The position numbers and the translations under genes are program-made. A stretch of DNA of 64,000 nucleotides, from the NCBI GenBank assembly GCA_029233965.1, contig JARGOP010000002.1:1-64000 (forward strand). The letters are read 5' to 3'. Positions within the stretch are counted from its first letter, which is position 1; each line of letters begins with the position of its first letter. This stretch comes from Verrucomicrobiales bacterium. Lineage in GTDB: Bacteria; Verrucomicrobiota; Verrucomicrobiia; Verrucomicrobiales; DEV007. Positions 1-64,000 of this stretch are shown one piece after another. A model generated the notes under the pieces. The model searched no databases. It saw nothing but the letters and a program-made list of their open reading frames with translations, and had not been told where the DNA came from.

Positions 1-738
1 CGCGAGATCGCGAAAGAGACGAGCGCCGACAACTCGGAGCGTCCTGCCGGGGACAGTGCCGCCTCCCGGAAAAGAAAGCCGACAAACGCAAACGCCGCGA
101 GTGCCACTGGAAAGAAATCCGGGGCTGCACCGTGCACGATACCGAGCGGGCCGACACCTGTTACGGCGCGAGTTTCGGCGGGTTGTTGGAAACCGAACTG
201 ATGATGCGCGCCACCAGCGAACAATGCGGCTTGGACGAAAACACCCACATCCATGCCGTGGGCGACGGGGCGAGCTGGATCTCTGAAGCCTATGAGCGTC
301 AGTTCGGAACCCAGAGCGAGTATCTGGTCGACTTCTATCATGTCTGCGAATACCTCGCGGAGGCGGCGCAGAGACCTGCGCTGGAGCCAACGCGACTCCG
401 CTGAAGCGGAAGAAGTGGATCGAACGGCAGAAGCAATGGCTCAAACAGAACCGGGCCGGGCAGGTCCTGCCGGCGTAGCCAACGAGAATGCGCCGGTGAG
501 GAAATGCTGGCGGCATCTGAAAAACAGGCGCGACCAACTCGACTACGAGGGCGCTTTGGAAAAGGGGCTGCCCATCGGATCAGGAGAAACCGAAAGCGCC
601 CACCGCCATCTCATCCAGCGAAGATTAAAGCTACCAGGGGCATGGTGGAAGCGTGAGACTGCCTCGGATATGGCTCAACTCCGCGTCACCCGCGCCAACG
701 GAAATTGGAAAGACTTCTGGTCGAACAAAGCCGCATAA
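1..738 (+). pseudogene. ISKra4-type transposase remnant, cut by window edge and frameshifted
   Basis: The C-terminal half of a DDE transposase is spread over all three forward frames. The first frame runs from the window edge to about 404 and has HAVGDGASWI and YLVDFYHV, which match the two catalytic Asp regions. A middle piece (about 404-477, KKWIERQKQWLKQNRAG) is in the second frame. The end (about 478-738) is in the third frame, with IGSGETESAHR (the catalytic Glu region) followed by GAWWKRETASDMAQLRVTRAN, the typical ISKra4-family tail. At least two frameshifts plus in-frame stops mean that no full protein can be made. The 5' end lies outside the window. The family call rests on motif memory. 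I could not place terminal inverted repeats downstream. Confidence 0.8.
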
Positions 739-797
739 CAGGCACTTTCCTTCACACCCACGGACAACCCCATACCATCTGGCAATTAATCTGACCC

Positions 798-818
798 TCG
801 GGCTTGTGTTAAGCCCGA
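798..818. terminator. Perfect 8-bp hairpin between transposase remnant and TPR gene
   Basis: TCGGGCTT and AAGCCCGA pair perfectly around the 5-nt loop GTGTT. No T-run follows on either strand, so this is a weak terminator candidate. It could equally be part of the insertion element's end. Confidence 0.35.
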
Positions 819-851
819 CATGCTCCTAGCTTCCACTTCTGTCTAGGCGGC

Positions 852-2693
852 ATGTTCTCTCTGCGCATTATCCCGGGCTGGAATCGCATCAAGCACTTCT
901 GGATCGTTTGGAAGGTTCCGATTGTGTTGGGATCGGTATTGGTTATCGCCTGGCAGTTTCGTGGCCCCGCTCTGAAGCTGATCAGCAAGTGGCGGGCGGG
1001 GAGCGCGGTGGAATCCGCGGAGGAATTTGCGGAGTCTGGACGCTGGAACGCGGCAGAAAAAGAGGCACGTCGCGCCCTGCAACTGGACCGGAGTCGCGTC
1101 GATGCGCTGCGAGTGCTTCTGGAGGCCTCGCTCCAGAATCGGAATGCAGATACGCTTCGCCTGGCGGTGTCCGTTTTCACCCATCCTGACAGCACGGTTG
1201 ATGACAAGGCGAAGACTCTGGAACTGCTGCTGCTTTCCCAGGACGTCATCGGCTTTCGCCGCGTTCAGTCAATGCTGAGTCTCGAACAGATGCGCGAGCC
1301 TGATATCGTGCTTCAGACAACCCGCTTTCTCTCTCTGCAGGGCGAGCATGACCTTGCCATGGAACGCCTCGAGCAATTCCGCCGGGGAGGGAACGGAAAA
1401 GGCGACGATCGCTTCCTGCTCCTCGAGGCTGACATCGCTCTTCGGGCGGGGAATCCTAACGCTGCGCAAGCGGTAATTGCATCCATGCTGGAGGAACGCT
1501 CGGAGTATGCGGGGACAGCTCTGGAGATGATCGATCGTGTTCCCATCGATGCTCTCGCTCCTTCTTTGCTCGCTCCTCTCGAAGGCTGGTTGGCGTGGAA
1601 CGAAATTTCGAAGAAAGGACCCGATCCGTCTGCGATTCGGACCTCCCTGGTGAGGGCGACCCTGAAACTAGGAATGGCGACGGATCGGAATGAAAGGGCG
1701 GAGGTTGATCAAATTCTCGAGAACACCGTCAGACAATGGAAAGATTCGCATCCCATTGATCTGAGCAACTGGCTGTTTCGAGTGGGAAAGGGGCAACGAG
1801 TTGCCGCGGTGATCGACGAGGAGACCGGGTTGAAATCGCCCCGGCTCTTTGAGCTCCGGCTTCGAAGCCTGCTGAAGGGCGGCGATCTGGCTGCGGTCGA
1901 CGAATGGCTCCAGAAGGCAGGGGCCGGGACCGATCGGGCTTTCATCGAAGCGATCCATGCCATGGTCTCGAGGCAACTGGGAAAAAAGGCTGCCGCCCTT
2001 ACCCATTGGCGCAATGCCATGCATGCGGCGAAGATTCGGGATCGGGGGAGTCTCTATCTTCAACTCGGAGCGATTGCGATGGAGTTCAGGGAAGCGGACT
2101 GGGCGATCGAAGCGATCTTCGAAGCGTCCCGGTATCCAGAGACCATCCTCCCTCCCGCCACCGACCTGACCAGCCTGATCGATTATCTTCTCCGGGAGGA
2201 TCGTGTTGGAGAAGCTGCGGAGCTCTGCCGCTACTGGTTGGCTCGTGAGCCGGAGAACCCTTCCCTGCGAAACAACTACCTCTACCTCAAACTTCTATCG
2301 GGCACTCCGGTGGAGTCTTCCCTCGACCAGACCCGTGCGATGGCTCGAAGCTTCCCCGGGATGCTGGGATTTCAGACCACCTACGCCCTGTTTGAGTGGT
2401 TCCTGGGTGATCCCAGAGAGGCGAGGCAGGTCGTCCAGCGGGATGGACTCGATTGGTCGCGGGCAACTCGTTCTGACGAAGCTATCAGGAGTCTCATCCT
2501 TCGCGAAACCGGGGAAGAAGGAGGGTGGAGGTCCGCGGGAGGGAAGAAGACCGGTACTCAATCCCCCTTGTATCCCTCCGAGGTCAGGCTCTTCCAAAAC
2601 GGAATCCCTTCGAAGCCATCGCCTCAGACGGAAGCTGCCGTTTCGGGGGGAACGCGGAAGGTTTCCGCAGGTTCTCCGTCGCCCACCGAATGA
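852..2693 (+). CDS. Membrane-anchored TPR protein of the exosortase cassette
   Basis: The product is 613 residues. One hydrophobic segment lies near residues 22-35 (VPIVLGSVLVIAWQF), so the protein is probably held in the inner membrane by its N-terminus. The rest is mostly alpha-helical with TPR-like spacing, for example an AEEFAESGRWNAAEKEARRA type repeat near residue 60 and LFELRLRSLLKGGDLAAVDEWL further on. The last 60 residues are low in complexity and rich in Ser, Pro and Gly. It is followed by an exosortase gene (205-bp gap) and an EpsI-like gene, and TPR proteins are common partners of exosortase loci. A scaffolding role in the sorting or polymer-export machinery is inference. There is no good Shine-Dalgarno sequence, and the ATG was chosen because the hydrophobic anchor follows it. 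Confidence 0.75.
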   Translation: MFSLRIIPGWNRIKHFWIVWKVPIVLGSVLVIAWQFRGPALKLISKWRAGSAVESAEEFAESGRWNAAEKEARRALQLDRSRVDALRVLLEASLQNRNADTLRLAVSVFTHPDSTVDDKAKTLELLLLSQDVIGFRRVQSMLSLEQMREPDIVLQTTRFLSLQGEHDLAMERLEQFRRGGNGKGDDRFLLLEADIALRAGNPNAAQAVIASMLEERSEYAGTALEMIDRVPIDALAPSLLAPLEGWLAWNEISKKGPDPSAIRTSLVRATLKLGMATDRNERAEVDQILENTVRQWKDSHPIDLSNWLFRVGKGQRVAAVIDEETGLKSPRLFELRLRSLLKGGDLAAVDEWLQKAGAGTDRAFIEAIHAMVSRQLGKKAAALTHWRNAMHAAKIRDRGSLYLQLGAIAMEFREADWAIEAIFEASRYPETILPPATDLTSLIDYLLREDRVGEAAELCRYWLAREPENPSLRNNYLYLKLLSGTPVESSLDQTRAMARSFPGMLGFQTTYALFEWFLGDPREARQVVQRDGLDWSRATRSDEAIRSLILRETGEEGGWRSAGGKKTGTQSPLYPSEVRLFQNGIPSKPSPQTEAAVSGGTRKVSAGSPSPTE

Positions 2694-2898
2694 GGCAGAG
2701 AGCAGCAGACGGGTGATGGGATCCGGCGCGGGCTTCCCCGCGGAGGATTCGAGTAAAGCAGAGATCGAGTTACCAATCGTTGCGCGGACGGCAGCAGGGC
2801 CGTTACAACAGTTCTTGATCTGGAGTCGCAAGACGATAGGTTTGCGAAGGAATCAGGATGCTCCAGTGATTGGTGGATCCGGGATTTCACGTGATCGA

Positions 2899-3837
2899 AT
2901 GATTCGGAGGCTTTCCTTCACCCTGCTCGTTCTTCTCTGGGCGCAGTTGTTCCTGGCTTTGATCCCTTCCTGGCAGGCAGGGACCTATTACAGCTATGGA
3001 TGGCTTGTGCCTGCAGCAATGGTGCTCTTATTTCTGCGTCGTCGAGCGGATTCGCCGATCCAGCCAGACGAGGAGTCTGCCTCTCTTCCCAAGGTGGCGG
3101 GATGGCATGGGGTTCCGGAGTTTTCTGCCTGGGCATGCCTGACATTGGTGGTGGCTGCCATCTTGCTCCTCCGAATCGTGGAAGGGGGAAACGTCCACTG
3201 GCGTCTGCCCATCTGGGCACACGGAGGTTTCGTGGTGGCGGGCTCACTGGCGATTCTCTGGCTGTCCGAGGGACGCCGCGTGATGAAACACTTTGCTCCA
3301 GTCTTCCTGTTTGCCGCCGTGGCAATCCCGTTGCCTTCTTTCCTGGAGACAGCCCTGGTTGATGGATTGACCGATGCGGTGGTGGAGACGGGAGCCGATT
3401 TGTCCCGGCTGCTGGGAATGCCCGTCGAAGTGACGGGGCGTGCCTTCCTGATCGACGGGCAGCCCGTGGACGTCAATGACGGCTGCAGCGGCATCCGTTC
3501 CTTTCAGAGCAGCCTGATGGCGGGGCTTTTTGTCGGGGAGCTTCTTCGACTGGGGTGGCCGGCTCGGCTTACCCTCCTGATGATCAGTGTAGGGGCAGCC
3601 TTCCTCGCCAATGCGGTTCGCGTGGTGGTCTTGATCGATGCTTTTCTCCAATCGGGATACAAAGGAATCGATGCGCGCCACGATACCGCTGGCAATGTCG
3701 CACTCCTCATCACCTACGGCTTAATTGTGGGATTCGGGTTCCTGTTGGATCGCTGGATGCCGGAGAAAGAGGATTATCCGACAGGCTCTTCGGAAGCCGG
3801 CGCGGTTGATCCACAACCCTCTCCCTCCGCCTCATGA
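2899..3837 (+). CDS. xrt: Exosortase (PEP-CTERM transpeptidase)
   Basis: This 312-residue polytopic membrane protein has the three conserved exosortase positions: Cys196 in VNDGCSGIRS, Arg241 in FLANAVRVV and His261 in DARHDTAGN. Exosortases are thought to cleave PEP-CTERM tails at the inner membrane and pass the protein to a cell-surface carrier. The reading frame is open far upstream, but that part reads as antisense-like, Arg- and Pro-rich sequence. The ATG at 2899 starts directly before the first membrane segment (FTLLVLLWAQLFLALI) and gives the family's normal length. The stop overlaps the start of the EpsI-like gene by 4 bp, so the two are probably translationally coupled. The subtype cannot be assigned by eye. 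A PEP-CTERM protein about 2.5 kb downstream on the opposite strand is a probable substrate. Confidence 0.93.
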   Translation: MIRRLSFTLLVLLWAQLFLALIPSWQAGTYYSYGWLVPAAMVLLFLRRRADSPIQPDEESASLPKVAGWHGVPEFSAWACLTLVVAAILLLRIVEGGNVHWRLPIWAHGGFVVAGSLAILWLSEGRRVMKHFAPVFLFAAVAIPLPSFLETALVDGLTDAVVETGADLSRLLGMPVEVTGRAFLIDGQPVDVNDGCSGIRSFQSSLMAGLFVGELLRLGWPARLTLLMISVGAAFLANAVRVVVLIDAFLQSGYKGIDARHDTAGNVALLITYGLIVGFGFLLDRWMPEKEDYPTGSSEAGAVDPQPSPSAS

Positions 3838-4568
3838 CACGATTTCTTCTCATTGGAATTGCCCTCATTCTCGGGGCGGAAGTGTTCCGGGCCTGGTGGT
3901 TTCACGGGGCTGCCGTTTCCGGGGAAGGGAACTGGGAAGAGACGCCCCGGCTGATCCTCGACGAGAAACGAATGGACAAGGAAACGCCCCTGGGAAGATT
4001 TTCGGTAGGGGACTACGTCGATACGGGAGCCCTCCAGTACGACCGCGCCTCCTTCTTCCGGGTAGCGGGAGAGAATGAAGATACTACCACGGACGAAGGC
4101 ATAGCCGCTCCTCCGGAGGGCCCGCTGCCATCGCTTTTGTTTCTCGAGTATCATTCCGGGAACGAGAATCTCTGGAACGATCTCTTTACCCACCCTCCCG
4201 AAGTCTGCATGCGTTCGAGTGGTTGCACTCTGGAAGCGGTGTTGCCCAGTCGAGAGATCCGGATGGAAGAACAGACGATCCCGGTTCGGTGCTTTTTCTA
4301 CCGGGAACCGGTGACCGGGAATCCTCTCTTTCTTTTCAAAATGATCTGGCTACCCCTGAAGAGTCCGATCCATCCTTCGACGGAGAAACCGGAAAAGCGT
4401 CCGCTGTGGTTGAAAATGGCATTTACCCGTCGTCAGGAGCCCCCGGGCGCGGTCTTCCTCGCCCGCGTTCGGCAGGTCGGAGACTTCGAGACGGCGTGGA
4501 AGATCGTCGAGACCCAAATGTTGGCCTACCTGGAGTTCGAGGGGCCGCCACCGGTAGATGCCCACTAG
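3834..4568 (+). CDS. EpsI-like exosortase-associated protein
   Basis: The 244-residue product has an N-terminal hydrophobic signal or anchor (MTRFLLIGIALILGAEVF) and a periplasmic domain. HPPEVCMRSSGC (about residues 121-132) resembles the H-PEVC-SGW signature of the EpsI/DUF3485 family, which is often fused to or encoded beside exosortases. The start ATG overlaps the exosortase stop as ATGA. The 3' end meets the convergent Sel1-repeat gene after 24 bp. The molecular role of EpsI proteins in exosortase systems is not settled. Exported location is inferred from the N-terminus. Confidence 0.85.
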   Translation: MTRFLLIGIALILGAEVFRAWWFHGAAVSGEGNWEETPRLILDEKRMDKETPLGRFSVGDYVDTGALQYDRASFFRVAGENEDTTTDEGIAAPPEGPLPSLLFLEYHSGNENLWNDLFTHPPEVCMRSSGCTLEAVLPSREIRMEEQTIPVRCFFYREPVTGNPLFLFKMIWLPLKSPIHPSTEKPEKRPLWLKMAFTRRQEPPGAVFLARVRQVGDFETAWKIVETQMLAYLEFEGPPPVDAH

Positions 4569-4592
4569 GGTCGGATCCGAGGTTTTTGTGAA

Positions 4593-6125
4593 TCACGGGA
4601 TCGGAGGGGCCGGAGACGTTTCCGCCTGCGGAGCCGAAGCCGCGGGGGCGGCAGCAGACCACTTCAGGGAACTGAGCTTCGCCTGCATCTCCTCGGAGGC
4701 AGCCAGTTGTTCGTCGGTGAGCTTTTCTGCCACTGTGGGGAGGTTCTGCGCGGCGAGGGGGAAGCCGGCCTTCGCAGCCACGGAGAGATGGGCGTGAGCC
4801 CGGGGGAGGTCGATCTGGCCGGTGATCCCGGAGACGAGGAGTCGGGCGACATGAAAGTGGGCGACAGGATGGCCCGCCGTCGCGGCGTCGGCGTAGAGGC
4901 CGAGGGAGGTCTTCAGGTCTTCAAGATTGCGGATATTGGCTTCGAGGATCTGGGCGAGGTTGATCTTCGCGGAGAGGTTGCCCGCATTGGCGGCTGGCCG
5001 GAACCAACCGGAGGCGGCCACGAGATCTCGAGGGACCAGTTTGCCGTCGCGGTACCAGCTGCCCAGTCGGTCCTGGGCGTCCGGCATGCCGGCACTGGCG
5101 GCCACGACCAGGTGATCGATAGCGCGCTTGGCGGCCTCAGTGCCGTATTCCGCCTCCTCGGCAAGAATGATGGCCAGGTTCAAGTGGGCCGGGGCGAAGC
5201 CTTTCTCGGCTGCTTTCACGAACCATTGCTGCGCGACTTCGGGATCGGCCTCCAGGCCCGCGGCGCCCTGGATGTGAAGCAGTCCCAGCTTGTTCTGGGC
5301 CTTCAGGTTGCCCGCCTCCGCCGCCTTCCGGTAGGCCGCGAGGGCCTGAGACAGATCGGCCGTCACGCCGCCGCCTTTCTCGTAGAGTTCACCGAGGAAG
5401 AACTGGGCCTCACTGCTGCCCTTTTCCGCCGCGGCAGCGACGATACGAAAAGCCTTTGCCTCGTCCTTGGGCCGGTGGGCCCCTTCGCGAAGCAGTTTCA
5501 CGAGGAGTCGACCCGCCTCGATGTTACCTTCGTCGAAGGCCTTTTCCAGGCTGCTTTCAGCCCGGGCCGGATCCGCCCGGTCAGGAAAGCCCGAATCCCC
5601 GGAGAGTAACCAGCCCAGCCAATACCAGCCCGCGGAAGCTCCGGCATCGGCCGCTGCCTGGAAGCGCCTCTCCGCTTCCGCGAAATCCTGTTTCACGAAC
5701 TGTCCCCGCGCATGCAGCTGGCCCAGGCTGATCGCACATCCGGGATCCGTATCCGCCGCCGCGCGAAGGATGCTCAGCCCTTCCGCGACACGTTCCACGT
5801 CCTCGCCCTGGTTGGAGGTCCGGAGCAGCAACAGCGCCAGGGGCCGGTAGGCGCCCGGTTCCCGGGATTCGAGCGCCTTCCGCAACCACTTCTCGGACTC
5901 CGAAAGATTGGGGCGCACGCCCCGGCCTTCCGCATAGAGCTTCCCCAGATCGACCGCCGCCTTTGCCGACCCCTCTTCTGCCGCCCTTTGCAGCACCAGG
6001 ATCTCACGCGGCAGCGCATCCTCCGGGCGAGGTGCCTCCGAGACGATCGCGGCCGACACGGACAGGGTCGTGAGCGCCGAGGCCAGGGCAAGGAAGCCGA
6101 CCAGCAGGAAGGGTCGGAGACTCAC
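4593..6125 (-). CDS. Exported Sel1-like repeat protein
   Basis: From the GTG at 6125 the product is 510 residues. A signal peptide (VSLRPFLLVGFLALASALTT) is followed by tandem Sel1-like repeats through most of the chain, for example AAVDLGKLYAEGRGVRPNLSE, AQFFLGELYEKGGGVTADLSQ and AQNKLGLLHIQGAAGLEADPE. The tail after about residue 490 is rich in Ala and Pro. An ATG 39 codons further up (6242) is in frame, but the residues it adds look non-coding and would bury the signal peptide, so the GTG is preferred. Sel1 proteins usually act as solenoid adaptors. It lies between the exosortase cassette and a PEP-CTERM gene but has no PEP-CTERM tail itself, so a link to sorting is only positional. Confidence 0.85.
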   Translation of the reverse strand: MSLRPFLLVGFLALASALTTLSVSAAIVSEAPRPEDALPREILVLQRAAEEGSAKAAVDLGKLYAEGRGVRPNLSESEKWLRKALESREPGAYRPLALLLLRTSNQGEDVERVAEGLSILRAAADTDPGCAISLGQLHARGQFVKQDFAEAERRFQAAADAGASAGWYWLGWLLSGDSGFPDRADPARAESSLEKAFDEGNIEAGRLLVKLLREGAHRPKDEAKAFRIVAAAAEKGSSEAQFFLGELYEKGGGVTADLSQALAAYRKAAEAGNLKAQNKLGLLHIQGAAGLEADPEVAQQWFVKAAEKGFAPAHLNLAIILAEEAEYGTEAAKRAIDHLVVAASAGMPDAQDRLGSWYRDGKLVPRDLVAASGWFRPAANAGNLSAKINLAQILEANIRNLEDLKTSLGLYADAATAGHPVAHFHVARLLVSGITGQIDLPRAHAHLSVAAKAGFPLAAQNLPTVAEKLTDEQLAASEEMQAKLSSLKWSAAAPAASAPQAETSPAPPIP

Positions 6126-6282
6126 CTCAGGACCGTGATGGCAAAGCCTTGCCGCGATTCTCCCGTAGTCAGGAAAGCTCCGGCCGGTATCGGGAGTCGA
6201 TCGAAGCGAAAGGGATGAGGAAGATCGAGCCATCATGAACAAGGGGATAGAGAGGAGGTGGGTGCTCTATGGAATGGAAGCA

Positions 6283-6319
6283 GGAAAAACAAAAACCTTC
6301 TCCGGAGAAGGAGAAGGTT
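6283..6319 (-). terminator. Rho-independent terminator of the PEP-CTERM gene
   Basis: Read on the minus strand, AACCTTCTCC and GGAGAAGGTT form a perfect 10-bp stem (6294-6319) with a 6-nt loop. TTTTTGTTTTT follows (6283-6293). The element sits about 90 bp past the stop of the PEP-CTERM gene and before the Sel1-repeat gene, so the two minus-strand genes are probably separate transcription units. Confidence 0.88.
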
Positions 6320-6410
6320 ACAAGGACGAGACCCGTCGATCAAGCTCCCATGACTCTGCTCACGCGAGAGAGGTTACCGAGGAAGTGATGCGGGAAACGA
6401 GGGAAAGACC

Positions 6411-7910
6411 TCAAGCTACCGGGCGGCGCCTCGGCCGCGCGAATACGGTCAGCCCGGCCAGGACAAGGCCGAGCAGACTGAAGGTGGCAGGCTCGGGGAG
6501 GGCTTCGTAGCGGAGGTAGATGCTTTCACCGGCTTGGAAAAGGGAAAAACTACCCGGGACACTGCTGGATGAATTGGAATCAAGGTAGTTGGAGGAAAGT
6601 GAAAGATTTCCGAACCCGGTGGTCGTGCCACTCGTCACACCAAAAATTTGCCACTCCCGGATGCCGTAGGCCCAGAATGGATCCGACCAATCGACGCTTG
6701 ATCCAGTAGTTGAATTGAAATCCAGTTCAATCGTGGTGGCGCCATTGAAGGTCAGTCCGCCATCGACCATGATACGGTCGAAATTGATACCGGGGCCTGA
6801 CTCCGTGTTATTGACCAGTTCCCATTCCACTGTGCTGCCGCCTTCGTAGGTGAGTCCGCTTTCGAAATACTGAATGCCCGGGCTATTACCCGGAGCGTGA
6901 ATACCCTTGATCGTAGTGGCTCCGCCGACGGTCCCCGAGCCGCCCAGCGTCGCGCCACTCTCCACATCGACAATTCCTCCAGCCCCTGAGTAGTCCCCGT
7001 TGATCAGCAGCGTACCGCCGATGGCGAGAGTAGCGCCAACATAGGTACCAGTGCCGGAAAGGGTCATCGTCCCGAGGCCGGATTTCGTGATCCCCCCGTC
7101 CGATCCCCCCGAAATGTTCCCACTGACCGTCAAGGCGCCGCCACTACCCACGGTGAATACGCTTCGTAAAATCTCGTCTTCCGAGATGGTTACCGATCCC
7201 GAAAGCGTGGCCGTGTGGCCGATCCCTACCTCTACGGCTTTCGATTTGTCGTCGTTGGCGAACGATACGGAGTTGGCTAGAGTGACGCCGTCTCCGAGTT
7301 TGAGAATAGCTGCCTCTCCTTCCAAAAGGACCGTAGAGCTGCCTCCCAAGGCATCGTTGTGATTCGCCACCACCGTTACGCCCGTGAGGATTTCGTGAGT
7401 CGTTGGGTCAAAGTTCGTATTCGCTCCGCCGAGCGTCAGCGTATGCTGACTGCCACCGCCCTCTGTGTTTTGGAACCCGTTCAGGCCGCCAGATAGGATG
7501 AGGGTCGAATTGATGGTGGCATCGCTTTTCAGCTGGATCGCGTTGGTGGCTCCCCCTGTTGCCGCAAGGGTGATCGTTCCTCCGGTGAGAGTGTAGCTTC
7601 CTGAAACCGCATCAAAACGAATCTCGGAGCCGGCCCCCGTGCCTACTGTCACGGTGTCGACCGTAACCGTGCCTGCCGTTCCATTGGCGCCCCCGAAAAT
7701 CGCGTTTTGCCCATTGGTCCAAACGACGTTGTTGACCCCGCCATCCGACGTCCAATCAGATATGGCGGTGCTCCAGTCGCCGTCGCCGTTGTCGACCTGG
7801 CTATTTCCGCTGGTCGCGTCAAAAGTCAGTTGTGCCATCGCACTATTGCTGATCACGACGAGGCCTGCCACGAGCGCAAGGCGAGTTGTCAAGGGATGGT
7901 CGAGAAACAT
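6411..7910 (-). CDS. PEP-CTERM protein with autotransporter-associated beta-strand repeat
   Basis: The product is 499 residues from the ATG at 7910. An upstream ATG at 7955 would add 15 Pro-rich residues before the signal peptide and is less likely. The signal peptide is MFLDHPLTTRLALVAGLVVI, ending near NSAMAQ. The body is Gly-, Ser- and Thr-rich beta sequence, with GGITKSGLGTMTLSGTGTYV followed by GGTLLINGDYSG, which resembles the PATR repeat of autotransporter-type passenger domains. The end is a textbook PEP-CTERM tail: LPEPATF, a hydrophobic stretch (SLLGLVLAGLTVFA) and RPRRR. This fits a surface protein processed by the exosortase encoded at 2899-3837. A strong terminator lies downstream. 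Function beyond a beta-helical surface protein cannot be stated. Confidence 0.93.
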   Translation of the reverse strand: MFLDHPLTTRLALVAGLVVISNSAMAQLTFDATSGNSQVDNGDGDWSTAISDWTSDGGVNNVVWTNGQNAIFGGANGTAGTVTVDTVTVGTGAGSEIRFDAVSGSYTLTGGTITLAATGGATNAIQLKSDATINSTLILSGGLNGFQNTEGGGSQHTLTLGGANTNFDPTTHEILTGVTVVANHNDALGGSSTVLLEGEAAILKLGDGVTLANSVSFANDDKSKAVEVGIGHTATLSGSVTISEDEILRSVFTVGSGGALTVSGNISGGSDGGITKSGLGTMTLSGTGTYVGATLAIGGTLLINGDYSGAGGIVDVESGATLGGSGTVGGATTIKGIHAPGNSPGIQYFESGLTYEGGSTVEWELVNNTESGPGINFDRIMVDGGLTFNGATTIELDFNSTTGSSVDWSDPFWAYGIREWQIFGVTSGTTTGFGNLSLSSNYLDSNSSSSVPGSFSLFQAGESIYLRYEALPEPATFSLLGLVLAGLTVFARPRRRPVA

Positions 7911-8471
7911 TTTAAGATGGGGAGGGGGAGGCTCTCTTCCAGATTCGCACAGCAAACTGAGTGGAAAACAGGTATAATGCTACCTCAAAGTTTGGCAAAG
8001 TGCAATCTTTGAACGTAAACAACGTAAAAGCCGTGTACCCCTCCGAGGGCTGCGTCACCAAGAGTGTAACCCACACCGGGACCGGACTGGAAGTGACAGG
8101 AATTCGCTATTTCAAGAAGTTCTTATCGGTGCTGGCGGGATTGAGGGACGTGCTACAAGATGTCGATTAAGCTCGCCTGAATTGAGATGACCGGTGTTAT
8201 CTCCCTCGTGAGAGATCGTATACAATCCTCCCGCGCATCCAGTGGGTAGACAGAAGATTGTTATGTTTCATTATCCTGATGAGGTCCCCCAAATCCCCGG
8301 GATCGAAGGGTTTAATGAAGAATCAATCATATCGATGTTGAGTAAATATTTATCGATTGGTCAGGTGGTTAATTCGAATCCAGAATGGGAAATCGGATCG
8401 CTTCGTTCTTTCAGGAGAATGAAATGAAGGGAGCAAGAAAACGATCTGGTTAAGAGAAAACGGAACCGCCT
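7911..8471. other. Intergenic stretch, divergent promoters expected
   Basis: This 560-bp stretch separates a minus-strand gene from a plus-strand gene. Apart from a weak 54-codon frame (listed separately) I see no convincing gene. Base composition becomes clearly AT-richer from about 8240 to 8470 than in the flanking genes, which fits regulatory or horizontally acquired DNA. No clear promoter boxes could be fixed by eye. Confidence 0.5.
8263..8427 (+). CDS. Possible small hypothetical protein
   Basis: A 54-codon frame starts at ATG 8263 (MFHYPDEVPQIPGIEGFNEE) and ends 44 bp before the FGE-fold gene. An in-frame GTG at 8242 would extend it by 7 residues. The composition is balanced, with no membrane segment and no recognisable domain. 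Local AT content is higher than in neighbouring genes. It may be a short leader-type gene or chance. I do not recognise it. Confidence 0.25.
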   Translation: MFHYPDEVPQIPGIEGFNEESIISMLSKYLSIGQVVNSNPEWEIGSLRSFRRMK

Positions 8472-10817
8472 ATGAAGGAAAGAAAATCATTGCTGACTCA
8501 GAGCATTCCCTGCCCCAAATGTGGTCACCGGGAATACCAGAACGGAGCCAATGAAGGACAAACGGTGACATGTTCTCAATGCCAATCCTCAATTCCAATT
8601 CATCCGGAACCAGGAAACGGCAAAACCCCGAGCCCTGCGACTCGATCGTCGTTTATTGCCCCCGGAATTGTATGTTTGATCGCCGGCGTTCTTTCGGTCG
8701 TCGTCGGTGTGATCTTTCTTTTTCTGGTCGCATCGGGAGGATTCGGTTTGTTCCTCACTCCGTTGTTTGTCGGCTTCTTCAAACTTCTATTCTTCGTCCT
8801 TCCCGTTTTTTTGTTGATCGCGTCTGGGATTCCAGCTCTGATTGCTTTCGCACGGAGTGAGCCCCGCAAAGTCAGCGCATTGATTGTGCCGATCATCTCG
8901 ATCGTTTGGATCAACTTCCTCGTTAGTGTTGGAGATAGTGCATCGCCGCCAGGGAAAAAAAGTGGAGGTGAAAAGGTATCAATCGCTGAGGGAATTGAAT
9001 TGGGATTCGAGAAGAAACACTTTGGCCCCTTTGGTCTTGAGTTCCACAATCGTCCTTACCTCCGATTCCACACCAAGAAGGTGCCACTTCGATGGCTCTC
9101 ACTTCCGGAGAACATGGAGCTCTGGAAAGACTACCAGGTGAAGTTTTATGAATCCGAAGAGCACGGCGACGGTAAGGTATTGGTCGCTTCGAGCGCAGAT
9201 TTCAGTGAAGAGGAGTACTTTGAGTTTTTCAAGTTGCTCCAGCTTCATCGCGACGAAGTCACTGATGCAATCGACAACCTGAAAACCTCAGTGCCTAATG
9301 TGCCTCAGAGTGACGTGGCTCCTTTTCGGGATCATGTTGGAATCGTCCTCGGAGAAAAGAGGCGTTTTCATTCCGATCCTCCCGGATACCTGTTTGAGGT
9401 CAGTATGGATGGAAATCTCAGGGCCGAAGTGTGGACCTCGGGGGGTGGCGGTAAAGTCACCGGCATTGGAGGCGGCGGGTTCCCGGGGCATTTAGTCGTG
9501 GAGGATGGTGAACTGGTTCTGTTGATGTTGAAGTCCGATGCCCCATCGAAGAAGGGGAGAGATATGGAGTTTTACCGAAATTTGATTCGCTCAGATGCGG
9601 CCCCTAACGAACTGTCTGCGGATTGGAATGGGCCGGAAGCTGTCCGCCTCGATGAGTTTGCCGAAGTGCGGGAGATCAGCCTGAGAGAGTCCCTCATGCT
9701 TTACGAATGGGAGCTTTCTACCTGGGGGAGTCGCACACTTCGATTCGATCGATCAGGGGGGGTATCTTCAAACGGAGAGCTCTGGGGACGATGGTCGATC
9801 CCTGAAGGTGAACTGCTCATGCTCGAGCCCGGGGGGACAGCGCCGGTTCGATTTGACGAAGAAGTCAATCCAACTCACCTGGCCGGTTGGGGCAGGTATG
9901 CTCGTGTTCGGTTGCTGCGGGGCTCGAATCTGAAATTTCTGCAGAGCAGAGAAAAAAGTGGAGAAAATCATCGGCAACAGCAGCTCGCTGCGGGGCAGTT
10001 GCCTCCTGAGCCGAAAGAATCGACTTCGAGTTTCCCTCAGTCCGGGAAGCCTTTTGAAAATGCATTGAAGATGAAGTTTGTTCCTGTTCCAAAGACACAG
10101 GAGTCTGATTCGGCGATTCTTTGTGCGGAAACTGAAACCACTCGCGGAGAGTTTCAGAAATTCCTCGATACGGCGGCCTTTGAGTTCGAAAAACTGGGAG
10201 AGGGGCGGGCGCGAACGCATCCCATTATTGGAGTCACCTGGGATGACGCCAACGCCTTTTGCGAGTGGCTGACGGAAGTGGGAATTCTTTCTGGAAAACT
10301 GGCTCCGGGGCAATGCTATCGATTGCCTACTGATCACGAGTGGAGTCGTGCTGCGGGAATTGCCAACCGCGAGGCCCCGGACCTTTCTCCCAAGCAGAAA
10401 TCCAGGAAATTGCCGGGGGTTTTTCTGTGGGGAGACAGCTGGCCACCGCCGCAGGGCGCGGGTAATTTTTCCGGAGAAGAGCTCTCCGTAGTCCCGGGAA
10501 AGAAGGTGATCGAAGGTTTTAATGATGGATTTCGAGTCACATCGCCAGTTCGGAGCTTTGAGCCGAACGGGCTCGGCATCTACGATCTGGCAGGAAATCT
10601 TTGGGAATGGTGTCAGGATGACTTTGATATAGGTGGAACCCGAAAGGTCCTGCGGGGAGGGTCTTATATCCAGGCCCGTCAACTCGAGGCGGCCACACGC
10701 AAACCCAGTGAACCAGATCGGAAGATTGATCATTACGGATTTCGTTGTGTGCTTGATCTGGGGGAGGCCCGGGGAGACTTTGACGAGCCAATCCCGGCTC
10801 CAGTTGAGGAGAACTAA
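8472..10817 (+). CDS. Zinc-ribbon membrane protein with C-terminal FGE-sulfatase (SUMF1) fold
   Basis: The 781-residue product starts with a zinc ribbon (Cys14, Cys17, Cys34, Cys37). Several hydrophobic segments follow between about residues 63 and 160. Next comes a long soluble region with GGGGKVTGIGGGGF and a WGRWSIPEGELLMLEP element. The C-terminal FGE/SUMF1-type domain (about residues 530-770) has VTWDDANAFCEWL, YRLPTDHEWSRAAG, GNLWEWCQD, VLRGGSY and YGFRC. Genuine formylglycine-generating enzymes carry two catalytic cysteines just after RGGS. Here the stretch reads RGGSYIQARQLEAATR with no Cys, so this domain is probably a non-catalytic C-type-lectin-like fold. The protein may be a surface or regulatory adaptor. 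Its substrate is unknown. Confidence 0.8.
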   Translation: MKERKSLLTQSIPCPKCGHREYQNGANEGQTVTCSQCQSSIPIHPEPGNGKTPSPATRSSFIAPGIVCLIAGVLSVVVGVIFLFLVASGGFGLFLTPLFVGFFKLLFFVLPVFLLIASGIPALIAFARSEPRKVSALIVPIISIVWINFLVSVGDSASPPGKKSGGEKVSIAEGIELGFEKKHFGPFGLEFHNRPYLRFHTKKVPLRWLSLPENMELWKDYQVKFYESEEHGDGKVLVASSADFSEEEYFEFFKLLQLHRDEVTDAIDNLKTSVPNVPQSDVAPFRDHVGIVLGEKRRFHSDPPGYLFEVSMDGNLRAEVWTSGGGGKVTGIGGGGFPGHLVVEDGELVLLMLKSDAPSKKGRDMEFYRNLIRSDAAPNELSADWNGPEAVRLDEFAEVREISLRESLMLYEWELSTWGSRTLRFDRSGGVSSNGELWGRWSIPEGELLMLEPGGTAPVRFDEEVNPTHLAGWGRYARVRLLRGSNLKFLQSREKSGENHRQQQLAAGQLPPEPKESTSSFPQSGKPFENALKMKFVPVPKTQESDSAILCAETETTRGEFQKFLDTAAFEFEKLGEGRARTHPIIGVTWDDANAFCEWLTEVGILSGKLAPGQCYRLPTDHEWSRAAGIANREAPDLSPKQKSRKLPGVFLWGDSWPPPQGAGNFSGEELSVVPGKKVIEGFNDGFRVTSPVRSFEPNGLGIYDLAGNLWEWCQDDFDIGGTRKVLRGGSYIQARQLEAATRKPSEPDRKIDHYGFRCVLDLGEARGDFDEPIPAPVEEN

Positions 10818-10877
10818 GTTTCCGTCTGACCTTCTCCCGCGCAACTCAACCTCCGACCTGATCCAGAAAAACTGGAC

Positions 10878-11132
10878 ATGCCAAAAATAAAGTTCCGCCT
10901 CAGAATAGAGAGCAGAACGAATGAAGAGAAGATCATCAGCATCCATCGGGAAGCCGATGGCGAAAGCACGGTGAAGACCATGTGCGCGAAGCACAACTTT
11001 GGCGGCATGGATGTCGATGAGGCCCGACGACTGCGAGCGCTGGAGGACGAGAACGGTCGACGGAAGCCTCTTGTCGCGGATTTGTCCGTGCAGAACCAGA
11101 TCCTCAAGGAGGTAAACTCAAAAAAATGGTGA
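10878..11132 (+). pseudogene. IS3-family orfA remnant with internal deletion
   Basis: The 84-codon frame keeps the IS3 OrfA start (EEKIISIHREADGESTVKTMCAKHN) and end (GGMDVDEARRLRALEDENGR, then LSVQNQILKEVNSKKW). Between them the second helix of the HTH (normally an ISEATFYRWKRK-like stretch) is missing in frame, so DNA binding is probably lost. No orfB can be found downstream, so the element is dead. It lies in the same accessory stretch as the ISKra4 remnant. Confidence 0.8.
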
Positions 11133-11677
11133 GCTCGGTGATCACTTTCGTCGGCGAGTGGCCTCTCGTCCGTTTCGTGATTTGCTTCGCTCTGGACTTA
11201 AACTTCTTTTGGTTTTCGCCCATGCCGGGCACACACAAGCCGTCGCAATCAACTCGTTACTCGCTACGAGTCGATTGACTTTCCTGATGTGAATCTCTAC
11301 CCTGCAATCACGTTTCCTTATCGGGCTGGGATCTCTTTGACTTTGATATGGAAACCTTCCAGCGCCAGAGCGGGGTGCCGTCGCTCACGTTGACGCAGAT
11401 GATGTTCCCGCATCCGTTGCCGGGATAGAAGGCACGACGGCAATCGACCGATTCCAGCGAAGGATTGCTCATCGATCTGTCCCTCAATTTCAGATCGCCG
11501 ATTACTTCGCCACCCACCTCCCAAGACGGGCGACGTGGAGGCAAAACCGGTGTCGAAGTCCCGGAAACCTCTCCAACACTGGATCGCGAGAGGAGTTTCG
11601 CGGCGGGTAAAAAATATTTGAAGTCGGAGAATGCCACGAACCGGTCCCGGGGTCTTCCGGATCGGCGGGGTAGATCC
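11133..11677. other. Gene-poor stretch after IS3 remnant
   Basis: About 545 bp lie between the orfA remnant and ispG. I see no full gene and no orfB. On the minus strand a short piece near 11310-11440 reads NIICVNVSDGTPLWRWKVS, which resembles one blade of a PQQ-type beta-propeller. It could be the relic of such a gene, but it is too short to be sure. Confidence 0.4.
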
Positions 11678-13471
11678 TTAATCCCCAATCTCCGCCACCT
11701 CGAGCGGTGCATCGATCCAGCGGTCGTGCTCCTTGATGAGATCAATGAGCTGATCGACTGCTTCGTCCTCCGGAATGTTGAACTTCACCGCTTCTTTGCC
11801 GACGTAGAGATTGATCTTGCCGGGGGCGCCTCCCACGTAGCCGAAATCGGCGTCGGCCATTTCGCCGGGACCGTTGACGATGCAACCCATCACGGCGATG
11901 CGGACGCCTTTGAGGTGCCCGGTCGCTTCGCGGATTTTCTGCGTCGTGGACTGCAGGTTGAAGAGAGTCCGGCCGCAGCTCGGGCAGGCGACGTAGTCGG
12001 TTTTGAAAATGCGGGCGCCGCTTGCCTGGAGAATGTTGTAGGAAAGGCGGAGGGACTGTCCGGGAGCCTGCTCGCCCTGGACGAGAATGGCGTCTCCGAT
12101 CCCGTCGCAGATGAGGGAGCCGAGGTTCATGCTCGCGTTGAGCATGGTTCGCTGAAAGTCGGCTTCGGGATCAGTGGAAGGATGAAGCGTGTCCTTGAGA
12201 AGAATGGGGTGCTTCGGATCGACCCTCGCCGCGAGGAGGCGAAAGGCGGAAATGACAGGGAGCTCGAGACCGTCGGCGACGGTGATCAATTGAGGTTCGG
12301 TCATCGTGTTCAGCTCCGCGATGGCCGCTGTGTCGAGCGGATCGATCTCGCGGACGCCGGATTGTTCGATGACGATCTCGGGTTGGAAGTCCCCCATCTT
12401 CGCGAGCTTATGCGCGACAGCGTTCCACTTTTCCTGGGTCGTGAAAACGCGGATCGTTTCGTCGCCGCCGAGGGCGAGCCCCATGACGTCGATTTTCTCT
12501 GAGGCGCGGCGTTCGTATTCGAAAGGGTTCCAGGGCACGTCGTCCCAGCTCAGGTCAGCTTTGATGGGCTTTTGTTGGCGGAGTTCTTCGATGAGCTCAA
12601 CGAGGGCGCGGGCGACGGGGATTTCGTAGATGGCGTCTTCGGTTAGGCTGACGCGCACGGTGTCGCCGATACCGTCTGCAAGAAGGGAGCCGATGCCGAT
12701 CGCGCTCTTGATACGGCCATCCTCGCCGTCGCCGGCTTCGGTGACGCCGAGGTGGATCGGGTAGTTCCAGTCGTCGCCTTCGCTGGCGAGTCGGGCAATG
12801 AGGAGGCGGTAGGCCTCGATCATGACCTTGGGGTTGCTCGCCTTCATCGAGAAGACAAAATTGTGGTAGTCGTGGCTCCTCGCGATGTTCGCGAACTCGA
12901 GCGCGCTCTCGACCATGCCGAGGGGCGTATCGCCGAAGCGGTTCATGATGCGGTCGCTCAAGGAACCGTGGTTCGTCCCGATGCGCATCGCGACACCGCG
13001 TTTTTTCGCTTCGAGGACGAGCGGGGAAAAGGCCTCATCGATCCGGCCGAGCTCTTCGGCGTATTCCTCGTCTGTGTATTCGAGGACGACGAATTTCTTC
13101 TTGTCCGCGTAGTTGCCGGGATTGACGCGGACTTTCTCGACCCACTTGACCGCTTCCATCGCGGCGTCGGGTTTGAAATGGATGTCGGCGACGACGGGGA
13201 CGTCGCTCCCTTTCGCGCGGATTCCGGCGAGGATGTGCTCGAGATTTTCCGCAATCTTCCGTGTCTGGGCGGTGACGCGGATGATCTCGCACCCTGCCTC
13301 GACGAGGCCCATCGCTTCTTCGATGCAGGCTTCGGCCTCACGGGTATCACTCGTGAGCATGGACTGGACGCGGATCGGATTGTCACCACCCAGCCCGACG
13401 GGACCCACCCCGACAGAGCGGGCGGGGCGTCTTGAGATATTCAGAGGAGAGGGAGAATAAGGGCGGCTCAT
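11678..13471 (-). CDS. ispG: 4-hydroxy-3-methylbut-2-en-1-yl diphosphate synthase (long form)
   Basis: IspG (GcpE) converts 2-C-methyl-D-erythritol 2,4-cyclodiphosphate to HMBPP in the MEP isoprenoid pathway, using a [4Fe-4S] cluster. The N-terminal TIM barrel is visible (NPIRVQSMLTSDT, VPVVADIHFKPDAA, RIGTNHGSLSDRI). The cluster ligands sit in the C-terminal part: Cys496 and Cys499 in ACPSCGRT and Cys530 in MGCIVNGPGE. At 597 residues it is the long type with an inserted middle domain, as in plants, Chlamydiae and Bacteroidota, not the roughly 370-residue E. coli type. Its start overlaps the rseP stop as ATGA, so the two are translationally coupled, with ispG second. Confidence 0.97.
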   Translation of the reverse strand: MSRPYSPSPLNISRRPARSVGVGPVGLGGDNPIRVQSMLTSDTREAEACIEEAMGLVEAGCEIIRVTAQTRKIAENLEHILAGIRAKGSDVPVVADIHFKPDAAMEAVKWVEKVRVNPGNYADKKKFVVLEYTDEEYAEELGRIDEAFSPLVLEAKKRGVAMRIGTNHGSLSDRIMNRFGDTPLGMVESALEFANIARSHDYHNFVFSMKASNPKVMIEAYRLLIARLASEGDDWNYPIHLGVTEAGDGEDGRIKSAIGIGSLLADGIGDTVRVSLTEDAIYEIPVARALVELIEELRQQKPIKADLSWDDVPWNPFEYERRASEKIDVMGLALGGDETIRVFTTQEKWNAVAHKLAKMGDFQPEIVIEQSGVREIDPLDTAAIAELNTMTEPQLITVADGLELPVISAFRLLAARVDPKHPILLKDTLHPSTDPEADFQRTMLNASMNLGSLICDGIGDAILVQGEQAPGQSLRLSYNILQASGARIFKTDYVACPSCGRTLFNLQSTTQKIREATGHLKGVRIAVMGCIVNGPGEMADADFGYVGGAPGKINLYVGKEAVKFNIPEDEAVDQLIDLIKEHDRWIDAPLEVAEIGD

Positions 13472-14949
13472 GCCGGGTCTTTTTCGAGGGGTAGGAATCG
13501 GGTTTCCTTCGGCGGGGCTGCGCCGTTATCCCCTTCCGGAACCCGGTCTCCCACATCTTTGAGAGTCACAAAGGCCATGAACCCTAAGAGGAAGAGGACA
13601 AAGGCAGTCTGAACGACTTCGAGGACTTTGAATGGGATGGGACGCTTTCTGACCCATTCCACGGTCGCCATCACAATATGGCCACCATCGAGAACGGGAA
13701 AGGGCAGCATGTTGAGAATCGCGAGGTTCACGTTGAGAAGAACGCTAAACCAGAGTGCGAGACGCCAGCCTTCCTCGTGCTGAAAGAGATCATAGTAGAG
13801 TCCCATGATCCCGACCGGTCCGCTGAGGTGACCGGCGCTGACGTCGGACTTTGGAGAAAAGACCGCCCCGAGCGTTTTCACGATCGAGTTAAAACTGTTC
13901 ACGACCTGGGTGATCGGGTTTTCACGGACGAGGGTGCGGATGCCCTCGGCGTCCCAGACAACACCGAGCAACGGCTTTTCGCCGCCGACTTCAGGAACTC
14001 GCGGGATAATCTCCGTCTTCACCTCTTCGCCGTTGCGAAGGAGGGTGAGGGAGACGGTTTCTCCGCTTTTCCAGTCGTATTCGCCGACCTCCCGTGGTGT
14101 CGAGACCGCCGTGTCGTTGATCGCTTTGATCACGTCAGCGGCTTCGAGACCGGCGGCCTCTGCGGGGCTGTTTTCAAGAACACGACCGACGACGGGCGAT
14201 ACCTGAGGGTAGACTCCGATCGTGCGGAGGGGGGGGCGCTTGCTGACATAAGTCCACGTTTTCCTGAGCCAGCCTCCGTCGACTTCGACCGCTTCGGCCT
14301 CAGCGGGTCGTTTCACGGTGACCGTCATTTCCCCCACACCGGGACGGACGAGGTCGACTTCGATGTCGTCGTTCTCGCTCGAAATGATGGTCCACATGAT
14401 CGAGCTGTTCATGCCCTGAAAGCGTTCGACCTGCTTTCCATCCACAAAGGTGATCGTGTCACCGGGCTTGAGGCCCGCTTTTTCGGCGGGGGAATTTTCG
14501 ACGATACCGCCGATCGTGGTCGTGCCCACGGACTCGGAGACCGGCTTCTTCACGGCCCAGACGACGACGGCGAAGGCAACCGCGAGGAGAAAGCTGAAGA
14601 GGGGTCCGGCGACCGCAACAATGATTTTGTCGAGCGGGGTGATCGGAGGAAGATCTTTGGCGGGGGATTCGCCCTCTTCGACGCTGCCCTCGATCGCTTC
14701 CATCGGGGCCATTTGCGGAAGGGAGACAAAACCACCGGCGGGGATCGAGCCAAGTCCATACTGCACGCCGTTGTAGGTTTTCTTCCAGATCGGCTTGCCG
14801 AACCAGATCTGAAAACGGTCAATGTAGAGCCCGCGCCAGCGTCCTGCGAGGAAGTGCCCCCACTCGTGAACGATGATCATGAGGTTGAACACCATGAGCA
14901 CGAGAAAAATGATGCCGATAAACCGGAGAATTGAGATAAGGATTTCCAT
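13468..14949 (-). CDS. rseP: RIP site-2 metalloprotease
   Basis: Inner-membrane zinc protease of the RseP/S2P family, which cuts within membrane segments of anti-sigma factors or signal peptides. The first membrane helix has HEWGHF (His28, Glu29, His32), and the C-terminal helix has PVLDGGH (Asp421), the third zinc ligand. Two PDZ domains lie between them (VENSPAEKAGLKPGDTI near residue 150 and LENSPAEAAGLEAADVI near residue 255). At 493 residues it is slightly longer than E. coli RseP. In many bacteria dxr precedes rseP; here ispG follows it with a 4-bp overlap, so the link to the MEP pathway is kept by a different gene. The 170 bp to dtd is a divergent promoter region. Confidence 0.95.
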   Translation of the reverse strand: MEILISILRFIGIIFLVLMVFNLMIIVHEWGHFLAGRWRGLYIDRFQIWFGKPIWKKTYNGVQYGLGSIPAGGFVSLPQMAPMEAIEGSVEEGESPAKDLPPITPLDKIIVAVAGPLFSFLLAVAFAVVVWAVKKPVSESVGTTTIGGIVENSPAEKAGLKPGDTITFVDGKQVERFQGMNSSIMWTIISSENDDIEVDLVRPGVGEMTVTVKRPAEAEAVEVDGGWLRKTWTYVSKRPPLRTIGVYPQVSPVVGRVLENSPAEAAGLEAADVIKAINDTAVSTPREVGEYDWKSGETVSLTLLRNGEEVKTEIIPRVPEVGGEKPLLGVVWDAEGIRTLVRENPITQVVNSFNSIVKTLGAVFSPKSDVSAGHLSGPVGIMGLYYDLFQHEEGWRLALWFSVLLNVNLAILNMLPFPVLDGGHIVMATVEWVRKRPIPFKVLEVVQTAFVLFLLGFMAFVTLKDVGDRVPEGDNGAAPPKETRFLPLEKDPA

Positions 14950-15119
14950 GAAGGGGGGCTAGAGAGAGAAATACCGCTCGGAAAGGAACAATGCTATGAA
15001 TCAATACGAACGAAAGGGCGCGAATATAGCACCGTGGAGCGAAGAGGCAAAATCTAGTAATTACTGAATTTATACGGAACTGTTGTGACCAAAACACAAA
15101 GAGAGAAGAGTAAGTTGAG

Positions 15120-15572
15120 ATGAGGGTGCTGCTGCAACGAGTGAGTGACGCTTCCGTGACGATCGGAGGCATTGAGAAGAGTCGGATTGGGTCAGGGATG
15201 CTGCTTCTTCTGGGGATCGAGCAGGAGGACAATGAGGACGATATTGACTGGCTGGTGCGGAAACTGATTACGTTGCGGATCTTTGAAGATGACGAAGGGA
15301 AGATGAACCGTTCGATCATGGATACGGACGGAGAGGCGCTTGTGGTCAGTCAGTTCACCCTGCATGCCCGGGTCAAAAAAGGGACCCGCCCCAGCTTCGA
15401 GCGGGCGGCCCGGCCTGAGGTGGCCATTCCGCTCTACGGGAAGTTTGTCGCGACGCTTGAGAGTGAACTCGGGAAAACGGTCCCGACGGGAGAGTTCGGA
15501 GCGATGATGGAGGTTTCTCTCACCAACGATGGTCCTGTCACGATCTGGATCGATTCGCGTAACCGGGAGTAA
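15120..15572 (+). CDS. dtd: D-aminoacyl-tRNA deacylase
   Basis: This 150-residue protein has the normal Dtd length. It hydrolyses D-amino acids (and Gly from tRNA-Ala) mischarged on tRNA. The family motifs SQFT (residues 77-80) and GPVT (138-141) are present and form the active site at the dimer interface. A purine-rich GAGAAGAG stretch lies about 10 nt before the ATG. The 3' end overlaps the convergent rhombosortase gene by 35 bp. Confidence 0.97.
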   Translation: MRVLLQRVSDASVTIGGIEKSRIGSGMLLLLGIEQEDNEDDIDWLVRKLITLRIFEDDEGKMNRSIMDTDGEALVVSQFTLHARVKKGTRPSFERAARPEVAIPLYGKFVATLESELGKTVPTGEFGAMMEVSLTNDGPVTIWIDSRNRE

Positions 15573-16194
15573 GGCCCTTCCGCGGAGTTCCGAAGAATTT
15601 CACAAGAGTCCAGAGCTTCGAGCTTCCCGCGAGCAGTCCGCACACCATCCCGCTGAGGTGAGCGGAAGTGGCGGGAATGAAATCATTTTCAGCCCGCTCG
15701 ACGAACAAGGTGTCGCCGGTGAGCAGTTCGAAGGTAGTTTTCCCGAGAAAGCCGGCGAGTCCGATCATCGCGAGGTAGCGAACCGGGGGGCCCTGCCGCC
15801 ACAAGCCGGCGACGATGAGACCAAAGAGAGCGGAATCGATTCCGGACAAGCCGCGATAGCTTTCGAATTGCGGGTGAAACAGCATGATCTCCAGCGAAAT
15901 GACGAGGGCGGAAAGGACGAGGCAGATCAGGAGCCTCCCCGGCACGAGGCGGATTGCGGCGATTCCCAACCCGAGGAAAGCGACGACGTCCCAGAGAAGA
16001 TGATCCCACGACCAGTGGGTGAGATGGCCGGTGAAAGCGGTCGCCACCTTCAGAGGAAAGGTGGCGGAGCGCCTCCATTGAAGAGCCTCCCCGAGGTCGG
16101 GGAGGCTCTGAATGACAACGGAAAGGGAGGCCAGCACGAACAGGGTCACCCCTTCGAAAACGGGTCGCCTCCAGATCGGAAGTTGAGTGTTCAT
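15538..16194 (-). CDS. Rhombosortase (rhomboid-family sorting protease)
   Basis: The 218-residue protein has about six membrane segments. FTGHLTHWSWDHLLWDVVAF (residues 54-73) matches the rhomboid membrane-helix 2 region. The catalytic serine is Ser117 in YRGLSGID, and the catalytic histidine is His179 in TSAHLSGM. This compact layout fits the rhombosortase branch, which processes GlyGly-CTERM proteins, better than general rhomboids. The next gene on the same strand, 24 bp upstream of it, encodes a VIT/VWA protein with exactly such a Gly-rich hydrophobic Arg tail, so the two are probably a dedicated pair. The last 11 codons overlap dtd on the other strand. Confidence 0.88.
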   Translation of the reverse strand: MNTQLPIWRRPVFEGVTLFVLASLSVVIQSLPDLGEALQWRRSATFPLKVATAFTGHLTHWSWDHLLWDVVAFLGLGIAAIRLVPGRLLICLVLSALVISLEIMLFHPQFESYRGLSGIDSALFGLIVAGLWRQGPPVRYLAMIGLAGFLGKTTFELLTGDTLFVERAENDFIPATSAHLSGMVCGLLAGSSKLWTLVKFFGTPRKGLTPGYANRSRS

Positions 16195-16218
16195 GGATTA
16201 ACCTCCGCAGGGGAAGAA

Positions 16219-18246
16219 TCAGGCTTCGCGTCGGATTCCGAGCTTCGCGGCGAGAGCGGAGAAGAGCAGCATGAGGATGACCGCGAGCGGGGGGAGTGCT
16301 CCACCGCCCCCTCCCCCGCCACCACTGGTGATGCGTGGAGCGTTGCCGGGCGTGAAGGGCTTCGCCGTATCGACGCGATAGTTTGTGGGATGCGGGGCGC
16401 TTGCCCGGGTTTGCTGAGCGAGTCGCTCGGTGGCGACCCGGTCGCGATTGTTTCGGGCAATGCCGTGGTGCTCAAAGCGTTCATCGGCGAGCACGAGCAT
16501 CGAGGTTTCGTCGGTGACGAGCTGATACTGCAATCCGAGATCGCGGATCGCGTCATCCGATTCGATGCCCGGGATCTCGCCGCGATTGGCGCGCAGCTCG
16601 ATCTGCTCGATTTGGTCGAGGGCCCAGAGTCGTTCGAGTTCAGGATTGTCGGTGTCGAGGTCAGGGAAGGTGAAGGAGGTCCGGTAGGTTTTGTCCTCTC
16701 CAGTGAGACGTGCCCTGAGCGTGAGCTCGGCTTCGCCTCCTTTTTCATACTGACCGAAAAGAACGAGCTGTTCCCCGCGATAGATCTTCCCGGGGAGGTC
16801 GCCGGTGACATGGAAAGTCTTCACCCCTTTGATGCGGAATTCGGCGTCATGGAGCGATTCGTGCAGGATCCTGCTCTTGGCCTGGAGGATTTGGCCCATA
16901 ATGTCGTCCGAGTTTGAAACGCCGGCGTAGAAGCCGCCGCTGCCGTCGCAGATCGTGCGCATGAGCGGCCAGTTTGCGCTGTTGCCGAGAAGGAATCCGA
17001 AGATCCTGACGTCGTGTGTTTTCGTGAGTTCGTGGAATTTGACCGGATCGACGATGCCCTGATTGGTGACGCCGTCGGTGACGAGGACAACACTCGTGGC
17101 ACGGTCATCGTCGAGGTCGTTCATCGCCATGCTGAGGCCTTCGTAGATGTTGGTGCCTCCGCTCGTCCCCAATTTCTGAATGTTTGTCAGGGTCTTTTCA
17201 ACGTTCTCCGGGGTGGCCGTGATCCAGCCGCGGGTGAGGTCGTTGGCCCGGTCCGAGAACGTGATGACGCGGAAGCGATCCTGTGGCGACATCTCTCCGA
17301 TGACGCGGGCGACTCCGTCGGTGAGGGTGTGTAGTTTGGACGACATGCTGCCGGAGGTGTCGAGGACGTAGACATAGTCCGCGCCGTTTGTGATCGGTTT
17401 CAGATCGATGCCGGGAGTGACGACCATCATGAAAGTGCCGTTCCCTTTTTCGTCATCGCGGAAGGGAATGACTTCGACGCGGCCGGGGAGATCCTGCGCG
17501 AGGCGGTAGTAGACAACGAGGTCGCGATTGAGAGCCTGGCCGGGTTTTTCGAGAAGGATCCGGTAGTGGCCCTCGTCGAGTTTTTCGGTCGTGGTTTCGT
17601 TTTCGAATCCGGGGAGGCGAACCTGCTCAACCGGCCAGGCCGATTTCAGGATGACCTCGGCGGAGAAGTTGCCTTCGACAACGTCGTTGACCGGATTCCA
17701 GAAGCTGGCGGCGGCCACGTCGTCGGTGCCACCCTCTTCGAGCGGGTAGAGATAGCGACCGATCCCCGTGTCGATCGGGACGGGCTGGTAGTAGACGATC
17801 CGAATGCGGGTTTCGTCGTTGGCTTTGACGGGATGGACCTTGAACTCGAAGGCCTGAATCCCCTCTTTCGTGGCGAGACCGGTGTCGTTGCCGGCCTGCT
17901 TTTCGCTCTCGTAGATGGTCTTCGCCTTTTCCCGTTCGACGACTTCGCCGTGAATGTCGCGTTCGCCCATCGTGAGCGTGACTTCGGAAAGGCTCGCGCT
18001 CTGAGGCAACGGAAAACGGTAGACCGCCTCGAGATCGACGGAGTTGGGGTTGAAGAAAGTCTGCGTGACCTCCGTTTGCGCGAAGCCATTGTTGATCGTG
18101 ACTTTCACGTCATGATCGCGAATCGCGATCGGGGCGTGCGGGGAGTCCTTTGGAGTGAGCGTGCCGGCTGAGAAGCCTGCTGCCGTGCTCAAAAGAAGGC
18201 CCAGGGCCGCCGTAATTTTCGTGATGAAGCTAGGTAATGTTTTCAT
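16219..18246 (-). CDS. VIT and VWA domain protein with GlyGly-CTERM-like tail
   Basis: From the ATG at 18246 the product is 675 residues, starting with a signal peptide (MKTLPSFITKITAALGLLLS). A start 13 codons upstream is possible but would bury the signal. The VIT domain (about residues 30-160) has VTINNGFAQTEVTQTFFNP and YRFPLPQSASLSEVTL. The VWA domain has the MIDAS motif DTSGSMS, later TSGGTNIYEGL and VVLVTDGVTNQG. The end is ITSGGGGGGGGALPPL, a hydrophobic helix (AVILMLLFSALAA) and KLGIRREA, that is, a GlyGly-CTERM sorting tail. The adjacent rhombosortase is its likely processing enzyme. A role in metal-dependent adhesion or protein binding at the surface is inferred from VWA biology. 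Confidence 0.88.
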   Translation of the reverse strand: MKTLPSFITKITAALGLLLSTAAGFSAGTLTPKDSPHAPIAIRDHDVKVTINNGFAQTEVTQTFFNPNSVDLEAVYRFPLPQSASLSEVTLTMGERDIHGEVVEREKAKTIYESEKQAGNDTGLATKEGIQAFEFKVHPVKANDETRIRIVYYQPVPIDTGIGRYLYPLEEGGTDDVAAASFWNPVNDVVEGNFSAEVILKSAWPVEQVRLPGFENETTTEKLDEGHYRILLEKPGQALNRDLVVYYRLAQDLPGRVEVIPFRDDEKGNGTFMMVVTPGIDLKPITNGADYVYVLDTSGSMSSKLHTLTDGVARVIGEMSPQDRFRVITFSDRANDLTRGWITATPENVEKTLTNIQKLGTSGGTNIYEGLSMAMNDLDDDRATSVVLVTDGVTNQGIVDPVKFHELTKTHDVRIFGFLLGNSANWPLMRTICDGSGGFYAGVSNSDDIMGQILQAKSRILHESLHDAEFRIKGVKTFHVTGDLPGKIYRGEQLVLFGQYEKGGEAELTLRARLTGEDKTYRTSFTFPDLDTDNPELERLWALDQIEQIELRANRGEIPGIESDDAIRDLGLQYQLVTDETSMLVLADERFEHHGIARNNRDRVATERLAQQTRASAPHPTNYRVDTAKPFTPGNAPRITSGGGGGGGGALPPLAVILMLLFSALAAKLGIRREA

Positions 18247-18260
18247 AACGATGAAAACAT
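18237..18260 (-). promoter_or_regulatory. Perfect 10-bp dyad over the VIT/VWA start codon
   Basis: ATGTTTTCAT and ATGAAAACAT flank a 4-nt centre. On the transcript the second arm begins with the AUG of the VIT/VWA gene, so the start codon would be paired in a hairpin. It could control translation or be a DNA operator. Confidence 0.5.
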
Positions 18261-18270
18261 GATCGCCTTT

Positions 18271-18325
18271 CAAACATCGAACCAATCGAAATGGAAATTA
18301 CAAACATCGAGTAAATCAATGTTTG
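18271..18325. repeat. CAAACATCGA direct repeat plus inverted copy
   Basis: CAAACATCGA occurs at 18271-18280 and 18301-18310, exactly 30 bp apart. An inverted copy of its core (ATGTTTG) lies at 18319-18325. All are upstream of the VIT/VWA gene and just past the stop of the 537-residue gene. The spacing of about three helical turns fits a protein-binding site, but the protein is unknown. Confidence 0.4.
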
Positions 18326-18347
18326 AAGACCAATCCAACGGCGGCTT

Positions 18348-19961
18348 TTATTCTCCTTCGGCTTCCGGAGGAGGTGGAAGGAGATGGACCTTTTTTCCAA
18401 ACCTGGTGGTCGTCTCCTCGACTGCTACCAGTCCATTGTCTGCCGAAACGAATGAAAAATGATGAACGCGGCCTTTGAAGGGCGGCAGTTCCTCGTTTGC
18501 CATCGTTTTTTCCGCATTACCGAAAACCACCGGCGTGCCTTGAACGATTTCGAGGCCACCTTCGGGAACTTCGTCTTCGATTCGTGCGCGTCCTACCGTT
18601 GTTTCCCGTCGCCCGTCAGTTCGAAGAATGATCATAAGGTTGGTCAGCACCCCAGGTTCCACTTTTCCGATTACTGATGTTGTGGCGGCTTTCTCCCGTG
18701 GAGCCCAATCCATCAGCAACTCACCCTCTTTCAAATACACCGAGAAACCGCCAAGATTATCATATCGACAGTGGATGAGGTGCGAGGTGGTTTCCTCAGT
18801 CTCGAATTGCATCCGAATTTGCATGAAGAGTTTTCTCAGATCCGCTGAACCCACCGAGACCTGTCCCCCGGTTCCATCAAAAACAAAGCTCTCTGCCTCT
18901 TTCGCTACTCCTCCGGACATGGTGATGGTCTCTTTATCCTCTCTCCCTCCGATCAGGAAGACTCTGTCCGGCAGCTCTTCGACAAGCAAAAAATCCCGAT
19001 CCTCCTGTGCAGGAAGCGTTGCAACCGTTGCTGATCCGCTGATGACCGGTCCGCTCATTTTGTCTGCCGGCTCTTTTGGTTTGGTCATCTCACTCTCAGC
19101 TTCGCCAAGCGCCTTGATCTCTCCATCGGCGAGGGTCGCGAGTTGTTCCGGTGCTCCTTCCCAGAGTTTCCCCTTTCCATACAGATCACGATAGAGTTTC
19201 ACCTGGGCCTGAAGTTCGGCGGTTTTTTCAGGGTCTCCCAGTTCGAAGACGAGTTGCGAAGATCGGCGCAGGGCTTCCCGCGTGAGCAGGATTGAGCCTC
19301 CGAAATTGAGGACATAGGCGCCGGCATACTCGGTGACGGCCTCGTCGCTTTTGCCAAGGCCTTCGAGGGCTCGTGCTTTCAGGAAGTAGGTTTCAGCGGT
19401 TGGCGCCTCGACCGTTTCGAGTGCAGTGATCGCGCCTTCCCAGTTTTCGTCGGCGATTGCAGTCCAGGCAGCAGTTTCGGGTTCGACTCGTTTCAATTCC
19501 GGCGGGAGGTGAAAGAACTCCTCCCGAACAATCTTTGCCTGGGCGGCGACTTTCGAAGCGTCGAGCTGGAGCCGATAGCACTGGAGCATGCGCTCTTTCG
19601 CGAGGGAGACAAAGTTTCCGGGAAAGGGAAAGTAGTTACTGACCGGATCCGCAATCACTTCGCCGTAGAGTTTCAGCGCTTCCTCGAGACGACCGGACTC
19701 GCGGGCGTCTTCCGCCTTTCGCCAGGTCTCCGTGGTCGGGAAGGTAACGGAGTCGACTTCGCTCCTCAGGGTGGAATTCACCTCACTCGCAGAGGAGCTC
19801 TGTTTCCAGAGGAGCCTCGCCCGGTCAACGCCCTCCAGTTCGATGGTTGTGGTCTTGCCGTCTTTGAAGTAAATAGTCGCGAGGTCCGCTCTCACCATCG
19901 AGGACGGGGCGGCGGCGATCACCACGAGAATGGGAAAGAAGAATGGGATACGGCAGCTCAT
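18348..19961 (-). CDS. Exported TPR protein with LamG-like C-terminal domain
   Basis: The 537-residue product has a signal peptide (MSCRIPFFFPILVVIAAAPS), then a short domain beginning ATIYFKDGKTTTIELEGVD, which is seen at the start of many PVC exported proteins. A TPR-like helical part follows (about residues 80-260, for example EDARESGRLEEALKLYGEV). A beta-rich domain from about residue 335 has SFVFDGTGGQVSVG and GRVHHFSFVS, resembling a LamG/concanavalin-like fold. The gene overlaps the 966-residue TPR gene by 4 bp and is last in the ExbBD-VWA operon. Function is unknown; a periplasmic partner of that complex is likely from the coupling. Confidence 0.75.
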   Translation of the reverse strand: MSCRIPFFFPILVVIAAAPSSMVRADLATIYFKDGKTTTIELEGVDRARLLWKQSSSASEVNSTLRSEVDSVTFPTTETWRKAEDARESGRLEEALKLYGEVIADPVSNYFPFPGNFVSLAKERMLQCYRLQLDASKVAAQAKIVREEFFHLPPELKRVEPETAAWTAIADENWEGAITALETVEAPTAETYFLKARALEGLGKSDEAVTEYAGAYVLNFGGSILLTREALRRSSQLVFELGDPEKTAELQAQVKLYRDLYGKGKLWEGAPEQLATLADGEIKALGEAESEMTKPKEPADKMSGPVISGSATVATLPAQEDRDFLLVEELPDRVFLIGGREDKETITMSGGVAKEAESFVFDGTGGQVSVGSADLRKLFMQIRMQFETEETTSHLIHCRYDNLGGFSVYLKEGELLMDWAPREKAATTSVIGKVEPGVLTNLMIILRTDGRRETTVGRARIEDEVPEGGLEIVQGTPVVFGNAEKTMANEELPPFKGRVHHFSFVSADNGLVAVEETTTRFGKKVHLLPPPPEAEGE

Positions 19962-22858
19962 TTCGCGTTCTCCTGTGATTTTACTTTCGCCGCATACTCG
20001 ACCCGCCAGGTGCCGAAAACTTCTTTGGCCTTTTCGACGCCGGGATGATCAAGGTGGCCCATTCGCTTGAGCATGTCCTGCAGGATCTGAAGGGCTTTGA
20101 GATCTTCTCCGCTGCCCTTGGTGATCGCAGCCGTTCTCAGGTAGGCACGCGTCGACCAGTCGAGATGCCCCGGAAAATTGGCGTAGACACTCACATAGAT
20201 TTTCAGGGCGTCCGCGAGGTTACCCTGTTGCTCGTAGCAGGAGGCGAGACTGTAATTCGCTTCGGGACGGCTCAGGCTCCAGCTTCGGTTCTCGAGATAC
20301 TTTTCCCAGTGAGGTATCGCCTCCTCGTATTTCTTCTCCTGCATGCGAATGCGGGCCATGCCGAGGACGGCTTTTTCCCGGAGTTCCTCGTTCGGAATTG
20401 CGGAAACAACTTCGGCGAATTTTTGCATGGCCTCTTCCCGAACCGCGGGATCGTCTGATTGGGCCTGAATTTGGGCGACATCGACGAGGCAGTAATCGTA
20501 GTTGGGCGTGCCGGGGCGGTTCTCGAGGATGTATTCGTAAAGCCCCCTGGCCTCTTCGGGGCGCTTGCGGACTTCAGTGATCCAGCGAGCCAGTCGCACC
20601 GCCGGGTAGTTGCTGTGTTCTTCAGATTTGAACCCGGCTTCGAGCTGGTAGTAGATCTTGTTCACAGTGTCCGCGTCCGCTTCAGCTTGCTCCATCGAGT
20701 CGGCGAGCGCGATCATGGCCCACCCCCGGAGCGCGGGTGTCGTTCCGCGCTCGAACTGAATTTCGCGAAGCTGCTCCTGGAGAAAGTCGTTTTCATAATT
20801 CGACTCCAGAAAATCGACGTAGCTACCGAACATCTCGCTTAACGTCGCCGATTCAGGATCGGTTCTATTTTCCCAGACGCGGTCACGCAGGAGTTGCCGT
20901 CCTTCGTCGGCGCGTCCCTGTTCCACCAGCATGGGGAGAGCGGCGACGAGGAAATCATTGCGATAGTCGGAGTCAGCGTAGTCGTCCTGAAATTGCTGAT
21001 AGTGCTGCGCCGCAGCGTCCCATTGTTCATTGTCGACCGCAAGCATCAGGAGCTGCCAGAGCGAATAGGCGGTGGTGTCGGATTGTTGGAAGCGGATTCC
21101 TCCGTCGCGGCCGTTGGTATAACAGAACTCGATTTCCTCCATCGGAGCCTCGAGGGTGCTGGCGATATCTCCTTTTAAGTTCCAGGCCGGTGGAGCGGTT
21201 TCGTGATTCGGGAATTCCTCGTGGATTCGATTCACTTTCGCGACAGCGTCTTCAAGGCGGTCGATCATGAATTCACTGAGGGCGGCCTGATAAAGCACCG
21301 GAGGAGTCAGCGGCGATTTCGGGTAGGTGGAAAGAAACTCGCTGAAGACTCCGGCGGCTTCCTCCCATTTGCGCAGTTGTACTTTGGTCAGGCCGAGGAA
21401 GAAGTGAACCATTTCCCGCCGTTCCCCTTCGGTGTAGGTCTGGAAGTAGGCCGAAAGTTCCGTTTCCGCGGTTTCCATTTCGCCGAGGTGAAACGCTGAG
21501 GCGCCGTAGACAAAATCGGGAACGTCCCGGATCGCCTCTCCGGCCGTCATGTCCTGCCTCACTTCCCCCGAAACACGGAAGGCTTCGTCGTATTCCTCAC
21601 GGAGGAAAAGCAGTTCGACAAGGACGCGGGCAACCGCGGGTTTCAGATCATGTTCAGGGAACTCGTCGAGGAACTGTTTACCGTATTGATAGGCTTCCTT
21701 CCATTTTTCGATCTGCGCGGCGGAAACCACGGCATTGTGCAGGAAGACCGGGCGCTCCGGGTGACTTTTCCCGGCCTGGTCAGAGAGTTGGGAAAAGGCG
21801 ACATAACTGCCCGGAAAGTTTTGCAGCATGAAGTGGGAGGAACCGACTCCGTTGAGCGTCTGAATGTATCCCTGCTCGAGGTCATTGAGCTGCTTGCTCA
21901 GTTCGTTCAGCACTTCGGCCTTCTTGGCTCCCAACTCCTCCGGGACGGGGCGGTTTTTGAGCGATTCGAATCGTTGCTCGTATTCGGGAAGAAGGAGGCG
22001 GGGATTCACAATCCGCTCATACCAGGCGAGGGCGCGCACCGGATCCTGCTTTTGAAGGGCTAGTTGGGCGAGGTATTGGAAGCGATCATTGCGGTCATAT
22101 CGTTCGATGAAGGGATCGTTATCCACCACCTCGCTGTAGGTCTGGAGAAATTCGAGGACTTCGGGAAACTCAACCTCAGGGGTCCAGTCCTCGGCGATGA
22201 TCATGTAGATCGTTTCGCGGAGTCCGTCGCTCAGATTGGTGTTTCCCAGTGGACGCGACATGAACTCGTAGCCCTTCTTAAGGTCGCCCGCTTTCAGGTA
22301 GCAGCGGCCAAGGTTTACGCCGACATGGATGAGATTCACTTTTGAGTCGTCTTTTCCCACGACGAGGACTTTTTCAAAGAGGTCTTTCGCGGCCACGTAC
22401 TGCTCAGTTTTCATTTCCGCATTCGCCCACTGGACGAGAGCAGCGTTGCGGAAAAGGTTGGGCAGCAGCCCTTTAATTTCGTCATCAGTTCCCGTTGAGA
22501 GGATCTCGTTGGAGTAGGTCTCATAACAGGTCTTGAAGGCTTCGATCGATTCCTTCGCCTGATCGTTGCCTAGAAGGGCGAGTCCTTTGAGAAAGTAGAA
22601 GTGGCCGAAAACGGGCCCGAAACGTTTCATGGCACCATTGCCGTGTTCGGCGATGACCCCATTGGTCAGTTTCAGTGCTTCCCCCCAGTTCCGGAGTTGA
22701 ATCGCGCTGACCGATTTGTTGTAGGCAATGACAGGGTCGGTGAGGTCTTCTTCCTGAGTTTGGCCCGGGGTTCCCCCGTGAAGCAGGCATGAAAGGACGA
22801 GCGCGGCCTGACACAGTACGCTGGAATTTGATCGGATAAACTGTCGGAGCTGGCTCAA
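19958..22858 (-). CDS. Large exported TPR protein of the ExbBD-VWA operon
   Basis: The 966-residue product has a signal peptide ending near GGTPGQTQ. TPR repeats run through nearly the whole chain, for example AYQYGKQFLDEFPEHDLKPA, EAAGVFSEFLSTYPKSPLTP, AIPHWEKYLENRSW and ADALKIYVSVYANFPG. The spacing resembles the YbgF/BamD-type periplasmic TPR solenoids that accompany Tol and Bam systems. It starts 8 bp after the VWA gene and its stop overlaps the next gene (ATGA). A role as periplasmic scaffold for the ExbB/ExbD motor is inference from context. Confidence 0.8.
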   Translation of the reverse strand: MSQLRQFIRSNSSVLCQAALVLSCLLHGGTPGQTQEEDLTDPVIAYNKSVSAIQLRNWGEALKLTNGVIAEHGNGAMKRFGPVFGHFYFLKGLALLGNDQAKESIEAFKTCYETYSNEILSTGTDDEIKGLLPNLFRNAALVQWANAEMKTEQYVAAKDLFEKVLVVGKDDSKVNLIHVGVNLGRCYLKAGDLKKGYEFMSRPLGNTNLSDGLRETIYMIIAEDWTPEVEFPEVLEFLQTYSEVVDNDPFIERYDRNDRFQYLAQLALQKQDPVRALAWYERIVNPRLLLPEYEQRFESLKNRPVPEELGAKKAEVLNELSKQLNDLEQGYIQTLNGVGSSHFMLQNFPGSYVAFSQLSDQAGKSHPERPVFLHNAVVSAAQIEKWKEAYQYGKQFLDEFPEHDLKPAVARVLVELLFLREEYDEAFRVSGEVRQDMTAGEAIRDVPDFVYGASAFHLGEMETAETELSAYFQTYTEGERREMVHFFLGLTKVQLRKWEEAAGVFSEFLSTYPKSPLTPPVLYQAALSEFMIDRLEDAVAKVNRIHEEFPNHETAPPAWNLKGDIASTLEAPMEEIEFCYTNGRDGGIRFQQSDTTAYSLWQLLMLAVDNEQWDAAAQHYQQFQDDYADSDYRNDFLVAALPMLVEQGRADEGRQLLRDRVWENRTDPESATLSEMFGSYVDFLESNYENDFLQEQLREIQFERGTTPALRGWAMIALADSMEQAEADADTVNKIYYQLEAGFKSEEHSNYPAVRLARWITEVRKRPEEARGLYEYILENRPGTPNYDYCLVDVAQIQAQSDDPAVREEAMQKFAEVVSAIPNEELREKAVLGMARIRMQEKKYEEAIPHWEKYLENRSWSLSRPEANYSLASCYEQQGNLADALKIYVSVYANFPGHLDWSTRAYLRTAAITKGSGEDLKALQILQDMLKRMGHLDHPGVEKAKEVFGTWRVEYAAKVKSQENAK

Positions 22859-22866
22859 GGATTTCG

Positions 22867-24444
22867 TTAGATTCGTCCTTTGTATTTGTCGGGATTCCTG
22901 ATGTAGTCGAAGCCGTCGATAGGCTTGCCCTTTCTGTCGACAATGATGTAGGTGCCGCCTGTTTTCTTTGCGATTTCAGCGAACTCTTTGCTGCCTGCCG
23001 TGGTCTGCATCGCGACCATGTTGATGGGCGGTTTGCCGTATTTTTCGTTGGTCTTGAGAATCGGGGCAGGTTTGTTCCCCCCGGTTCCGTCGGCCATGAA
23101 AAAGATCACGTCCGGTGCCGGTTCCATGCGGTGGGCAATGTCGAGGGCGAGGCCCCAGTCGGTGCCACCAAAGAGCTTGTCTTTCTCGACGCGTTCCATC
23201 GTCGCCTTGACGTTTGCTGAGGTGGACTCGAGCCATTCTCCTTTTGGAAGCCGGCTGTCAGCACCGTCAAAATCGTAGTTTGAGAAGCCGCCAACCCTCT
23301 TGAAAAGATATTGGCCTCCTCCGCCTTTGGCGAGATTATGCGGCCCCTTGTTCTCGATCGACCAGCCTTTGGATGCATAGTATCCGCCGCCCGCAAAGAG
23401 CAGGACCTGGTATTGCACGCCCTTGAGACCCTTGAGAGCTTTCTCTAGCTCGTTATTTCTCAGTTCGACCTGGTTGGGCTTCATTGACCCGGAGTGGTCC
23501 AGCACGAACAGGAATCGTTTCCCCGTCGAGGTGCCCCCGAAGAAGGAAGCGCCGCTCCCGAGACCGTCTCCACTGCCTCCAAACCCACCTCCGCCAAAGT
23601 CGGCGTCCCCGATCCCGAGCGGTCCTTTGCTGGTTCGGGTCACATTCGGAAGAGAAATCTTAGCCATCGCGTTGGCCCGCATGAGTTGTGCGAGGGGCGC
23701 CGCCGCGGCGGAAGAGGCCGAGGTCTTTTTCGTTTGTTTAACAACATTCTTTTTCTGCATTTCCTGCTTCTTCGCAGGAGGCCCAATCACGGCGGCCACG
23801 ATTTCCGGTTCATCGCGATTGGGCGGAAGGATCACCACAATCGTCGCAATGATGGCAATGAGAAGGTGAACGCCGATCGCGACAAGAATCGCGGTGGCTT
23901 TTGCGCCGCGAGGTTTTCCGGAATTGGGTTTTGCAGTCCAGCTGTCCTCCCCGTCCCCCGCGGTTTCCCTGACGAGGTCCGGCGGGGGCGGTGCGATCGG
24001 CGGAATCGACAGCTCACTGGATTCAGTCGCCGTCTCTTCAGTCGGGCCGACTTCTCCGGAATGGACAGTAGCATCTGCTTCAGGACCGGTTAGAACGGGG
24101 GCGTTGGCGGAATTGAGCGCAAGGGCAACGGTGCGATGCTGTTCCGCCTTCTCAAGATCTCCTTTCTGAAGAAGAAGGTCGGCAAGGAGAGTGTGGCCGT
24201 AACCGCTTGCGGGGTTTGCGCGGAGATAGGCTTCAATGAGCGGGATGGATCCGAATCCCCCGAGCTCGACGAGACGGTGCAGATGGGCTTCGGTTTCCGG
24301 AGGACAGGGTGCTGCGTTGACCAGCTCAGCGGCGCCCCCAAGCGCGGCGCGCTCGAGCATTTTCTCGGCCACAAGAATGCGGAGAGACCAGTCCTGCGGG
24401 TGGGCTTCCAGTGCCTGTGTCAGGGAGGCTTCCAGTTCACTCAT
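22867..24444 (-). CDS. Membrane-anchored VWA protein with N-terminal TPR-like domain
   Basis: The 525-residue product has three parts. The N-terminus (about 1-110) is TPR-like (LTQALEAHPQDWSLRILVAE). One membrane helix lies near residues 190-210 (ILVAIGVHLLIAIIATIVVIL), followed by basic and Gln-rich linker sequence. The C-terminal VWA domain starts near residue 315 with FLFVLDHSGSMK, a complete DxSxS MIDAS motif. The helix is followed by a Pro- and Ala-rich stretch reminiscent of TonB-type proteins. It lies between exbD (6 bp) and the large TPR gene (8 bp). A TonB-like energy-coupled partner of ExbBD is plausible but not shown by the sequence. Confidence 0.8.
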   Translation of the reverse strand: MSELEASLTQALEAHPQDWSLRILVAEKMLERAALGGAAELVNAAPCPPETEAHLHRLVELGGFGSIPLIEAYLRANPASGYGHTLLADLLLQKGDLEKAEQHRTVALALNSANAPVLTGPEADATVHSGEVGPTEETATESSELSIPPIAPPPPDLVRETAGDGEDSWTAKPNSGKPRGAKATAILVAIGVHLLIAIIATIVVILPPNRDEPEIVAAVIGPPAKKQEMQKKNVVKQTKKTSASSAAAAPLAQLMRANAMAKISLPNVTRTSKGPLGIGDADFGGGGFGGSGDGLGSGASFFGGTSTGKRFLFVLDHSGSMKPNQVELRNNELEKALKGLKGVQYQVLLFAGGGYYASKGWSIENKGPHNLAKGGGGQYLFKRVGGFSNYDFDGADSRLPKGEWLESTSANVKATMERVEKDKLFGGTDWGLALDIAHRMEPAPDVIFFMADGTGGNKPAPILKTNEKYGKPPINMVAMQTTAGSKEFAEIAKKTGGTYIIVDRKGKPIDGFDYIRNPDKYKGRI

Positions 24445-24450
24445 AATACA

Positions 24451-24888
24451 TCAATTGGCTAGGCTCACATTCTTGATCTCTGCTTTGGCGCAGACGTTCA
24501 GGACATCGATAAAGCGCTGACCAACCGCTTCCTGATCGCAGTCGATGATGACCTGGGTTTCCGTGTTCGCGACGATGGCGGAGGCCGAGTAGCGGCTGAG
24601 GCGCTCCGTCAGGTTCGGCAAATCCCGGTCATTGGGATCCGAATCGGAGACCTCTTCATTGACCATGATGACCCCGGCAGCGTCAATTTTCACCAGCATC
24701 TGGTCGATCTTCACCTCGCGACTGTCCTCTTTCGTCACCCCGGGAAGAACGAGACTGAGATCGGCTTCCGATTTCTGGAGGGTCGTGGTGACGAGGAAGT
24801 AGATGAGAAGCAGGAAAGCGACATCGATGAGCGGACTGATGTCGAGTTCGGGTTCCTGCTCGTTGCTGAATGGATTGCTGTCCGCCAT
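24451..24888 (-). CDS. exbD: ExbD/TolR-type protein (second copy)
   Basis: The 145-residue protein has a short cytoplasmic N-terminus and one membrane helix, DISPLIDVAFLLLIYFLVTT, whose Asp (residue 25) is the proton-carrying residue of ExbD/TolR/MotB-type stators. A periplasmic domain follows. It starts 1 bp after the stop of the other exbD and probably forms a mixed complex with it and ExbB. Confidence 0.92.
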   Translation of the reverse strand: MADSNPFSNEQEPELDISPLIDVAFLLLIYFLVTTTLQKSEADLSLVLPGVTKEDSREVKIDQMLVKIDAAGVIMVNEEVSDSDPNDRDLPNLTERLSRYSASAIVANTETQVIIDCDQEAVGQRFIDVLNVCAKAEIKNVSLAN

Positions 24889-24889
24889 A

Positions 24890-25312
24890 TCAATTCGAGG
24901 TTTGGTAGGTGGAGAAAATCACCGTGGGGACTCCCGCCTCGGCGGAGGCCCGGCTCACCGTTTGAATGTGCTTGTAGGGCACGGCTTTGTGAGCTCGTAG
25001 ATGGAGGCGCGTGTTCGGGTTCGTGGCCCGCGCCGTCGAGATGCGCTGCCGGAGATCCGGGATACTGAGGGTGTTGCCTTCGACGTCTTTGACGGTGCCA
25101 TCGACGTAGACATTAATGACGATGCGACCCTCCACCAGCGTCGGAACTTTGGAGTCACTCGCCACCGGTATAATAATGTTAGGGTCTTTTGGAAAGGTGA
25201 TAATGTTCGCCGCGACCATGAAGAAAATGAGAAGGAGAAAGACAAGGTCGATCATGGGCGAGAGATCCGCCTTGAGCCCCGGCCCACCAAATAGATCGTT
25301 TTCCTTTGCCAT
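24890..25312 (-). CDS. exbD: ExbD/TolR-type protein (first copy)
   Basis: From the ATG at 25312 (MAKENDLFGGPGLKADLSPM) the product is 140 residues. The membrane helix MIDLVFLLLIFFMVAANI holds the conserved Asp. The periplasmic part has GRIVINVYVDGTV and RLHLRAHKAVPY, as in ExbD/TolR. An upstream in-frame ATG would run into the exbB gene and add Arg- and Pro-rich sequence, so it is rejected. The gene lies 23 bp after exbB. Paired, non-identical ExbD copies are common in PVC and Bacteroidota operons. Confidence 0.93.
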   Translation of the reverse strand: MAKENDLFGGPGLKADLSPMIDLVFLLLIFFMVAANIITFPKDPNIIIPVASDSKVPTLVEGRIVINVYVDGTVKDVEGNTLSIPDLRQRISTARATNPNTRLHLRAHKAVPYKHIQTVSRASAEAGVPTVIFSTYQTSN

Positions 25313-25335
25313 TTCCCTGTTTCCGTTTTCGCGGC

Positions 25336-26160
25336 TCAGCCTTCCCCGTGCGACGCAACCACGGTGCGGCGCAGAGTCGCAATGAGCGATTCCGCGCTCT
25401 CTTCCGATTCTGCGACAAGTTGCTGGAGGCGGTCGCGGAAAATGAAGTAACAAAAGATCGCGGGAAGTGCGACGACGAGACCGGTCGCCGTCGTGATGAG
25501 CGCCTCGGAGATGTTTCCGGCAAACGCGGACGGGTCACCGGTGCCGCCCTGGCTCAGTTTGGCGAAGGCACCGATCATTCCCGAAACGGTTCCGAGCAAA
25601 CCCATCATCGGGGCGGCCTGGGCGATGATGGAGAAGTAGTTGATGGTGCGAACACGGCCCCGGTTGAATTTCCGCGAGGCAGCCGCCATGACCTCCTCGA
25701 GCTTCTCGGTGTCGAGGACGCCGTAGCCGCGATCAACGATGTAGAGCATTCCGGCTTCCATCACGCTGCTCAGGCAGGACGAAGTGGATTGAACTTTCTG
25801 GAGCGCGGATTCGAAGTCCGTTCCTTCCATGTCCTGATTCAGGGCCGCTTCGAGATCGGCAGGGTAGAACTGCTTCCGCTGCAGGTCGATGAGGCAGTAG
25901 ATAAGGAGTCCGATGACGGCAAAAGAGAAGGAGCCGAGGACCCACATGGACCAGCCTCCCGCTTTGATCATTTCAAGGAGATTGACTTCCCCGGAAGAGG
26001 CGGTTCCCGCAGTTTCCTCTGCAGGGTTTGGAATGGTGACTTCAACAGCAGCTTCTCCGGGTATGCTGAGATCAAATTCGTCCTGAGCAGAAGCGGAGTT
26101 AAGGAGGAGAAGGTATCCGGCGACGAGAACAAATGAGAGGTGGTAAACCGATCGATTCAT
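25336..26160 (-). CDS. exbB: ExbB/TolQ-type proton channel with signal peptide
   Basis: From the ATG at 26160 the product is 274 residues. It has a signal peptide (MNRSVYHLSFVLVAGYLLLL) and a short periplasmic stretch, then a first channel helix (GGWSMWVLGSFSFAVIGLLI). The family core follows: YFSIIAQAAPMMGLLGTVSGMIGAF and EALITTATGLVVALPAIFCY. An added N-terminal signal peptide is typical of the MotA/TolQ/ExbB proteins of PVC and Bacteroidota. It is the first gene of the six-gene operon that ends at 18348. The operon promoter should lie in the 120 bp up to the divergent gene at 26281. Confidence 0.94.
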   Translation of the reverse strand: MNRSVYHLSFVLVAGYLLLLNSASAQDEFDLSIPGEAAVEVTIPNPAEETAGTASSGEVNLLEMIKAGGWSMWVLGSFSFAVIGLLIYCLIDLQRKQFYPADLEAALNQDMEGTDFESALQKVQSTSSCLSSVMEAGMLYIVDRGYGVLDTEKLEEVMAAASRKFNRGRVRTINYFSIIAQAAPMMGLLGTVSGMIGAFAKLSQGGTGDPSAFAGNISEALITTATGLVVALPAIFCYFIFRDRLQQLVAESEESAESLIATLRRTVVASHGEG

Positions 26161-26280
26161 GAGGGTGAAGGTTTTCCGCAGGGGCTTTCTGGGGGGTAAC
26201 AGGAAAGCGGATTTTGCGACGGAATGGCAATCTAATTCGATGCAAATTGTTGTGCCCACTATCTGCCCCGGGATCCGGAG

Positions 26281-26928
26281 ATGATGAAGGATCTTCTCCG
26301 GACGGCGCTCGCGGAATTTGAGCCGGTGCTAGTTGCCGCGATCGAGCCGGGAGAAATCGTTCCGAGATGGGGCTACACCGCACCCGAAGGCGGACTCGTT
26401 GTGCGGGTCAATACGAAAATTCCCGGAGGCTACGACACACCGGCGAATGAGAGTCAGCGGCTCTTTCAGGAGGGCATCGGGCGGGATAATTTCCGGATTC
26501 GTCAGGATGAGCACAAAGCACTCGCCGAAGGTCGGATCGAGGAGAGTCTGCTGCGACGACTCGCACGATTTCACTGTGTCGACAACACGAGGGGAGAGCC
26601 GCCGATGTGGGAGCCCGATGAAGTGCAGAGCCTCTCGCAGCAGTGGAAAGATAGTCATGTCGAAGGTCGCGTCCATTTGAAGACCGCGGACGGGACCCGT
26701 GAGTTCGAGGCGGATCTTTTCGGCTTTGTCGAAGCGCTCGACGGAACCGTGACGCGGTTCGATCTTGTCGTGAAAGGTCTCTTTCGAGGCGAAGGTCAAT
26801 ACACCCGCGGCGCTCCGAAAGGCGATTTTCCACTCGGGATTCGCTTCACGCTTGCGGACGGAAGTGACATCGCGGACAGCGTTCCCCCGCAGGGATCACG
26901 CGGCTGGGTCGAGAATTACCTGCAGTGA
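26281..26928 (+). CDS. Conserved hypothetical protein
   Basis: This 215-residue soluble protein has a balanced composition, no signal peptide and no membrane helix. Features seen include a Trp- and Asp-rich middle (MWEPDEVQSLSQQWKDSHVEG) and a C-terminal beta region (FDLVVKGLFRGEGQYTRG). It is transcribed away from exbB and is followed by a large palindromic repeat. I do not recognise the family. Coding status is supported by length, composition and lack of a competing frame. Confidence 0.7.
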   Translation: MMKDLLRTALAEFEPVLVAAIEPGEIVPRWGYTAPEGGLVVRVNTKIPGGYDTPANESQRLFQEGIGRDNFRIRQDEHKALAEGRIEESLLRRLARFHCVDNTRGEPPMWEPDEVQSLSQQWKDSHVEGRVHLKTADGTREFEADLFGFVEALDGTVTRFDLVVKGLFRGEGQYTRGAPKGDFPLGIRFTLADGSDIADSVPPQGSRGWVENYLQ

Positions 26929-26939
26929 GAAAGCGGGGG

Positions 26940-27011
26940 TGGAGTGAGGGCTTCAGCCCTTTACCGATGCGGCGCCACTTCGAGTGGAGAAGGGCCGAAG
27001 CCCTCACTCCA
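26940..27011. repeat. Large imperfect palindrome (REP-like element)
   Basis: Two 22-nt arms, 26940-26961 and 26990-27011, are inverted copies with one mismatch and are separated by 28 bp that include GGCGCC. The arms begin TGGAGTGAGGGCTTC. The element lies between two plus-strand genes and could fold as a hairpin. It has no T-run. It looks like a dispersed palindromic repeat. Confidence 0.7.
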
Positions 27012-27072
27012 GCCCTCCTGATTACGCATTTCTTTCCTGTCGTCCGCCGTCAAATCCGCTAAACTTTCGGCC

Positions 27073-27999
27073 ATGGAAAAATCCTCACCTTTCTCCCGTC
27101 GTTCCTTTGTCTCCGGATCCGCTGCGACCGTGGCTGCAGTCGCCGCTTCGATGAGTCACCGTTTTGCCCTTGCTGAAGAAGCCGCCGAAAAGGCAGGTGT
27201 GGGCGGAAAGATCAATCACTCCGCCTGCAAATGGTGCTACAAAGACATCTCGCTCGATGATCTCTGCACGGCCGGTAAAGAGTTTGGCCTGCAGTCGGTT
27301 GAGCTGCTCATGCCGGAGGATTTTGCGACGCTGAAAAAGCATGAGATGCACTGCGCCATGGTCAGCTTCCCCTCTGCTGAAGTGGAAATCGGCGGGAAGA
27401 AAAAGAAGATCGGAACGATTCCCAACGCCTTCAACCGTGTCGAGCATCACGACACCCTCGTGGAAATTTACGAGCCGCATCTCAAGGCCAGCGCCGACGC
27501 CGGATTCAAGCAGGTCATCTGTTTTTCCGGAAACCGCGATGGCATGGACGATGAGGAAGGTCTCAAGAACTGTGCGATCGGATTGAAGCGTCTCATGCCT
27601 CTCTGCGAGAAACTCGGCGTGACCCTTTCCATGGAGCTGCTCAATTCCAAAGTGAACCACAAGGACTACATGTGCGATCTCTCGAGCTGGGGTGCCGCGC
27701 TGTGTGAGGAAGTTGGATCGGAGCACTTCAAGCTTCTCTACGACATCTATCACATGCAGATCATGGAGGGTGACATCATTGCCACGATCAAAGACCGTCA
27801 TCAGTATTTCAGCCACTACCACACCGGCGGTGTTCCCGGCCGTGCCGAGATCGATGAAACCCAGGAGCTTTACTACCCGGCGATCATGAAGGCCATCGTC
27901 GAGACCGGCTATGTCGGGTATGTCGCGCAGGAGTTCATTCCCAAGCGCGAGGACAAGATTGCCTCTCTGAAACAGGCGGTCGGGATTTGTACGGTGTAA
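27073..27999 (+). CDS. Tat-exported hydroxypyruvate-isomerase-like TIM-barrel protein
   Basis: The 308-residue product starts with a twin-Arg signal (FSRRSFVSGSAATVAAVAAS). The mature part fits the Hyi/xylose-isomerase-like TIM barrel, with the likely metal and sugar ligands in VTLSMELLNSKVNH, LLYDIYHMQIMEGD, HYHTGGVPGR and GYVGYVAQEF. Cytosolic Hyi interconverts hydroxypyruvate and tartronate semialdehyde. PVC genomes often carry Tat-exported relatives whose substrates are unknown, so isomerase activity on a sugar-like compound in the periplasm is inferred only. A palindromic repeat with a T-run follows and may end transcription. Confidence 0.88.
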   Translation: MEKSSPFSRRSFVSGSAATVAAVAASMSHRFALAEEAAEKAGVGGKINHSACKWCYKDISLDDLCTAGKEFGLQSVELLMPEDFATLKKHEMHCAMVSFPSAEVEIGGKKKKIGTIPNAFNRVEHHDTLVEIYEPHLKASADAGFKQVICFSGNRDGMDDEEGLKNCAIGLKRLMPLCEKLGVTLSMELLNSKVNHKDYMCDLSSWGAALCEEVGSEHFKLLYDIYHMQIMEGDIIATIKDRHQYFSHYHTGGVPGRAEIDETQELYYPAIMKAIVETGYVGYVAQEFIPKREDKIASLKQAVGICTV

Positions 28000-28032
28000 G
28001 TGCTTCGGGAGAGATCACCGTGGCTCTGCTTG

Positions 28033-28111
28033 AAAAACCACAGAAAGCACGGAATACACGAAAAGGGCTTTCTCAAGGCCTTCTGTGTGTTTGGTGTATT
28101 CCGTGGTTTTT
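28033..28111. repeat. Palindromic repeat with 9-nt insertion in one arm
   Basis: The right arm (28094-28111) is GTGTATTCCGTGGTTTTT. The left arm carries its exact complement in two halves (28033-28041 and 28051-28059), split by the 9 nt AGAAAGCAC. The right arm ends in a T-run, so it may also act as the terminator of the preceding gene. The ACCACGGAATACAC-type word is typical of dispersed repeats in environmental genomes. Confidence 0.65.
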
Positions 28112-28145
28112 CTCAGCACATGGTGACTGTTTGACCAGACAATCT

Positions 28146-28424
28146 TCAGCTAAGGGTGAAGTAAAGCACCACAAGCCCGACCCAAAAAAGTAGCCCGATC
28201 AGAGTCGCAAGGTCCGCGTCGACCTCCCGATTCGCACGCGAGGCATTCCATTTTCTGCTGTCTCTCTTTCGCCGGGACTTTGGAGGCCGTGGAGTGACTC
28301 TGCCAAAGGTGAAGGTCCAAATCAGAGCCCGCCCGGTTCCGTAGCAGAACGACTCGAGGATCAGTTCGAACAGAATTCTCCCGAAAAAGCGAAAAATGCC
28401 CTCGACGATTTCATCCGCTGGCAT
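28146..28424 (-). CDS. Small conserved membrane protein
   Basis: The 92-residue product has an N-terminal amphipathic or membrane part (IVEGIFRFFGRILFELILES), the stretch YGTGRALIWTFTFGRV, a very basic middle (RPPKSRRKRDSRKW) and a C-terminal membrane helix (LATLIGLLFWVGLVVLYFTL). The order resembles small two-helix membrane proteins found in many Gram-negatives. Function unknown. It follows the L,D-transpeptidase gene on the same strand by 15 bp and may be co-transcribed with it. Confidence 0.65.
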   Translation of the reverse strand: MPADEIVEGIFRFFGRILFELILESFCYGTGRALIWTFTFGRVTPRPPKSRRKRDSRKWNASRANREVDADLATLIGLLFWVGLVVLYFTLS

Positions 28425-28439
28425 AATTAGATTCTCGGC

Positions 28440-29174
28440 TCACGGCAGCTTCCACGAGGCGCGATACTGCTCGTATTCTGCCTGCGGGAGGAGCACATAA
28501 ACCGGGCGCTTCTTTGGTTCCACCGTCGCGATAAGGCGCTTCAGATTTTCTTCCGACATTGTTGTGCAGCCGAAGGTGGCGGAGCCGCCGCTGTTTCTCC
28601 AGATGTGAAAAAAGATCGAGGAGCCTGCTCCCGGAGTGATATTCGGGTAGGCATTGTGGGCGATGAAGAGTTTGAGGGAGTGGGCGTGGTCCCCCTGTTT
28701 CATCTGCGCTTTCTTCTCCTCCCCGGTCCTCGGCGCGTAGTCAATGCGGCGATACATATTGTAGTGGGGAGAATCCGGGTCCTCGTACCAGAGGCAACCC
28801 TCGGTGACTTGAACGTAGCTGAGGTTGGGTGATTTTTTGATCGAAGGCGCGTAGCCCCAGGCGCCCCCGAGGTCGAAGACCCCGGCCGGGGCACGGCGGT
28901 CCCCCTCTTTCTTTGTTGTCACGCCCGCAGGAACGGGATGGAGGCCTTTGCCCCAGACGAGACCGTTCTGTCCGAGGCGTCCTTTCCATGAAGAACCGGT
29001 TTGCCTCCACCCGCTGAGGCCGCGTTCATACATCGTCAGGGTGACGTGGGAGGAATCCCAGCTCGAAGCGATGCCGACGAGGCATTGCTTCGAATCAGAG
29101 GGCAGCTCAAAGGCAGCGGCCGGGGCGGGAAGAGCAAAAGATGAAAGGAAGAGGGAAAAAGCGAGGCGCTTCAT
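28440..29174 (-). CDS. L,D-transpeptidase (YkuD-type) family protein
   Basis: The 244-residue exported protein has a signal peptide (MKRLAFSLFLSSFALPAPAA). The catalytic signature is SIFFHIWRNSGGSATFGCTT near residues 184-203, with the conserved His and the nucleophilic Cys. Upstream, APAGVFDLGGAWGYAP matches the substrate-cleft region of the family. Such enzymes make 3-3 crosslinks in peptidoglycan or attach proteins to it. Some relatives are hydrolases, so the exact reaction is open. Confidence 0.87.
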   Translation of the reverse strand: MKRLAFSLFLSSFALPAPAAAFELPSDSKQCLVGIASSWDSSHVTLTMYERGLSGWRQTGSSWKGRLGQNGLVWGKGLHPVPAGVTTKKEGDRRAPAGVFDLGGAWGYAPSIKKSPNLSYVQVTEGCLWYEDPDSPHYNMYRRIDYAPRTGEEKKAQMKQGDHAHSLKLFIAHNAYPNITPGAGSSIFFHIWRNSGGSATFGCTTMSEENLKRLIATVEPKKRPVYVLLPQAEYEQYRASWKLP

Positions 29175-29247
29175 GGCGGAAAGATAGCTTCAGGTAAGCG
29201 AAATATCCAATGGCCTGTTTCATGACCCGCCGGTGCAGGGCGTCCGG

Positions 29248-30279
29248 TCACGGGATCGGAATCTGTTCCTGAATCCCTTTGAAATACTCCACCGTTACCA
29301 CACTGCCACGGGCAGGCCCGATCCCGATTCTACCCTCGGCATCGGAATAATTCCCGCGGACCTCCCCGCGTTTCTCACCGTCGACAGTGACCGTGATGGC
29401 TTCTTCGGTCACGTGGATTTCGATGTCATACATACGGTTTGGCTTGATGAAACCGGCATCGGGAAACCCGTTCTGGTTCCGGTCAACAGGTTCGACGATA
29501 CGAAGTTCGCCAGGTCGCACCTCCCAACCCAGAACGACGATTCCCCGCTGTCCGAAGTAAAGCCGGATATTTTCACTGTCAGTTTCGGCGCGGGCCAGGA
29601 TGCGGAAAGGTGTTTTGAAGACTCGCTTTCCGGCGACGTAAGCTCCGTCAAAGGCCTCACTGGTGATGACATAATCTCCGCCCCGACGAGTCAATTCACA
29701 GTTGGTGTCGATGACGTAGTTTTCCTCTTCGCCGAGGACGAGTTCCACATTTGCCGCTGCGCTCGCCGGTTCGGTCCCGCTTATCTCCGCTTCAGCCACT
29801 TCGATGGCATTTTTTACGGCAAGAGCTTCATCGAACTCTCCTGCCTTTGTCAGCTCCCGAATGATGATTTCGAGACTTTTACGGTAAGTTTCGAAAGCTG
29901 TCCTCTCGGCTGCGGAAATGTCATTCTGAAGGGATTCCCTTTCTCTCCAATAGATCTGGCGCAGAGCGTTCAGCGGCTCGATCGGGGAAGGCGGTGCCGG
30001 TTCAGTCCGATCACGGAAGGTTTCCCTCTCCTGCTTGATGACCAGGAGCCCTTCGAGGTCGCCTTCGTTTTGTAAGTCTTTTCCGAGACGCTCAAGCGCC
30101 TGATCCAAATTGTCCTGCAGGGCGACCAGTGGTTTTCCCGCTTCAGCCCGTTCCACTTCGAAGAGCAGCCTTGCCTCACTCGCGGTGAGGATCTTGTCCC
30201 TGATCGATTGGGAGAAGACGGGTGAACTGCAAACTGCTGAAACCAGCAGTAAGGCAGTGATTTTTTGCAAGTGATCCAT
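29248..30279 (-). CDS. Exported coiled-coil protein with LamG/DUF1080-like C-terminal domain
   Basis: The 343-residue product has a signal peptide ending near SSPVFSQ. The N-terminal half is alpha-helical (about residues 30-165), with ERLGKDLQNEGDLEGLLVIK and LTKAGEFDEALAVKNAIEV. The C-terminal half is beta-rich, with MYDIEIHVTEEAITVTVDGE and GRIGIGPARGSVVTVEYFKG, resembling the jelly-roll domain of DUF1080 or LamG proteins. This two-part layout recurs in verrucomicrobial exported proteins. No catalytic residues were recognised. It is monocistronic and faces the fucP promoter region. Confidence 0.7.
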   Translation of the reverse strand: MDHLQKITALLLVSAVCSSPVFSQSIRDKILTASEARLLFEVERAEAGKPLVALQDNLDQALERLGKDLQNEGDLEGLLVIKQERETFRDRTEPAPPSPIEPLNALRQIYWRERESLQNDISAAERTAFETYRKSLEIIIRELTKAGEFDEALAVKNAIEVAEAEISGTEPASAAANVELVLGEEENYVIDTNCELTRRGGDYVITSEAFDGAYVAGKRVFKTPFRILARAETDSENIRLYFGQRGIVVLGWEVRPGELRIVEPVDRNQNGFPDAGFIKPNRMYDIEIHVTEEAITVTVDGEKRGEVRGNYSDAEGRIGIGPARGSVVTVEYFKGIQEQIPIP

Positions 30280-30438
30280 GGGCTATTCCTCGGAAAAGAA
30301 TGACTGGATTTCGGGAAAGTGTCAAAGGAGGCGATACCACAATGTAGCTATCCTACCCGCCATCGCGCAGGCGAAGGCAAAGGGAGGTCTTGCCTTCAGG
30401 GAGGATCTGAGATTTGATCTTCGGATTCACTCGATTCC

Positions 30439-31752
30439 ATGAGCCACGATTCATCCTCCCTGCGCACTATTCCGAAGATCTACCTCTTTGGATTCATCCT
30501 CGTCACGACGCTCTTCTCGCTCTGGGGGTTCGCGAATGACGTGACGAATCCCATGGTCGCGGCATTTAAGAACATCCTCCTTCTGAGCAATACCCAGAGC
30601 TCGCTGGTGCAGTCAGCCTTTTACGGCGGTTACTGCGTCATGGCGATTCCGGCGGCAATCTTTATCAAGCGCTTCACTTACAAGAGCGGAATTCTCATGG
30701 GACTGGGACTCTATGCGCTGGGGTGCCTGCTCTTCATCCCTGCGGGGAACCTGCAGCAGTTCGCCCCCTTCCTTCTTGCCTACTTTGTCATGACTTGCGG
30801 TCTTTCCTTTCTGGAAACGAGTGCAAACCCCTACATCCTCTCCATGGGGCCTGAGGAAACCGCGACGCGGCGCCTCAATCTGGCGCAGGCGTTCAATCCG
30901 ATCGGCTCGATCACCGGCATGTTTGTTGCGAAGGAGTTTATTCTCGCCCGCCTCGACAAGACGGATGAGGCCGCGCGTCGCGAAATGCTTGAGGCGGATC
31001 CCGATGCTTTCGCTGCCGTTGCGAAGAGCGATCTAAATGTCATCGTCGGTCCCTATCTGGTACTCGGCGTCGTCGTGGCGATCGCCTTTGTCGTCTTCGC
31101 GATCGCCCGGCTTCCGCGCACCGGTGAGAGCGGCCCGCGCCCACTGGATCTCGGAGGCACCTTCCGGCGCTTGATCGCGAACCGGCGCTACCGGCGCGGA
31201 GTCGTGGCGCAGGCTTTTTACATCGGGGCTCAGATCATGTGCTGGACCTTCATCATCCAATACGCCGGGGCGACGATGGGCATGAGTAAGGAGGAAGCCC
31301 AGGGTTACAATATCATCGCGATGATCATTTTCGTCTCGAGTCGATTCATCTGCACCTTCCTTTTGCACTATGTCAGTCCCGGTCAGCTTCTTCTCGGCCT
31401 CGCTATCGGTGGCGGATTGTTGTCACTCGGGACGGTGTTTCTCCCCGGCATGGTCGGACTCTGGTCGCTCGTCGGGATTTCGGCCTGCATGTCGCTGATG
31501 TTCCCCACGATCTACGGGCTCGCTCTCGACGGGCTGGGTGACGACGCGAAGCTTGGCTCGGCCGGACTCATCCTCGCGATTGGCGGGGGGTGTCTCATGC
31601 CGCCACTCCAGGCGATGATCATTGATCAGGAAACGTTCCTTGGACTGATGGGAGCGCGGGCGTCGTTCTTTCTCCCTGCGATTTGTTTCGTCGTGGTGGC
31701 TTTGTATGGGTGGAGTGCGTCCCGAAGCCGCAGTGGTGCTGCCATTTCCTGA
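30439..31752 (+). CDS. fucP: L-fucose:H+ symporter family permease
   Basis: This 437-residue MFS protein has 12 predicted membrane helices. The FucP hallmarks are present: FSLWGFANDVTNPMVAAF (with the proton-linked Asp) and the SFLETSANPYIL motif (with the substrate-linked Glu). No other fuc gene lies beside it. Together with a sulfatase and an FGE-like protein in the window, fucose release from sulfated polysaccharide is a reasonable inference. Relatives carry other hexoses, so the substrate is not certain. Confidence 0.88.
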   Translation: MSHDSSSLRTIPKIYLFGFILVTTLFSLWGFANDVTNPMVAAFKNILLLSNTQSSLVQSAFYGGYCVMAIPAAIFIKRFTYKSGILMGLGLYALGCLLFIPAGNLQQFAPFLLAYFVMTCGLSFLETSANPYILSMGPEETATRRLNLAQAFNPIGSITGMFVAKEFILARLDKTDEAARREMLEADPDAFAAVAKSDLNVIVGPYLVLGVVVAIAFVVFAIARLPRTGESGPRPLDLGGTFRRLIANRRYRRGVVAQAFYIGAQIMCWTFIIQYAGATMGMSKEEAQGYNIIAMIIFVSSRFICTFLLHYVSPGQLLLGLAIGGGLLSLGTVFLPGMVGLWSLVGISACMSLMFPTIYGLALDGLGDDAKLGSAGLILAIGGGCLMPPLQAMIIDQETFLGLMGARASFFLPAICFVVVALYGWSASRSRSGAAIS

Positions 31753-31766
31753 GGGATGTGGTCTCC

Positions 31767-32483
31767 CTAGGAATTTACGACAAGGTGGGCGATCAGGCCC
31801 AGGAGAAACCCGGCCACGGCCCCGAGCGGAGGTGACCAGTGTCGTTCCAGCTTTGCCTGCGGGGCGATATCCTGAAAAATGAGATAGAGGATTCCTCCCG
31901 CGGAAAACAGCATGAGACCGGAGATTGCAGTCGGAAAGTCAGCGAGGAAAAAATATCCTCCGAGACCACAGACGGGGCCCAGGAGGGCGAGGGCGCTGAA
32001 GGTGATCAGGATGTGCAAGGGGCGCAGAGAGCCGGAGGCAGACACTTCCCGGTAGGAATTGAATCCCTCGGGGAGATTCTGAAGGGCAATGAGGACAGCG
32101 AGGAGAGGCCCGACCGGACTGCCGGAGCCGAAGGCGGCCCCGAGCGCGATCGCCTCCGGAATAAAGTCCGCAAGCATCGCGACGAGTTGGGCGGCCTGTG
32201 TTTTTCGCGAGGCGAGCAAGACATCCAAACCGAAAAAGGTGACGCCTCCGAGAAGGAACCAGAAGGCCACAGCCGGGATGCTGAGATCAGCAATTCCCTC
32301 CGGCACGAGTACGAGCGCGACAGCCGAAAGGAGGGCTCCCCCTCCGAACGCGATCACGAAATGCCGGAACTCGTTCTCCAGCCAGCGTGGCTTAATCTGC
32401 TCGAATCGGGCAAGCACGGCCCCTAGGGGCATGGCAGCTCCGGCGAGGAGGGTCCAGAGGACGATGGCGAGTGGTTCGGTCAC
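31767..32483 (-). CDS. ZIP-family-like metal transporter
   Basis: From the GTG at 32483 the product is 238 residues. An in-frame ATG at 32546 adds 21 residues of poorer quality. About eight membrane helices are present. The ZIP helix 4 and 5 motifs can be seen as ADFIPEAIALG and LQNLPEGFNSY. In classical ZIP proteins these read HNxPEG, so the metal-binding His is replaced by Asp and Gln here. Selectivity may therefore differ from zinc or iron. It ends 15 bp from the convergent fucP. Confidence 0.75.
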   Translation of the reverse strand: MTEPLAIVLWTLLAGAAMPLGAVLARFEQIKPRWLENEFRHFVIAFGGGALLSAVALVLVPEGIADLSIPAVAFWFLLGGVTFFGLDVLLASRKTQAAQLVAMLADFIPEAIALGAAFGSGSPVGPLLAVLIALQNLPEGFNSYREVSASGSLRPLHILITFSALALLGPVCGLGGYFFLADFPTAISGLMLFSAGGILYLIFQDIAPQAKLERHWSPPLGAVAGFLLGLIAHLVVNS

Positions 32484-32625
32484 AATTGGTATACGTAATC
32501 GGATTTGTCGGAGTGGAGACCTAACAGGATTGAACGCGAGATCCAACTCTGAACGTTCCGGTCACCCCGAAATTTTTCCAAAGAGAAAAGGTAAAATTGG
32601 TCACGAGGCACGGCGAGGGGAGCAG

Positions 32626-33993
32626 CTAAGATCGCGGGGTCGACCTTGACCATTGGCGCAGCCAGTAGCGCGCTCTCGACTGCCGGAGCATGAATCGCAT
32701 GAGTGCTTCCCATCGTACACTCTTCGGTTCCTCGATTCGGGTGCAGAGAAACACGGCGATCCCGAAAAGGAAGGCGAGAAGCGCGAAGAGAAGGCTCCAG
32801 GAATTGAGGACGAATCCCGGAATCGTGACCACGGAAAGAGTTGCCGTGGCATCAATGAGAATGCCCCAGAGGATCGGAGCGAGACCGAGGCCCAGACTAC
32901 TGACGACCGAGAAGATCGCAAAGTAGTGACTTCGTCCCGCATCGGGCACGGATAGCATCACGAGCCGGAGATTGGAGAGGTTTACCATCGAGCCGGCAAG
33001 ACCGAGAATAAGCATGAGTCCAATGACGAGAGGAACGTGTGGAGAAATAACTCCCCCTGCAATAGCGGTCCAGAGTCCAAGGAGAAGGATCCACACGATC
33101 ATTCCCACAATCAGGATGGGGCGACTGCCGAAGCGGTCGAGCCCTCTCGAAATGAGCATCTGATTGAGAAGCGCCCCGATGAAAGTGACGGAAGTCAGCA
33201 TCAGGATCGCCTTCTCTGTCCAGATTCCCTCCTCCTTCAACCAGGCGACGAGAAAGGTAAGGACGCCCCCGTTTGCGAGAGCCCAGACGACATTCATTCC
33301 GAGGAGCTTTCGAAAGGGGCGGAGGCTGAGCATGGTCGATAGACCGGGTCGGGGCGGACGCTGATCCGGGTCGACCCGCGGTTCCGGTGGAATCCGGCGT
33401 AGAAAAAGCAGACTGATTGCGGCGCAAACCGCGCTGAAGAAAAAGAGGACGGAGAACCTCCACGGAGCCGGGTCTCCGCCCAGGAGCCCTGCGGCGAGCC
33501 AGAAGGCAAAGAAGCTGGCGATGTTGACCATCATTGCCTCACGGGTCAGAAACGTGCCGCGCCTGTTCGCAGAGATGATCGAGGTGATCCAGGGGAGCCA
33601 TCCACAGCTCGAGATACCACGGGAAAGATTGAAGAGGAAAAGGAGCAATAAAACGAGGGCGAGCCGACTCTCCGCAGGAAGAAAACCGGCGGAGAGAGGG
33701 ACCAAAGCGAGCAAAAAGACGAAGACGGTGCGAACGCTCCAGCCCGAGAGCACGAATTTTTTATAGCCGACCGCATCGACGAACCGGGCCGCCGGGATCT
33801 GGAAGATCACGAGGAGCGGAAGCATTCCGGCAATAATCCCGAGAACCGTTGCGCTGGCGTCGAGGCTCTTCGCGTAGAGGATCATCGGACTTCCGACCAC
33901 CATCTGGAACGAGAGGGCATTAAACGCCGCAAACGAGATAACGTTGGCGATCCCTTCGTCGGGGGCGGCTTGCGATGGAGAGAGGTCTGACAC
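32626..33993 (-). CDS. MFS transporter
   Basis: The 455-residue protein has about 12 membrane helices in two halves joined by a basic, Pro-rich loop near residues 205-220 (PPEPRVDPDQRPPRPG). The loop after helix 2 (ARFVDAVGYKKFV) and that after helix 8 (SRGLDRFGSRPILI) fit the MFS signature. The substrate cannot be told. A bidirectional terminator separates it from tkt upstream. Confidence 0.85.
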   Translation of the reverse strand: MSDLSPSQAAPDEGIANVISFAAFNALSFQMVVGSPMILYAKSLDASATVLGIIAGMLPLLVIFQIPAARFVDAVGYKKFVLSGWSVRTVFVFLLALVPLSAGFLPAESRLALVLLLLFLFNLSRGISSCGWLPWITSIISANRRGTFLTREAMMVNIASFFAFWLAAGLLGGDPAPWRFSVLFFFSAVCAAISLLFLRRIPPEPRVDPDQRPPRPGLSTMLSLRPFRKLLGMNVVWALANGGVLTFLVAWLKEEGIWTEKAILMLTSVTFIGALLNQMLISRGLDRFGSRPILIVGMIVWILLLGLWTAIAGGVISPHVPLVIGLMLILGLAGSMVNLSNLRLVMLSVPDAGRSHYFAIFSVVSSLGLGLAPILWGILIDATATLSVVTIPGFVLNSWSLLFALLAFLFGIAVFLCTRIEEPKSVRWEALMRFMLRQSRARYWLRQWSRSTPRS

Positions 33994-34084
33994 GGGATGG
34001 AACGTGCCTTCGACTGTCCTTTCCCGCCAGTTGATTTCGGTAATGTGGAGGGAAATGATTCAGTCCGCGCACCTCACGGAAAAT

Positions 34085-34116
34085 AAAAAAGCGGAGCCGT
34101 AAGGCCCCGCTTTTTT
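34085..34116. terminator. Bidirectional Rho-independent terminator after tkt
   Basis: GCGGAGCC (34091-34098) pairs with GGCCCCGC (34103-34110) with one mismatch and a 4-nt loop. A-run AAAAAA precedes it and TTTTTT follows, so it can work on both strands. It serves tkt on the minus strand and isolates it from the MFS gene. Confidence 0.88.
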
Positions 34117-34146
34117 CGGAAGTTTTCGTTTCCGGTCAGCCGTAGA

Positions 34147-36138
34147 TCAGCCAAGGCTTTTCACTACCGCGACCAAATTTTCCGGAGTCATCCCGAGTTC
34201 GCTCATGACCGTGTCGCCCGGGGCACTGATGCCGAAACGGTCGATGCCGACGATGGCGCCTTCGCTGCCGACATACTTGTACCAGAGGCCACTGACCCCG
34301 GCCTCGATCGCGACCCGCTTCGTGCAGGCTTTCGGGAGAACGGATTCCTTGTAGTCATCGGACTGGCGGTCGAAGCGCTCCATGCAGGGCATGGAAACGA
34401 CCCGGACCCCTCCGCCGAGAGTCTCTGCAGCATTCATCGCGTGCTGAAGCTCACTGCCGGTCGCGATGAGGATCGTGGTAAGCGCACCGGTTTCCTCTTT
34501 TGCAACATAAGCGCCTTTGAAAACCCCTTCACGACGGGTCTTCACCGGGATGCTGCTTTGCGTCGCGATGTTCTGACGGGTCAGGAAAAGAGCGGTCGGG
34601 CCGTCCTTGCGCTCAACCATGGCGGCAAAGGCTCCGGCGGTTTCCTCGGGGTCACCGGGGCGGATCACGTCGAGATTGGGAATGACACGAAGGCCACTCA
34701 CGGTTTCGACCGGCTGGTGGGTCGGGCCGTCTTCCCCGACACCGACGGAGTCGTGGGTAAGAATGTAACCGACCGGAAGATGGGCGAGTCCGGCAAGTCG
34801 GATCGAAGGACGAAGGTAATCGGCGAAAACGGCGAAGGTCGCGCCGGTCGCGAGGAACAATCCGTCATAGGCGATGCCGTTGCAGATCGCGCCCATGGCG
34901 TGCTCACGAATACCGAACCAGATGTTCTTCTCGTTGAAGTCGTCTTTGCTGACGTCACCGCTCGACTTGATGTAGTTCTTCGTGGAACCGAAGAGGTCGG
35001 CACTACCGGTGATGAGATTCGGCACTGCTTCGGCGACGGCTTGAATGATGTCTCCCCCGGAGGCACGGGTCGCGCCTTTGTAATCCGCTGCGAACTCCGG
35101 AATGAGTTCGAGGAGATTTTCAGGAGTGACCTGATTGACGGCGTCGTCGAGCTGGCTTGCAAGCTGCGGATTGGCGGATTTCCAGGCGGAGAAGGTTTCC
35201 TCCCACTTCGCATGCTCAGCAGCGAGAGCGGCTTTGTGATCGGCGAAGTAGGACCTGGTGCCCTCGGAAACGAAGAAAGTCTCTTCGGGAAGTCCGAGTC
35301 CCTTGCGGGCGCTTTCAGCGAACTTGGCGCCGCCTTCGCCGTGGCCGGCAGCGGTTCCGGCTACCTCAGGGATGCCTTTTCCGATGAGGGTCTTCGCTTC
35401 GATGAGAGTCGGCTTGCCGTTTTTGTTGTTCTTTGCGTTTTCGATCGCAGCGAGAACCGCCTTCATGTCGTGCCCGTCGACCCGGACCGCATTCCATCCG
35501 AAAGCTTCGAAGCGGGCACAGGCGTCGTAGCTTTGCGTCACATCAGCCATGGCATCGAGGGTGACGTCGTTTGAATCGTAAATGAGGACGAGGTTGTCGA
35601 GTCCGTTGTGCCCGGCGAAGGCGATCGCTTCGGAGGCAACGCCTTCCTGAAGACAGCCGTCACCGGCGAGACAGAAGATTGTCTGGTCAAAAATAGTGTG
35701 CTCGGCGGTGTTGTATTTGGCCGCGGCCATTTTTCCGGAAAGTGCGTAGCCGACCGCGTTGCCGACGCCCTGGCCGAGCGGACCCGTCGTGGCTTCGACG
35801 CCGTCGGTTTCACCGAACTCGGGGTGACCCGGGGTGATACTGTGGAGTTGGCGGAAATTTTTGATCTCGTCGAGGGGGAGATTGTAGCCGGAGAGGTGGA
35901 GCCAGCCGTAGAGGAACATCGATCCGTGTCCGGCCGAAAGGATGAAGCGGTCACGGTTGAGCCATTTCGGGGCCGCCGGATCGTAGGTCATGGCGTGACC
36001 ATAGAGAACGGCTCCGATGTCCGCGGCGCCGAGAGGCAAGCCGAGGTGCCCGGAGCTGCAGGCATGGACAGCATCGATAGCAAGACCGCGGGCCTCATTA
36101 GCGGCGGTGGAAAGGGCGTCTAGGTTCAGTTCACTCAT
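34147..36138 (-). CDS. tkt: Transketolase
   Basis: The 663-residue protein has full transketolase length. It moves two-carbon units between sugar phosphates in the pentose phosphate pathway, using thiamine diphosphate and a divalent metal. The ThDP site is GDGCLQEG near residue 157, and the transketolase signature [17 protein letters not shown] lies in the middle domain. The catalytic His residues are in [10 protein letters not shown] and [12 protein letters not shown]. It is monocistronic: a strong terminator follows, and a short tandem repeat precedes its start. Confidence 0.97.
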
Positions 36139-36160
36139 AAGTCGGTTTCAAGTCGGTTTC
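36139..36160. repeat. Tandem 11-bp repeat just before tkt
   Basis: AAGTCGGTTTC occurs twice back to back, directly next to the tkt start codon and thus in its leader. A third partial copy (GGTTCC) follows. It could be a translational or operator element, or simple slippage. Confidence 0.5.
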
Positions 36161-36314
36161 GGTTCCTCTTTGGATATAGATTTTGCGGCAACGTTTGGCT
36201 CATTTAATTGGCTTCGCAAGCGCCTTATGGAGACAGCTTCTTTGAATTCGGTGATTGGATCTGGTGAAAAAGCCGCATGACAGCGCCGGAATTTTCGGGC
36301 ATGTAGCGGCCAAC

Positions 36315-37202
36315 ATGGCAGAAGACACCAACCAGATTCTAAAAATCGGCTTACCGAAAGGCAGCCTCTTTGAGCCCACCCTGGATCTCTTTGAGAAGGC
36401 CGGTTACAACATCACGGGCGCCTCCCGTTCCTATCGTCCTTCGATTGATGATCCTGAGCTTCAGGTCCGCATCATTCGTGCCCAGGAAATCGGACGCTAC
36501 ACGGACCATGGCTTTCTCGACTGTGGGATCACGGGGATGGACTGGATCGCCGAGAACGGTGCTGACGTCCATGTCGTTTGCGATTTGCCCTACAGCCGGG
36601 CGACGTCCAATCCGACCCGCTGGGTCCTTGTCGTGCCGAATGATTCGCCGATCCAGTCGGTGAAAGACCTCGAAGGCAAGCGGATTGCCGCCGAAGCGAT
36701 CGGAATTGTTGAGAAATATCTCGAGAAACATGGCGTCAACGCTGAGGTTGAATTCAGCTGGGGCGCCACCGAGGTCAAAGTACCCGAGCTCGTCGACGCG
36801 ATTGTTGATATCACGGAGACCGGTTCCTCGCTTCGCGCCAACAATCTCCGGATCGTGGATGAGCTGATGCGGAGCTACCCGCAGTTCGTCGCGAAAAAAG
36901 AATCGTGGGAAGATCCCTGGAAACGGGCCAAAATTGAGCACATGGCCGTTCTTCTGCAGGGAGCGCTGACCGCTCGCGATATGGTGGGGCTGAAGATGAA
37001 CCTCCCGGAAACTTCACGGGAAGCGATTCTCGACCTTCTCCCTTCGATGCGGAAACCGACGGTTTCCCGTCTTACCCAGGACGGCTGGGTCGCCGTGGAA
37101 GTGGTCCTCACTGAGCTCCAGGCCCGCGAATTGATTCCTCAACTCAAAGAACTGGGTGCTGAAGGAATCATCGAATACCCCTTGAATAAAGTGATCGGTT
37201 GA
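36315..37202 (+). CDS. hisG: ATP phosphoribosyltransferase (long form)
   Basis: The 295-residue protein catalyses the first step of histidine synthesis (ATP + PRPP). It is the long HisG form with a C-terminal regulatory ACT-like domain (from about residue 220, [20 protein letters not shown]), so it needs no HisZ and is normally feedback-inhibited by histidine. [19 protein letters not shown] at the N-terminus and the PRPP loop [17 protein letters not shown] are conserved. The ATG at 36315 is chosen because HisG sequences start just before IGLPKGSL. No other his gene is adjacent. Confidence 0.95.
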
Positions 37203-37268
37203 CCGATAGTCGCCTCCCGCGCGGTTTCGGAAGGTTCCGACGGCGGAAAAACTGAACTATTTCTGATT

Positions 37269-37373
37269 ATGGGATCCCTTAAAAAGAAGCGGAAAACCAA
37301 AATCAACAATCACAAGCGACGTAAGCGCATGAAGGCTAACCGCCATAAGAAGCGTTTGCGTTACAAGAGCTGA
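37269..37373 (+). CDS. 34-residue basic AURKAIP1/COX24-like (bS22-type) small protein
   Basis: The product begins MGSLKKKRKTKINNHKRR and ends RHKKRLRYKS. It is almost half Lys and Arg. The MGS-xx-KKRR start and the K-x-K-R-x-R-x-RHKKR pattern match the tiny AURKAIP1/COX24 domain proteins. One of these, bS22, is bound to the small ribosomal subunit in actinobacteria and Bacteroidota. It lies 66 bp after hisG and 17 bp before the next gene. A ribosome-associated role is inferred. Confidence 0.82.
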   Translation: MGSLKKKRKTKINNHKRRKRMKANRHKKRLRYKS

Positions 37374-37390
37374 TCGTTGATCTTGGTCGC

Positions 37391-39256
37391 ATGAATACAA
37401 TGCAGCGAGGTGGCCTTCTATTGAAAGCACACCGCTGCATTGTTGCGTACGGCTTTCCTGTTTTCCTCATTTTTGCCTCGATCAGCGCAAAAGCGGAGGC
37501 GGAGCGGTCTCTGGAGGATTTCGCCGAAATCAATATCAATCAGTATTTCGAGCCGAGGAAGGAACTGATTCTTTCCGGCGAAGGGAAAAAGAAGGCGCAG
37601 GCACTCGCGCACTATTCCCTGGGTCGCAGCTACGAGGCGAAGGGGCAGCTTGAGAAAGCGATCGAGTCCTACCGCCGGGTTCTTGAAAACCAGCCCGACC
37701 AGATTTTTCTCGCGCGTAAGACTGCGTATCTTCTTGCCCGGAACGGAAGCAACGATGAGGCCCTGAAGTTGCTGGAGGAGAATTTGGAGAACAATCCGAA
37801 GGAGCCTTTTTCGCACATCGCCCTCTCCGAGTACCTCGTCACCTACCAGGCGAACGAGCAAAGCGGGCGCGACCGGGCTTTTTCCGTGATCGAGGAAGCA
37901 GTCGATCAGTTTCCCGACGAGCCGACCGTCTATGAGCATCTCGTGAAGCTTTACCTGATGAACAATCAACGGGACGAAGCCCGTGAGCTCATTGCAAAAG
38001 CGGCGGCGAGAGACAACCCTGAGGTCGGTTTCTGGCTGCGACTCGGAGCGATCGCGGTTCGTGCCTGGCCGAGACTGGACAATTCCGGTCCCGATGTTCA
38101 GCGGCAGCTCGTGAACGATATTTATGCGAAGGCATTGGAACACGCCGGCGAAGACATGAGGGCGGTGGAGACGGTGGGCGACTACTATCACGCCACGCGT
38201 CAGTTTGACCCGGCAATCCGGTCCTATGTTGAAGTAATCGAGGCCAGGCCCGACCAGTTGAATGTTCGTGAAAAGCTTGCCCAGGTTTATGGGGCGAAAG
38301 GAGACGAGGAAAAAGTGATCTCGACGCTGAAGGAGATTTTGGAAGTCGATCCGGAGAGTGCAGAGACTCACAAGGGCCTTGCCCGCATTTATATGCGAAA
38401 CGAAGACTTTCTCAGTGCGATCCCGCACCTTCGGAAGTCTCTCGAGATCACGAAAGGATCGGCCACGGAATACGGTGCTCTCGCCCGTATGATGATAGAA
38501 TCGGACGAGCATGAGGCTGCGATCGAGTTCATGAACGATGCCGCCTATCTTTTCCCGGAGAATCCCGACTTTCCCTTTCTGCTGACTTTTTCGCTGGGAC
38601 GCCTGGAGCGTTGGGAGGAGTCGATTGAGCAGTTCGAAAAGGTAGTGAAACTCGCGGGCGACGAGCAGGCTCAAATCCTGAATGAGTCCTTTTTCTTCCG
38701 GTTTGCGGCTGCTCACGAGCGCTTCGGGAACATTGAGGAAGCCGAGCGGCTCTTTCAGAAAACGATCGAGATGATCTCGAAGAAAGACCCGGATGAGGAG
38801 AACTCCCAGTTTGCCGCGACGGTCTACAACTACCTTGGTTACATGTGGTTGGAAAACGACATGAATCTGGATGAGGCGGGGAAATTGATCAAAACGGCCG
38901 TCGATCTCGATCCGGAGAGCGGGGCGATTGCTGACAGCCTCGGTTGGTATTATTTCAAGCGGGGCCGCTATGAAGAAGCGAAAAAGGAGCTGCTCCGGGC
39001 GGAGCAACTCATCGAAGAACCCGATCCGGTGATTTTTGATCATATCGCCCAGGCTTTTTATATGCTCGGGGAACGCGAGGAGGCGCTCGATTACATGAGA
39101 AAGGCGGTTGAGATGGATCCTGAAAATCAGGAGTTCATTGATCGTCTCAAGTCTTACGAAGCGAGCCCGCCAAAGGCGGTGAAGCCCGAGAGTCCGAAGC
39201 CCGGGACCACGAAGGAAGCCCCGGCGGATGCGGCTGAAGTGAAGCCGGCGGCTTAA
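37391..39256 (+). CDS. Exported TPR protein
   Basis: The 621-residue product has an N-terminal hydrophobic signal (CIVAYGFPVFLIFASISAKA). About ten TPR motifs follow from residue 70 on, for example AHYSLGRSYEAKGQLEKAIE, THKGLARIYMRNEDFLSAIP, IADSLGWYYFKRGRYEEAKK and IFDHIAQAFYMLGEREEALD. The last 35 residues are Pro- and Lys-rich. It may be co-transcribed with the small basic protein before it and the DUF1853 gene 8 bp after it. Function unknown. Confidence 0.85.
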   Translation: MNTMQRGGLLLKAHRCIVAYGFPVFLIFASISAKAEAERSLEDFAEININQYFEPRKELILSGEGKKKAQALAHYSLGRSYEAKGQLEKAIESYRRVLENQPDQIFLARKTAYLLARNGSNDEALKLLEENLENNPKEPFSHIALSEYLVTYQANEQSGRDRAFSVIEEAVDQFPDEPTVYEHLVKLYLMNNQRDEARELIAKAAARDNPEVGFWLRLGAIAVRAWPRLDNSGPDVQRQLVNDIYAKALEHAGEDMRAVETVGDYYHATRQFDPAIRSYVEVIEARPDQLNVREKLAQVYGAKGDEEKVISTLKEILEVDPESAETHKGLARIYMRNEDFLSAIPHLRKSLEITKGSATEYGALARMMIESDEHEAAIEFMNDAAYLFPENPDFPFLLTFSLGRLERWEESIEQFEKVVKLAGDEQAQILNESFFFRFAAAHERFGNIEEAERLFQKTIEMISKKDPDEENSQFAATVYNYLGYMWLENDMNLDEAGKLIKTAVDLDPESGAIADSLGWYYFKRGRYEEAKKELLRAEQLIEEPDPVIFDHIAQAFYMLGEREEALDYMRKAVEMDPENQEFIDRLKSYEASPPKAVKPESPKPGTTKEAPADAAEVKPAA

Positions 39257-39264
39257 TCGTTTGG

Positions 39265-40083
39265 ATGGATTTCGACGAACTGCAGGCAGCTGCTGATTTG
39301 CAGTGGCTCGTTCAGTGCCCCGCACTGATTGCGTCGCATCAGGCCTATACGTTCGGGGCGATCGAGCCCTCGAAGCCCGACTGGGGAGCAGTGAAGCGGT
39401 TTCTCGACACAAAAACCGCCCACCGGGTGGGCTACTACGTTGAGGCTCTCGTTCAGGCCCTGCTGGAGTCGGAGGCATCGATATCTGAACTGCAGCACGG
39501 CCTGCAGATTCGCCGGGAGAAGGAAACCCTGGGGGAACTGGACTTCCTTTTTCAGCAGGATGGAAAACTTCACCACCTCGAGGTCGCGTTGAAGCTTTAT
39601 CTCTGTTATCCGGAAGGGGCGGAAAATGGGAGTCACTTTGTCGGACCGAATGCGACGGACAGTTTTGAACGGAAAAGGGATCGTCTCCTCGGAAAGCAAT
39701 TGCCCTTTGGCCGTGAGTTTTTTCCGAAGATTGAAAAGAGTCAGCATGCCGTGAAAGGGATGATTTTTTACCATCCTTCCGGGGAAGGCCGGGTCCCGCT
39801 GCCGGAGCTTTTGAATCCCGAGCATGCCCGCGGGGTCTGGATTCGTGAAAGTGAGTTGGAATCGTTGCTCGCCCGATGGCCTTCCCACCGGAGCGGCCGC
39901 ATTTTGAAGAAGCCGTTCTGGCTCGCGGCGAGAGGGGAGGAACTTTCCGTGGATGAAATCGAAGCGGCCACTCGCCATCATTTCACGAAGTGGGATGGAC
40001 CGGTTTATCTCGCGGGATTCGAATGCGGGCGGGAAGTGGAGAGGATTTTTGTGATGCCGGAATGCTGGCCTCAGAAGCGCTGA
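39265..40083 (+). CDS. DUF1853 family protein
   Basis: This 272-residue soluble protein matches DUF1853 by its conserved core: LGELDFLFQQDGKLHHLEVALKLYL followed by HFVGPNATDSFERKRDRLL. The E-x-D and E-V-x-x-K pattern resembles a PD-(D/E)xK nuclease-like core, so a nucleic-acid role is possible but unproven. It begins 8 bp after the TPR gene. Its stop lies within the remains of a lactate-permease-like gene on the other strand, which suggests an old rearrangement at this point. Confidence 0.82.
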   Translation: MDFDELQAAADLQWLVQCPALIASHQAYTFGAIEPSKPDWGAVKRFLDTKTAHRVGYYVEALVQALLESEASISELQHGLQIRREKETLGELDFLFQQDGKLHHLEVALKLYLCYPEGAENGSHFVGPNATDSFERKRDRLLGKQLPFGREFFPKIEKSQHAVKGMIFYHPSGEGRVPLPELLNPEHARGVWIRESELESLLARWPSHRSGRILKKPFWLAARGEELSVDEIEAATRHHFTKWDGPVYLAGFECGREVERIFVMPECWPQKR

Positions 40084-40238
40084 GTCTGGATGAGGGGGCT
40101 CATCAGCGCCGCGATGATCGCATAGACGATCATGGGAATGACCGTGCGCTTCAGGATTTCACCCTCGCAGTTTGAGAGACCAAGTATGGTGCCGACTGCG
40201 AGGATGTTGCCCATTGCGGCGCCGACGGAATGAAGGTG
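40071..40238 (-). pseudogene. 3' remnant of a lactate-permease-like (LctP) gene
   Basis: On the minus strand a 55-codon open stretch reads SVGAAMGNILAVGTILGLSN and then CEGEILKRTVIPMIVYAIIA, up to a stop at 40071-40073. This resembles the last two helices of L-lactate permeases, which have a GNM-A and a (V)G-EGEILRKT-P pattern. A stop lies just before it in frame, and no upstream part of the permease is present, so it is a truncated relic. It overlaps the end of the DUF1853 gene by 13 bp. Confidence 0.5.
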
Positions 40239-40532
40239 TCATGATTCCTTGTGTCGCGGTTGAGACGGTTGCCAAACAGAAGGACCCGATGAAGCGGGTG
40301 CGTGATGCGCGGAGGGATCCCGCATCAGAGAATATTCTGATTTTAGGAGATCAAGGTGGAGACCCCGAGTTCGTCGGGAGCCGGGGTTACCCCTCGCCGA
40401 AGAAAGGCGAGTTTCTTTCGATACCCGCGGAAGACTGAGGACTCGGTCCCCGACTCAAAACCGACCAACAACCCTCTTGGCACGGCAACCCAACCCTGTT
40501 GACCTTCCCTTCCCTTCGCTCCATCTTTCCGT
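40239..40532. other. Gene-free stretch before the serine hydrolase
   Basis: No credible gene is seen. A 65-codon plus-strand frame from 40241 has no recognisable feature. A small hairpin CTCGCC/GGCGAG lies near 40390-40410. The stretch probably holds the promoter of the following gene and debris of the permease gene. Confidence 0.4.
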
Positions 40533-41675
40533 ATGCTTCCGTTTCGTTGCCTTGTCGTTGTCGTCACGATGCTCTCTACCTCTTCCAGTCTGCACGCGCA
40601 GTTGTCTGCGGATTCGATTGCGAAAGCTCAGCAGTATTCCGCCAGGAACAACGGCCGGGCCATGATCATTCAGGAGGGGGGGGATCTTCGATTTGAAAAA
40701 TACTACAACGGGTATTCGAAAGGAGAACCACTTCACATTTACTCAGGCACGAAGTCGTTCTTCGGTGTCCTCGCGGTGATCGCGGAGGAGGACGGCCTTC
40801 TTTCTCTCGAAGAGCGAGTTGCCGAGACAGTGACTGAGTGGCGCGATGATCCGAAGAAGAATCAAATCACGATCCGTGAGACTCTGAATTTCACCTCAGG
40901 TCTCGAGACGGGGTTTGAGGAAATTTATGGGCGCGGGTCGGAGGATAAAATCAGCCGAGCCGTTGGCCTCGATGCGACAAGGGAGCGTGGCGAGAGTTTT
41001 ATCTACGGACCGGGGAACATGAATATTTTCTGCGAAGTTCTTCGTCGGAAACTCAAGCCAAAACGTCTCAGCTACGAAGAGTATCTCGGGAGGAAGTTGC
41101 TCCGCCCTCTCGATATTCAGGTGTCGCGCTGGCGGGAAGATGCGCACGGGAATCCCGTGCCTTCGGCGGGGATGTACATGACCGGTCAGGAGTGGCTCAA
41201 GTTCGGAGAAATGATCAATGCCGGAGGTCGCTTCGGCATGAAACAGATCGTGAAGACCGAGAATTTGCGGAAGTGCTTTGAGGCGACGAGTATCAACCCG
41301 GCCTTCGGGCTTTGCTTCTGGGTCAACGGGTATGCCGGTCAGCCGGGAGCCCGCGAGGTGGATGTCGAGGAAGAGTTGGAAATTGATCCACTTCCCGAAG
41401 ACTGGCGGGGTGCTGTGATCTGCAATAACGCGCCCCGTGATTTGATTGTTTCGTTAGGATCGACCTTTCAGCGCCTCTATCTTGTCCCTTCGATGGATTT
41501 GATTGTGGTGCATCATGGAAAACCCGGACACGAGTTTCGCGATTTTGATTTTCTCGAAATTCTCTTCGAGGGTGCCGGAGTTCAGGAGAAGACCGCGGAA
41601 GCTGCCGAGTCGCGGTCGATTCGTCCGATTTTCAAAAAACTCTTCAGACCTCCGGGGTCGACTCCGCAGGAGTAG
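40533..41675 (+). CDS. Exported serine hydrolase of the beta-lactamase (class C-like) family
   Basis: The 380-residue product has a signal peptide (MLPFRCLVVVVTMLSTSSSL). The catalytic SxxK motif is Ser71-Gly-Thr-Lys74 in HIYSGTKSFF, and YGPGNMN supplies the second (YxN-type) motif. Proteins of this family act on peptides or esters; true beta-lactamase activity cannot be assumed. Its end overlaps the convergent hypothetical gene by 32 bp. Confidence 0.85.
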   Translation: MLPFRCLVVVVTMLSTSSSLHAQLSADSIAKAQQYSARNNGRAMIIQEGGDLRFEKYYNGYSKGEPLHIYSGTKSFFGVLAVIAEEDGLLSLEERVAETVTEWRDDPKKNQITIRETLNFTSGLETGFEEIYGRGSEDKISRAVGLDATRERGESFIYGPGNMNIFCEVLRRKLKPKRLSYEEYLGRKLLRPLDIQVSRWREDAHGNPVPSAGMYMTGQEWLKFGEMINAGGRFGMKQIVKTENLRKCFEATSINPAFGLCFWVNGYAGQPGAREVDVEEELEIDPLPEDWRGAVICNNAPRDLIVSLGSTFQRLYLVPSMDLIVVHHGKPGHEFRDFDFLEILFEGAGVQEKTAEAAESRSIRPIFKKLFRPPGSTPQE

Positions 41676-42843
41676 GTTCCGGTGAAGTCTCTGGCTCGGT
41701 GGTTGCTCCCGGTTCCGTCGGCACCCCGGCGGCAGCTTCGGGCAGGGCATCCTGTCGGAGGAAGCGCATCAGGTTGGATTCTCCTTTTCGCCATTTGTAG
41801 CCGGTCCCGAAATCGAGAGGTTTCTTTCGGCTTTCATAGGCGGCCCGCATGTCACGCTGGTAATATTCGGCAAACAGGTCGATCGGCCCGGTGTAAACGC
41901 CGTAGAGATCGACATACCACTCGTCGGCTTTGAAGTATTTGAAGGGAATCCCCGAGTCATCCTGGACAATCTGATCGCTGTATTCGAGAAGGTGGTCACG
42001 AACTTTGCTGAACCAGCTCTGGTGCATGAGAAAAGAAGCCGCTTTGAGGTAGGCGTTCCCTTTCGGGTGGCTCTCGAGCCAGGTCTCGAATCCGGAGGAA
42101 TCGAATCCACTGTCGGAAAGGTCTGAGGAAAAATAATAGACCGATTTGGTTTGCTGAAGCCGCTGGGGGCCGAAGTCAATCTTCACGCCATCGGCGCCTT
42201 TCGAATCGAGCCCCTTGGAGGTGATGGTGCCATCGGTGTTGAGTTCAAGGAATTCGAGACCTTTGATGTATTGCCCGGATCGGGCGAGGAAAATCATGAT
42301 GATCGGAGTGGTTCCGCGGAAGGTTGCGAACTGGAGATCATCTTTCATGTCCTTGGTCCGGAAGAAGCTGAGATTGATGATTTCACCGAGGGCATTGCGT
42401 ACTTCCCCGAGCGCTTTTGAAGCGTTGCCGCTGTTCAGTTCGGAGAGATCGGGGACCTCTCCGACCGGTTCAAGACCACACATGATGAAGGTGTTCGCGG
42501 TCGGAAACATGTGGAAGGCGTGCAGAATGTCGGGGCCACTGAAAAGGTAGCGGACGGTGGATCCCTCGACGAGTTCACCGGTGAGGCTCGCGTTCGACCA
42601 TTTTGTCATCGGAAAGAGAACCCTTTCCTGATGGCTCTTGAAGTCTTTGTCGAGGGCGGACTGGTGACTGGTCCAGGAGGACGAGGAGGTCAGAGGATGA
42701 TCGCCCTGATGGGGGAACTCCATTCCCGCGAGAAAGGCGATGGCATCGTTGATCTGCCCGGGCGAAAACGGTTTTTCCTGGGCCTGCAGGTTACCGGCTA
42801 AAAAGAGGCCGGCGAGGAGGGTCGAGATAAGTCGTGAGATCAT
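41644..42843 (-). CDS. Exported hypothetical protein
   Basis: From the ATG at 42843 the product is 399 residues with a clear signal peptide (MISRLISTLLAGLFLAGNLQ, cut near AQ). An ATG 19 codons upstream is in frame but precedes the signal. The sequence is Phe-, Tyr- and Trp-rich (YLFSGPDILHAFHMFPTANT, FGTGYKWRKGESNLMRFLRQ), with no repeats. The last 30 residues are Pro-, Thr- and Glu-rich. I do not recognise the family; relatives would be expected in the same phylum. Confidence 0.7.
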   Translation of the reverse strand: MISRLISTLLAGLFLAGNLQAQEKPFSPGQINDAIAFLAGMEFPHQGDHPLTSSSSWTSHQSALDKDFKSHQERVLFPMTKWSNASLTGELVEGSTVRYLFSGPDILHAFHMFPTANTFIMCGLEPVGEVPDLSELNSGNASKALGEVRNALGEIINLSFFRTKDMKDDLQFATFRGTTPIIMIFLARSGQYIKGLEFLELNTDGTITSKGLDSKGADGVKIDFGPQRLQQTKSVYYFSSDLSDSGFDSSGFETWLESHPKGNAYLKAASFLMHQSWFSKVRDHLLEYSDQIVQDDSGIPFKYFKADEWYVDLYGVYTGPIDLFAEYYQRDMRAAYESRKKPLDFGTGYKWRKGESNLMRFLRQDALPEAAAGVPTEPGATTEPETSPEPTPAESTPEV

Positions 42844-42953
42844 AGGGGAGAGTCGTGCGTTCGGAAAGTATCCAGTAAGGGGTAAGGCCCCGTCCAGCAT
42901 CTTTCATTCCTGACACCGAAAGAAGCGTAGATGAGCAAGATTTGAATTGAAAA

Positions 42954-43988
42954 TTATGCCGGATCCGGAAAAAAGCCCCGCAATCGGATGTCGGGCCCAA
43001 TCTTCGTCACCTCAAGGTCGGAGAGTTCTGCGGTAATCCCATCGACCGGCAGAAGGCGGGTATGACCACCTCCGAGACGGGGTGCCAGGTAGAGGATGAG
43101 TTCGTCGACGAGTCCCAGGCTCATGGCATGAGCGAGGAGGCGACCGCCGGATTCCAGCATAACACCGTTGACGCCTTCGCCGGCGAGCGAGCGAAGGGAG
43201 TCTTCCAGAGGTTGCGACCAGTGAAGCCGGGTGCGGTCTTTGTGTTCATCCGAGAAGAGGTGATGAGTCTGTGGAAGTAAGTCGTCGGAGGTGAAAATGA
43301 CCCGCAGAGGTTGCGGCCGACCCTCTGCGTAGACACCGCGCAGCGTAAGGGAGGGGTTGTCAACGCGGAGGGTCTCCCCCCCGATCATGATCGCGTCACA
43401 TTGTCGTCGCCATTTTTGCACGTCCTCCCGCGAGGCTTCACTTGAGATCCACCGGCTTTCTCCGGGGCCGAGGGTGGTGCGTCCGTCGAGGGTTGTGGCG
43501 GTTTTTGCAATCACCCAGGGAAGGCCCCTCGTGATGCGCTTTGCAAAGAATCGAATCAACTCGTCCCCGTCATTCTCGAGGACTCCCGTGGTCACTTCGA
43601 TGCCGGCATTCCGGAGGGTCTCGAATCCGGCTCCGGCATGAGCCGGGTTTGGATCCGTAGAGGCGATCACGACGCGGGAAAGCCCGGCTTCAAGAACCGC
43701 CTCCACGCAGGGAGGGGTTTTGCCATGGGTGGAACAGGGTTCGAGAGTCACGTAGATAGTGGCCTCGCGACAGGCCTCGCTTCCGTGGATCTCTCTCGCG
43801 TTCGCAATCGCATTGACCTCGGCGTGAGCTTCGCCGGCGCGTTGGTGCCATCCTCGACCCAGCTCGATTCCATCCCGAACGATGACGGCTCCGACCGGAG
43901 GATTCGGGCTCGTGAGGCCCAATCCTTTGGCCGCTTCGCGAAGCGCTTCCTGCATCCATTTTCCGTCATCCGCTTGTGGCTCGGGCAT
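42954..43988 (-). CDS. ribD: Bifunctional riboflavin deaminase/reductase
   Basis: The 344-residue RibD carries out deamination and then reduction in riboflavin synthesis. The deaminase zinc site is complete: His55 and Glu57 in EAHAEVN, and Cys85 and Cys94 in PCSTHGKTPPC. The reductase domain starts near residue 150, with KTATTLDGRTTLGPGESRWI and MIGGETLRVDNP. No other rib gene and no FMN riboswitch were seen nearby. Upstream is a 110-bp divergent region shared with the sulfatase. Confidence 0.96.
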   Translation of the reverse strand: MPEPQADDGKWMQEALREAAKGLGLTSPNPPVGAVIVRDGIELGRGWHQRAGEAHAEVNAIANAREIHGSEACREATIYVTLEPCSTHGKTPPCVEAVLEAGLSRVVIASTDPNPAHAGAGFETLRNAGIEVTTGVLENDGDELIRFFAKRITRGLPWVIAKTATTLDGRTTLGPGESRWISSEASREDVQKWRRQCDAIMIGGETLRVDNPSLTLRGVYAEGRPQPLRVIFTSDDLLPQTHHLFSDEHKDRTRLHWSQPLEDSLRSLAGEGVNGVMLESGGRLLAHAMSLGLVDELILYLAPRLGGGHTRLLPVDGITAELSDLEVTKIGPDIRLRGFFPDPA

Positions 43989-44099
43989 GGGAAACTGTAT
44001 CGCGTTGGTTGGATTTCCGCCAGCGCGCGGTGAATCGAATTCCCGTCATTCCGCTTTCTTAAGGATTGCGGCGGGTTCGATTTCAGCGCTTCATGGGGA

Positions 44100-45461
44100 A
44101 TGGTCCGGTTCTTTCTCCTCACAGGTCTCGTTCTGTTTTCTGCAGGCTCTCTTTTCGCAAAGCCCAACGTGATTATCGTCTACACAGACGATCAGGGTTC
44201 CGTGGATGCGAATTGCTACGGTTCGACAGATATTGAGACGCCGCACATCGATTCGCTGGCCGAAACCGGCGTCCGTTTCACCCAGATGCTTGCGCCTTCG
44301 GCGATTTGTTCCGCTTCGAGAGCGGGTCTGTTGACCGGTCAAATCCCCGCGCGGGCAGGGGTCCCTGCCAATGTCTCGTCGGAGAAGGGCAACCCGGGAT
44401 TGCCGGCCTCGAAGTTCATTTTGCCCGAACTCTTCAAGTCGAACGGGTATGCGACCGGGCATATCGGGAAATGGCACCTCGGGTACACCCCGGAAACGAT
44501 GCCGAATGCTCAGGGATTCGATTATTCCTACGGACACATGGGAGGTTGTATCGACAATTACTCCCACTTTTTCTACTGGAACGGCCCGAACCGCCACGAC
44601 CTCTGGAGGAACGGTGTCGAAATCTGGGAGGACGGAGCCTTTTTCGGGGACAGGATGGTCGAGGAACTCAAAGGATTTATTGAGACCAACAGGGAACAGC
44701 CTTTCTTCGTCTACTGGGCGATTAACTGGCCTCATTACCCACTGCAGGGAACATCGAAGTGGCGCGAGAAGTATGCGGATTTGCCACATCCGAGAGACAA
44801 GTATGCGGCGTTCATGTCCTCGACGGATGAGTTGCTCGGAGAGCTTCTGGGGCATCTCGAAGCCCTGGAGCTTCGGGAAAATACGATTGTGATTTTTCAA
44901 TCGGATCACGGTCACTCTGTTGAGGAGAGAACTTTCGGGGGTGGAGGTTCAGCAGGGCCGTATCGCGGGCACAAAGGGAATTTGTTCGAAGGTGGACTCC
45001 GGGTCCCCTCGATTGTGAGTTGGCCCGGCGGTGGGATTCCGCAGGGTGTGGTTCGTGACGCTTTGGTGACGGGAATGGACTGGTATCCGACACTCGCGGA
45101 TTGGACCGGTGCCACCATTCCGGAAGATCATCCTCTCGACGGCAAATCGATTGCCGCGATTGTCGACGGGTCCGCGGAAGAGTCTCCCCACGACGAGTTT
45201 TACTGGCGTCTCGGCGCCAATCCTGACAAAGCCAAGTGGGTCGTTCGCGATGGCGATTGGAAGTTGCTGGGGAATACGTCCGAGAATGTTCGGCCGGAAG
45301 GCTATGAGCCGCTCACGAAGGAGGATCAAGAGCTTTTCCTCGTGAATCTGAAAGAGGATGTTGGCGAGAAAACGAATGTGAGCAAGGCGCACCCTGACAT
45401 CGTCACGAAGATGCTGGAGATTCGGAAACGGTTTGAGTCGAGTCTCTCCGGTGAGCCGTAA
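44100..45461 (+). CDS. Exported type I sulfatase
   Basis: The 453-residue product has a signal peptide (MVRFFLLTGLVLFSAGSLFA). Metal-binding Asp residues are in NVIIVYTDDQG. The residue to become formylglycine is Cys70 in CSASRAGLLTG. The motif is C-x-A-x-R, not the C-x-P-x-R preferred by FGE; C-x-A-x-R is accepted by some radical-SAM anSME enzymes. GHIGKWHLGY, HYPLQGTSKW, IFQSDHGHS and RGHKGNLFEGG complete the active site. The substrate is probably a sulfated polysaccharide. The next gene begins 8 bp after the stop. Confidence 0.93.
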   Translation: MVRFFLLTGLVLFSAGSLFAKPNVIIVYTDDQGSVDANCYGSTDIETPHIDSLAETGVRFTQMLAPSAICSASRAGLLTGQIPARAGVPANVSSEKGNPGLPASKFILPELFKSNGYATGHIGKWHLGYTPETMPNAQGFDYSYGHMGGCIDNYSHFFYWNGPNRHDLWRNGVEIWEDGAFFGDRMVEELKGFIETNREQPFFVYWAINWPHYPLQGTSKWREKYADLPHPRDKYAAFMSSTDELLGELLGHLEALELRENTIVIFQSDHGHSVEERTFGGGGSAGPYRGHKGNLFEGGLRVPSIVSWPGGGIPQGVVRDALVTGMDWYPTLADWTGATIPEDHPLDGKSIAAIVDGSAEESPHDEFYWRLGANPDKAKWVVRDGDWKLLGNTSENVRPEGYEPLTKEDQELFLVNLKEDVGEKTNVSKAHPDIVTKMLEIRKRFESSLSGEP

Positions 45462-45469
45462 TCTTTCCC

Positions 45470-46120
45470 GTGAAGGATCGTCTCGTCATTCCGGAAATTC
45501 TTGATTCCCTGCCGCATACCGATCCGGCGGCTAAGCGTGCCCGTCGCGACCTGAGGGTCATCAACTGGCTGATGGGAAACTACCGTTGGGTGAGCCGCCG
45601 TGTTTTGAGTTCGTCTTGCCGGAACTGGTTTGAACTGGGTGCCGGTGAAGGGCGATTGTCCTCCTGCTCCTCTCCTGCCGGTAAAGGGGTGGTGGTCACC
45701 GGCGTCGATTTTGCGCCACGTCCGCATGACTGGCCGGATTCCTGGCACTGGATGCAGGGGGATTTGTTCGATTCGCTTGATAAGGAGGCGAAGAGTTCAT
45801 CCTCAGGGTGTATCGCGGTTTTGTTTCTTCATCACTTTCAAAAGCCTGAACTCCAACGCCTTGGCGGAATTGTTGAGGAGAAATTCGCCGGGCTCGTTGT
45901 CGCGGAACCGGCGCGTTATCGGATCTTTCGTGTCCTCGCGTATGCTTTGTTTCCATTCGTGAACAGCGTCACCTGGCACGATATGCAGATCAGTATCGGG
46001 GCGGGCTTTAAACCGGGTGAGTTGATGGATTTGCTCGGACTCGGGAGCAACTGGCAGGCGAGTGAGTCGGTTCATTGGCTGGGTGGCTATCGAATTGAGG
46101 CGTGGAAAGAGAATTCATGA
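45470..46120 (+). CDS. SAM-dependent methyltransferase-like protein
   Basis: The 216-residue product starts at a GTG. A glycine-rich SAM loop is seen (NWFELGAGEGRLSS near residues 48-61), then VVVTGVDFAPRP and WHWMQGDLFDSL, which fit strands 2 and 3 of a class I methyltransferase. IAVLFLHHFQKPELQRLG fits the post-catalytic region. The stop overlaps the FAD-oxidoreductase start by 4 bp, so both are coupled. In Bacteroidota a similar pair accompanies type III polyketide synthases; no such gene is in the window. Confidence 0.75.
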   Translation: MKDRLVIPEILDSLPHTDPAAKRARRDLRVINWLMGNYRWVSRRVLSSSCRNWFELGAGEGRLSSCSSPAGKGVVVTGVDFAPRPHDWPDSWHWMQGDLFDSLDKEAKSSSSGCIAVLFLHHFQKPELQRLGGIVEEKFAGLVVAEPARYRIFRVLAYALFPFVNSVTWHDMQISIGAGFKPGELMDLLGLGSNWQASESVHWLGGYRIEAWKENS

Positions 46121-47142
46121 AGTCGGTAACAATAGCCGGCGGCGGTCTCGCCGGGCTTTCGCTGGGGATCGGATTGCGTCGCCACGGTGTTCCCGTCGAG
46201 GTGTTTGAGGCTTCAACCTTTCCCCGACACCGTGTCTGCGGTGAGTTTATTTCAGGGGTCAGTGAGGAAACTCTGGAAGCGCTGGGGATTCAGGAGGATC
46301 TTTCGGATGCCGGGGAACTCACGGGCACCGCATGGTATGACCATAAGGGTCGCGTTTTCTCCGCATCCCTGCCCTCACCGGCACGCGGGATTTCTCGATT
46401 TCGGTTGGATGATCGACTCTCAATTCGACTCAGGGAATTGGGCGGCGGGTTTCGTGAAGGGGAGCGTTTTGCATCGGAGAGGGCAGGAGAGGACGGGGTT
46501 GTTAATGCGACCGGTCGTGCCCTTGAAAAGGGCAGCGCGTGGCTCGGCCTCAAAGCGCACTGGTTGGATTTCGGCCTTGAAGAGGATTTGGAAATGCATC
46601 TCGGAGACGACGGCTACATCGGCCTGAGCCGGGTCGAAGACGGAAGAGTGAATGTGGCCGGGCTTTTCCGGAGGCGTCCTGAGGTCAAAGCTAAAGGATC
46701 CGATTCACTTCTCGCCTACATTTCCGCCTGTGGCCTCGATTCGCTGGTTTCGAGACTGACGGCGGCCTCCCTTGATCCTGATTCCTGTGTCGGAGTGAGT
46801 TCATTCGGCTTCGGCCTGAAGGGGAGGGTGGGAGAGACAGGATTCAGAATCGGAGATCAGCGGGCAATCATTCCCCCGTTCACCGGAAATGGAATGAGCA
46901 TGGCACTCCAGTCCGCGGAACTGGCTTTGCCCCATCTATTGGCTTTCTCGAAGGGCTTATCAAGCTGGGAGGAAAGTCTTGCCCGGTATCAGGAGGAGTC
47001 GGAGCGCTATTTTGCGGGACGAATGCGCGCGGCGAAATGGGTTCATCCCTTCATTTTTTCCCCTTTCGGCCAGAAAATTGCACGAGGGCTGGGGCGAAGC
47101 GGTCTCCTCCCGTTCTCACTCCTGTATCGTGCGGTTCGATAG
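46117..47142 (+). CDS. NAD(P)/FAD-dependent oxidoreductase
   Basis: The 341-residue flavoprotein starts with the Rossmann motif VTIAGGGLAGLSLGIGLRRHG and continues with FPRHRVCGEFISG, the P-R-x-K/R-x-C-G-E motif of geranylgeranyl-reductase and halogenase-like monooxygenases. The C-terminal FAD motif is RIGDQRAIIPPFTGNGMSMAL. The ATG at 46117, inside the methyltransferase stop, is preferred to one 5 codons upstream. Together with the methyltransferase it could modify a lipid or polyketide quinone. The substrate is unknown. Confidence 0.85.
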   Translation: MKSVTIAGGGLAGLSLGIGLRRHGVPVEVFEASTFPRHRVCGEFISGVSEETLEALGIQEDLSDAGELTGTAWYDHKGRVFSASLPSPARGISRFRLDDRLSIRLRELGGGFREGERFASERAGEDGVVNATGRALEKGSAWLGLKAHWLDFGLEEDLEMHLGDDGYIGLSRVEDGRVNVAGLFRRRPEVKAKGSDSLLAYISACGLDSLVSRLTAASLDPDSCVGVSSFGFGLKGRVGETGFRIGDQRAIIPPFTGNGMSMALQSAELALPHLLAFSKGLSSWEESLARYQEESERYFAGRMRAAKWVHPFIFSPFGQKIARGLGRSGLLPFSLLYRAVR

Positions 47143-47193
47143 TTATTTCATTTTTTATGAACATTTGATATCGTCGGAAGGTCAAAGCTTGTA

Positions 47194-47706
47194 ATGCAGG
47201 ACGTATCTGACCAGTGGAAAAGTTGGCTGAACGAATACAGCGCTCGACTGATGCTCTTCGCAAGACAGCAAAGTCGCTCAGAGGCAGACGCTGAGGATGT
47301 GCTCCAGATGGCTTTGGTGAAAACCTGGAAGACGCACCAGGGACCTCCCAATAAACAGGTCGTCAGCCTTGCTTACACGAACATCAAACGCTGTGCGATT
47401 GACCTCGCCCGCAGCATGGATCGACGCCGGAAACGGGAAGATGAAGCGTCGCTTGATCAGGGCGAGATGGTTTCCTGGTTTCAACTTCCGGAAGATGACA
47501 CCTCCCGTGCCCTTCAGGTCGCAATGTCGAAGATCCCTGAAAAATTCCGCGAAGTGATCACCCTGAAAATCTGGGGGGAGCAGACCTTTGAAGAGATCGG
47601 CCAGACCCTTGAGATTTCGGCGAACACAGCCGCCTCCCGCTATCGCTACGGGATGGAGGCACTTCGCCGCTGTCTCACGAAGGAGAAACTCGAAATCGGA
47701 ATCTGA
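47194..47706 (+). CDS. ECF-type RNA polymerase sigma factor
   Basis: The 170-residue protein has region 2 (LMLFARQQSRSEADAEDVLQ and MALVKTWKTHQG) and region 4 (REVITLKIWGEQTFEEIGQ and TLEISANTAASRYRYGMEAL), with nothing between except a short linker. No anti-sigma gene lies next to it; the following gene is convergent with a 3-bp gap. So it is either controlled by its level or by a distant partner. Promoter targets cannot be told. Confidence 0.9.
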   Translation: MQDVSDQWKSWLNEYSARLMLFARQQSRSEADAEDVLQMALVKTWKTHQGPPNKQVVSLAYTNIKRCAIDLARSMDRRRKREDEASLDQGEMVSWFQLPEDDTSRALQVAMSKIPEKFREVITLKIWGEQTFEEIGQTLEISANTAASRYRYGMEALRRCLTKEKLEIGI

Positions 47707-47709
47707 TCT

Positions 47710-48231
47710 CTAGGCAAGCGGGTCCGGACAGACATCGCGGCGGTCACATTTCGGACAGTGCTCTCCCATGAAGAGGTTGTCGAACATGTCCATGAGCGGC
47801 CTTACGTGCTCAGGGTTTTCCACAATCATTCCGCATTCAAAATTCCTTCTTGTCGCTGATTTTGCGCCCATCCCGGCCCCGGTGAGATTGGCCGATCCGA
47901 GGAAAGCACGTTTGCCGTCCACGATGACACATTTCATGTGATTACGGGGGCAGAGGACGCGCTCGAAGCGATCAGAATTGATCAGGTTCGGAAAACGGTC
48001 GAAGTCTTTCCGGAAGCGTGGACCCGGCTCCTTCGCATGGATAAGACGGATCTCAATCCCGTCGCTGACAAGGTCGTCAAACATCGCGAGGAAGGTGTCG
48101 AACTTCCTCGCGGTCCGCTGGTAGTGAAGATCTTTGATGTCCGCCGTCGCGATCCAGACGAATCGTTTCGCGGACGGAATCAGTTCTTTGAAGATTGCCT
48201 CGTGAATCTCTTCGTTGAGGACGACTTTCAT
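47710..48231 (-). CDS. Single-HKD phospholipase D-like protein with Cys-rich tail
   Basis: From the ATG at 48231 the product is 173 residues with one HKD motif (His98, Lys100, Asp105 in NHMKCVIVDG), followed by FLGSANLTGAGMG. One-motif members, such as Nuc-type nucleases, work as dimers. The end CPKCDRRDVC, with another Cys pattern close by in FMGEHCPKC, suggests a metal site. A start at 48261 would place the first ten codons inside a palindromic repeat and is rejected. Nuclease or phospholipase activity is open. Confidence 0.8.
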   Translation of the reverse strand: MKVVLNEEIHEAIFKELIPSAKRFVWIATADIKDLHYQRTARKFDTFLAMFDDLVSDGIEIRLIHAKEPGPRFRKDFDRFPNLINSDRFERVLCPRNHMKCVIVDGKRAFLGSANLTGAGMGAKSATRRNFECGMIVENPEHVRPLMDMFDNLFMGEHCPKCDRRDVCPDPLA

Positions 48232-48249
48232 TCTGCGGAACCTTCCACT

Positions 48250-48289
48250 CTCGACTCCCAACCCTGAACGTTCAAGGTTGGGAGTCGAG
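48250..48289. repeat. 40-bp near-perfect palindrome (REP-like)
   Basis: The 14-nt arms CTCGACTCCCAACC and GGTTGGGAGTCGAG flank a central TGAACGTTCA palindrome, so only one pair in the 40 bp is mismatched. It lies between lpd and the phospholipase-D-like gene and is followed by GCGTTGGACGTTCGAG, which resembles the same word family. It fits a dispersed repeat and may stop transcription after lpd. Confidence 0.7.
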
Positions 48290-48315
48290 CGTTGGACGTT
48301 CGAGCCGCGAGGCGA

Positions 48316-49707
48316 CTAGATGTGGATGGCGTGACCGTAAGCGTCGCCGGTCGCTTCGTGGACGGCTTCCGCAAGGGTCGGGTGGGCGTGGATCGTCGCA
48401 TCGATCTCTTCGGCGGTGGCTTCCAATTGCATCGCCAGAGTGACCTCGGCAATGAGTTCGGTCGCTCCGGCGCCGATCATGTGGGCCCCGAGAATTTCTC
48501 CATGCTTCTTGTCGAAAATGATTTTCACGAAGCCTTCCGATTCGGCGACGGCGAGGGCGCGACCGCTTGCGGCAAAAGGAAATTTTCCGACGCGGTAATC
48601 GAGTCCCTGTTCTTTGCAGGCTTCTTCGGTGAGACCCACTGAGGCGACTTCGGGATGGCAGTAGGTGCAGGCTGGAAAGGTGCCGACCTGTTTGGGCTTG
48701 TGACCATCGATGTAAAGGCCTTCGACGCACTGGATGGCTTCGTAGCTGCCGGTGTGAGCGAGCCAGGGAGGTCCGGTAATGTCTCCCGCCGCGTACACGT
48801 TCGGAACGCTGGTCATGTAGTTTTCATCGGTGTCGATGAAGCCACGTTCCAGTTTGATCTGCTCGGCGTTGTTCGGCAGGACCGGAGCAATGCCGATCGC
48901 GACGAGGACGATTTCGGATTCGATGGTCTGGCTTTCCCCGCCTGCGGCCGGTTCCACCGTCAGTTTCACTCCGTCACCGGAAGTGTCCGCCTCCGTCGTC
49001 TTGGTGCCGGTAAGAATCTTAATCCCCTGACTCGTGAGCGACTTTTCGAGGAGCTTGCTGACTTCGTTGTCCTCGACCGGAAGAACCTTGTCGAGCATTT
49101 CGACGACGGTCACTTCGGTGCCGTAGGCGTTAAAGAAATAGGCAAATTCGATCCCGATTGCCCCGGCGCCGATGATGGTGATCGACTTGGGCTGTTTGGG
49201 AAGATTCATCGCTTCGCGGGAGCCGATCACTTTTTTTCCGTCGAAGGGAAGGAAAGGAAGTTCCCGGGAGACACAACCGGTCGCAACGAGAACGTCTTTG
49301 GTAGTATACATCTCGGATTTTCCATCGGTGTCGATCACTTCGACTTTGCCGTTGGCGGCGAGACCTCCGACTCCGCGGATGTAGTCGACCTTGTTTTTCT
49401 TGAAGAGAAATTCAATCCCGCCGGCGAGTTTGTCCGAGACGTTGCGGGAACGCTTGATCACTTTATTCCAGTCATAGCTGAGACCTTCAATGCTCATGCC
49501 GAAGTCGTCGGCATGATGCTTCATGGTGTGATACAGCTCCGCGTTCTTGAGGAGGGCCTTGGTCGGGATGCAGCCCCAGTTGAGACAGGTGCCGCCCGCG
49601 CGCTCTTTTTCGACACAGGCAACTTTCTTGCCGAGTTGTGCTGCGCGAATTGCTCCGACGTAGCCCGCAGGGCCACCGCCGATTACGATAAGGTCATAAG
49701 ATGCCAT
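48316..49707 (-). CDS. lpdA: Dihydrolipoyl dehydrogenase (E3)
   Basis: The 463-residue flavoprotein reoxidises dihydrolipoamide of the pyruvate dehydrogenase complex with NAD+. The FAD site is IGGGPAGYVGAIRAAQLG, and the redox disulfide is in GGTCLNWGCIPTKALL. The NAD site is ITIIGAGAIGIEFAYFF, and the dimer-interface His/Glu pair is in CTYCHPEVASVGLTEEAC and MIGAGATELI. It is the last gene of the pdh operon; the 134-bp gap to E2 contains repeats. Confidence 0.97.
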   Translation of the reverse strand: MASYDLIVIGGGPAGYVGAIRAAQLGKKVACVEKERAGGTCLNWGCIPTKALLKNAELYHTMKHHADDFGMSIEGLSYDWNKVIKRSRNVSDKLAGGIEFLFKKNKVDYIRGVGGLAANGKVEVIDTDGKSEMYTTKDVLVATGCVSRELPFLPFDGKKVIGSREAMNLPKQPKSITIIGAGAIGIEFAYFFNAYGTEVTVVEMLDKVLPVEDNEVSKLLEKSLTSQGIKILTGTKTTEADTSGDGVKLTVEPAAGGESQTIESEIVLVAIGIAPVLPNNAEQIKLERGFIDTDENYMTSVPNVYAAGDITGPPWLAHTGSYEAIQCVEGLYIDGHKPKQVGTFPACTYCHPEVASVGLTEEACKEQGLDYRVGKFPFAASGRALAVAESEGFVKIIFDKKHGEILGAHMIGAGATELIAEVTLAMQLEATAEEIDATIHAHPTLAEAVHEATGDAYGHAIHI

Positions 49708-49714
49708 GATTAAG

Positions 49715-49769
49715 AAGTGGGAAGGTTAAAAGTGGGAAGGTAAAAGGTAGCACGGGCATCCTGCCTGTG
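49715..49769. repeat. Tandem 15-bp repeat and small dyad in the E2-E3 gap
   Basis: AAGTGGGAAGGTTAA and AAGTGGGAAGGTAAA lie back to back at 49715-49744. At 49751-49769, CACGGGCA and TGCCTGTG form a hairpin with a 3-nt loop and one mismatch. The second word resembles dispersed repeats of this bacterial group. The gap may lower E3 expression relative to E2. Confidence 0.5.
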
Positions 49770-49841
49770 TTGCGGAAGTCTCAGAGGGGAAGTCAAATCC
49801 TATGGCTTAGCCGGGCTAAAGAGGTTAATCTTCTTGCTGTG

Positions 49842-51143
49842 TTAGGATACGAGCAGGACCGGAGTCTCGAGGAAACGCTTCAAGTGGGAAAGGTAGGTCG
49901 CGCCGACGGCGCCATCGATGACGCGGTGATCGCAGCTCATGCCTATCCACATGCGCTGACCGGGAACAATCTGGTTGGCGCTGTTCACGACCGGCTGTTT
50001 TGTGATCGTTCCGACCGAGAGAATCATCGCCTGGGGAGGATTGATGATTGCGTCAAAGTTTCCGACTCCGAAAGCACCGAGGTTGGAAATTGTGATCGTG
50101 CCGCCCTGCATTTCGTCAGGGGCGAGTTTCTTGTCCCGGGCACGGCCGGCGAGATCTTTGATTTCCGCGGCGAGTTCCTTGATCGACTTGGTTTGTGCCG
50201 AACGGATCACCGGAGTGACGAGTCCATCGTCGATCGCAACGGCGATGGAGAGGTGGACTTCGCTGTATTGCTGGATCGAATCACCCAGGAAAGAGGCATT
50301 CACTTCAGGAGTTGCCTGAGTCGCGAGGACGGCGGCACGCATGATGAAATCATTGACGGTGTATTTCGGTCCGCCGTTGGCGACACTTGCTTCGTTGACC
50401 TGAGCGCGCATCGTCATGAGCGGCTCGGTGTCGACTTCTATATTGAGATAGAAGTGAGGAATGGTCGTCTTGCTCTCGAGAAGTCGCTGGGCAATGACGC
50501 GGCGCATTCCGGAGAGTGGAATGTTGGCATCGACGAGACCGTCTCTCGCGGGGAGCAGTCCGAGGTCGGATCCGCCGCCACCGACGGGAGCGTTTTCGAC
50601 ATCTTCACGGATGATGCGTCCGCCGGGGCCAGTCCCTTTGATCCGGCTGAGATCAACGCCCTTTTCGGCGGCGAGCTTGCGGGCGAGAGGAGAAGCCTTG
50701 ACCCGTCCTCCGGAGCGTACCGGAGCGGGTGCAGGGGTGCTTGCTTTCTTTGCCGGGGCCTCTTTCGTATCGGGCGCAGGGGCGGGCGCCTCCTCTGTAT
50801 CAGGCTCTTCTTTCTTGTCATTCTCATCGTTCTCTGCAGGAGCCTCCTCAGCAGCAGGTCCGGAGGACGCAGGAGGATTGTCAGTATCGGCAGGCGGCTC
50901 TTCGCCTTCTTCGAGGATGAGAGCTAGCGTGGCGCCGAGAGGAACGGTGTCGCCTTCGTTCACATAGATCTTGTGAATGATGCCGTCATCAAATGAGGCC
51001 ATCGCCATGGTGGCTTTGTCGGTTTCGACTTCGGCGACTTCTTCGTCCATGGAGACGGAGTCACCTTCTTTTTTGAGCCACTTCACGAGCGTTCCTTCGC
51101 TCATGGTGTCGCTCAGCTTGGGCATCGTGAGATAGGCTGCCAT
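49842..51143 (-). CDS. pdhC: Pyruvate dehydrogenase E2 (dihydrolipoamide acetyltransferase)
   Basis: The 433-residue protein has one N-terminal lipoyl domain (lipoyl Lys in EVETDKATMAMAS), a long Ala-, Glu- and Pro-rich linker (about residues 85-145), a peripheral-subunit-binding domain (KASPLARKLAAEKGVDLSRI) and the catalytic domain. The catalytic His/Asp motif is SCDHRVIDGAVGATYL near the C-terminus. It transfers acetyl groups to CoA. It lies 57 bp after the E1 beta gene in the order alpha, beta, E2, E3. Confidence 0.97.
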   Translation of the reverse strand: MAAYLTMPKLSDTMSEGTLVKWLKKEGDSVSMDEEVAEVETDKATMAMASFDDGIIHKIYVNEGDTVPLGATLALILEEGEEPPADTDNPPASSGPAAEEAPAENDENDKKEEPDTEEAPAPAPDTKEAPAKKASTPAPAPVRSGGRVKASPLARKLAAEKGVDLSRIKGTGPGGRIIREDVENAPVGGGGSDLGLLPARDGLVDANIPLSGMRRVIAQRLLESKTTIPHFYLNIEVDTEPLMTMRAQVNEASVANGGPKYTVNDFIMRAAVLATQATPEVNASFLGDSIQQYSEVHLSIAVAIDDGLVTPVIRSAQTKSIKELAAEIKDLAGRARDKKLAPDEMQGGTITISNLGAFGVGNFDAIINPPQAMILSVGTITKQPVVNSANQIVPGQRMWIGMSCDHRVIDGAVGATYLSHLKRFLETPVLLVS

Positions 51144-51200
51144 GTGAAATGTGTAAATCTAGCGGGTGAAAGAAAGGGTAAATTCGTGGTTTGTTAGTCT

Positions 51201-52196
51201 CTAACAAATTGTCAAGGCGCGCTCCACGATTTCCTCTGCGGTGGGTAGTTGGAGTTTTTCGATCGGCGGGCTGTAGAAAGCGGGGGCGTCCGCGCTCGTG
51301 ATGCGAAGGACGGGGGCGTCGAGATCGTCGAAGGCCTGCTCCATGATCATCGAAGAGATCTGGGCTCCAACTCCGCAGAACGGCTTGTTCTCTTCGATGT
51401 AAATGGCGCGGTGTGTTTTGCGAACCGTTTCCATGATTGCCGCTTCGTCAAGCGGACGAATGCTTCGCAGGTCGAGGACCTCGGCATTGATGTCGTATTT
51501 CTCGGCGAGGATTTCAGCGGCGAGAAGTGAGGTCACGACCGCGCGACCGTGAGCGATGAGGGAGATGTCGGAACCCTCGCGTTTCACCTTTGCTTTGCCG
51601 AGAGGAATGATCAGTTCGCCATCTTCAAGTTCATCGTTCGAAGGAACTTCCCCGGTCATGCCGTAGAGCACGGTGCTTTCCATGAAGTAGACCGGATCGT
51701 TGTCGCGGATCGCCGATTTGATGAGTCCTTTGACGTCGTAGGCGTCGGAAGGAGAAACCACTTTCAGGCCGGGCATGTTCGCGAAGATGTTTTCCGGCGT
51801 GTGCGAGTGAGTCGCGCCTACATTGGTCCCTCCGTTGGCAGGACCACGCACCACAATCGGACAGTGGGTAAGGCCGCCCGACATGTAGCGACAGGTTGCG
51901 GCATTGTTCATCATTTGGTCGAAGGCGACGTAAGCGAAGCTGTAAAACATCAGTTCCATGACCGGACGGATTCCAAGCATGGAAGCTCCGATCCCCATGC
52001 CGATGAATCCGGCCTCGGAAATCGGTGCGTCGATGAGGCGCTTGTCGCCCCACTTTTTCCAGAGGCCTTCGGTGACTTTGTAGGCTCCGTTGTATTCAGC
52101 GACTTCTTCACCGATGATGATGACGTTCTCATCGTGGGCGAGTTCTTCATCGAGTCCTTCGCGGAGTGCTTCGCGATACGTGATTTCTCTTGGCAT
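51201..52196 (-). CDS. pdhB: Pyruvate dehydrogenase E1 beta subunit
   Basis: From the ATG at 52196 (MPREITYREALREGLDEEL) the product is 331 residues. Ten extra codons up to 52226 are possible but have no family match. VIIIGEEVAEYNGAYKVTEG, APISEAGFIGMGIG and QMMNNAATCRYMSGG are typical of the beta subunit that completes the ThDP active site. It is 66 bp after the alpha gene. Confidence 0.97.
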   Translation of the reverse strand: MPREITYREALREGLDEELAHDENVIIIGEEVAEYNGAYKVTEGLWKKWGDKRLIDAPISEAGFIGMGIGASMLGIRPVMELMFYSFAYVAFDQMMNNAATCRYMSGGLTHCPIVVRGPANGGTNVGATHSHTPENIFANMPGLKVVSPSDAYDVKGLIKSAIRDNDPVYFMESTVLYGMTGEVPSNDELEDGELIIPLGKAKVKREGSDISLIAHGRAVVTSLLAAEILAEKYDINAEVLDLRSIRPLDEAAIMETVRKTHRAIYIEENKPFCGVGAQISSMIMEQAFDDLDAPVLRITSADAPAFYSPPIEKLQLPTAEEIVERALTIC

Positions 52197-52262
52197 GTTC
52201 AGTAGAGGAAAAGTTAACAGGGTCAAGTCGGGGACCTGACAGGGTTAAATCCGGTTCTTGGC

Positions 52263-53348
52263 TTACTTGTGAAAGAAGTGCCGTCCGGTGCGCCCGGCTT
52301 CGGTGTTGTTGTCCACTTCCCAGTAGATGTCGTCGAAGATGGCAGACTCGTCCGGGAAAGGAGATTTCTCGGCGAACTCGGCGGCAGCGTTGGCCTCGTC
52401 TCCCGCTTCCTTATTCATCTTCTTGTAATCGTCTTCGGTGATGACCCCTTCATCAATGAGGGTCCGCTTCCAGAAGTCGATCGGATCATGCTCCTGCATG
52501 TATTTCTGAATCTCCTCCTTGGTCCGATATTTCTCAGCGTTCGCGTCAGCGACAGAGTGCCCCTTATGGCGATAAGTCATGATCTCGATGAGCGTAGGCC
52601 TGGATTCTTCGTGCGCTCTTTCGAGAGCTTTTTGCACCCCTGCCCGGATCTCGTAAATACTGACTCCTTCGATTTTGTCCCAGGCCATATTGTAGCCTTC
52701 GGCACGCTGAGCGAGCCCGCCTTCAGGATAGGCGGAGGAGCGCGCCTGCGAAGTGCCCATGGAGTAACCATTATTCTCGATGATGTAAATCACGGGAAGG
52801 TCCCAGAGAGAAGCGAGGTTGAGGGATTCATGGAAGGCGCCCTGATTGATGGCGCCGTCACCCAGATAGCAGAGGCAGGATCCTTTGAGACCTTTGTATT
52901 TCACCCCAAAGGCGAGACCTGCGCCGAGCGGGGTCTGGCCGCCGACGATGCCGTGTCCCCCCCAGTAGTTTTTATCGGGAGCAAAGTAGTGCATGGAGCC
53001 GCCCTTCCCTTTCGAGCAGCCGGTCGCCTTTCCGAAAAGCTCGGCCATGCATTCATTCATCCCCATGCCGACAGCGAGGGCATGCCCGTGGTCCCGATAA
53101 GCGGTGATGACATGGTCGTGATCTCCGAGAAGAGAAATGGATCCGACAGCAACCGATTCCTGACCGATGTAGAGGTGGAGGAATCCTCCGATCTTATCGC
53201 CCTGGTAGTGCTTCAATGAGGTCTGCTCGAAGCGACGAATTCGGACCATCTTGCGAAGCAATTCGATCTTATCTTCGTCGGTAAGTGACGCGTTAATCGG
53301 TGCGTCAGCGTATTCAGCAGTAGGTTTCGATTTAGTCTTAGCAGCCAT
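52263..53348 (-). CDS. pdhA: Pyruvate dehydrogenase E1 alpha subunit
   Basis: The 361-residue protein decarboxylates pyruvate with ThDP. The ThDP motif is GDGAINQGAFHESLNLA, and the phosphorylation-loop region has YRHKGHSVADANAEKYR. RRFEQTSLKHYQGDKIGGFL at the N-terminus is conserved. It is the first gene of the pdh operon, transcribed away from mnmG; their starts are 147 bp apart with a parS site between. Confidence 0.97.
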   Translation of the reverse strand: MAAKTKSKPTAEYADAPINASLTDEDKIELLRKMVRIRRFEQTSLKHYQGDKIGGFLHLYIGQESVAVGSISLLGDHDHVITAYRDHGHALAVGMGMNECMAELFGKATGCSKGKGGSMHYFAPDKNYWGGHGIVGGQTPLGAGLAFGVKYKGLKGSCLCYLGDGAINQGAFHESLNLASLWDLPVIYIIENNGYSMGTSQARSSAYPEGGLAQRAEGYNMAWDKIEGVSIYEIRAGVQKALERAHEESRPTLIEIMTYRHKGHSVADANAEKYRTKEEIQKYMQEHDPIDFWKRTLIDEGVITEDDYKKMNKEAGDEANAAAEFAEKSPFPDESAIFDDIYWEVDNNTEAGRTGRHFFHK

Positions 53349-53464
53349 CTCTATCAGAAATATAACCCCCGAAGTTGGAAGGGAGCGGACGTTAGCTTAA
53401 AGTCCCCCTGAAGGAAAACGGTAAGTCGTCTAAATTTGGTGCTTTTTTGCTGAATTCGACACCG

Positions 53465-53480
53465 TGTTCCACGTGGAACA
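53465..53480. promoter_or_regulatory. parS: parS site upstream of mnmG
   Basis: TGTTCCACGTGGAACA is a perfect 16-bp palindrome and matches the known ParB-binding parS consensus (Pseudomonas-type TGTTCCACGTGGAAC). It lies 15 bp before the mnmG start. ParB binding here would place this region in the origin domain. Confidence 0.88.
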
Positions 53481-53495
53481 TTTCGAACTATTTAG

Positions 53496-55355
53496 ATGTT
53501 TGTTTACCCAAAAAAATACGATGTCCTGATTATCGGCGGCGGTCATGCCGGCGTCGAAGCTGCAATGGCTGCGGCTCGGGTTGGTGCCTCAGTTGCATTA
53601 CTCAGCCAGAATCTCGACACGCTCGGTCAGATGTCCTGCAATCCTGCGATCGGAGGATTGGGGAAGGGCCACATGGTTCGCGAGATTGATGCGCTTGGCG
53701 GGGTCATGGCTCTTAACACGGACGCAACCGGGATCCAGTTCCGCACGCTGAACGCAAAAAAAGGGCCGAGCGTTCGCGCGCCACGCGTCCAGTGCGATAA
53801 GAAGGCCTACCAGTTCCGGATGAAGTGGCTCATCGAAGGCGAAGATCAAATTGACCTTCACCAGGGCAATGTCGCAAGCCTCATTGTGGAGGATGATCAA
53901 GTGATGGGGATTGAAACCAGCCTCGGTCTTCGCATCGAGAGTTCTTCCGTCGTTGTCACCACGGGAACATTCATGAGAGGGCTCATGCACGTGGGGCTCC
54001 AGAATCAGCAGGGTGGCCGCATGGGTGATGCGACCTCTACCTTAAGCGACGATTTAAGGCGCCTCGGTTTTGAGGTTGAGCGATTCAAGACGGGAACCCC
54101 CTGTCGCCTGAACGGGAAGTCGATCGACTTCTCGAAGTGTGAGCCGCAATTGGGCGATACTCCGCCGCCTCTTTTCTCATTCCGGTCTCGATTCGAGCCG
54201 AAGGGAGAGGACGATATTTTCAGTCTGAATCATTGGGGCGATGAAATGTTCCACGTGGAACAAATGCCGTGTTGGATCACTTACACCAACCAGCACACCC
54301 ACGATGTCATCACCGCGAATCTTGATAAGTCTCCGATGTATTCCGGGAAGATTGAGGGGGTTGGGCCCCGCTACTGCCCCTCGATTGAAGACAAGGTCGT
54401 TCGCTTTGCTGAGAAGGATCGCCATCAGGTTTTCCTCGAGCCGGAAGGAAGGCAGACGCACGAATATTATGTAAATGGAGTTTCCACCTCTCTCCCCTTT
54501 GAAGTTCAGTATGATTTCATTCGATCCATTGAGGGGCTGAAGAATGCCGAAATCATCCGGCCCGGCTATGCAGTGGAGTATGACTATTGCCTTCCGACGC
54601 AATTGTTTCCCACCCTCGAAACAAAGCGTGTCAGCGGACTCTACTTTGCAGGGCAGATCAATGGAACCTCCGGGTATGAAGAAGCAGCCGGGCAGGGGTT
54701 GATCGCAGGTGCGAATGCCGCGCTCAAAGTAGCCGGCAAACCTGAATTCATCCTCGGGCGTGACGAAGCGTATCTCGGGGTGATGGTCGATGATCTCGTC
54801 ACCAAGGGAGTGGATGAGCCCTACCGGATGTTCACGAGTCGTGCGGAGCATCGCCTCCTCCTCCGCCATGACAATGCCGATCTCCGTCTCATGGACAAAG
54901 CAGCTGAGTCCGGATTGATCGGGGCGGATTTCCGCGAGAGGTCCCTTGCGAAGATCGCAAGGATCAACGAGCTCCGACATTTTCTCGAAAACACCCACAC
55001 CGCCGAAGGTTCGCTCGCAAAATGGTTGAAGCGCCCGGAGTCGAGCTGGGAGGAATATGAACCTGAACTGAAGGGGCGTTACACGCCTGACATCTGGGAG
55101 CAGGTTGAGATCGATGTTAAGTACGAAGGCTACATTCGTCGACAGGCGGACATGGTGGAGAAGACACGTCGTCTTGATGACCGGGAGATCCCGGACTTGC
55201 TCGAGTTTACGAACATCCACGGACTAAAGCGGGAAGCCCAACTGAAACTCCAGCACATCCGGCCGAAAACCCTTGGTCAGGCAGCGAGGATCAGCGGAAT
55301 TACTCCGGCGGATATCTCTTTGCTTGCCGTCTGGCTGGAAAAAGCGCAACGCTAG
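53496..55355 (+). CDS. mnmG: tRNA uridine-5-carboxymethylaminomethyl modification enzyme
   Basis: The 619-residue MnmG (GidA), with MnmE, modifies the wobble uridine of certain tRNAs and uses FAD. The FAD motif is [21 protein letters not shown], and [20 protein letters not shown] is the family signature. [19 protein letters not shown] holds the catalytic-Cys region, and the second signature ([20 protein letters not shown]) is present. Residues EMFHVEQ are encoded by a second parS palindrome. rsmG, parA and parB, often next to mnmG, are not downstream. It probably forms an operon with the next three genes (5-bp gap to the first). Confidence 0.97.
54247..54262. promoter_or_regulatory. parS: parS site inside mnmG
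   Basis: A second perfect TGTTCCACGTGGAACA lies within the mnmG coding region and encodes MFHVEQ in frame. It is 782 bp from the first copy and identical over all 16 bp. Confidence 0.88.
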
Positions 55356-55360
55356 AACGG

Positions 55361-56185
55361 ATGCGATCGCTAGCTTTTTCCATCATCTTGTTTTGCCTGC
55401 CGGTTCCCTCCGGCTTCGTTCACTCGGAAGACTTCATTCGCTTCCCTGCGAATGATTCCTTCCTTCCCGCTTCCTGGGCTGAAGAGCCGATAAAAGCAGA
55501 GATCGAACCGCTCGATGAGGCGCTTCAAGCAACAGCTTCTGAAATCCTGAAAGAGGCCCTCGTGAAGTATCCGGAATCTCTTCTGAAAGAATTCCTCGAC
55601 GGAATTTATGTCGTCGGATCCCTCCGGTTTTATGGTGTTGGCTATGGCGGGACCTACATGGCTAACGCCGAGCGAATTGTCCTTGTCTATCGCTCCAGTT
55701 TCGACGCTCGCGGATTTGAGCAGCGCTTCCATCACGAGTTCTCGTCCATCCTCTTAAGGAAGAATGAAAAGTCCTTTGAGCAGACGCGGTGGAACAAAGG
55801 GAACGCTCCCGGGTACGTTTACCGGGCTCCCGGAGTCATCGAAGAACAATCCGGCGATCGGTCGGAAGCAACCCGCGTCCTTGCCGCTGAACAGAAGAAG
55901 ACAGGAGGATCCGGAAGTGGATTGTTGCGTCTCGATCCTGACCTCATGGCTGAGGGATTTCTCACTCAATACAATCAGGTATCAATCGAGCAGGATCTCA
56001 ATGAAACGGCCGCGCACCTCTTCACCAATCCAAACCTCTGGTCCTACTGCCGTGACTTTCCAGGAATTGACCACAAGGTGGACGTCCTCATTGATTTCTA
56101 CCGCTCACTGGATGCCACCTTTGACCGCTACTATTTCAGAAGTCTCACCGAAGAACTTGAAACCAAACCCGCCGACTCCCCATGA
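55361..56185 (+). CDS. Exported protein with metallopeptidase-like HHEFSS motif
   Basis: The 274-residue product has a signal peptide (MRSLAFSIILFCLPVPSGFV). RFHHEFSSILLRKN near residue 127 looks like the zinc helix of gluzincin peptidases, but the second His of HExxH is Ser. A later NETAAHLFTN could hold a third ligand. It may be a degenerate or variant peptidase. It lies 5 bp after mnmG and overlaps nadC by 4 bp, so it is translated with housekeeping genes. Function not recognised. Confidence 0.7.
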   Translation: MRSLAFSIILFCLPVPSGFVHSEDFIRFPANDSFLPASWAEEPIKAEIEPLDEALQATASEILKEALVKYPESLLKEFLDGIYVVGSLRFYGVGYGGTYMANAERIVLVYRSSFDARGFEQRFHHEFSSILLRKNEKSFEQTRWNKGNAPGYVYRAPGVIEEQSGDRSEATRVLAAEQKKTGGSGSGLLRLDPDLMAEGFLTQYNQVSIEQDLNETAAHLFTNPNLWSYCRDFPGIDHKVDVLIDFYRSLDATFDRYYFRSLTEELETKPADSP

Positions 56186-57036
56186 ATGAAATTTCCAAAG
56201 AGTTAATACGGCTCGCTTTGCGGGAGGACCTCCGGGAAATTGGCGATCTCACGAGTCTGTATTTCGTTGATGAAGCCCACCGTTCCGTCGGGAGGATTGT
56301 GAGCCGTGAGTCGGCCATCGTGTCCGGCGTGTCGGTTGCGGCGGAAGTCTGTAAGCAAGTTGATCCCCAACTTTCAATTACCGAAGATCAAGGCGACGGT
56401 ACTGCGGTGGAAAAGGGGGATACGGTGCTCGAGATTTCCGGGCCGACGCGGTCTATTCTCACCGCCGAGCGGACCGCGCTCAATTTCATGCAAAGGCTTT
56501 CCGGGGTAGCGACCGTGACGCGAACCTTCATGGATCGGATCAAGCACACGGATGCCCGATTACTCGATACGCGAAAGACGACCCCCGGATTCCGGGAGCT
56601 CGAAAAGGCAGCCGTCCTCCATGGCGGAGGAACGAATCACCGCGTAGGCCTATACGACGCCGTCATGGTGAAAGACAACCATCTCGCAGCGAATCTCAAA
56701 CCGGTGGACCTTGCCGAACGAATTGGCGAACTGAGGAAAGAAATGCCGGACCTGAAGATTGAGGTGGAGGCTGATCGCCTTGATCAGGTGGACGCGTTTC
56801 TCAAGATAGAGGGTATTGATGTGGTTCTGTTAGACAACATGTCAAACTCACAACTCATCGAAGCCGTCTCGATGAGAAATAGTGTGAACTCATCGATCCA
56901 ACTTGAGGCGAGCGGGGGAGTAAATCTGGACACAATTGCCGCCATTGCGGAGACCGGTGTCGACTTCATCTCGGTAGGGGCTTTGACCCACTCGGTCCGA
57001 TCCATTGACCTCGGACTGGATCTCGTCGAGCAATAA
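56182..57036 (+). CDS. nadC: Quinolinate phosphoribosyltransferase
   Basis: The 284-residue NadC forms nicotinate mononucleotide from quinolinate and PRPP in NAD synthesis. Conserved parts are LREDLREIGDLTS, ERTALNFMQRLSGVAT, LDTRKTTPGFRELEKAAVLH, HRVGLYDAVMVKDNH, and the end EASGGVNLDTIAAIAETGVD with ISVGALTHSV. It overlaps the gene before (ATGA) and birA after (TAATG), so all are coupled. Confidence 0.97.
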   Translation: MNEISKELIRLALREDLREIGDLTSLYFVDEAHRSVGRIVSRESAIVSGVSVAAEVCKQVDPQLSITEDQGDGTAVEKGDTVLEISGPTRSILTAERTALNFMQRLSGVATVTRTFMDRIKHTDARLLDTRKTTPGFRELEKAAVLHGGGTNHRVGLYDAVMVKDNHLAANLKPVDLAERIGELRKEMPDLKIEVEADRLDQVDAFLKIEGIDVVLLDNMSNSQLIEAVSMRNSVNSSIQLEASGGVNLDTIAAIAETGVDFISVGALTHSVRSIDLGLDLVEQ

Positions 57037-57839
57037 TGAGATCAACGGTTTACTCAACAGTCACTCGCGGATGGTCTCCGGATCTGGTCCGGGTCTTCCC
57101 TGAGGATCGCTTTCGTTTCCTTGAGAGCACAGGTTCGACGAATGATGATTTGCTCGAACTCCTCCGACAGGGGAAGGTCGATCACCTCACAACAATACAG
57201 GCTGATCATCAGTCAAAGGGTCGTGGTCGGCGGGGTGACAAGTGGGAGGCTCCGGCCGGAGCAAATCTCCTCTTTTCGATCGCCCTCCGCCTTCCCGGGG
57301 ATAAGACAATCTGGACGAGGCTCCCTCATCTCACCGCCTACGTTGTCGGGAACGCGGTTGAGTCGATTCTGCCTGGTGAGGTGGACCTTTGCGCCAAGTG
57401 GCCCAATGACCTCATCGTAGACGGGAAAAAGCTGGGTGGCATTCTTGTGGAAACGGTGATGACTCCGGAGCCGTTCGCGGTTGTTGGAGTCGGACTGAAT
57501 GTAAACATGCGGAGCAGCGATCTCCCCGGGGACTTGCGGGAGATCGCGACTTCACTCTACGAGTCCGTTGGTTGCGAATCGAGCCGTTCATTCTTACTGG
57601 GACTCATCATCCGGGGATTCATTCAGGACTTCCCGTCCAGGTTGAGCGACTTTGCGAAGGTCCGTTCATGGCTGGAAGAGCGAAGTTTTCTCAGGGGCAA
57701 AACGATACGGGTAATCACGAACCGGGATGCCATGACCGGTGTCGGACGGGGATTGGGACCGGGGGGGGAATTGCTTCTCGAACTCGAATCGGGAGAGGTC
57801 CGCACGATTATCAGTTCGGAAAAAATAGAGTTTTGTTAG
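57036..57839 (+). CDS. birA: Biotin--[acetyl-CoA-carboxylase] ligase
   Basis: The 267-residue protein attaches biotin to carboxylase carrier proteins via biotinyl-AMP. The catalytic loop GRGRRGDKWEAP, and AKWPNDLIVDGKKLGGIL with the active-site Lys, are present, and a small C-terminal SH3-like domain follows. No N-terminal HTH is seen, so this is a class I enzyme that does not act as biotin repressor. Its start overlaps the nadC stop by 1 bp. Confidence 0.93.
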   Translation: MRSTVYSTVTRGWSPDLVRVFPEDRFRFLESTGSTNDDLLELLRQGKVDHLTTIQADHQSKGRGRRGDKWEAPAGANLLFSIALRLPGDKTIWTRLPHLTAYVVGNAVESILPGEVDLCAKWPNDLIVDGKKLGGILVETVMTPEPFAVVGVGLNVNMRSSDLPGDLREIATSLYESVGCESSRSFLLGLIIRGFIQDFPSRLSDFAKVRSWLEERSFLRGKTIRVITNRDAMTGVGRGLGPGGELLLELESGEVRTIISSEKIEFC

Positions 57840-57859
57840 CGTATTGCATGGAAACGTGG

Positions 57860-57886
57860 AAATTAATTAAGTTGTGTAAATTAATT
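57860..57886. repeat. AAATTAATT direct repeat before the histidine-kinase gene
   Basis: AAATTAATT occurs at 57860-57868 and 57878-57886, in an AT-rich gap of 84 bp between birA and the kinase-like gene. The core AATTAATT is itself palindromic. It may be an activator or promoter element of the kinase gene; no clear -10/-35 pair could be fixed. Confidence 0.4.
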
Positions 57887-57923
57887 CGAAAGGTATCCTC
57901 AAGACAAACCTGATAACCACGCC

Positions 57924-58649
57924 ATGGCCGACTTCTTCTTCGCTGACGACTATCGGCTCGACCAGAGTCCGACCCGTGAGTTCTACGACACCTTCCTGAA
58001 AGGACTCGTTCACAAACACAATAATCTCATGGGAGTGATTCAGGGCTTTTCCAGCCTTATCCTGTACGATGAGAGCATCAGTGAAGAAGTTCGCGACAGC
58101 GCTCAGCAAATGCAGGACTCCTCGAAGATGGCCTCTGCCTTGAATCAGGAAGTTCTTGTCTCGGCGGGATGCTCCCGTTGTGATGACGGCTCTGCTTCGG
58201 TGGGCGACCTCATGACTTTCTGGAAAGATAAAGCCGGGGAGATTTGTCAGGTGGCGGGGGTAGGACTGCAGGTGACTCCGCGGGATGGTCTGCCGAGAGT
58301 GAACGGTGACGGAGGAAAGCTCAGTGAAATCTTTTTCCATCTTGTCAGGAATGCCGCCGAGGCAGCTGCCGAAGTTTCGGGCGGTTCAGTCGCTATTGAT
58401 CTCTTTCCTCCCGGCGAAGCAAGTCCGGGCGAGAACGTCGATCTCTTTGTGCGAAACACGAGCGTCACGATGACGGAAGAGGCCGTGAAGAAAGCCTTCG
58501 AACCCTTTCATACGAGCAAAGGAAGCGAGCATTTCGGTCTCGGTCTGACGACGGCGTCCGTTCTCAGCGGGCAGATGGGAATGCGCCTCGGTTTGCGGCA
58601 TGCCGACGGAACCACGACCGCCTGGCTTGCGATGCCTCAGGAAGGCTGA
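57924..58649 (+). CDS. Soluble NtrB-like histidine-kinase homologue with altered motifs
   Basis: The 241-residue protein has no membrane helix and no PAS or other input domain. A short N-terminus leads to the H-box VHKHNNLMGVIQGFSSLI (His30). The residue after His is Lys31, where kinases have Asp or Glu. The ATPase domain has an N-box (FFHLVRNAAEAA, Asn143) and a GLGL lid (205-208). The DxGxG G1 box is replaced by N-T-S-V-T (Asn178 on). FEPFHTSK is kept. ATP binding and autophosphorylation may therefore be weak or absent. It converges with an NtrC-type activator 9 bp away. Confidence 0.85.
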   Translation: MADFFFADDYRLDQSPTREFYDTFLKGLVHKHNNLMGVIQGFSSLILYDESISEEVRDSAQQMQDSSKMASALNQEVLVSAGCSRCDDGSASVGDLMTFWKDKAGEICQVAGVGLQVTPRDGLPRVNGDGGKLSEIFFHLVRNAAEAAAEVSGGSVAIDLFPPGEASPGENVDLFVRNTSVTMTEEAVKKAFEPFHTSKGSEHFGLGLTTASVLSGQMGMRLGLRHADGTTTAWLAMPQEG

Positions 58650-58658
58650 CGGCACCTC

Positions 58659-60089
58659 TTAGCTGGTTCCGGCAATCCCGAATTTTTTCGCTTTTTCGCG
58701 AACCGTCAGGCGTGAAAGCCCCAACCACTTCGCCGCCTGGCTGATATTTCCATCGCTCTTTCTGAGGGCGAGATCGATCAATGCGGCTTCGACTTTTTCG
58801 ACAGCAACCTGGTGGGCGTTTTCGATTTTTCCCTCGGAAGCATCGTTCAAGAGCTGACGGCAGAAATCCTCGACCGAATCGTTGTCGGACCGCGACTGGT
58901 CGGGAGGTTCCGTTTCGATGAGAAGCTCTTCGATCATGTCCCGATCGATGGCGTACCCACGACTCCGGAGAAGCGCCTTTCTGACAATATTCTGAAGCTG
59001 ACGCACGTTGCCCGGAAGGCGGGCTGATTCAAGTCGTGCTACCGCATTTCGAGTCACCGAAACAGAAGCGACCCCGAGCTCGGTGCCATAGCGCCGAAGG
59101 AAGAAATTCGTGAGAAGGGCCACATCGCCGGTGCGGTCTCTCAGGGGAGGTAGCTTAATCGTCGCGACATTGAGGCGGTAGAAAAGGTCTTCTCGGAAAT
59201 GACCCTCCGAGATCATCTTCTCAAGATTCCGATGAGTTGCAGCAATAATGCGGACATCGACCGAAATTTCCTCGGAACCGCCGACGCGCTGAAATCGCTT
59301 CTCTTGAAGAACCCGCAACATCTTCGCCTGAAGAGCAAGGTCCAGATCTCCGATCTCATCGAGGAACAAGGTAGCCCCGTTCGCCTGCTCGAACTTCCCG
59401 ATACGAGTGCTGACCGCACCGGTGAACGCGCCTTTTTCATGACCGAACAACTCGGACTCGAGCAGGTTCTCGGGAATCGCGGCGCAGTTCACGGTGATGA
59501 AGGCACGGTGGGCCCGGTGGCCGTGTTGGAAGAGGGCCCGGGCAACGAGTTCTTTTCCCGTTCCGGTTTCCCCCCGGATCAGGACGGTGACCGGAGTCGG
59601 AGAGAGTCGGCCGAGTGCTTTATAGACGTCGAGCATGGCCCGACTGTTCCCAACCAGTGAGTCGGCGGAATCCGTGAGCTGATTCGTGGGATCAATCGCG
59701 ACCGGTTCGGAGGATTTCTGCGCGCAAGTGACCGCCTCCTTGACTGCTTTCACGATATCCGGGCCATGGATCGGTTTTGAAATAAAATCGAAGGCTCCCG
59801 CCTTCACCGCTTCGATTGCCATTCGGCTCTCGGATGAGCTGCTGATGCCGATTACAGCAAGTTGGGGATGGGTCCGATGGATCGCCTTCATCAAGCTGAA
59901 ACCCCCGCCATCCGGAAAGTCCAGGTTGGCAACCACAGCGATGAGTTCATGATGTTGAACTTCATCTTCACCTTCTTCAACGGAAGGAACTGACACCACT
60001 CTCAAATCGGTATCTCTCAACGCTACCGCAACGGCCTCCGTGGTCTCAGGGTCGTCATCCACGACCAGAACTCTCTGTGCTTTCGCCAT
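58659..60089 (-). CDS. NtrC-family sigma-54 activator with Asn at the phospho-acceptor position
   Basis: The 476-residue protein has a receiver domain, an AAA+ domain and a Fis-type HTH. The receiver has acidic residues (VVDDD, 11-13) and the conserved Lys105 (ISKPI). In [11 protein letters not shown] the position four before Pro59, normally the phosphorylated Asp, is Asn55 (codon AAC). The AAA+ part is intact: Walker A GETGTGKE (173-180), GAFTGA (220-225, sigma-54 contact) and LFLDEIGD. The HTH is [20 protein letters not shown]. It probably activates sigma-54 promoters but by a phosphate-independent signal. The likely target is the P-II gene on the other side of its promoter region. Confidence 0.92.
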
Positions 60090-60104
60090 GCGGTGATTCG
60101 TCAG

Positions 60105-60131
60105 TTACCGCTTACTGGTAAGTAATTTACC
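60105..60131. promoter_or_regulatory. TTACC/GGTAA dyads, possible activator site
   Basis: TTACC (60105-60109), GGTAA (60117-60121) and TTACC (60127-60131) alternate in orientation, with 7- and 5-bp spacers. The set lies 16 bp before the activator gene and about 100 bp before the sigma-54 promoter of the P-II gene, the usual distance for an NtrC-type enhancer. Binding by the neighbouring activator is inference. Confidence 0.5.
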
Positions 60132-60206
60132 ACAGAAAGCGAGGAGAAAGACTTTCCTTGATTTTAACCCCTTGGTATTCATCTCGTTACATAATAGAAA
60201 TATGCA

Positions 60207-60223
60207 TTGGCATCTATAATGCT
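60207..60223 (+). promoter_or_regulatory. Sigma-54 (-24/-12) promoter of the P-II gene
   Basis: TTGGCATCTATAATGCT keeps the invariant GG (60209-60210) and GC (60221-60222) with exactly 10 bp between them. It differs from the consensus TTGGCAC-N5-TTGCW at two positions. Transcription would start near 60234, downstream of an ATG at 60226 and upstream of the ATG at 60265, and so decides the start of the P-II gene. Confidence 0.8.
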
Positions 60224-60225
60224 GA

Positions 60226-60618
<393 letters not shown>

Positions 60619-60654
60619 TCCCGCTCCGTTCTGTTCAACAGGACCATGCATAAG

Positions 60655-60685
60655 ACCCGGACCACCTCGTGGCTCCGGGTTTTTT
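60655..60685 (+). terminator. Rho-independent terminator of glnB
   Basis: ACCCGGACCAC (60655-60665) pairs with GTGG-C-TCCGGGT (60669-60680) with a single bulged C and a 3-nt loop. It is followed by TTTTTT. It lies 36 bp after the glnB stop and in front of the convergent serS end. Confidence 0.9.
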
Positions 60686-60695
60686 GCGTCCCGCC

Positions 60696-61970
60696 TCAAG
60701 CACCGATCCGGTCCGTGCCGAGATATGGCTGCAATGGCTCCGGAATCAGAATACTGCCGTCTGACTGCTGATACGTTTCTACCAGAGCCACGTAGAGACG
60801 CGGGAGGGCAGTGCCGGAACCGTTCAAAGTGTGGCAAAAGCGATTCTTTCCCTCTTCGTCTTTAAAACGCAGCTTCATTCTTCTCGCCTGGTAATCGAAG
60901 AAATTCGAGCAGCTCGAAACTTCGAGGTAACCACCGTGACCGGGAGCCCAGACTTCGATGTCATAGGTTTTCGCCGAGCTGAAACCGAGGTCGCCGGTGC
61001 ATAATTCGATCGTCCGGTAGTGGAGACCGAGCTTCTGAAGGACGAGCTCGGCCTCTGCAGTGAGTTCTTCCAAAAAGTCCCCCGACTCTTCCGGGCGGAC
61101 AATGTTGACCAGTTCCACCTTGTCGAACTGATGCATGCGAATCAGACCACGGCTCTCCCGTCCCGCTGATCCGGCTTCGCGACGAAAGCAGGGCGTGTAG
61201 GCCGTCATTTTAATCGGAAGATCTGATTGCGACAGGAGCTGCTCGCGGTAGAGGTTCGTGACCGGAACTTCCGCCGTCGGCGCGAGAAAGTAGGATCCGT
61301 CTTCGAGTCCATACATGTCCTCTTCGAACTTCGGAAGCTGACCTGTTCCGAACATCGAATCCCGGTTGATGATGAAGGGAGGTGAGACCTCGCGGTAGTC
61401 GTGCTCCGTCGTGTGGAGGTCGAGGAGGAACTGGATCAGGCTTCGTTCGAGACGGGCCCCGATGCCGGTGAAGGTCACAAAACCGCTCGAGCTGACCCGG
61501 GCTCCCAGTTCAAAATCAAAGAGGCTGTTCTTCCGGGCAAGTTCCACGTGATCGACGGGATCGAAGTCAAAAGACGGCTTTTCTCCCCACTCCCGGATCA
61601 CAGGATTGGCGGTCTCATCTTCGCCGACGGGACAACCCTCATGCGGAAGATTCGGGATCTGGAGGAGGAGTTCGGTCTGGCGTGCGTCGGCCGCATCCAC
61701 CTCCTCACCGATGGACTTGATCCGTTCGCCGATCTTTCTCACCTCTGCCTCGACTTCCGAGCTGTCTTCGCCTGATTTCTTCAGCTGGCCAATCTCTTTC
61801 GAAATACGATTCCGCTCGGATTGAAGCTGTTGCTTCTCCGTCTCGCCGGAACGGCGTTTCTCGTCACAAACGAGGATTTCATCAATGAGCGTCCAGGCCT
61901 CGCCACCTCGTGTTTTCACACGGGATTTGATGGCTTCGGGATCGTCGCGAAGAAGTCGGATATCAAGCAT
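60696..61970 (-). CDS. serS: Seryl-tRNA synthetase
   Basis: This 424-residue class II synthetase has an N-terminal two-helix coiled arm (about residues 28-105, KRRSGETEKQQLQSERNRIS) that binds tRNA-Ser. The catalytic motifs follow: motif 2 in CFRREAGSAGRESRGLIRMH and motif 3 in LNGSGTALPRLYVALVETYQ. LAPTAEVPVTNLY is conserved. It is transcribed toward glnB. Confidence 0.97.
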   Translation of the reverse strand: MLDIRLLRDDPEAIKSRVKTRGGEAWTLIDEILVCDEKRRSGETEKQQLQSERNRISKEIGQLKKSGEDSSEVEAEVRKIGERIKSIGEEVDAADARQTELLLQIPNLPHEGCPVGEDETANPVIREWGEKPSFDFDPVDHVELARKNSLFDFELGARVSSSGFVTFTGIGARLERSLIQFLLDLHTTEHDYREVSPPFIINRDSMFGTGQLPKFEEDMYGLEDGSYFLAPTAEVPVTNLYREQLLSQSDLPIKMTAYTPCFRREAGSAGRESRGLIRMHQFDKVELVNIVRPEESGDFLEELTAEAELVLQKLGLHYRTIELCTGDLGFSSAKTYDIEVWAPGHGGYLEVSSCSNFFDYQARRMKLRFKDEEGKNRFCHTLNGSGTALPRLYVALVETYQQSDGSILIPEPLQPYLGTDRIGA

Positions 61971-62003
61971 GTCGGGCAGAGTGTAACGCAGAGACTCGAA
62001 GCG

Positions 62004-62801
62004 TCAACGGGTCAGGATGAACTCAAGTCCGAGTACGGCAAGAGGAGGAATTAACAGGGAAAGATCCGCCAACGCCTGCACGAGTTGCTCAGGAATCCTG
62101 CGATTGAGATTGATGAAAAAGCAGAGGATTGAGGTGCTCAAAATCGAGAGGCCAACCGGGAGGACTTCCCCCCGGAGGATGAGATAGACGGAAATGACGA
62201 AGGCAAAAGCGGGTGGAAGAACAATTGCTCTCGAATGGCGGCGCACCGATGATGAGAAGAAGCCCGCCGGATCGTGGCGGTTGTCGTAGCCGGCTTCCGC
62301 CAGTGAAATGCGGAGACAGTTGCCGAAGAAGAGTGAACTCATCGCCAGCCCGAGGCACCCCGTTACCACGGTAAAAGGGAGCGGGAAAACGCTCAAAAAA
62401 ATACCAACTGAAAAACAGAGGGCAATTGTCAGCTCTTTCCATGGTCCCATCAGAAAGTGATCCGGGAACCTGCGGAAAAAACGGAACACTATATAATAAG
62501 CAGCGGTCGCTCCCGCGAGAATGCCGCCGCCCCGGACGATCGGCGTGGATAGAAAAGGAAAACTGGAGATAGCAAGTCCCGACGCAACAATGAGGAGCAC
62601 GACGAAAAGAATTCTAAATCTGGCGGTGAATCCATGTCGAAGGGGAGTGTCCTCTTGCATCACCAGCTTCCGCGTGTCGTAGAGGCGGTCGAAAAGGTAG
62701 ATCGCCCAGACCGCCGCAAAAAGTGCGGTGAACGGATGGGGTGAGATCAGAGGATCTTCCCGCAGTGAGTGCGCGACAAGCGCCCAGGCAATGGCGACCA
62801 A
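62004..62801 (-). CDS. UbiA-like membrane prenyltransferase
   Basis: The 265-residue polytopic membrane protein has a first Asp-rich motif, IYLFDRLYDTRK, and a second likely one, AEAGYDNRHDPAG, on cytoplasmic loops, as in UbiA-type prenyltransferases. The start at TTG 62801 is uncertain. The frame is open upstream to a stop near 62905 and encodes RQLILWPSLLCLDAP, which would complete the first helix, yet no ATG, GTG or TTG is found there. The substrate (quinone, lipid or pigment) is unknown; only weak motif similarity supports the family. It lies 33 bp upstream of serS on the same strand. Confidence 0.6.
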   Translation of the reverse strand: MVAIAWALVAHSLREDPLISPHPFTALFAAVWAIYLFDRLYDTRKLVMQEDTPLRHGFTARFRILFVVLLIVASGLAISSFPFLSTPIVRGGGILAGATAAYYIVFRFFRRFPDHFLMGPWKELTIALCFSVGIFLSVFPLPFTVVTGCLGLAMSSLFFGNCLRISLAEAGYDNRHDPAGFFSSSVRRHSRAIVLPPAFAFVISVYLILRGEVLPVGLSILSTSILCFFINLNRRIPEQLVQALADLSLLIPPLAVLGLEFILTR

Positions 62802-62963
62802 AGGCGCGTCCAGACAAAGCAGGGAGGGCCAGAGAATGAGCTGTCGCTTTGATCGGTCGATGTCGGCAAGAGGATTAAATGATGAGGAAATCGAAGATCA
62901 CCAATCCGACTGGGAATTTACTTTATTCTCCGGCAATTCTCGTGCTGATTCATTGCCATACTC

Positions 62964-64000
62964 ATGGAAGCATCCCAACCGAAAATTTATGCCCTCATTC
63001 TCGCAGGTGGGAGTGGAACCCGATTCTGGCCGTTGAGCCGCAATGTCCGCCCGAAACAATTGCTCAGCCTCTTTGATGAGGAGACCCTGATCGAAAAGGC
63101 GGTGAACCGTCTCGAAGGACTGGTCCCCCCGGAGAGGATCCTCGTTCTGACGAATGAAGTCCAGCGCGACGGTGTTATTGCCGCACTGCCCACCCTGCCG
63201 CCGGAGAACGTCGTCGCGGAACCGGCGAGAAGAGATACCGCCCCGGCCATTGCGCTCGCTGCGGGTTGGATTGCCGCAAGAGATCCCGAAGCGATCATGA
63301 TCGCGCTGCCTGCCGACCAGCTGGTGGTGAAAGAAGAGGCCTTCCGACAGGTTCTGGAAGCATCAGCCAAAGCTGCCTTCTCTCACGAGGCGATCGTCAC
63401 CCTCGGAATCAAACCGACCTGGGCCTGCCCCGGTTATGGATACATTGAGCGGGGCGGGGTCGTCACGAAGCTCGATCTTCCTCACGGGTTTGCCGCACAC
63501 GATGTCGCCCGGTTTCGGGAGAAGCCTTCGCCCGAAGTCGCCGAAGCATATTTCGCTGATGGAAATTTCTCATGGAATGCGGGCATCTTTATCTGGAGCA
63601 TCCCGACGGTGATTCGGGAACTCTCCGAACATTGCCCTCAATTGGCCGAATTCGTGAACCAACTCAGCACCGCCGAAGACTTCGGGTCCACGGTTGCTGA
63701 TCGTTTCCCGACTCTCGACAAGATTTCGATCGACTATGCGATTATGGAGAATGCGAAGAGTATTCTGAACATCGAGGCGGATGTCGGATGGGATGACGTG
63801 GGCGGTTGGCCGTCCGTGGCAAAGTATCTTGAAAATGACGAAGAGGAAAATGCTCATCGTGGACCGCTCATCGCGGTGGACGCCCGGCGGAATATTGTCT
63901 TCTCCGTCGAAGGGGCTCCGGTTCCGGCCTTGCTTGGCGTCAGCGATCTCATTGTGGTGCAAACGAAAGATGCGCTCCTCGTCGCTGACCGGAATGATGC
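62964..64000 (+). CDS. manC: Mannose-1-phosphate guanylyltransferase (partial)
   Basis: The first 345 codons are present and the rest is beyond the window. The nucleotide-binding signature LILAGGSGTRFWPLSRNVRP and PKQLLSLF are complete, followed by ALPADQL, WACPGYGYIERG, FREKPSPEVA, FSWNAGIFIW and GWDDVGGW. It makes GDP-mannose from mannose-1-phosphate and GTP for polysaccharide or GDP-fucose synthesis. Whether it has a C-terminal isomerase domain cannot be seen. Confidence 0.96.
   Translation, partial: MEASQPKIYALILAGGSGTRFWPLSRNVRPKQLLSLFDEETLIEKAVNRLEGLVPPERILVLTNEVQRDGVIAALPTLPPENVVAEPARRDTAPAIALAAGWIAARDPEAIMIALPADQLVVKEEAFRQVLEASAKAAFSHEAIVTLGIKPTWACPGYGYIERGGVVTKLDLPHGFAAHDVARFREKPSPEVAEAYFADGNFSWNAGIFIWSIPTVIRELSEHCPQLAEFVNQLSTAEDFGSTVADRFPTLDKISIDYAIMENAKSILNIEADVGWDDVGGWPSVAKYLENDEEENAHRGPLIAVDARRNIVFSVEGAPVPALLGVSDLIVVQTKDALLVADRND

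Follow-up and report, generated by a model that had tools for sequence, protein, structure and literature searches.

Positions 18348 to 26160 of a 64,000-nucleotide stretch of DNA from a Verrucomicrobiales bacterium (hereafter the window) carry a six-gene operon that corresponds to the MUL1 gene set of Akkermansia with a VWA gene inserted. This kinship to MUL1, as it can be read from sequence comparison, is what is new here, and we see about an even chance that the six genes specify a transenvelope machine of MUL1 type for glycan import that is equipped with its own VWA force transducer. Such a machine would probably draw large sugar polymers into the cell envelope.

The window lies on contig C8 of a genome of 4.83 Mb in 151 contigs, the named neighbours of which are Verrucomicrobiales MAGs. 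The operon has the order ExbB-ExbD-ExbD-VWA-TPR-last protein and consists of the following genes:

25336..26160, minus strand: ExbB/TolQ-family proton channel subunit with an N-terminal signal-like segment (PF01618, 94.7 bits; phmmer; ExbB tree)
24890..25312, minus strand: ExbD/TolR-family subunit 1 (PF02472, 66.8 bits; sequence)
24451..24888, minus strand: ExbD/TolR-family subunit 2 (PF02472, 77.7 bits; alignment A2)
22867..24444, minus strand: putative VWA force transducer, P0004 (AlphaFold2 model, Foldseek, conservation of the histidine, alignments)
19958..22858, minus strand: periplasmic TPR scaffold of 966 residues (Pfam/NCBIfam; hhalign)
18348..19961, minus strand: Mul1B-related periplasmic protein, here called the last protein (NF052542 below cut-off; hhalign; predicted model and VIA-align)

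A preliminary description of this DNA had reported six tightly packed minus-strand genes, and this is borne out: all six reading frames are present and open, with successive spacings from ExbB to the last protein of +23, +1, +6, +8, and -4 bases. We took the ATG at 26160 as the start of ExbB, the ORF of which opens earlier, at a GTG at 26259. Pfam and NCBIfam searches of the operon proteins returned no TolB, Pal, or TolA, none of the operon's genes encodes an outer-membrane protein or a carbohydrate enzyme, and a sigma-70 scan found no promoter-like site. The same description had noted the lack of TonB and of a TonB-dependent receptor, which is correct for the operon and incorrect for the genome, where a classical Ton system is located on contig C131 (TonB at 27145, ExbB at 28770, and a TonB-dependent receptor plug at 32882). 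Directly downstream of the operon lie genes for a VIT-VWA protein whose tail is GlyGly-CTERM-like (16219-18246) and, after it, a rhombosortase (15538-16194; TIGR03902, 94.9 bits against a cut-off of 84); among the loci that we read, none has a relative of the VIT-VWA protein next to the operon.

Judged from its residues, the motor looks functional, because ExbB matches solved ExbB/TolQ chains (phmmer E 1.9e-11) and keeps both conserved pore threonine regions (GLLGTVSG and TTATGLVVALPA), while both ExbDs keep the aspartate of the membrane helix (SPMIDLVFLLLIFF in ExbD1 and SPLIDVAFLLLIYF in ExbD2, the latter Asp invariant across the 9 proteins of alignment A2). The VWA protein has a predicted TolA/TonB topology, with a cytoplasmic part, one helix, a linker, and a periplasmic head. 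In its AlphaFold2 model (mean pLDDT 77.8), residues 1-113 are predicted helical repeats, forming a cytoplasmic TPR domain that is followed by a disordered stretch; a single membrane helix (181-205) carries His193, which sits where the motor-binding His of TonB/TolA lies; and a disordered linker (210-295) leads to the VWA domain (298-525). The DxSxS of this domain is located at 316-320, Thr428 and Asp452 are further metal-site residues, and all of these positions (D316, S318, S320, T428, and D452) are invariant or nearly so in an alignment of 23 homologues. The Pfam model VWA_2 scored 21.4 bits on the protein, under its cut-off of 27, and the best Foldseek matches of the model are VWA domains, with BatB in the list. 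A TonB domain in the linker of the protein had been named as a refutation, and none was found in the protein with Pfam and NCBIfam. The proposal that a one-helix VWA protein occupies the place of TonB or TolA is supported, with the correction that the protein has the additional cytoplasmic TPR domain. The membrane His is found in 20 of the 21 VWA records linked to a motor and in 46 of 65 standalone proteins, counts that include a few duplicate records of one locus; in the motor-linked protein of L134, Met replaces it.

The two proteins that follow had both been described as periplasmic TPR proteins. This applies to the long TPR protein, which has a signal peptide and CpoB/YbgF-like repeats, whereas the last protein is more than a TPR protein: behind its signal peptide come a small beta domain, TPR-like helices, and a predicted C-terminal laminin-G/LNS-like domain (residues ∼337 to 505). 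The predicted model of this C terminus aligns with neurexin LNS at a VIA-align Z of 14.3, and LNS/laminin-G domains are the meaningful structural matches. Long clostridial toxin-complex chains, the top Foldseek matches of the last protein, were rejected as an artefact of the common jelly-roll fold, with an rmsd of 22-27 Å. In two relatives (L114 and L134), an F5/8C galactose-binding domain replaces the laminin-G-like domain (42.8 bits in L134 against a cut-off of 27.8). Such a swap of lectin-like domains at one position fits glycan capture; folds of the laminin-G type can have protein as well as glycan ligands.

A scan of 84,980 named genomes for relatives of the VWA protein yielded 37 loci, and the operon is found at 18 Verrucomicrobiales loci including the window, several of which end at contig ends. 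It is complete in the window and in seven others (L100, L105, L106, L112, L113, L114, and L134, of which L134 has a third ExbD gene), lacks a recognised last protein in three (L109, L110, and L121, of which L121 has two tandem VWA transducer genes at 6391-8633), and is interrupted by contig ends, with a consistent remainder, in six (L099, L101, L102, L103, L107, and L124). At one further locus (L111, the same locus as L078:3112-8828) the operon is broken: it has lost the TPR gene, and a RecQ-like gene of the other strand separates VWA from ExbD2. Conservation of the gene order had been proposed as a check and random assortment of the VWA and TPR genes as a refutation; we found a fixed order with close gene spacing across relatives from many assemblies and no such assortment within the operon. 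A chance arrangement is excluded, because the gene order recurs in relatives. The pairwise identities of ExbB, ExbD2, VWA, and TPR covary (Spearman 0.74-0.80), a pattern that shared descent alone could give, and in the neighbourhoods of relatives that we compared, no further gene generally accompanies the six. A VWA match at 1e-20 was present in only 17 of 337 genomes drawn from the phylum, and the operon is therefore accessory. One complete operon is carried by a MAG labelled Akkermansia muciniphila (L112); this label is probably wrong, because the Akkermansia genomes listed (g11) have no VWA match at 1e-20.

Outside these loci, the same genes occur as a five-gene core, ExbB-ExbD-ExbD-TPR(∼1000 aa)-Mul1B, that lacks the VWA gene. 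We found this core in the window's own genome (contig C54, L059), in other genomes of its family (L076, L093, L094, L096-L098, and L190), and in Akkermansia (L069-L071, including genome G057), and a search for the Mul1B family gave matches in 54 of 76 genomes of the order. The VWA-less operon of the window's genome is directly preceded by genes for an ABC ATPase and for a 312-aa protein that has no Pfam match (L059:3194-4871). The window TPR family aligns with the MUL1 TPR family over 908 columns (hhalign E 1e-112), and the family of the last protein aligns with Mul1B over 250 columns (hhalign E 4.5e-30). Against the NCBIfam family for Mul1B (NF052542), the last protein itself scored 41.9 bits (E 7.1e-11; cut-off 75), which makes it a relative outside the curated family. 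In an ExbB tree that took in four other motors of the window's genome (C131, C85, C117, and C75), the 16 ExbBs of VWA operons form one clade (98/96) and the 10 MUL1-type ExbBs a separate one (97/97); the two clades are adjacent, with a joint support of 91/85. The ExbBs of C131, C85, and C117 fall apart from both, and that of C75 is placed weakly beside the MUL1-type clade on a long branch.

Two of these other motors have neighbours of their own to report. In the C117 cluster (L065:6033-7922), the gene after ExbB and ExbD encodes a protein of 247 aa. Its membrane helix is of the classical S-x3-H kind, and it is likely an unrecognised TolA/TonB-type transducer, which shows the normal occupant of the position held by VWA in the window operon. 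The C75 cluster (L066:5234-10271), the third TPR-type motor cluster of the genome, has the order TPR-295 aa-ExbB-ExbD and ends at the contig end, and by eye its 295-aa protein resembles the Mul1B N terminus.

Gene order, adjacent ExbB clades, and homologous TPR and last proteins are thus shared with Akkermansia MUL1, which differs in having no VWA gene and a shorter Mul1B without the laminin-G-like extension. The core is ExbB-ExbD-ExbD-TPR-Mul1B and the VWA gene its variable part, because VWA proteins of the family also occur without an adjacent motor gene; since Akkermansia MUL1 is without a VWA gene, VWA is dispensable for a MUL1-type machine. The core genes of genome G057 are, going by their position, presumably Amuc_0543-0547. 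Davey 2023 is reportedly the source for the role of the MUL genes in mucin accumulation by A. muciniphila. PMC12418764 and PMC13174399, both citing it, state that the accumulation of mucin products in internal compartments depends on these genes, and PMC11790493 marks some A. muciniphila carbohydrate enzymes as Mul1A-associated. Amuc_0546 is named a biopolymer transporter in PMC11480725, and we infer that the long TPR protein is Mul1A. The full core is also present in three genomes from two non-Akkermansia genera of Akkermansia's family (L183-L185), which, if these genomes are aquatic, would run against the absence of MUL1 synteny from aquatic Akkermansiaceae stated in PMC13174399.

The preliminary description had called this type of machine poorly described, which is half right: a class of motor-coupled VWA transducers of the PVC group, with TPR genes, was published in 2025 (PMC12204202, Mol Biol Evol) as a computational class with no function assigned. 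Its genes are a TPR gene, often upstream of the motor, and one TolQ-like and two TolR-like genes beside VWA; in AF3 complexes the VWA-class helix docks where TonB would bind the motor, and many members have an S-H-L-S motif in the membrane helix. By architecture, the window operon belongs with this class, sharing the one-helix VWA protein with a disordered linker and a membrane His, the TolQ-like and two different TolR-like genes, and the TPR gene. It differs in that the TPR gene is downstream of VWA, in that the operon ends with a Mul1B-related protein bearing a lectin-like domain, in the extra cytoplasmic TPR domain, and in that only the His of S-H-L-S is kept (His193, with Ala189, Ala200, and Val204 replacing S, L, and S). 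Ser at -4 from the His is found in L135, in L132, and in standalone proteins (L080-L083). The published order, TPR-X-ExbB-ExbD-ExbD-VWA, is seen in L135 (Opitutae), which matches the window-family profiles for VWA (1e-19) and TPR (3e-10) and the MUL1-type TPR profile (2e-20). The TPR of the planctomycete L132 matches the window TPR weakly, and the third subunit of L066, L135, and L132 resembles Mul1B by eye. Among longer-known systems, TonB-ExbBD shares the ExbB/ExbD motor and a one-helix transducer with a membrane His, whereas in the window operon a VWA head replaces the C-terminal domain of TonB, there are two ExbDs, and a TonB-dependent receptor is lacking. Tol-Pal (TolQRA-CpoB) shares the motor, a single-helix transducer, and a TPR protein, whereas TolB, Pal, and a TolA domain are absent from the window operon. 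The cluster FSU_2397-2403 of Fibrobacter succinogenes, which is upregulated on cellulose, combines ExbB and two ExbDs with two TPR proteins and has a TonB-family transducer instead of VWA (PMC6851124), a literature parallel in gene content.

Glycan uptake of MUL1 type is more likely than the suggested envelope or adhesion machine, because three of the operon's proteins (ExbB, the long TPR, and the last protein) have homologues in the MUL1 core of Akkermansia. We find it unlikely that the operon encodes a Tol-like envelope-maintenance machine, in which motor and VWA protein would hold or remodel the outer membrane and the TPR protein would act as CpoB. The long TPR does score over the cut-off of the CpoB/YbgF model (TIGR02795, 98.9 versus 90.1 bits) and the NCBIfam TolQ/TolR models score the motor slightly better than the ExbB/ExbD models, but the TPR match is one of generic repeats, Pal, TolB, and TolA are lacking from the operon, the minority distribution in the phylum is unlike that of a housekeeping system, the C-terminal lectin-like domains would go unexplained, and the operon's kinship is to MUL1. 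More doubtful is an adhesion or gliding machine, a role suggested for the VWA class in PMC12204202, with VWA as an energised adhesin or a force relay to surface adhesins. The complete MIDAS-type residues of the VWA domain would suit this, as would laminin-G and F5/8C domains, which are common in adhesins; however, the VWA head is predicted to be periplasmic and tethered to the inner membrane, the TPR and last proteins have signal peptides and no recognised surface anchor, and gliding genes are absent from the operon and not common to its neighbourhoods. Least probable is that the VWA protein is a Bat-like assembly or chaperone factor merely travelling with motor genes, as its many standalone paralogues, its incomplete motif, and the BatB match might suggest, given that nearly all motor-linked members keep the membrane His, that the VWA position is fixed within one ExbB clade, that operon identities covary (for which shared descent could suffice), and that the AF3 predictions for the class place the helix at the TonB site (PMC12204202).

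Proton-driven MUL1-type glycan import is therefore the reading best supported by the mucin role of the MUL genes, the exchange of lectin-like domains, and the Fibrobacter parallel taken together. We hypothesize that proton flow through an ExbB pentamer and a pair of two different ExbDs would move the VWA protein, the membrane helix of which may dock on ExbB via His193, and that the long disordered linker would transmit this movement across the periplasm to a Mg-dependent VWA head. This head could grip and release a scaffold that the long TPR protein would form with the Mul1B-like protein, while the lectin-like C terminus of the latter would hold the glycan, so that a large polysaccharide would be pulled in and retained in the periplasm. 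Against this reading count the absence of VWA from Akkermansia MUL1, the retention of the His alone from S-H-L-S in the window protein, the close VWA paralogues that stand alone (19 of 65 without the His), the Met in L134, the lack of an outer-membrane protein or carbohydrate enzyme in the operon, and the fact that laminin-G-like folds are also protein-binding.

Standalone proteins, often several per genome, have the same TPR-helix-linker segment as the VWA protein of the window. Most of these are VWA-headed; in others, a PA14-like head (L075) or a squalene-cyclase-like toroid (L061, L085, and L088) replaces VWA, and the head of L090_5 looks toroid by alignment. Two Akkermansia proteins with a plug-like segment (L175 and L176) have heads that are PA14-like by eye and were rejected as MUL1 transducers, because they have no His. 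We tentatively suggest that Verrucomicrobiales possess interchangeable force arms, in which one TPR-His helix-linker module with VWA, PA14, or toroid heads is present in several copies per genome and driven by a few ExbBD motors, including those of MUL1 type, each head having its own cargo or partner.

The VWA class is without a reported phenotype, and MUL1 has a phenotype and, in its literature as represented in secondary sources, no description of a power source. The shared motor, scaffold, and gene order tie the two together, and both become testable, with the predictions that MUL1 is proton-driven and that VWA operons move large glycans. The core is also present in further genera of Akkermansiaceae and in further families of the order, which suggests that machines of MUL1 type were not invented for gut mucin, and the finding bears on the "selfish" uptake of polysaccharides by Verrucomicrobia.
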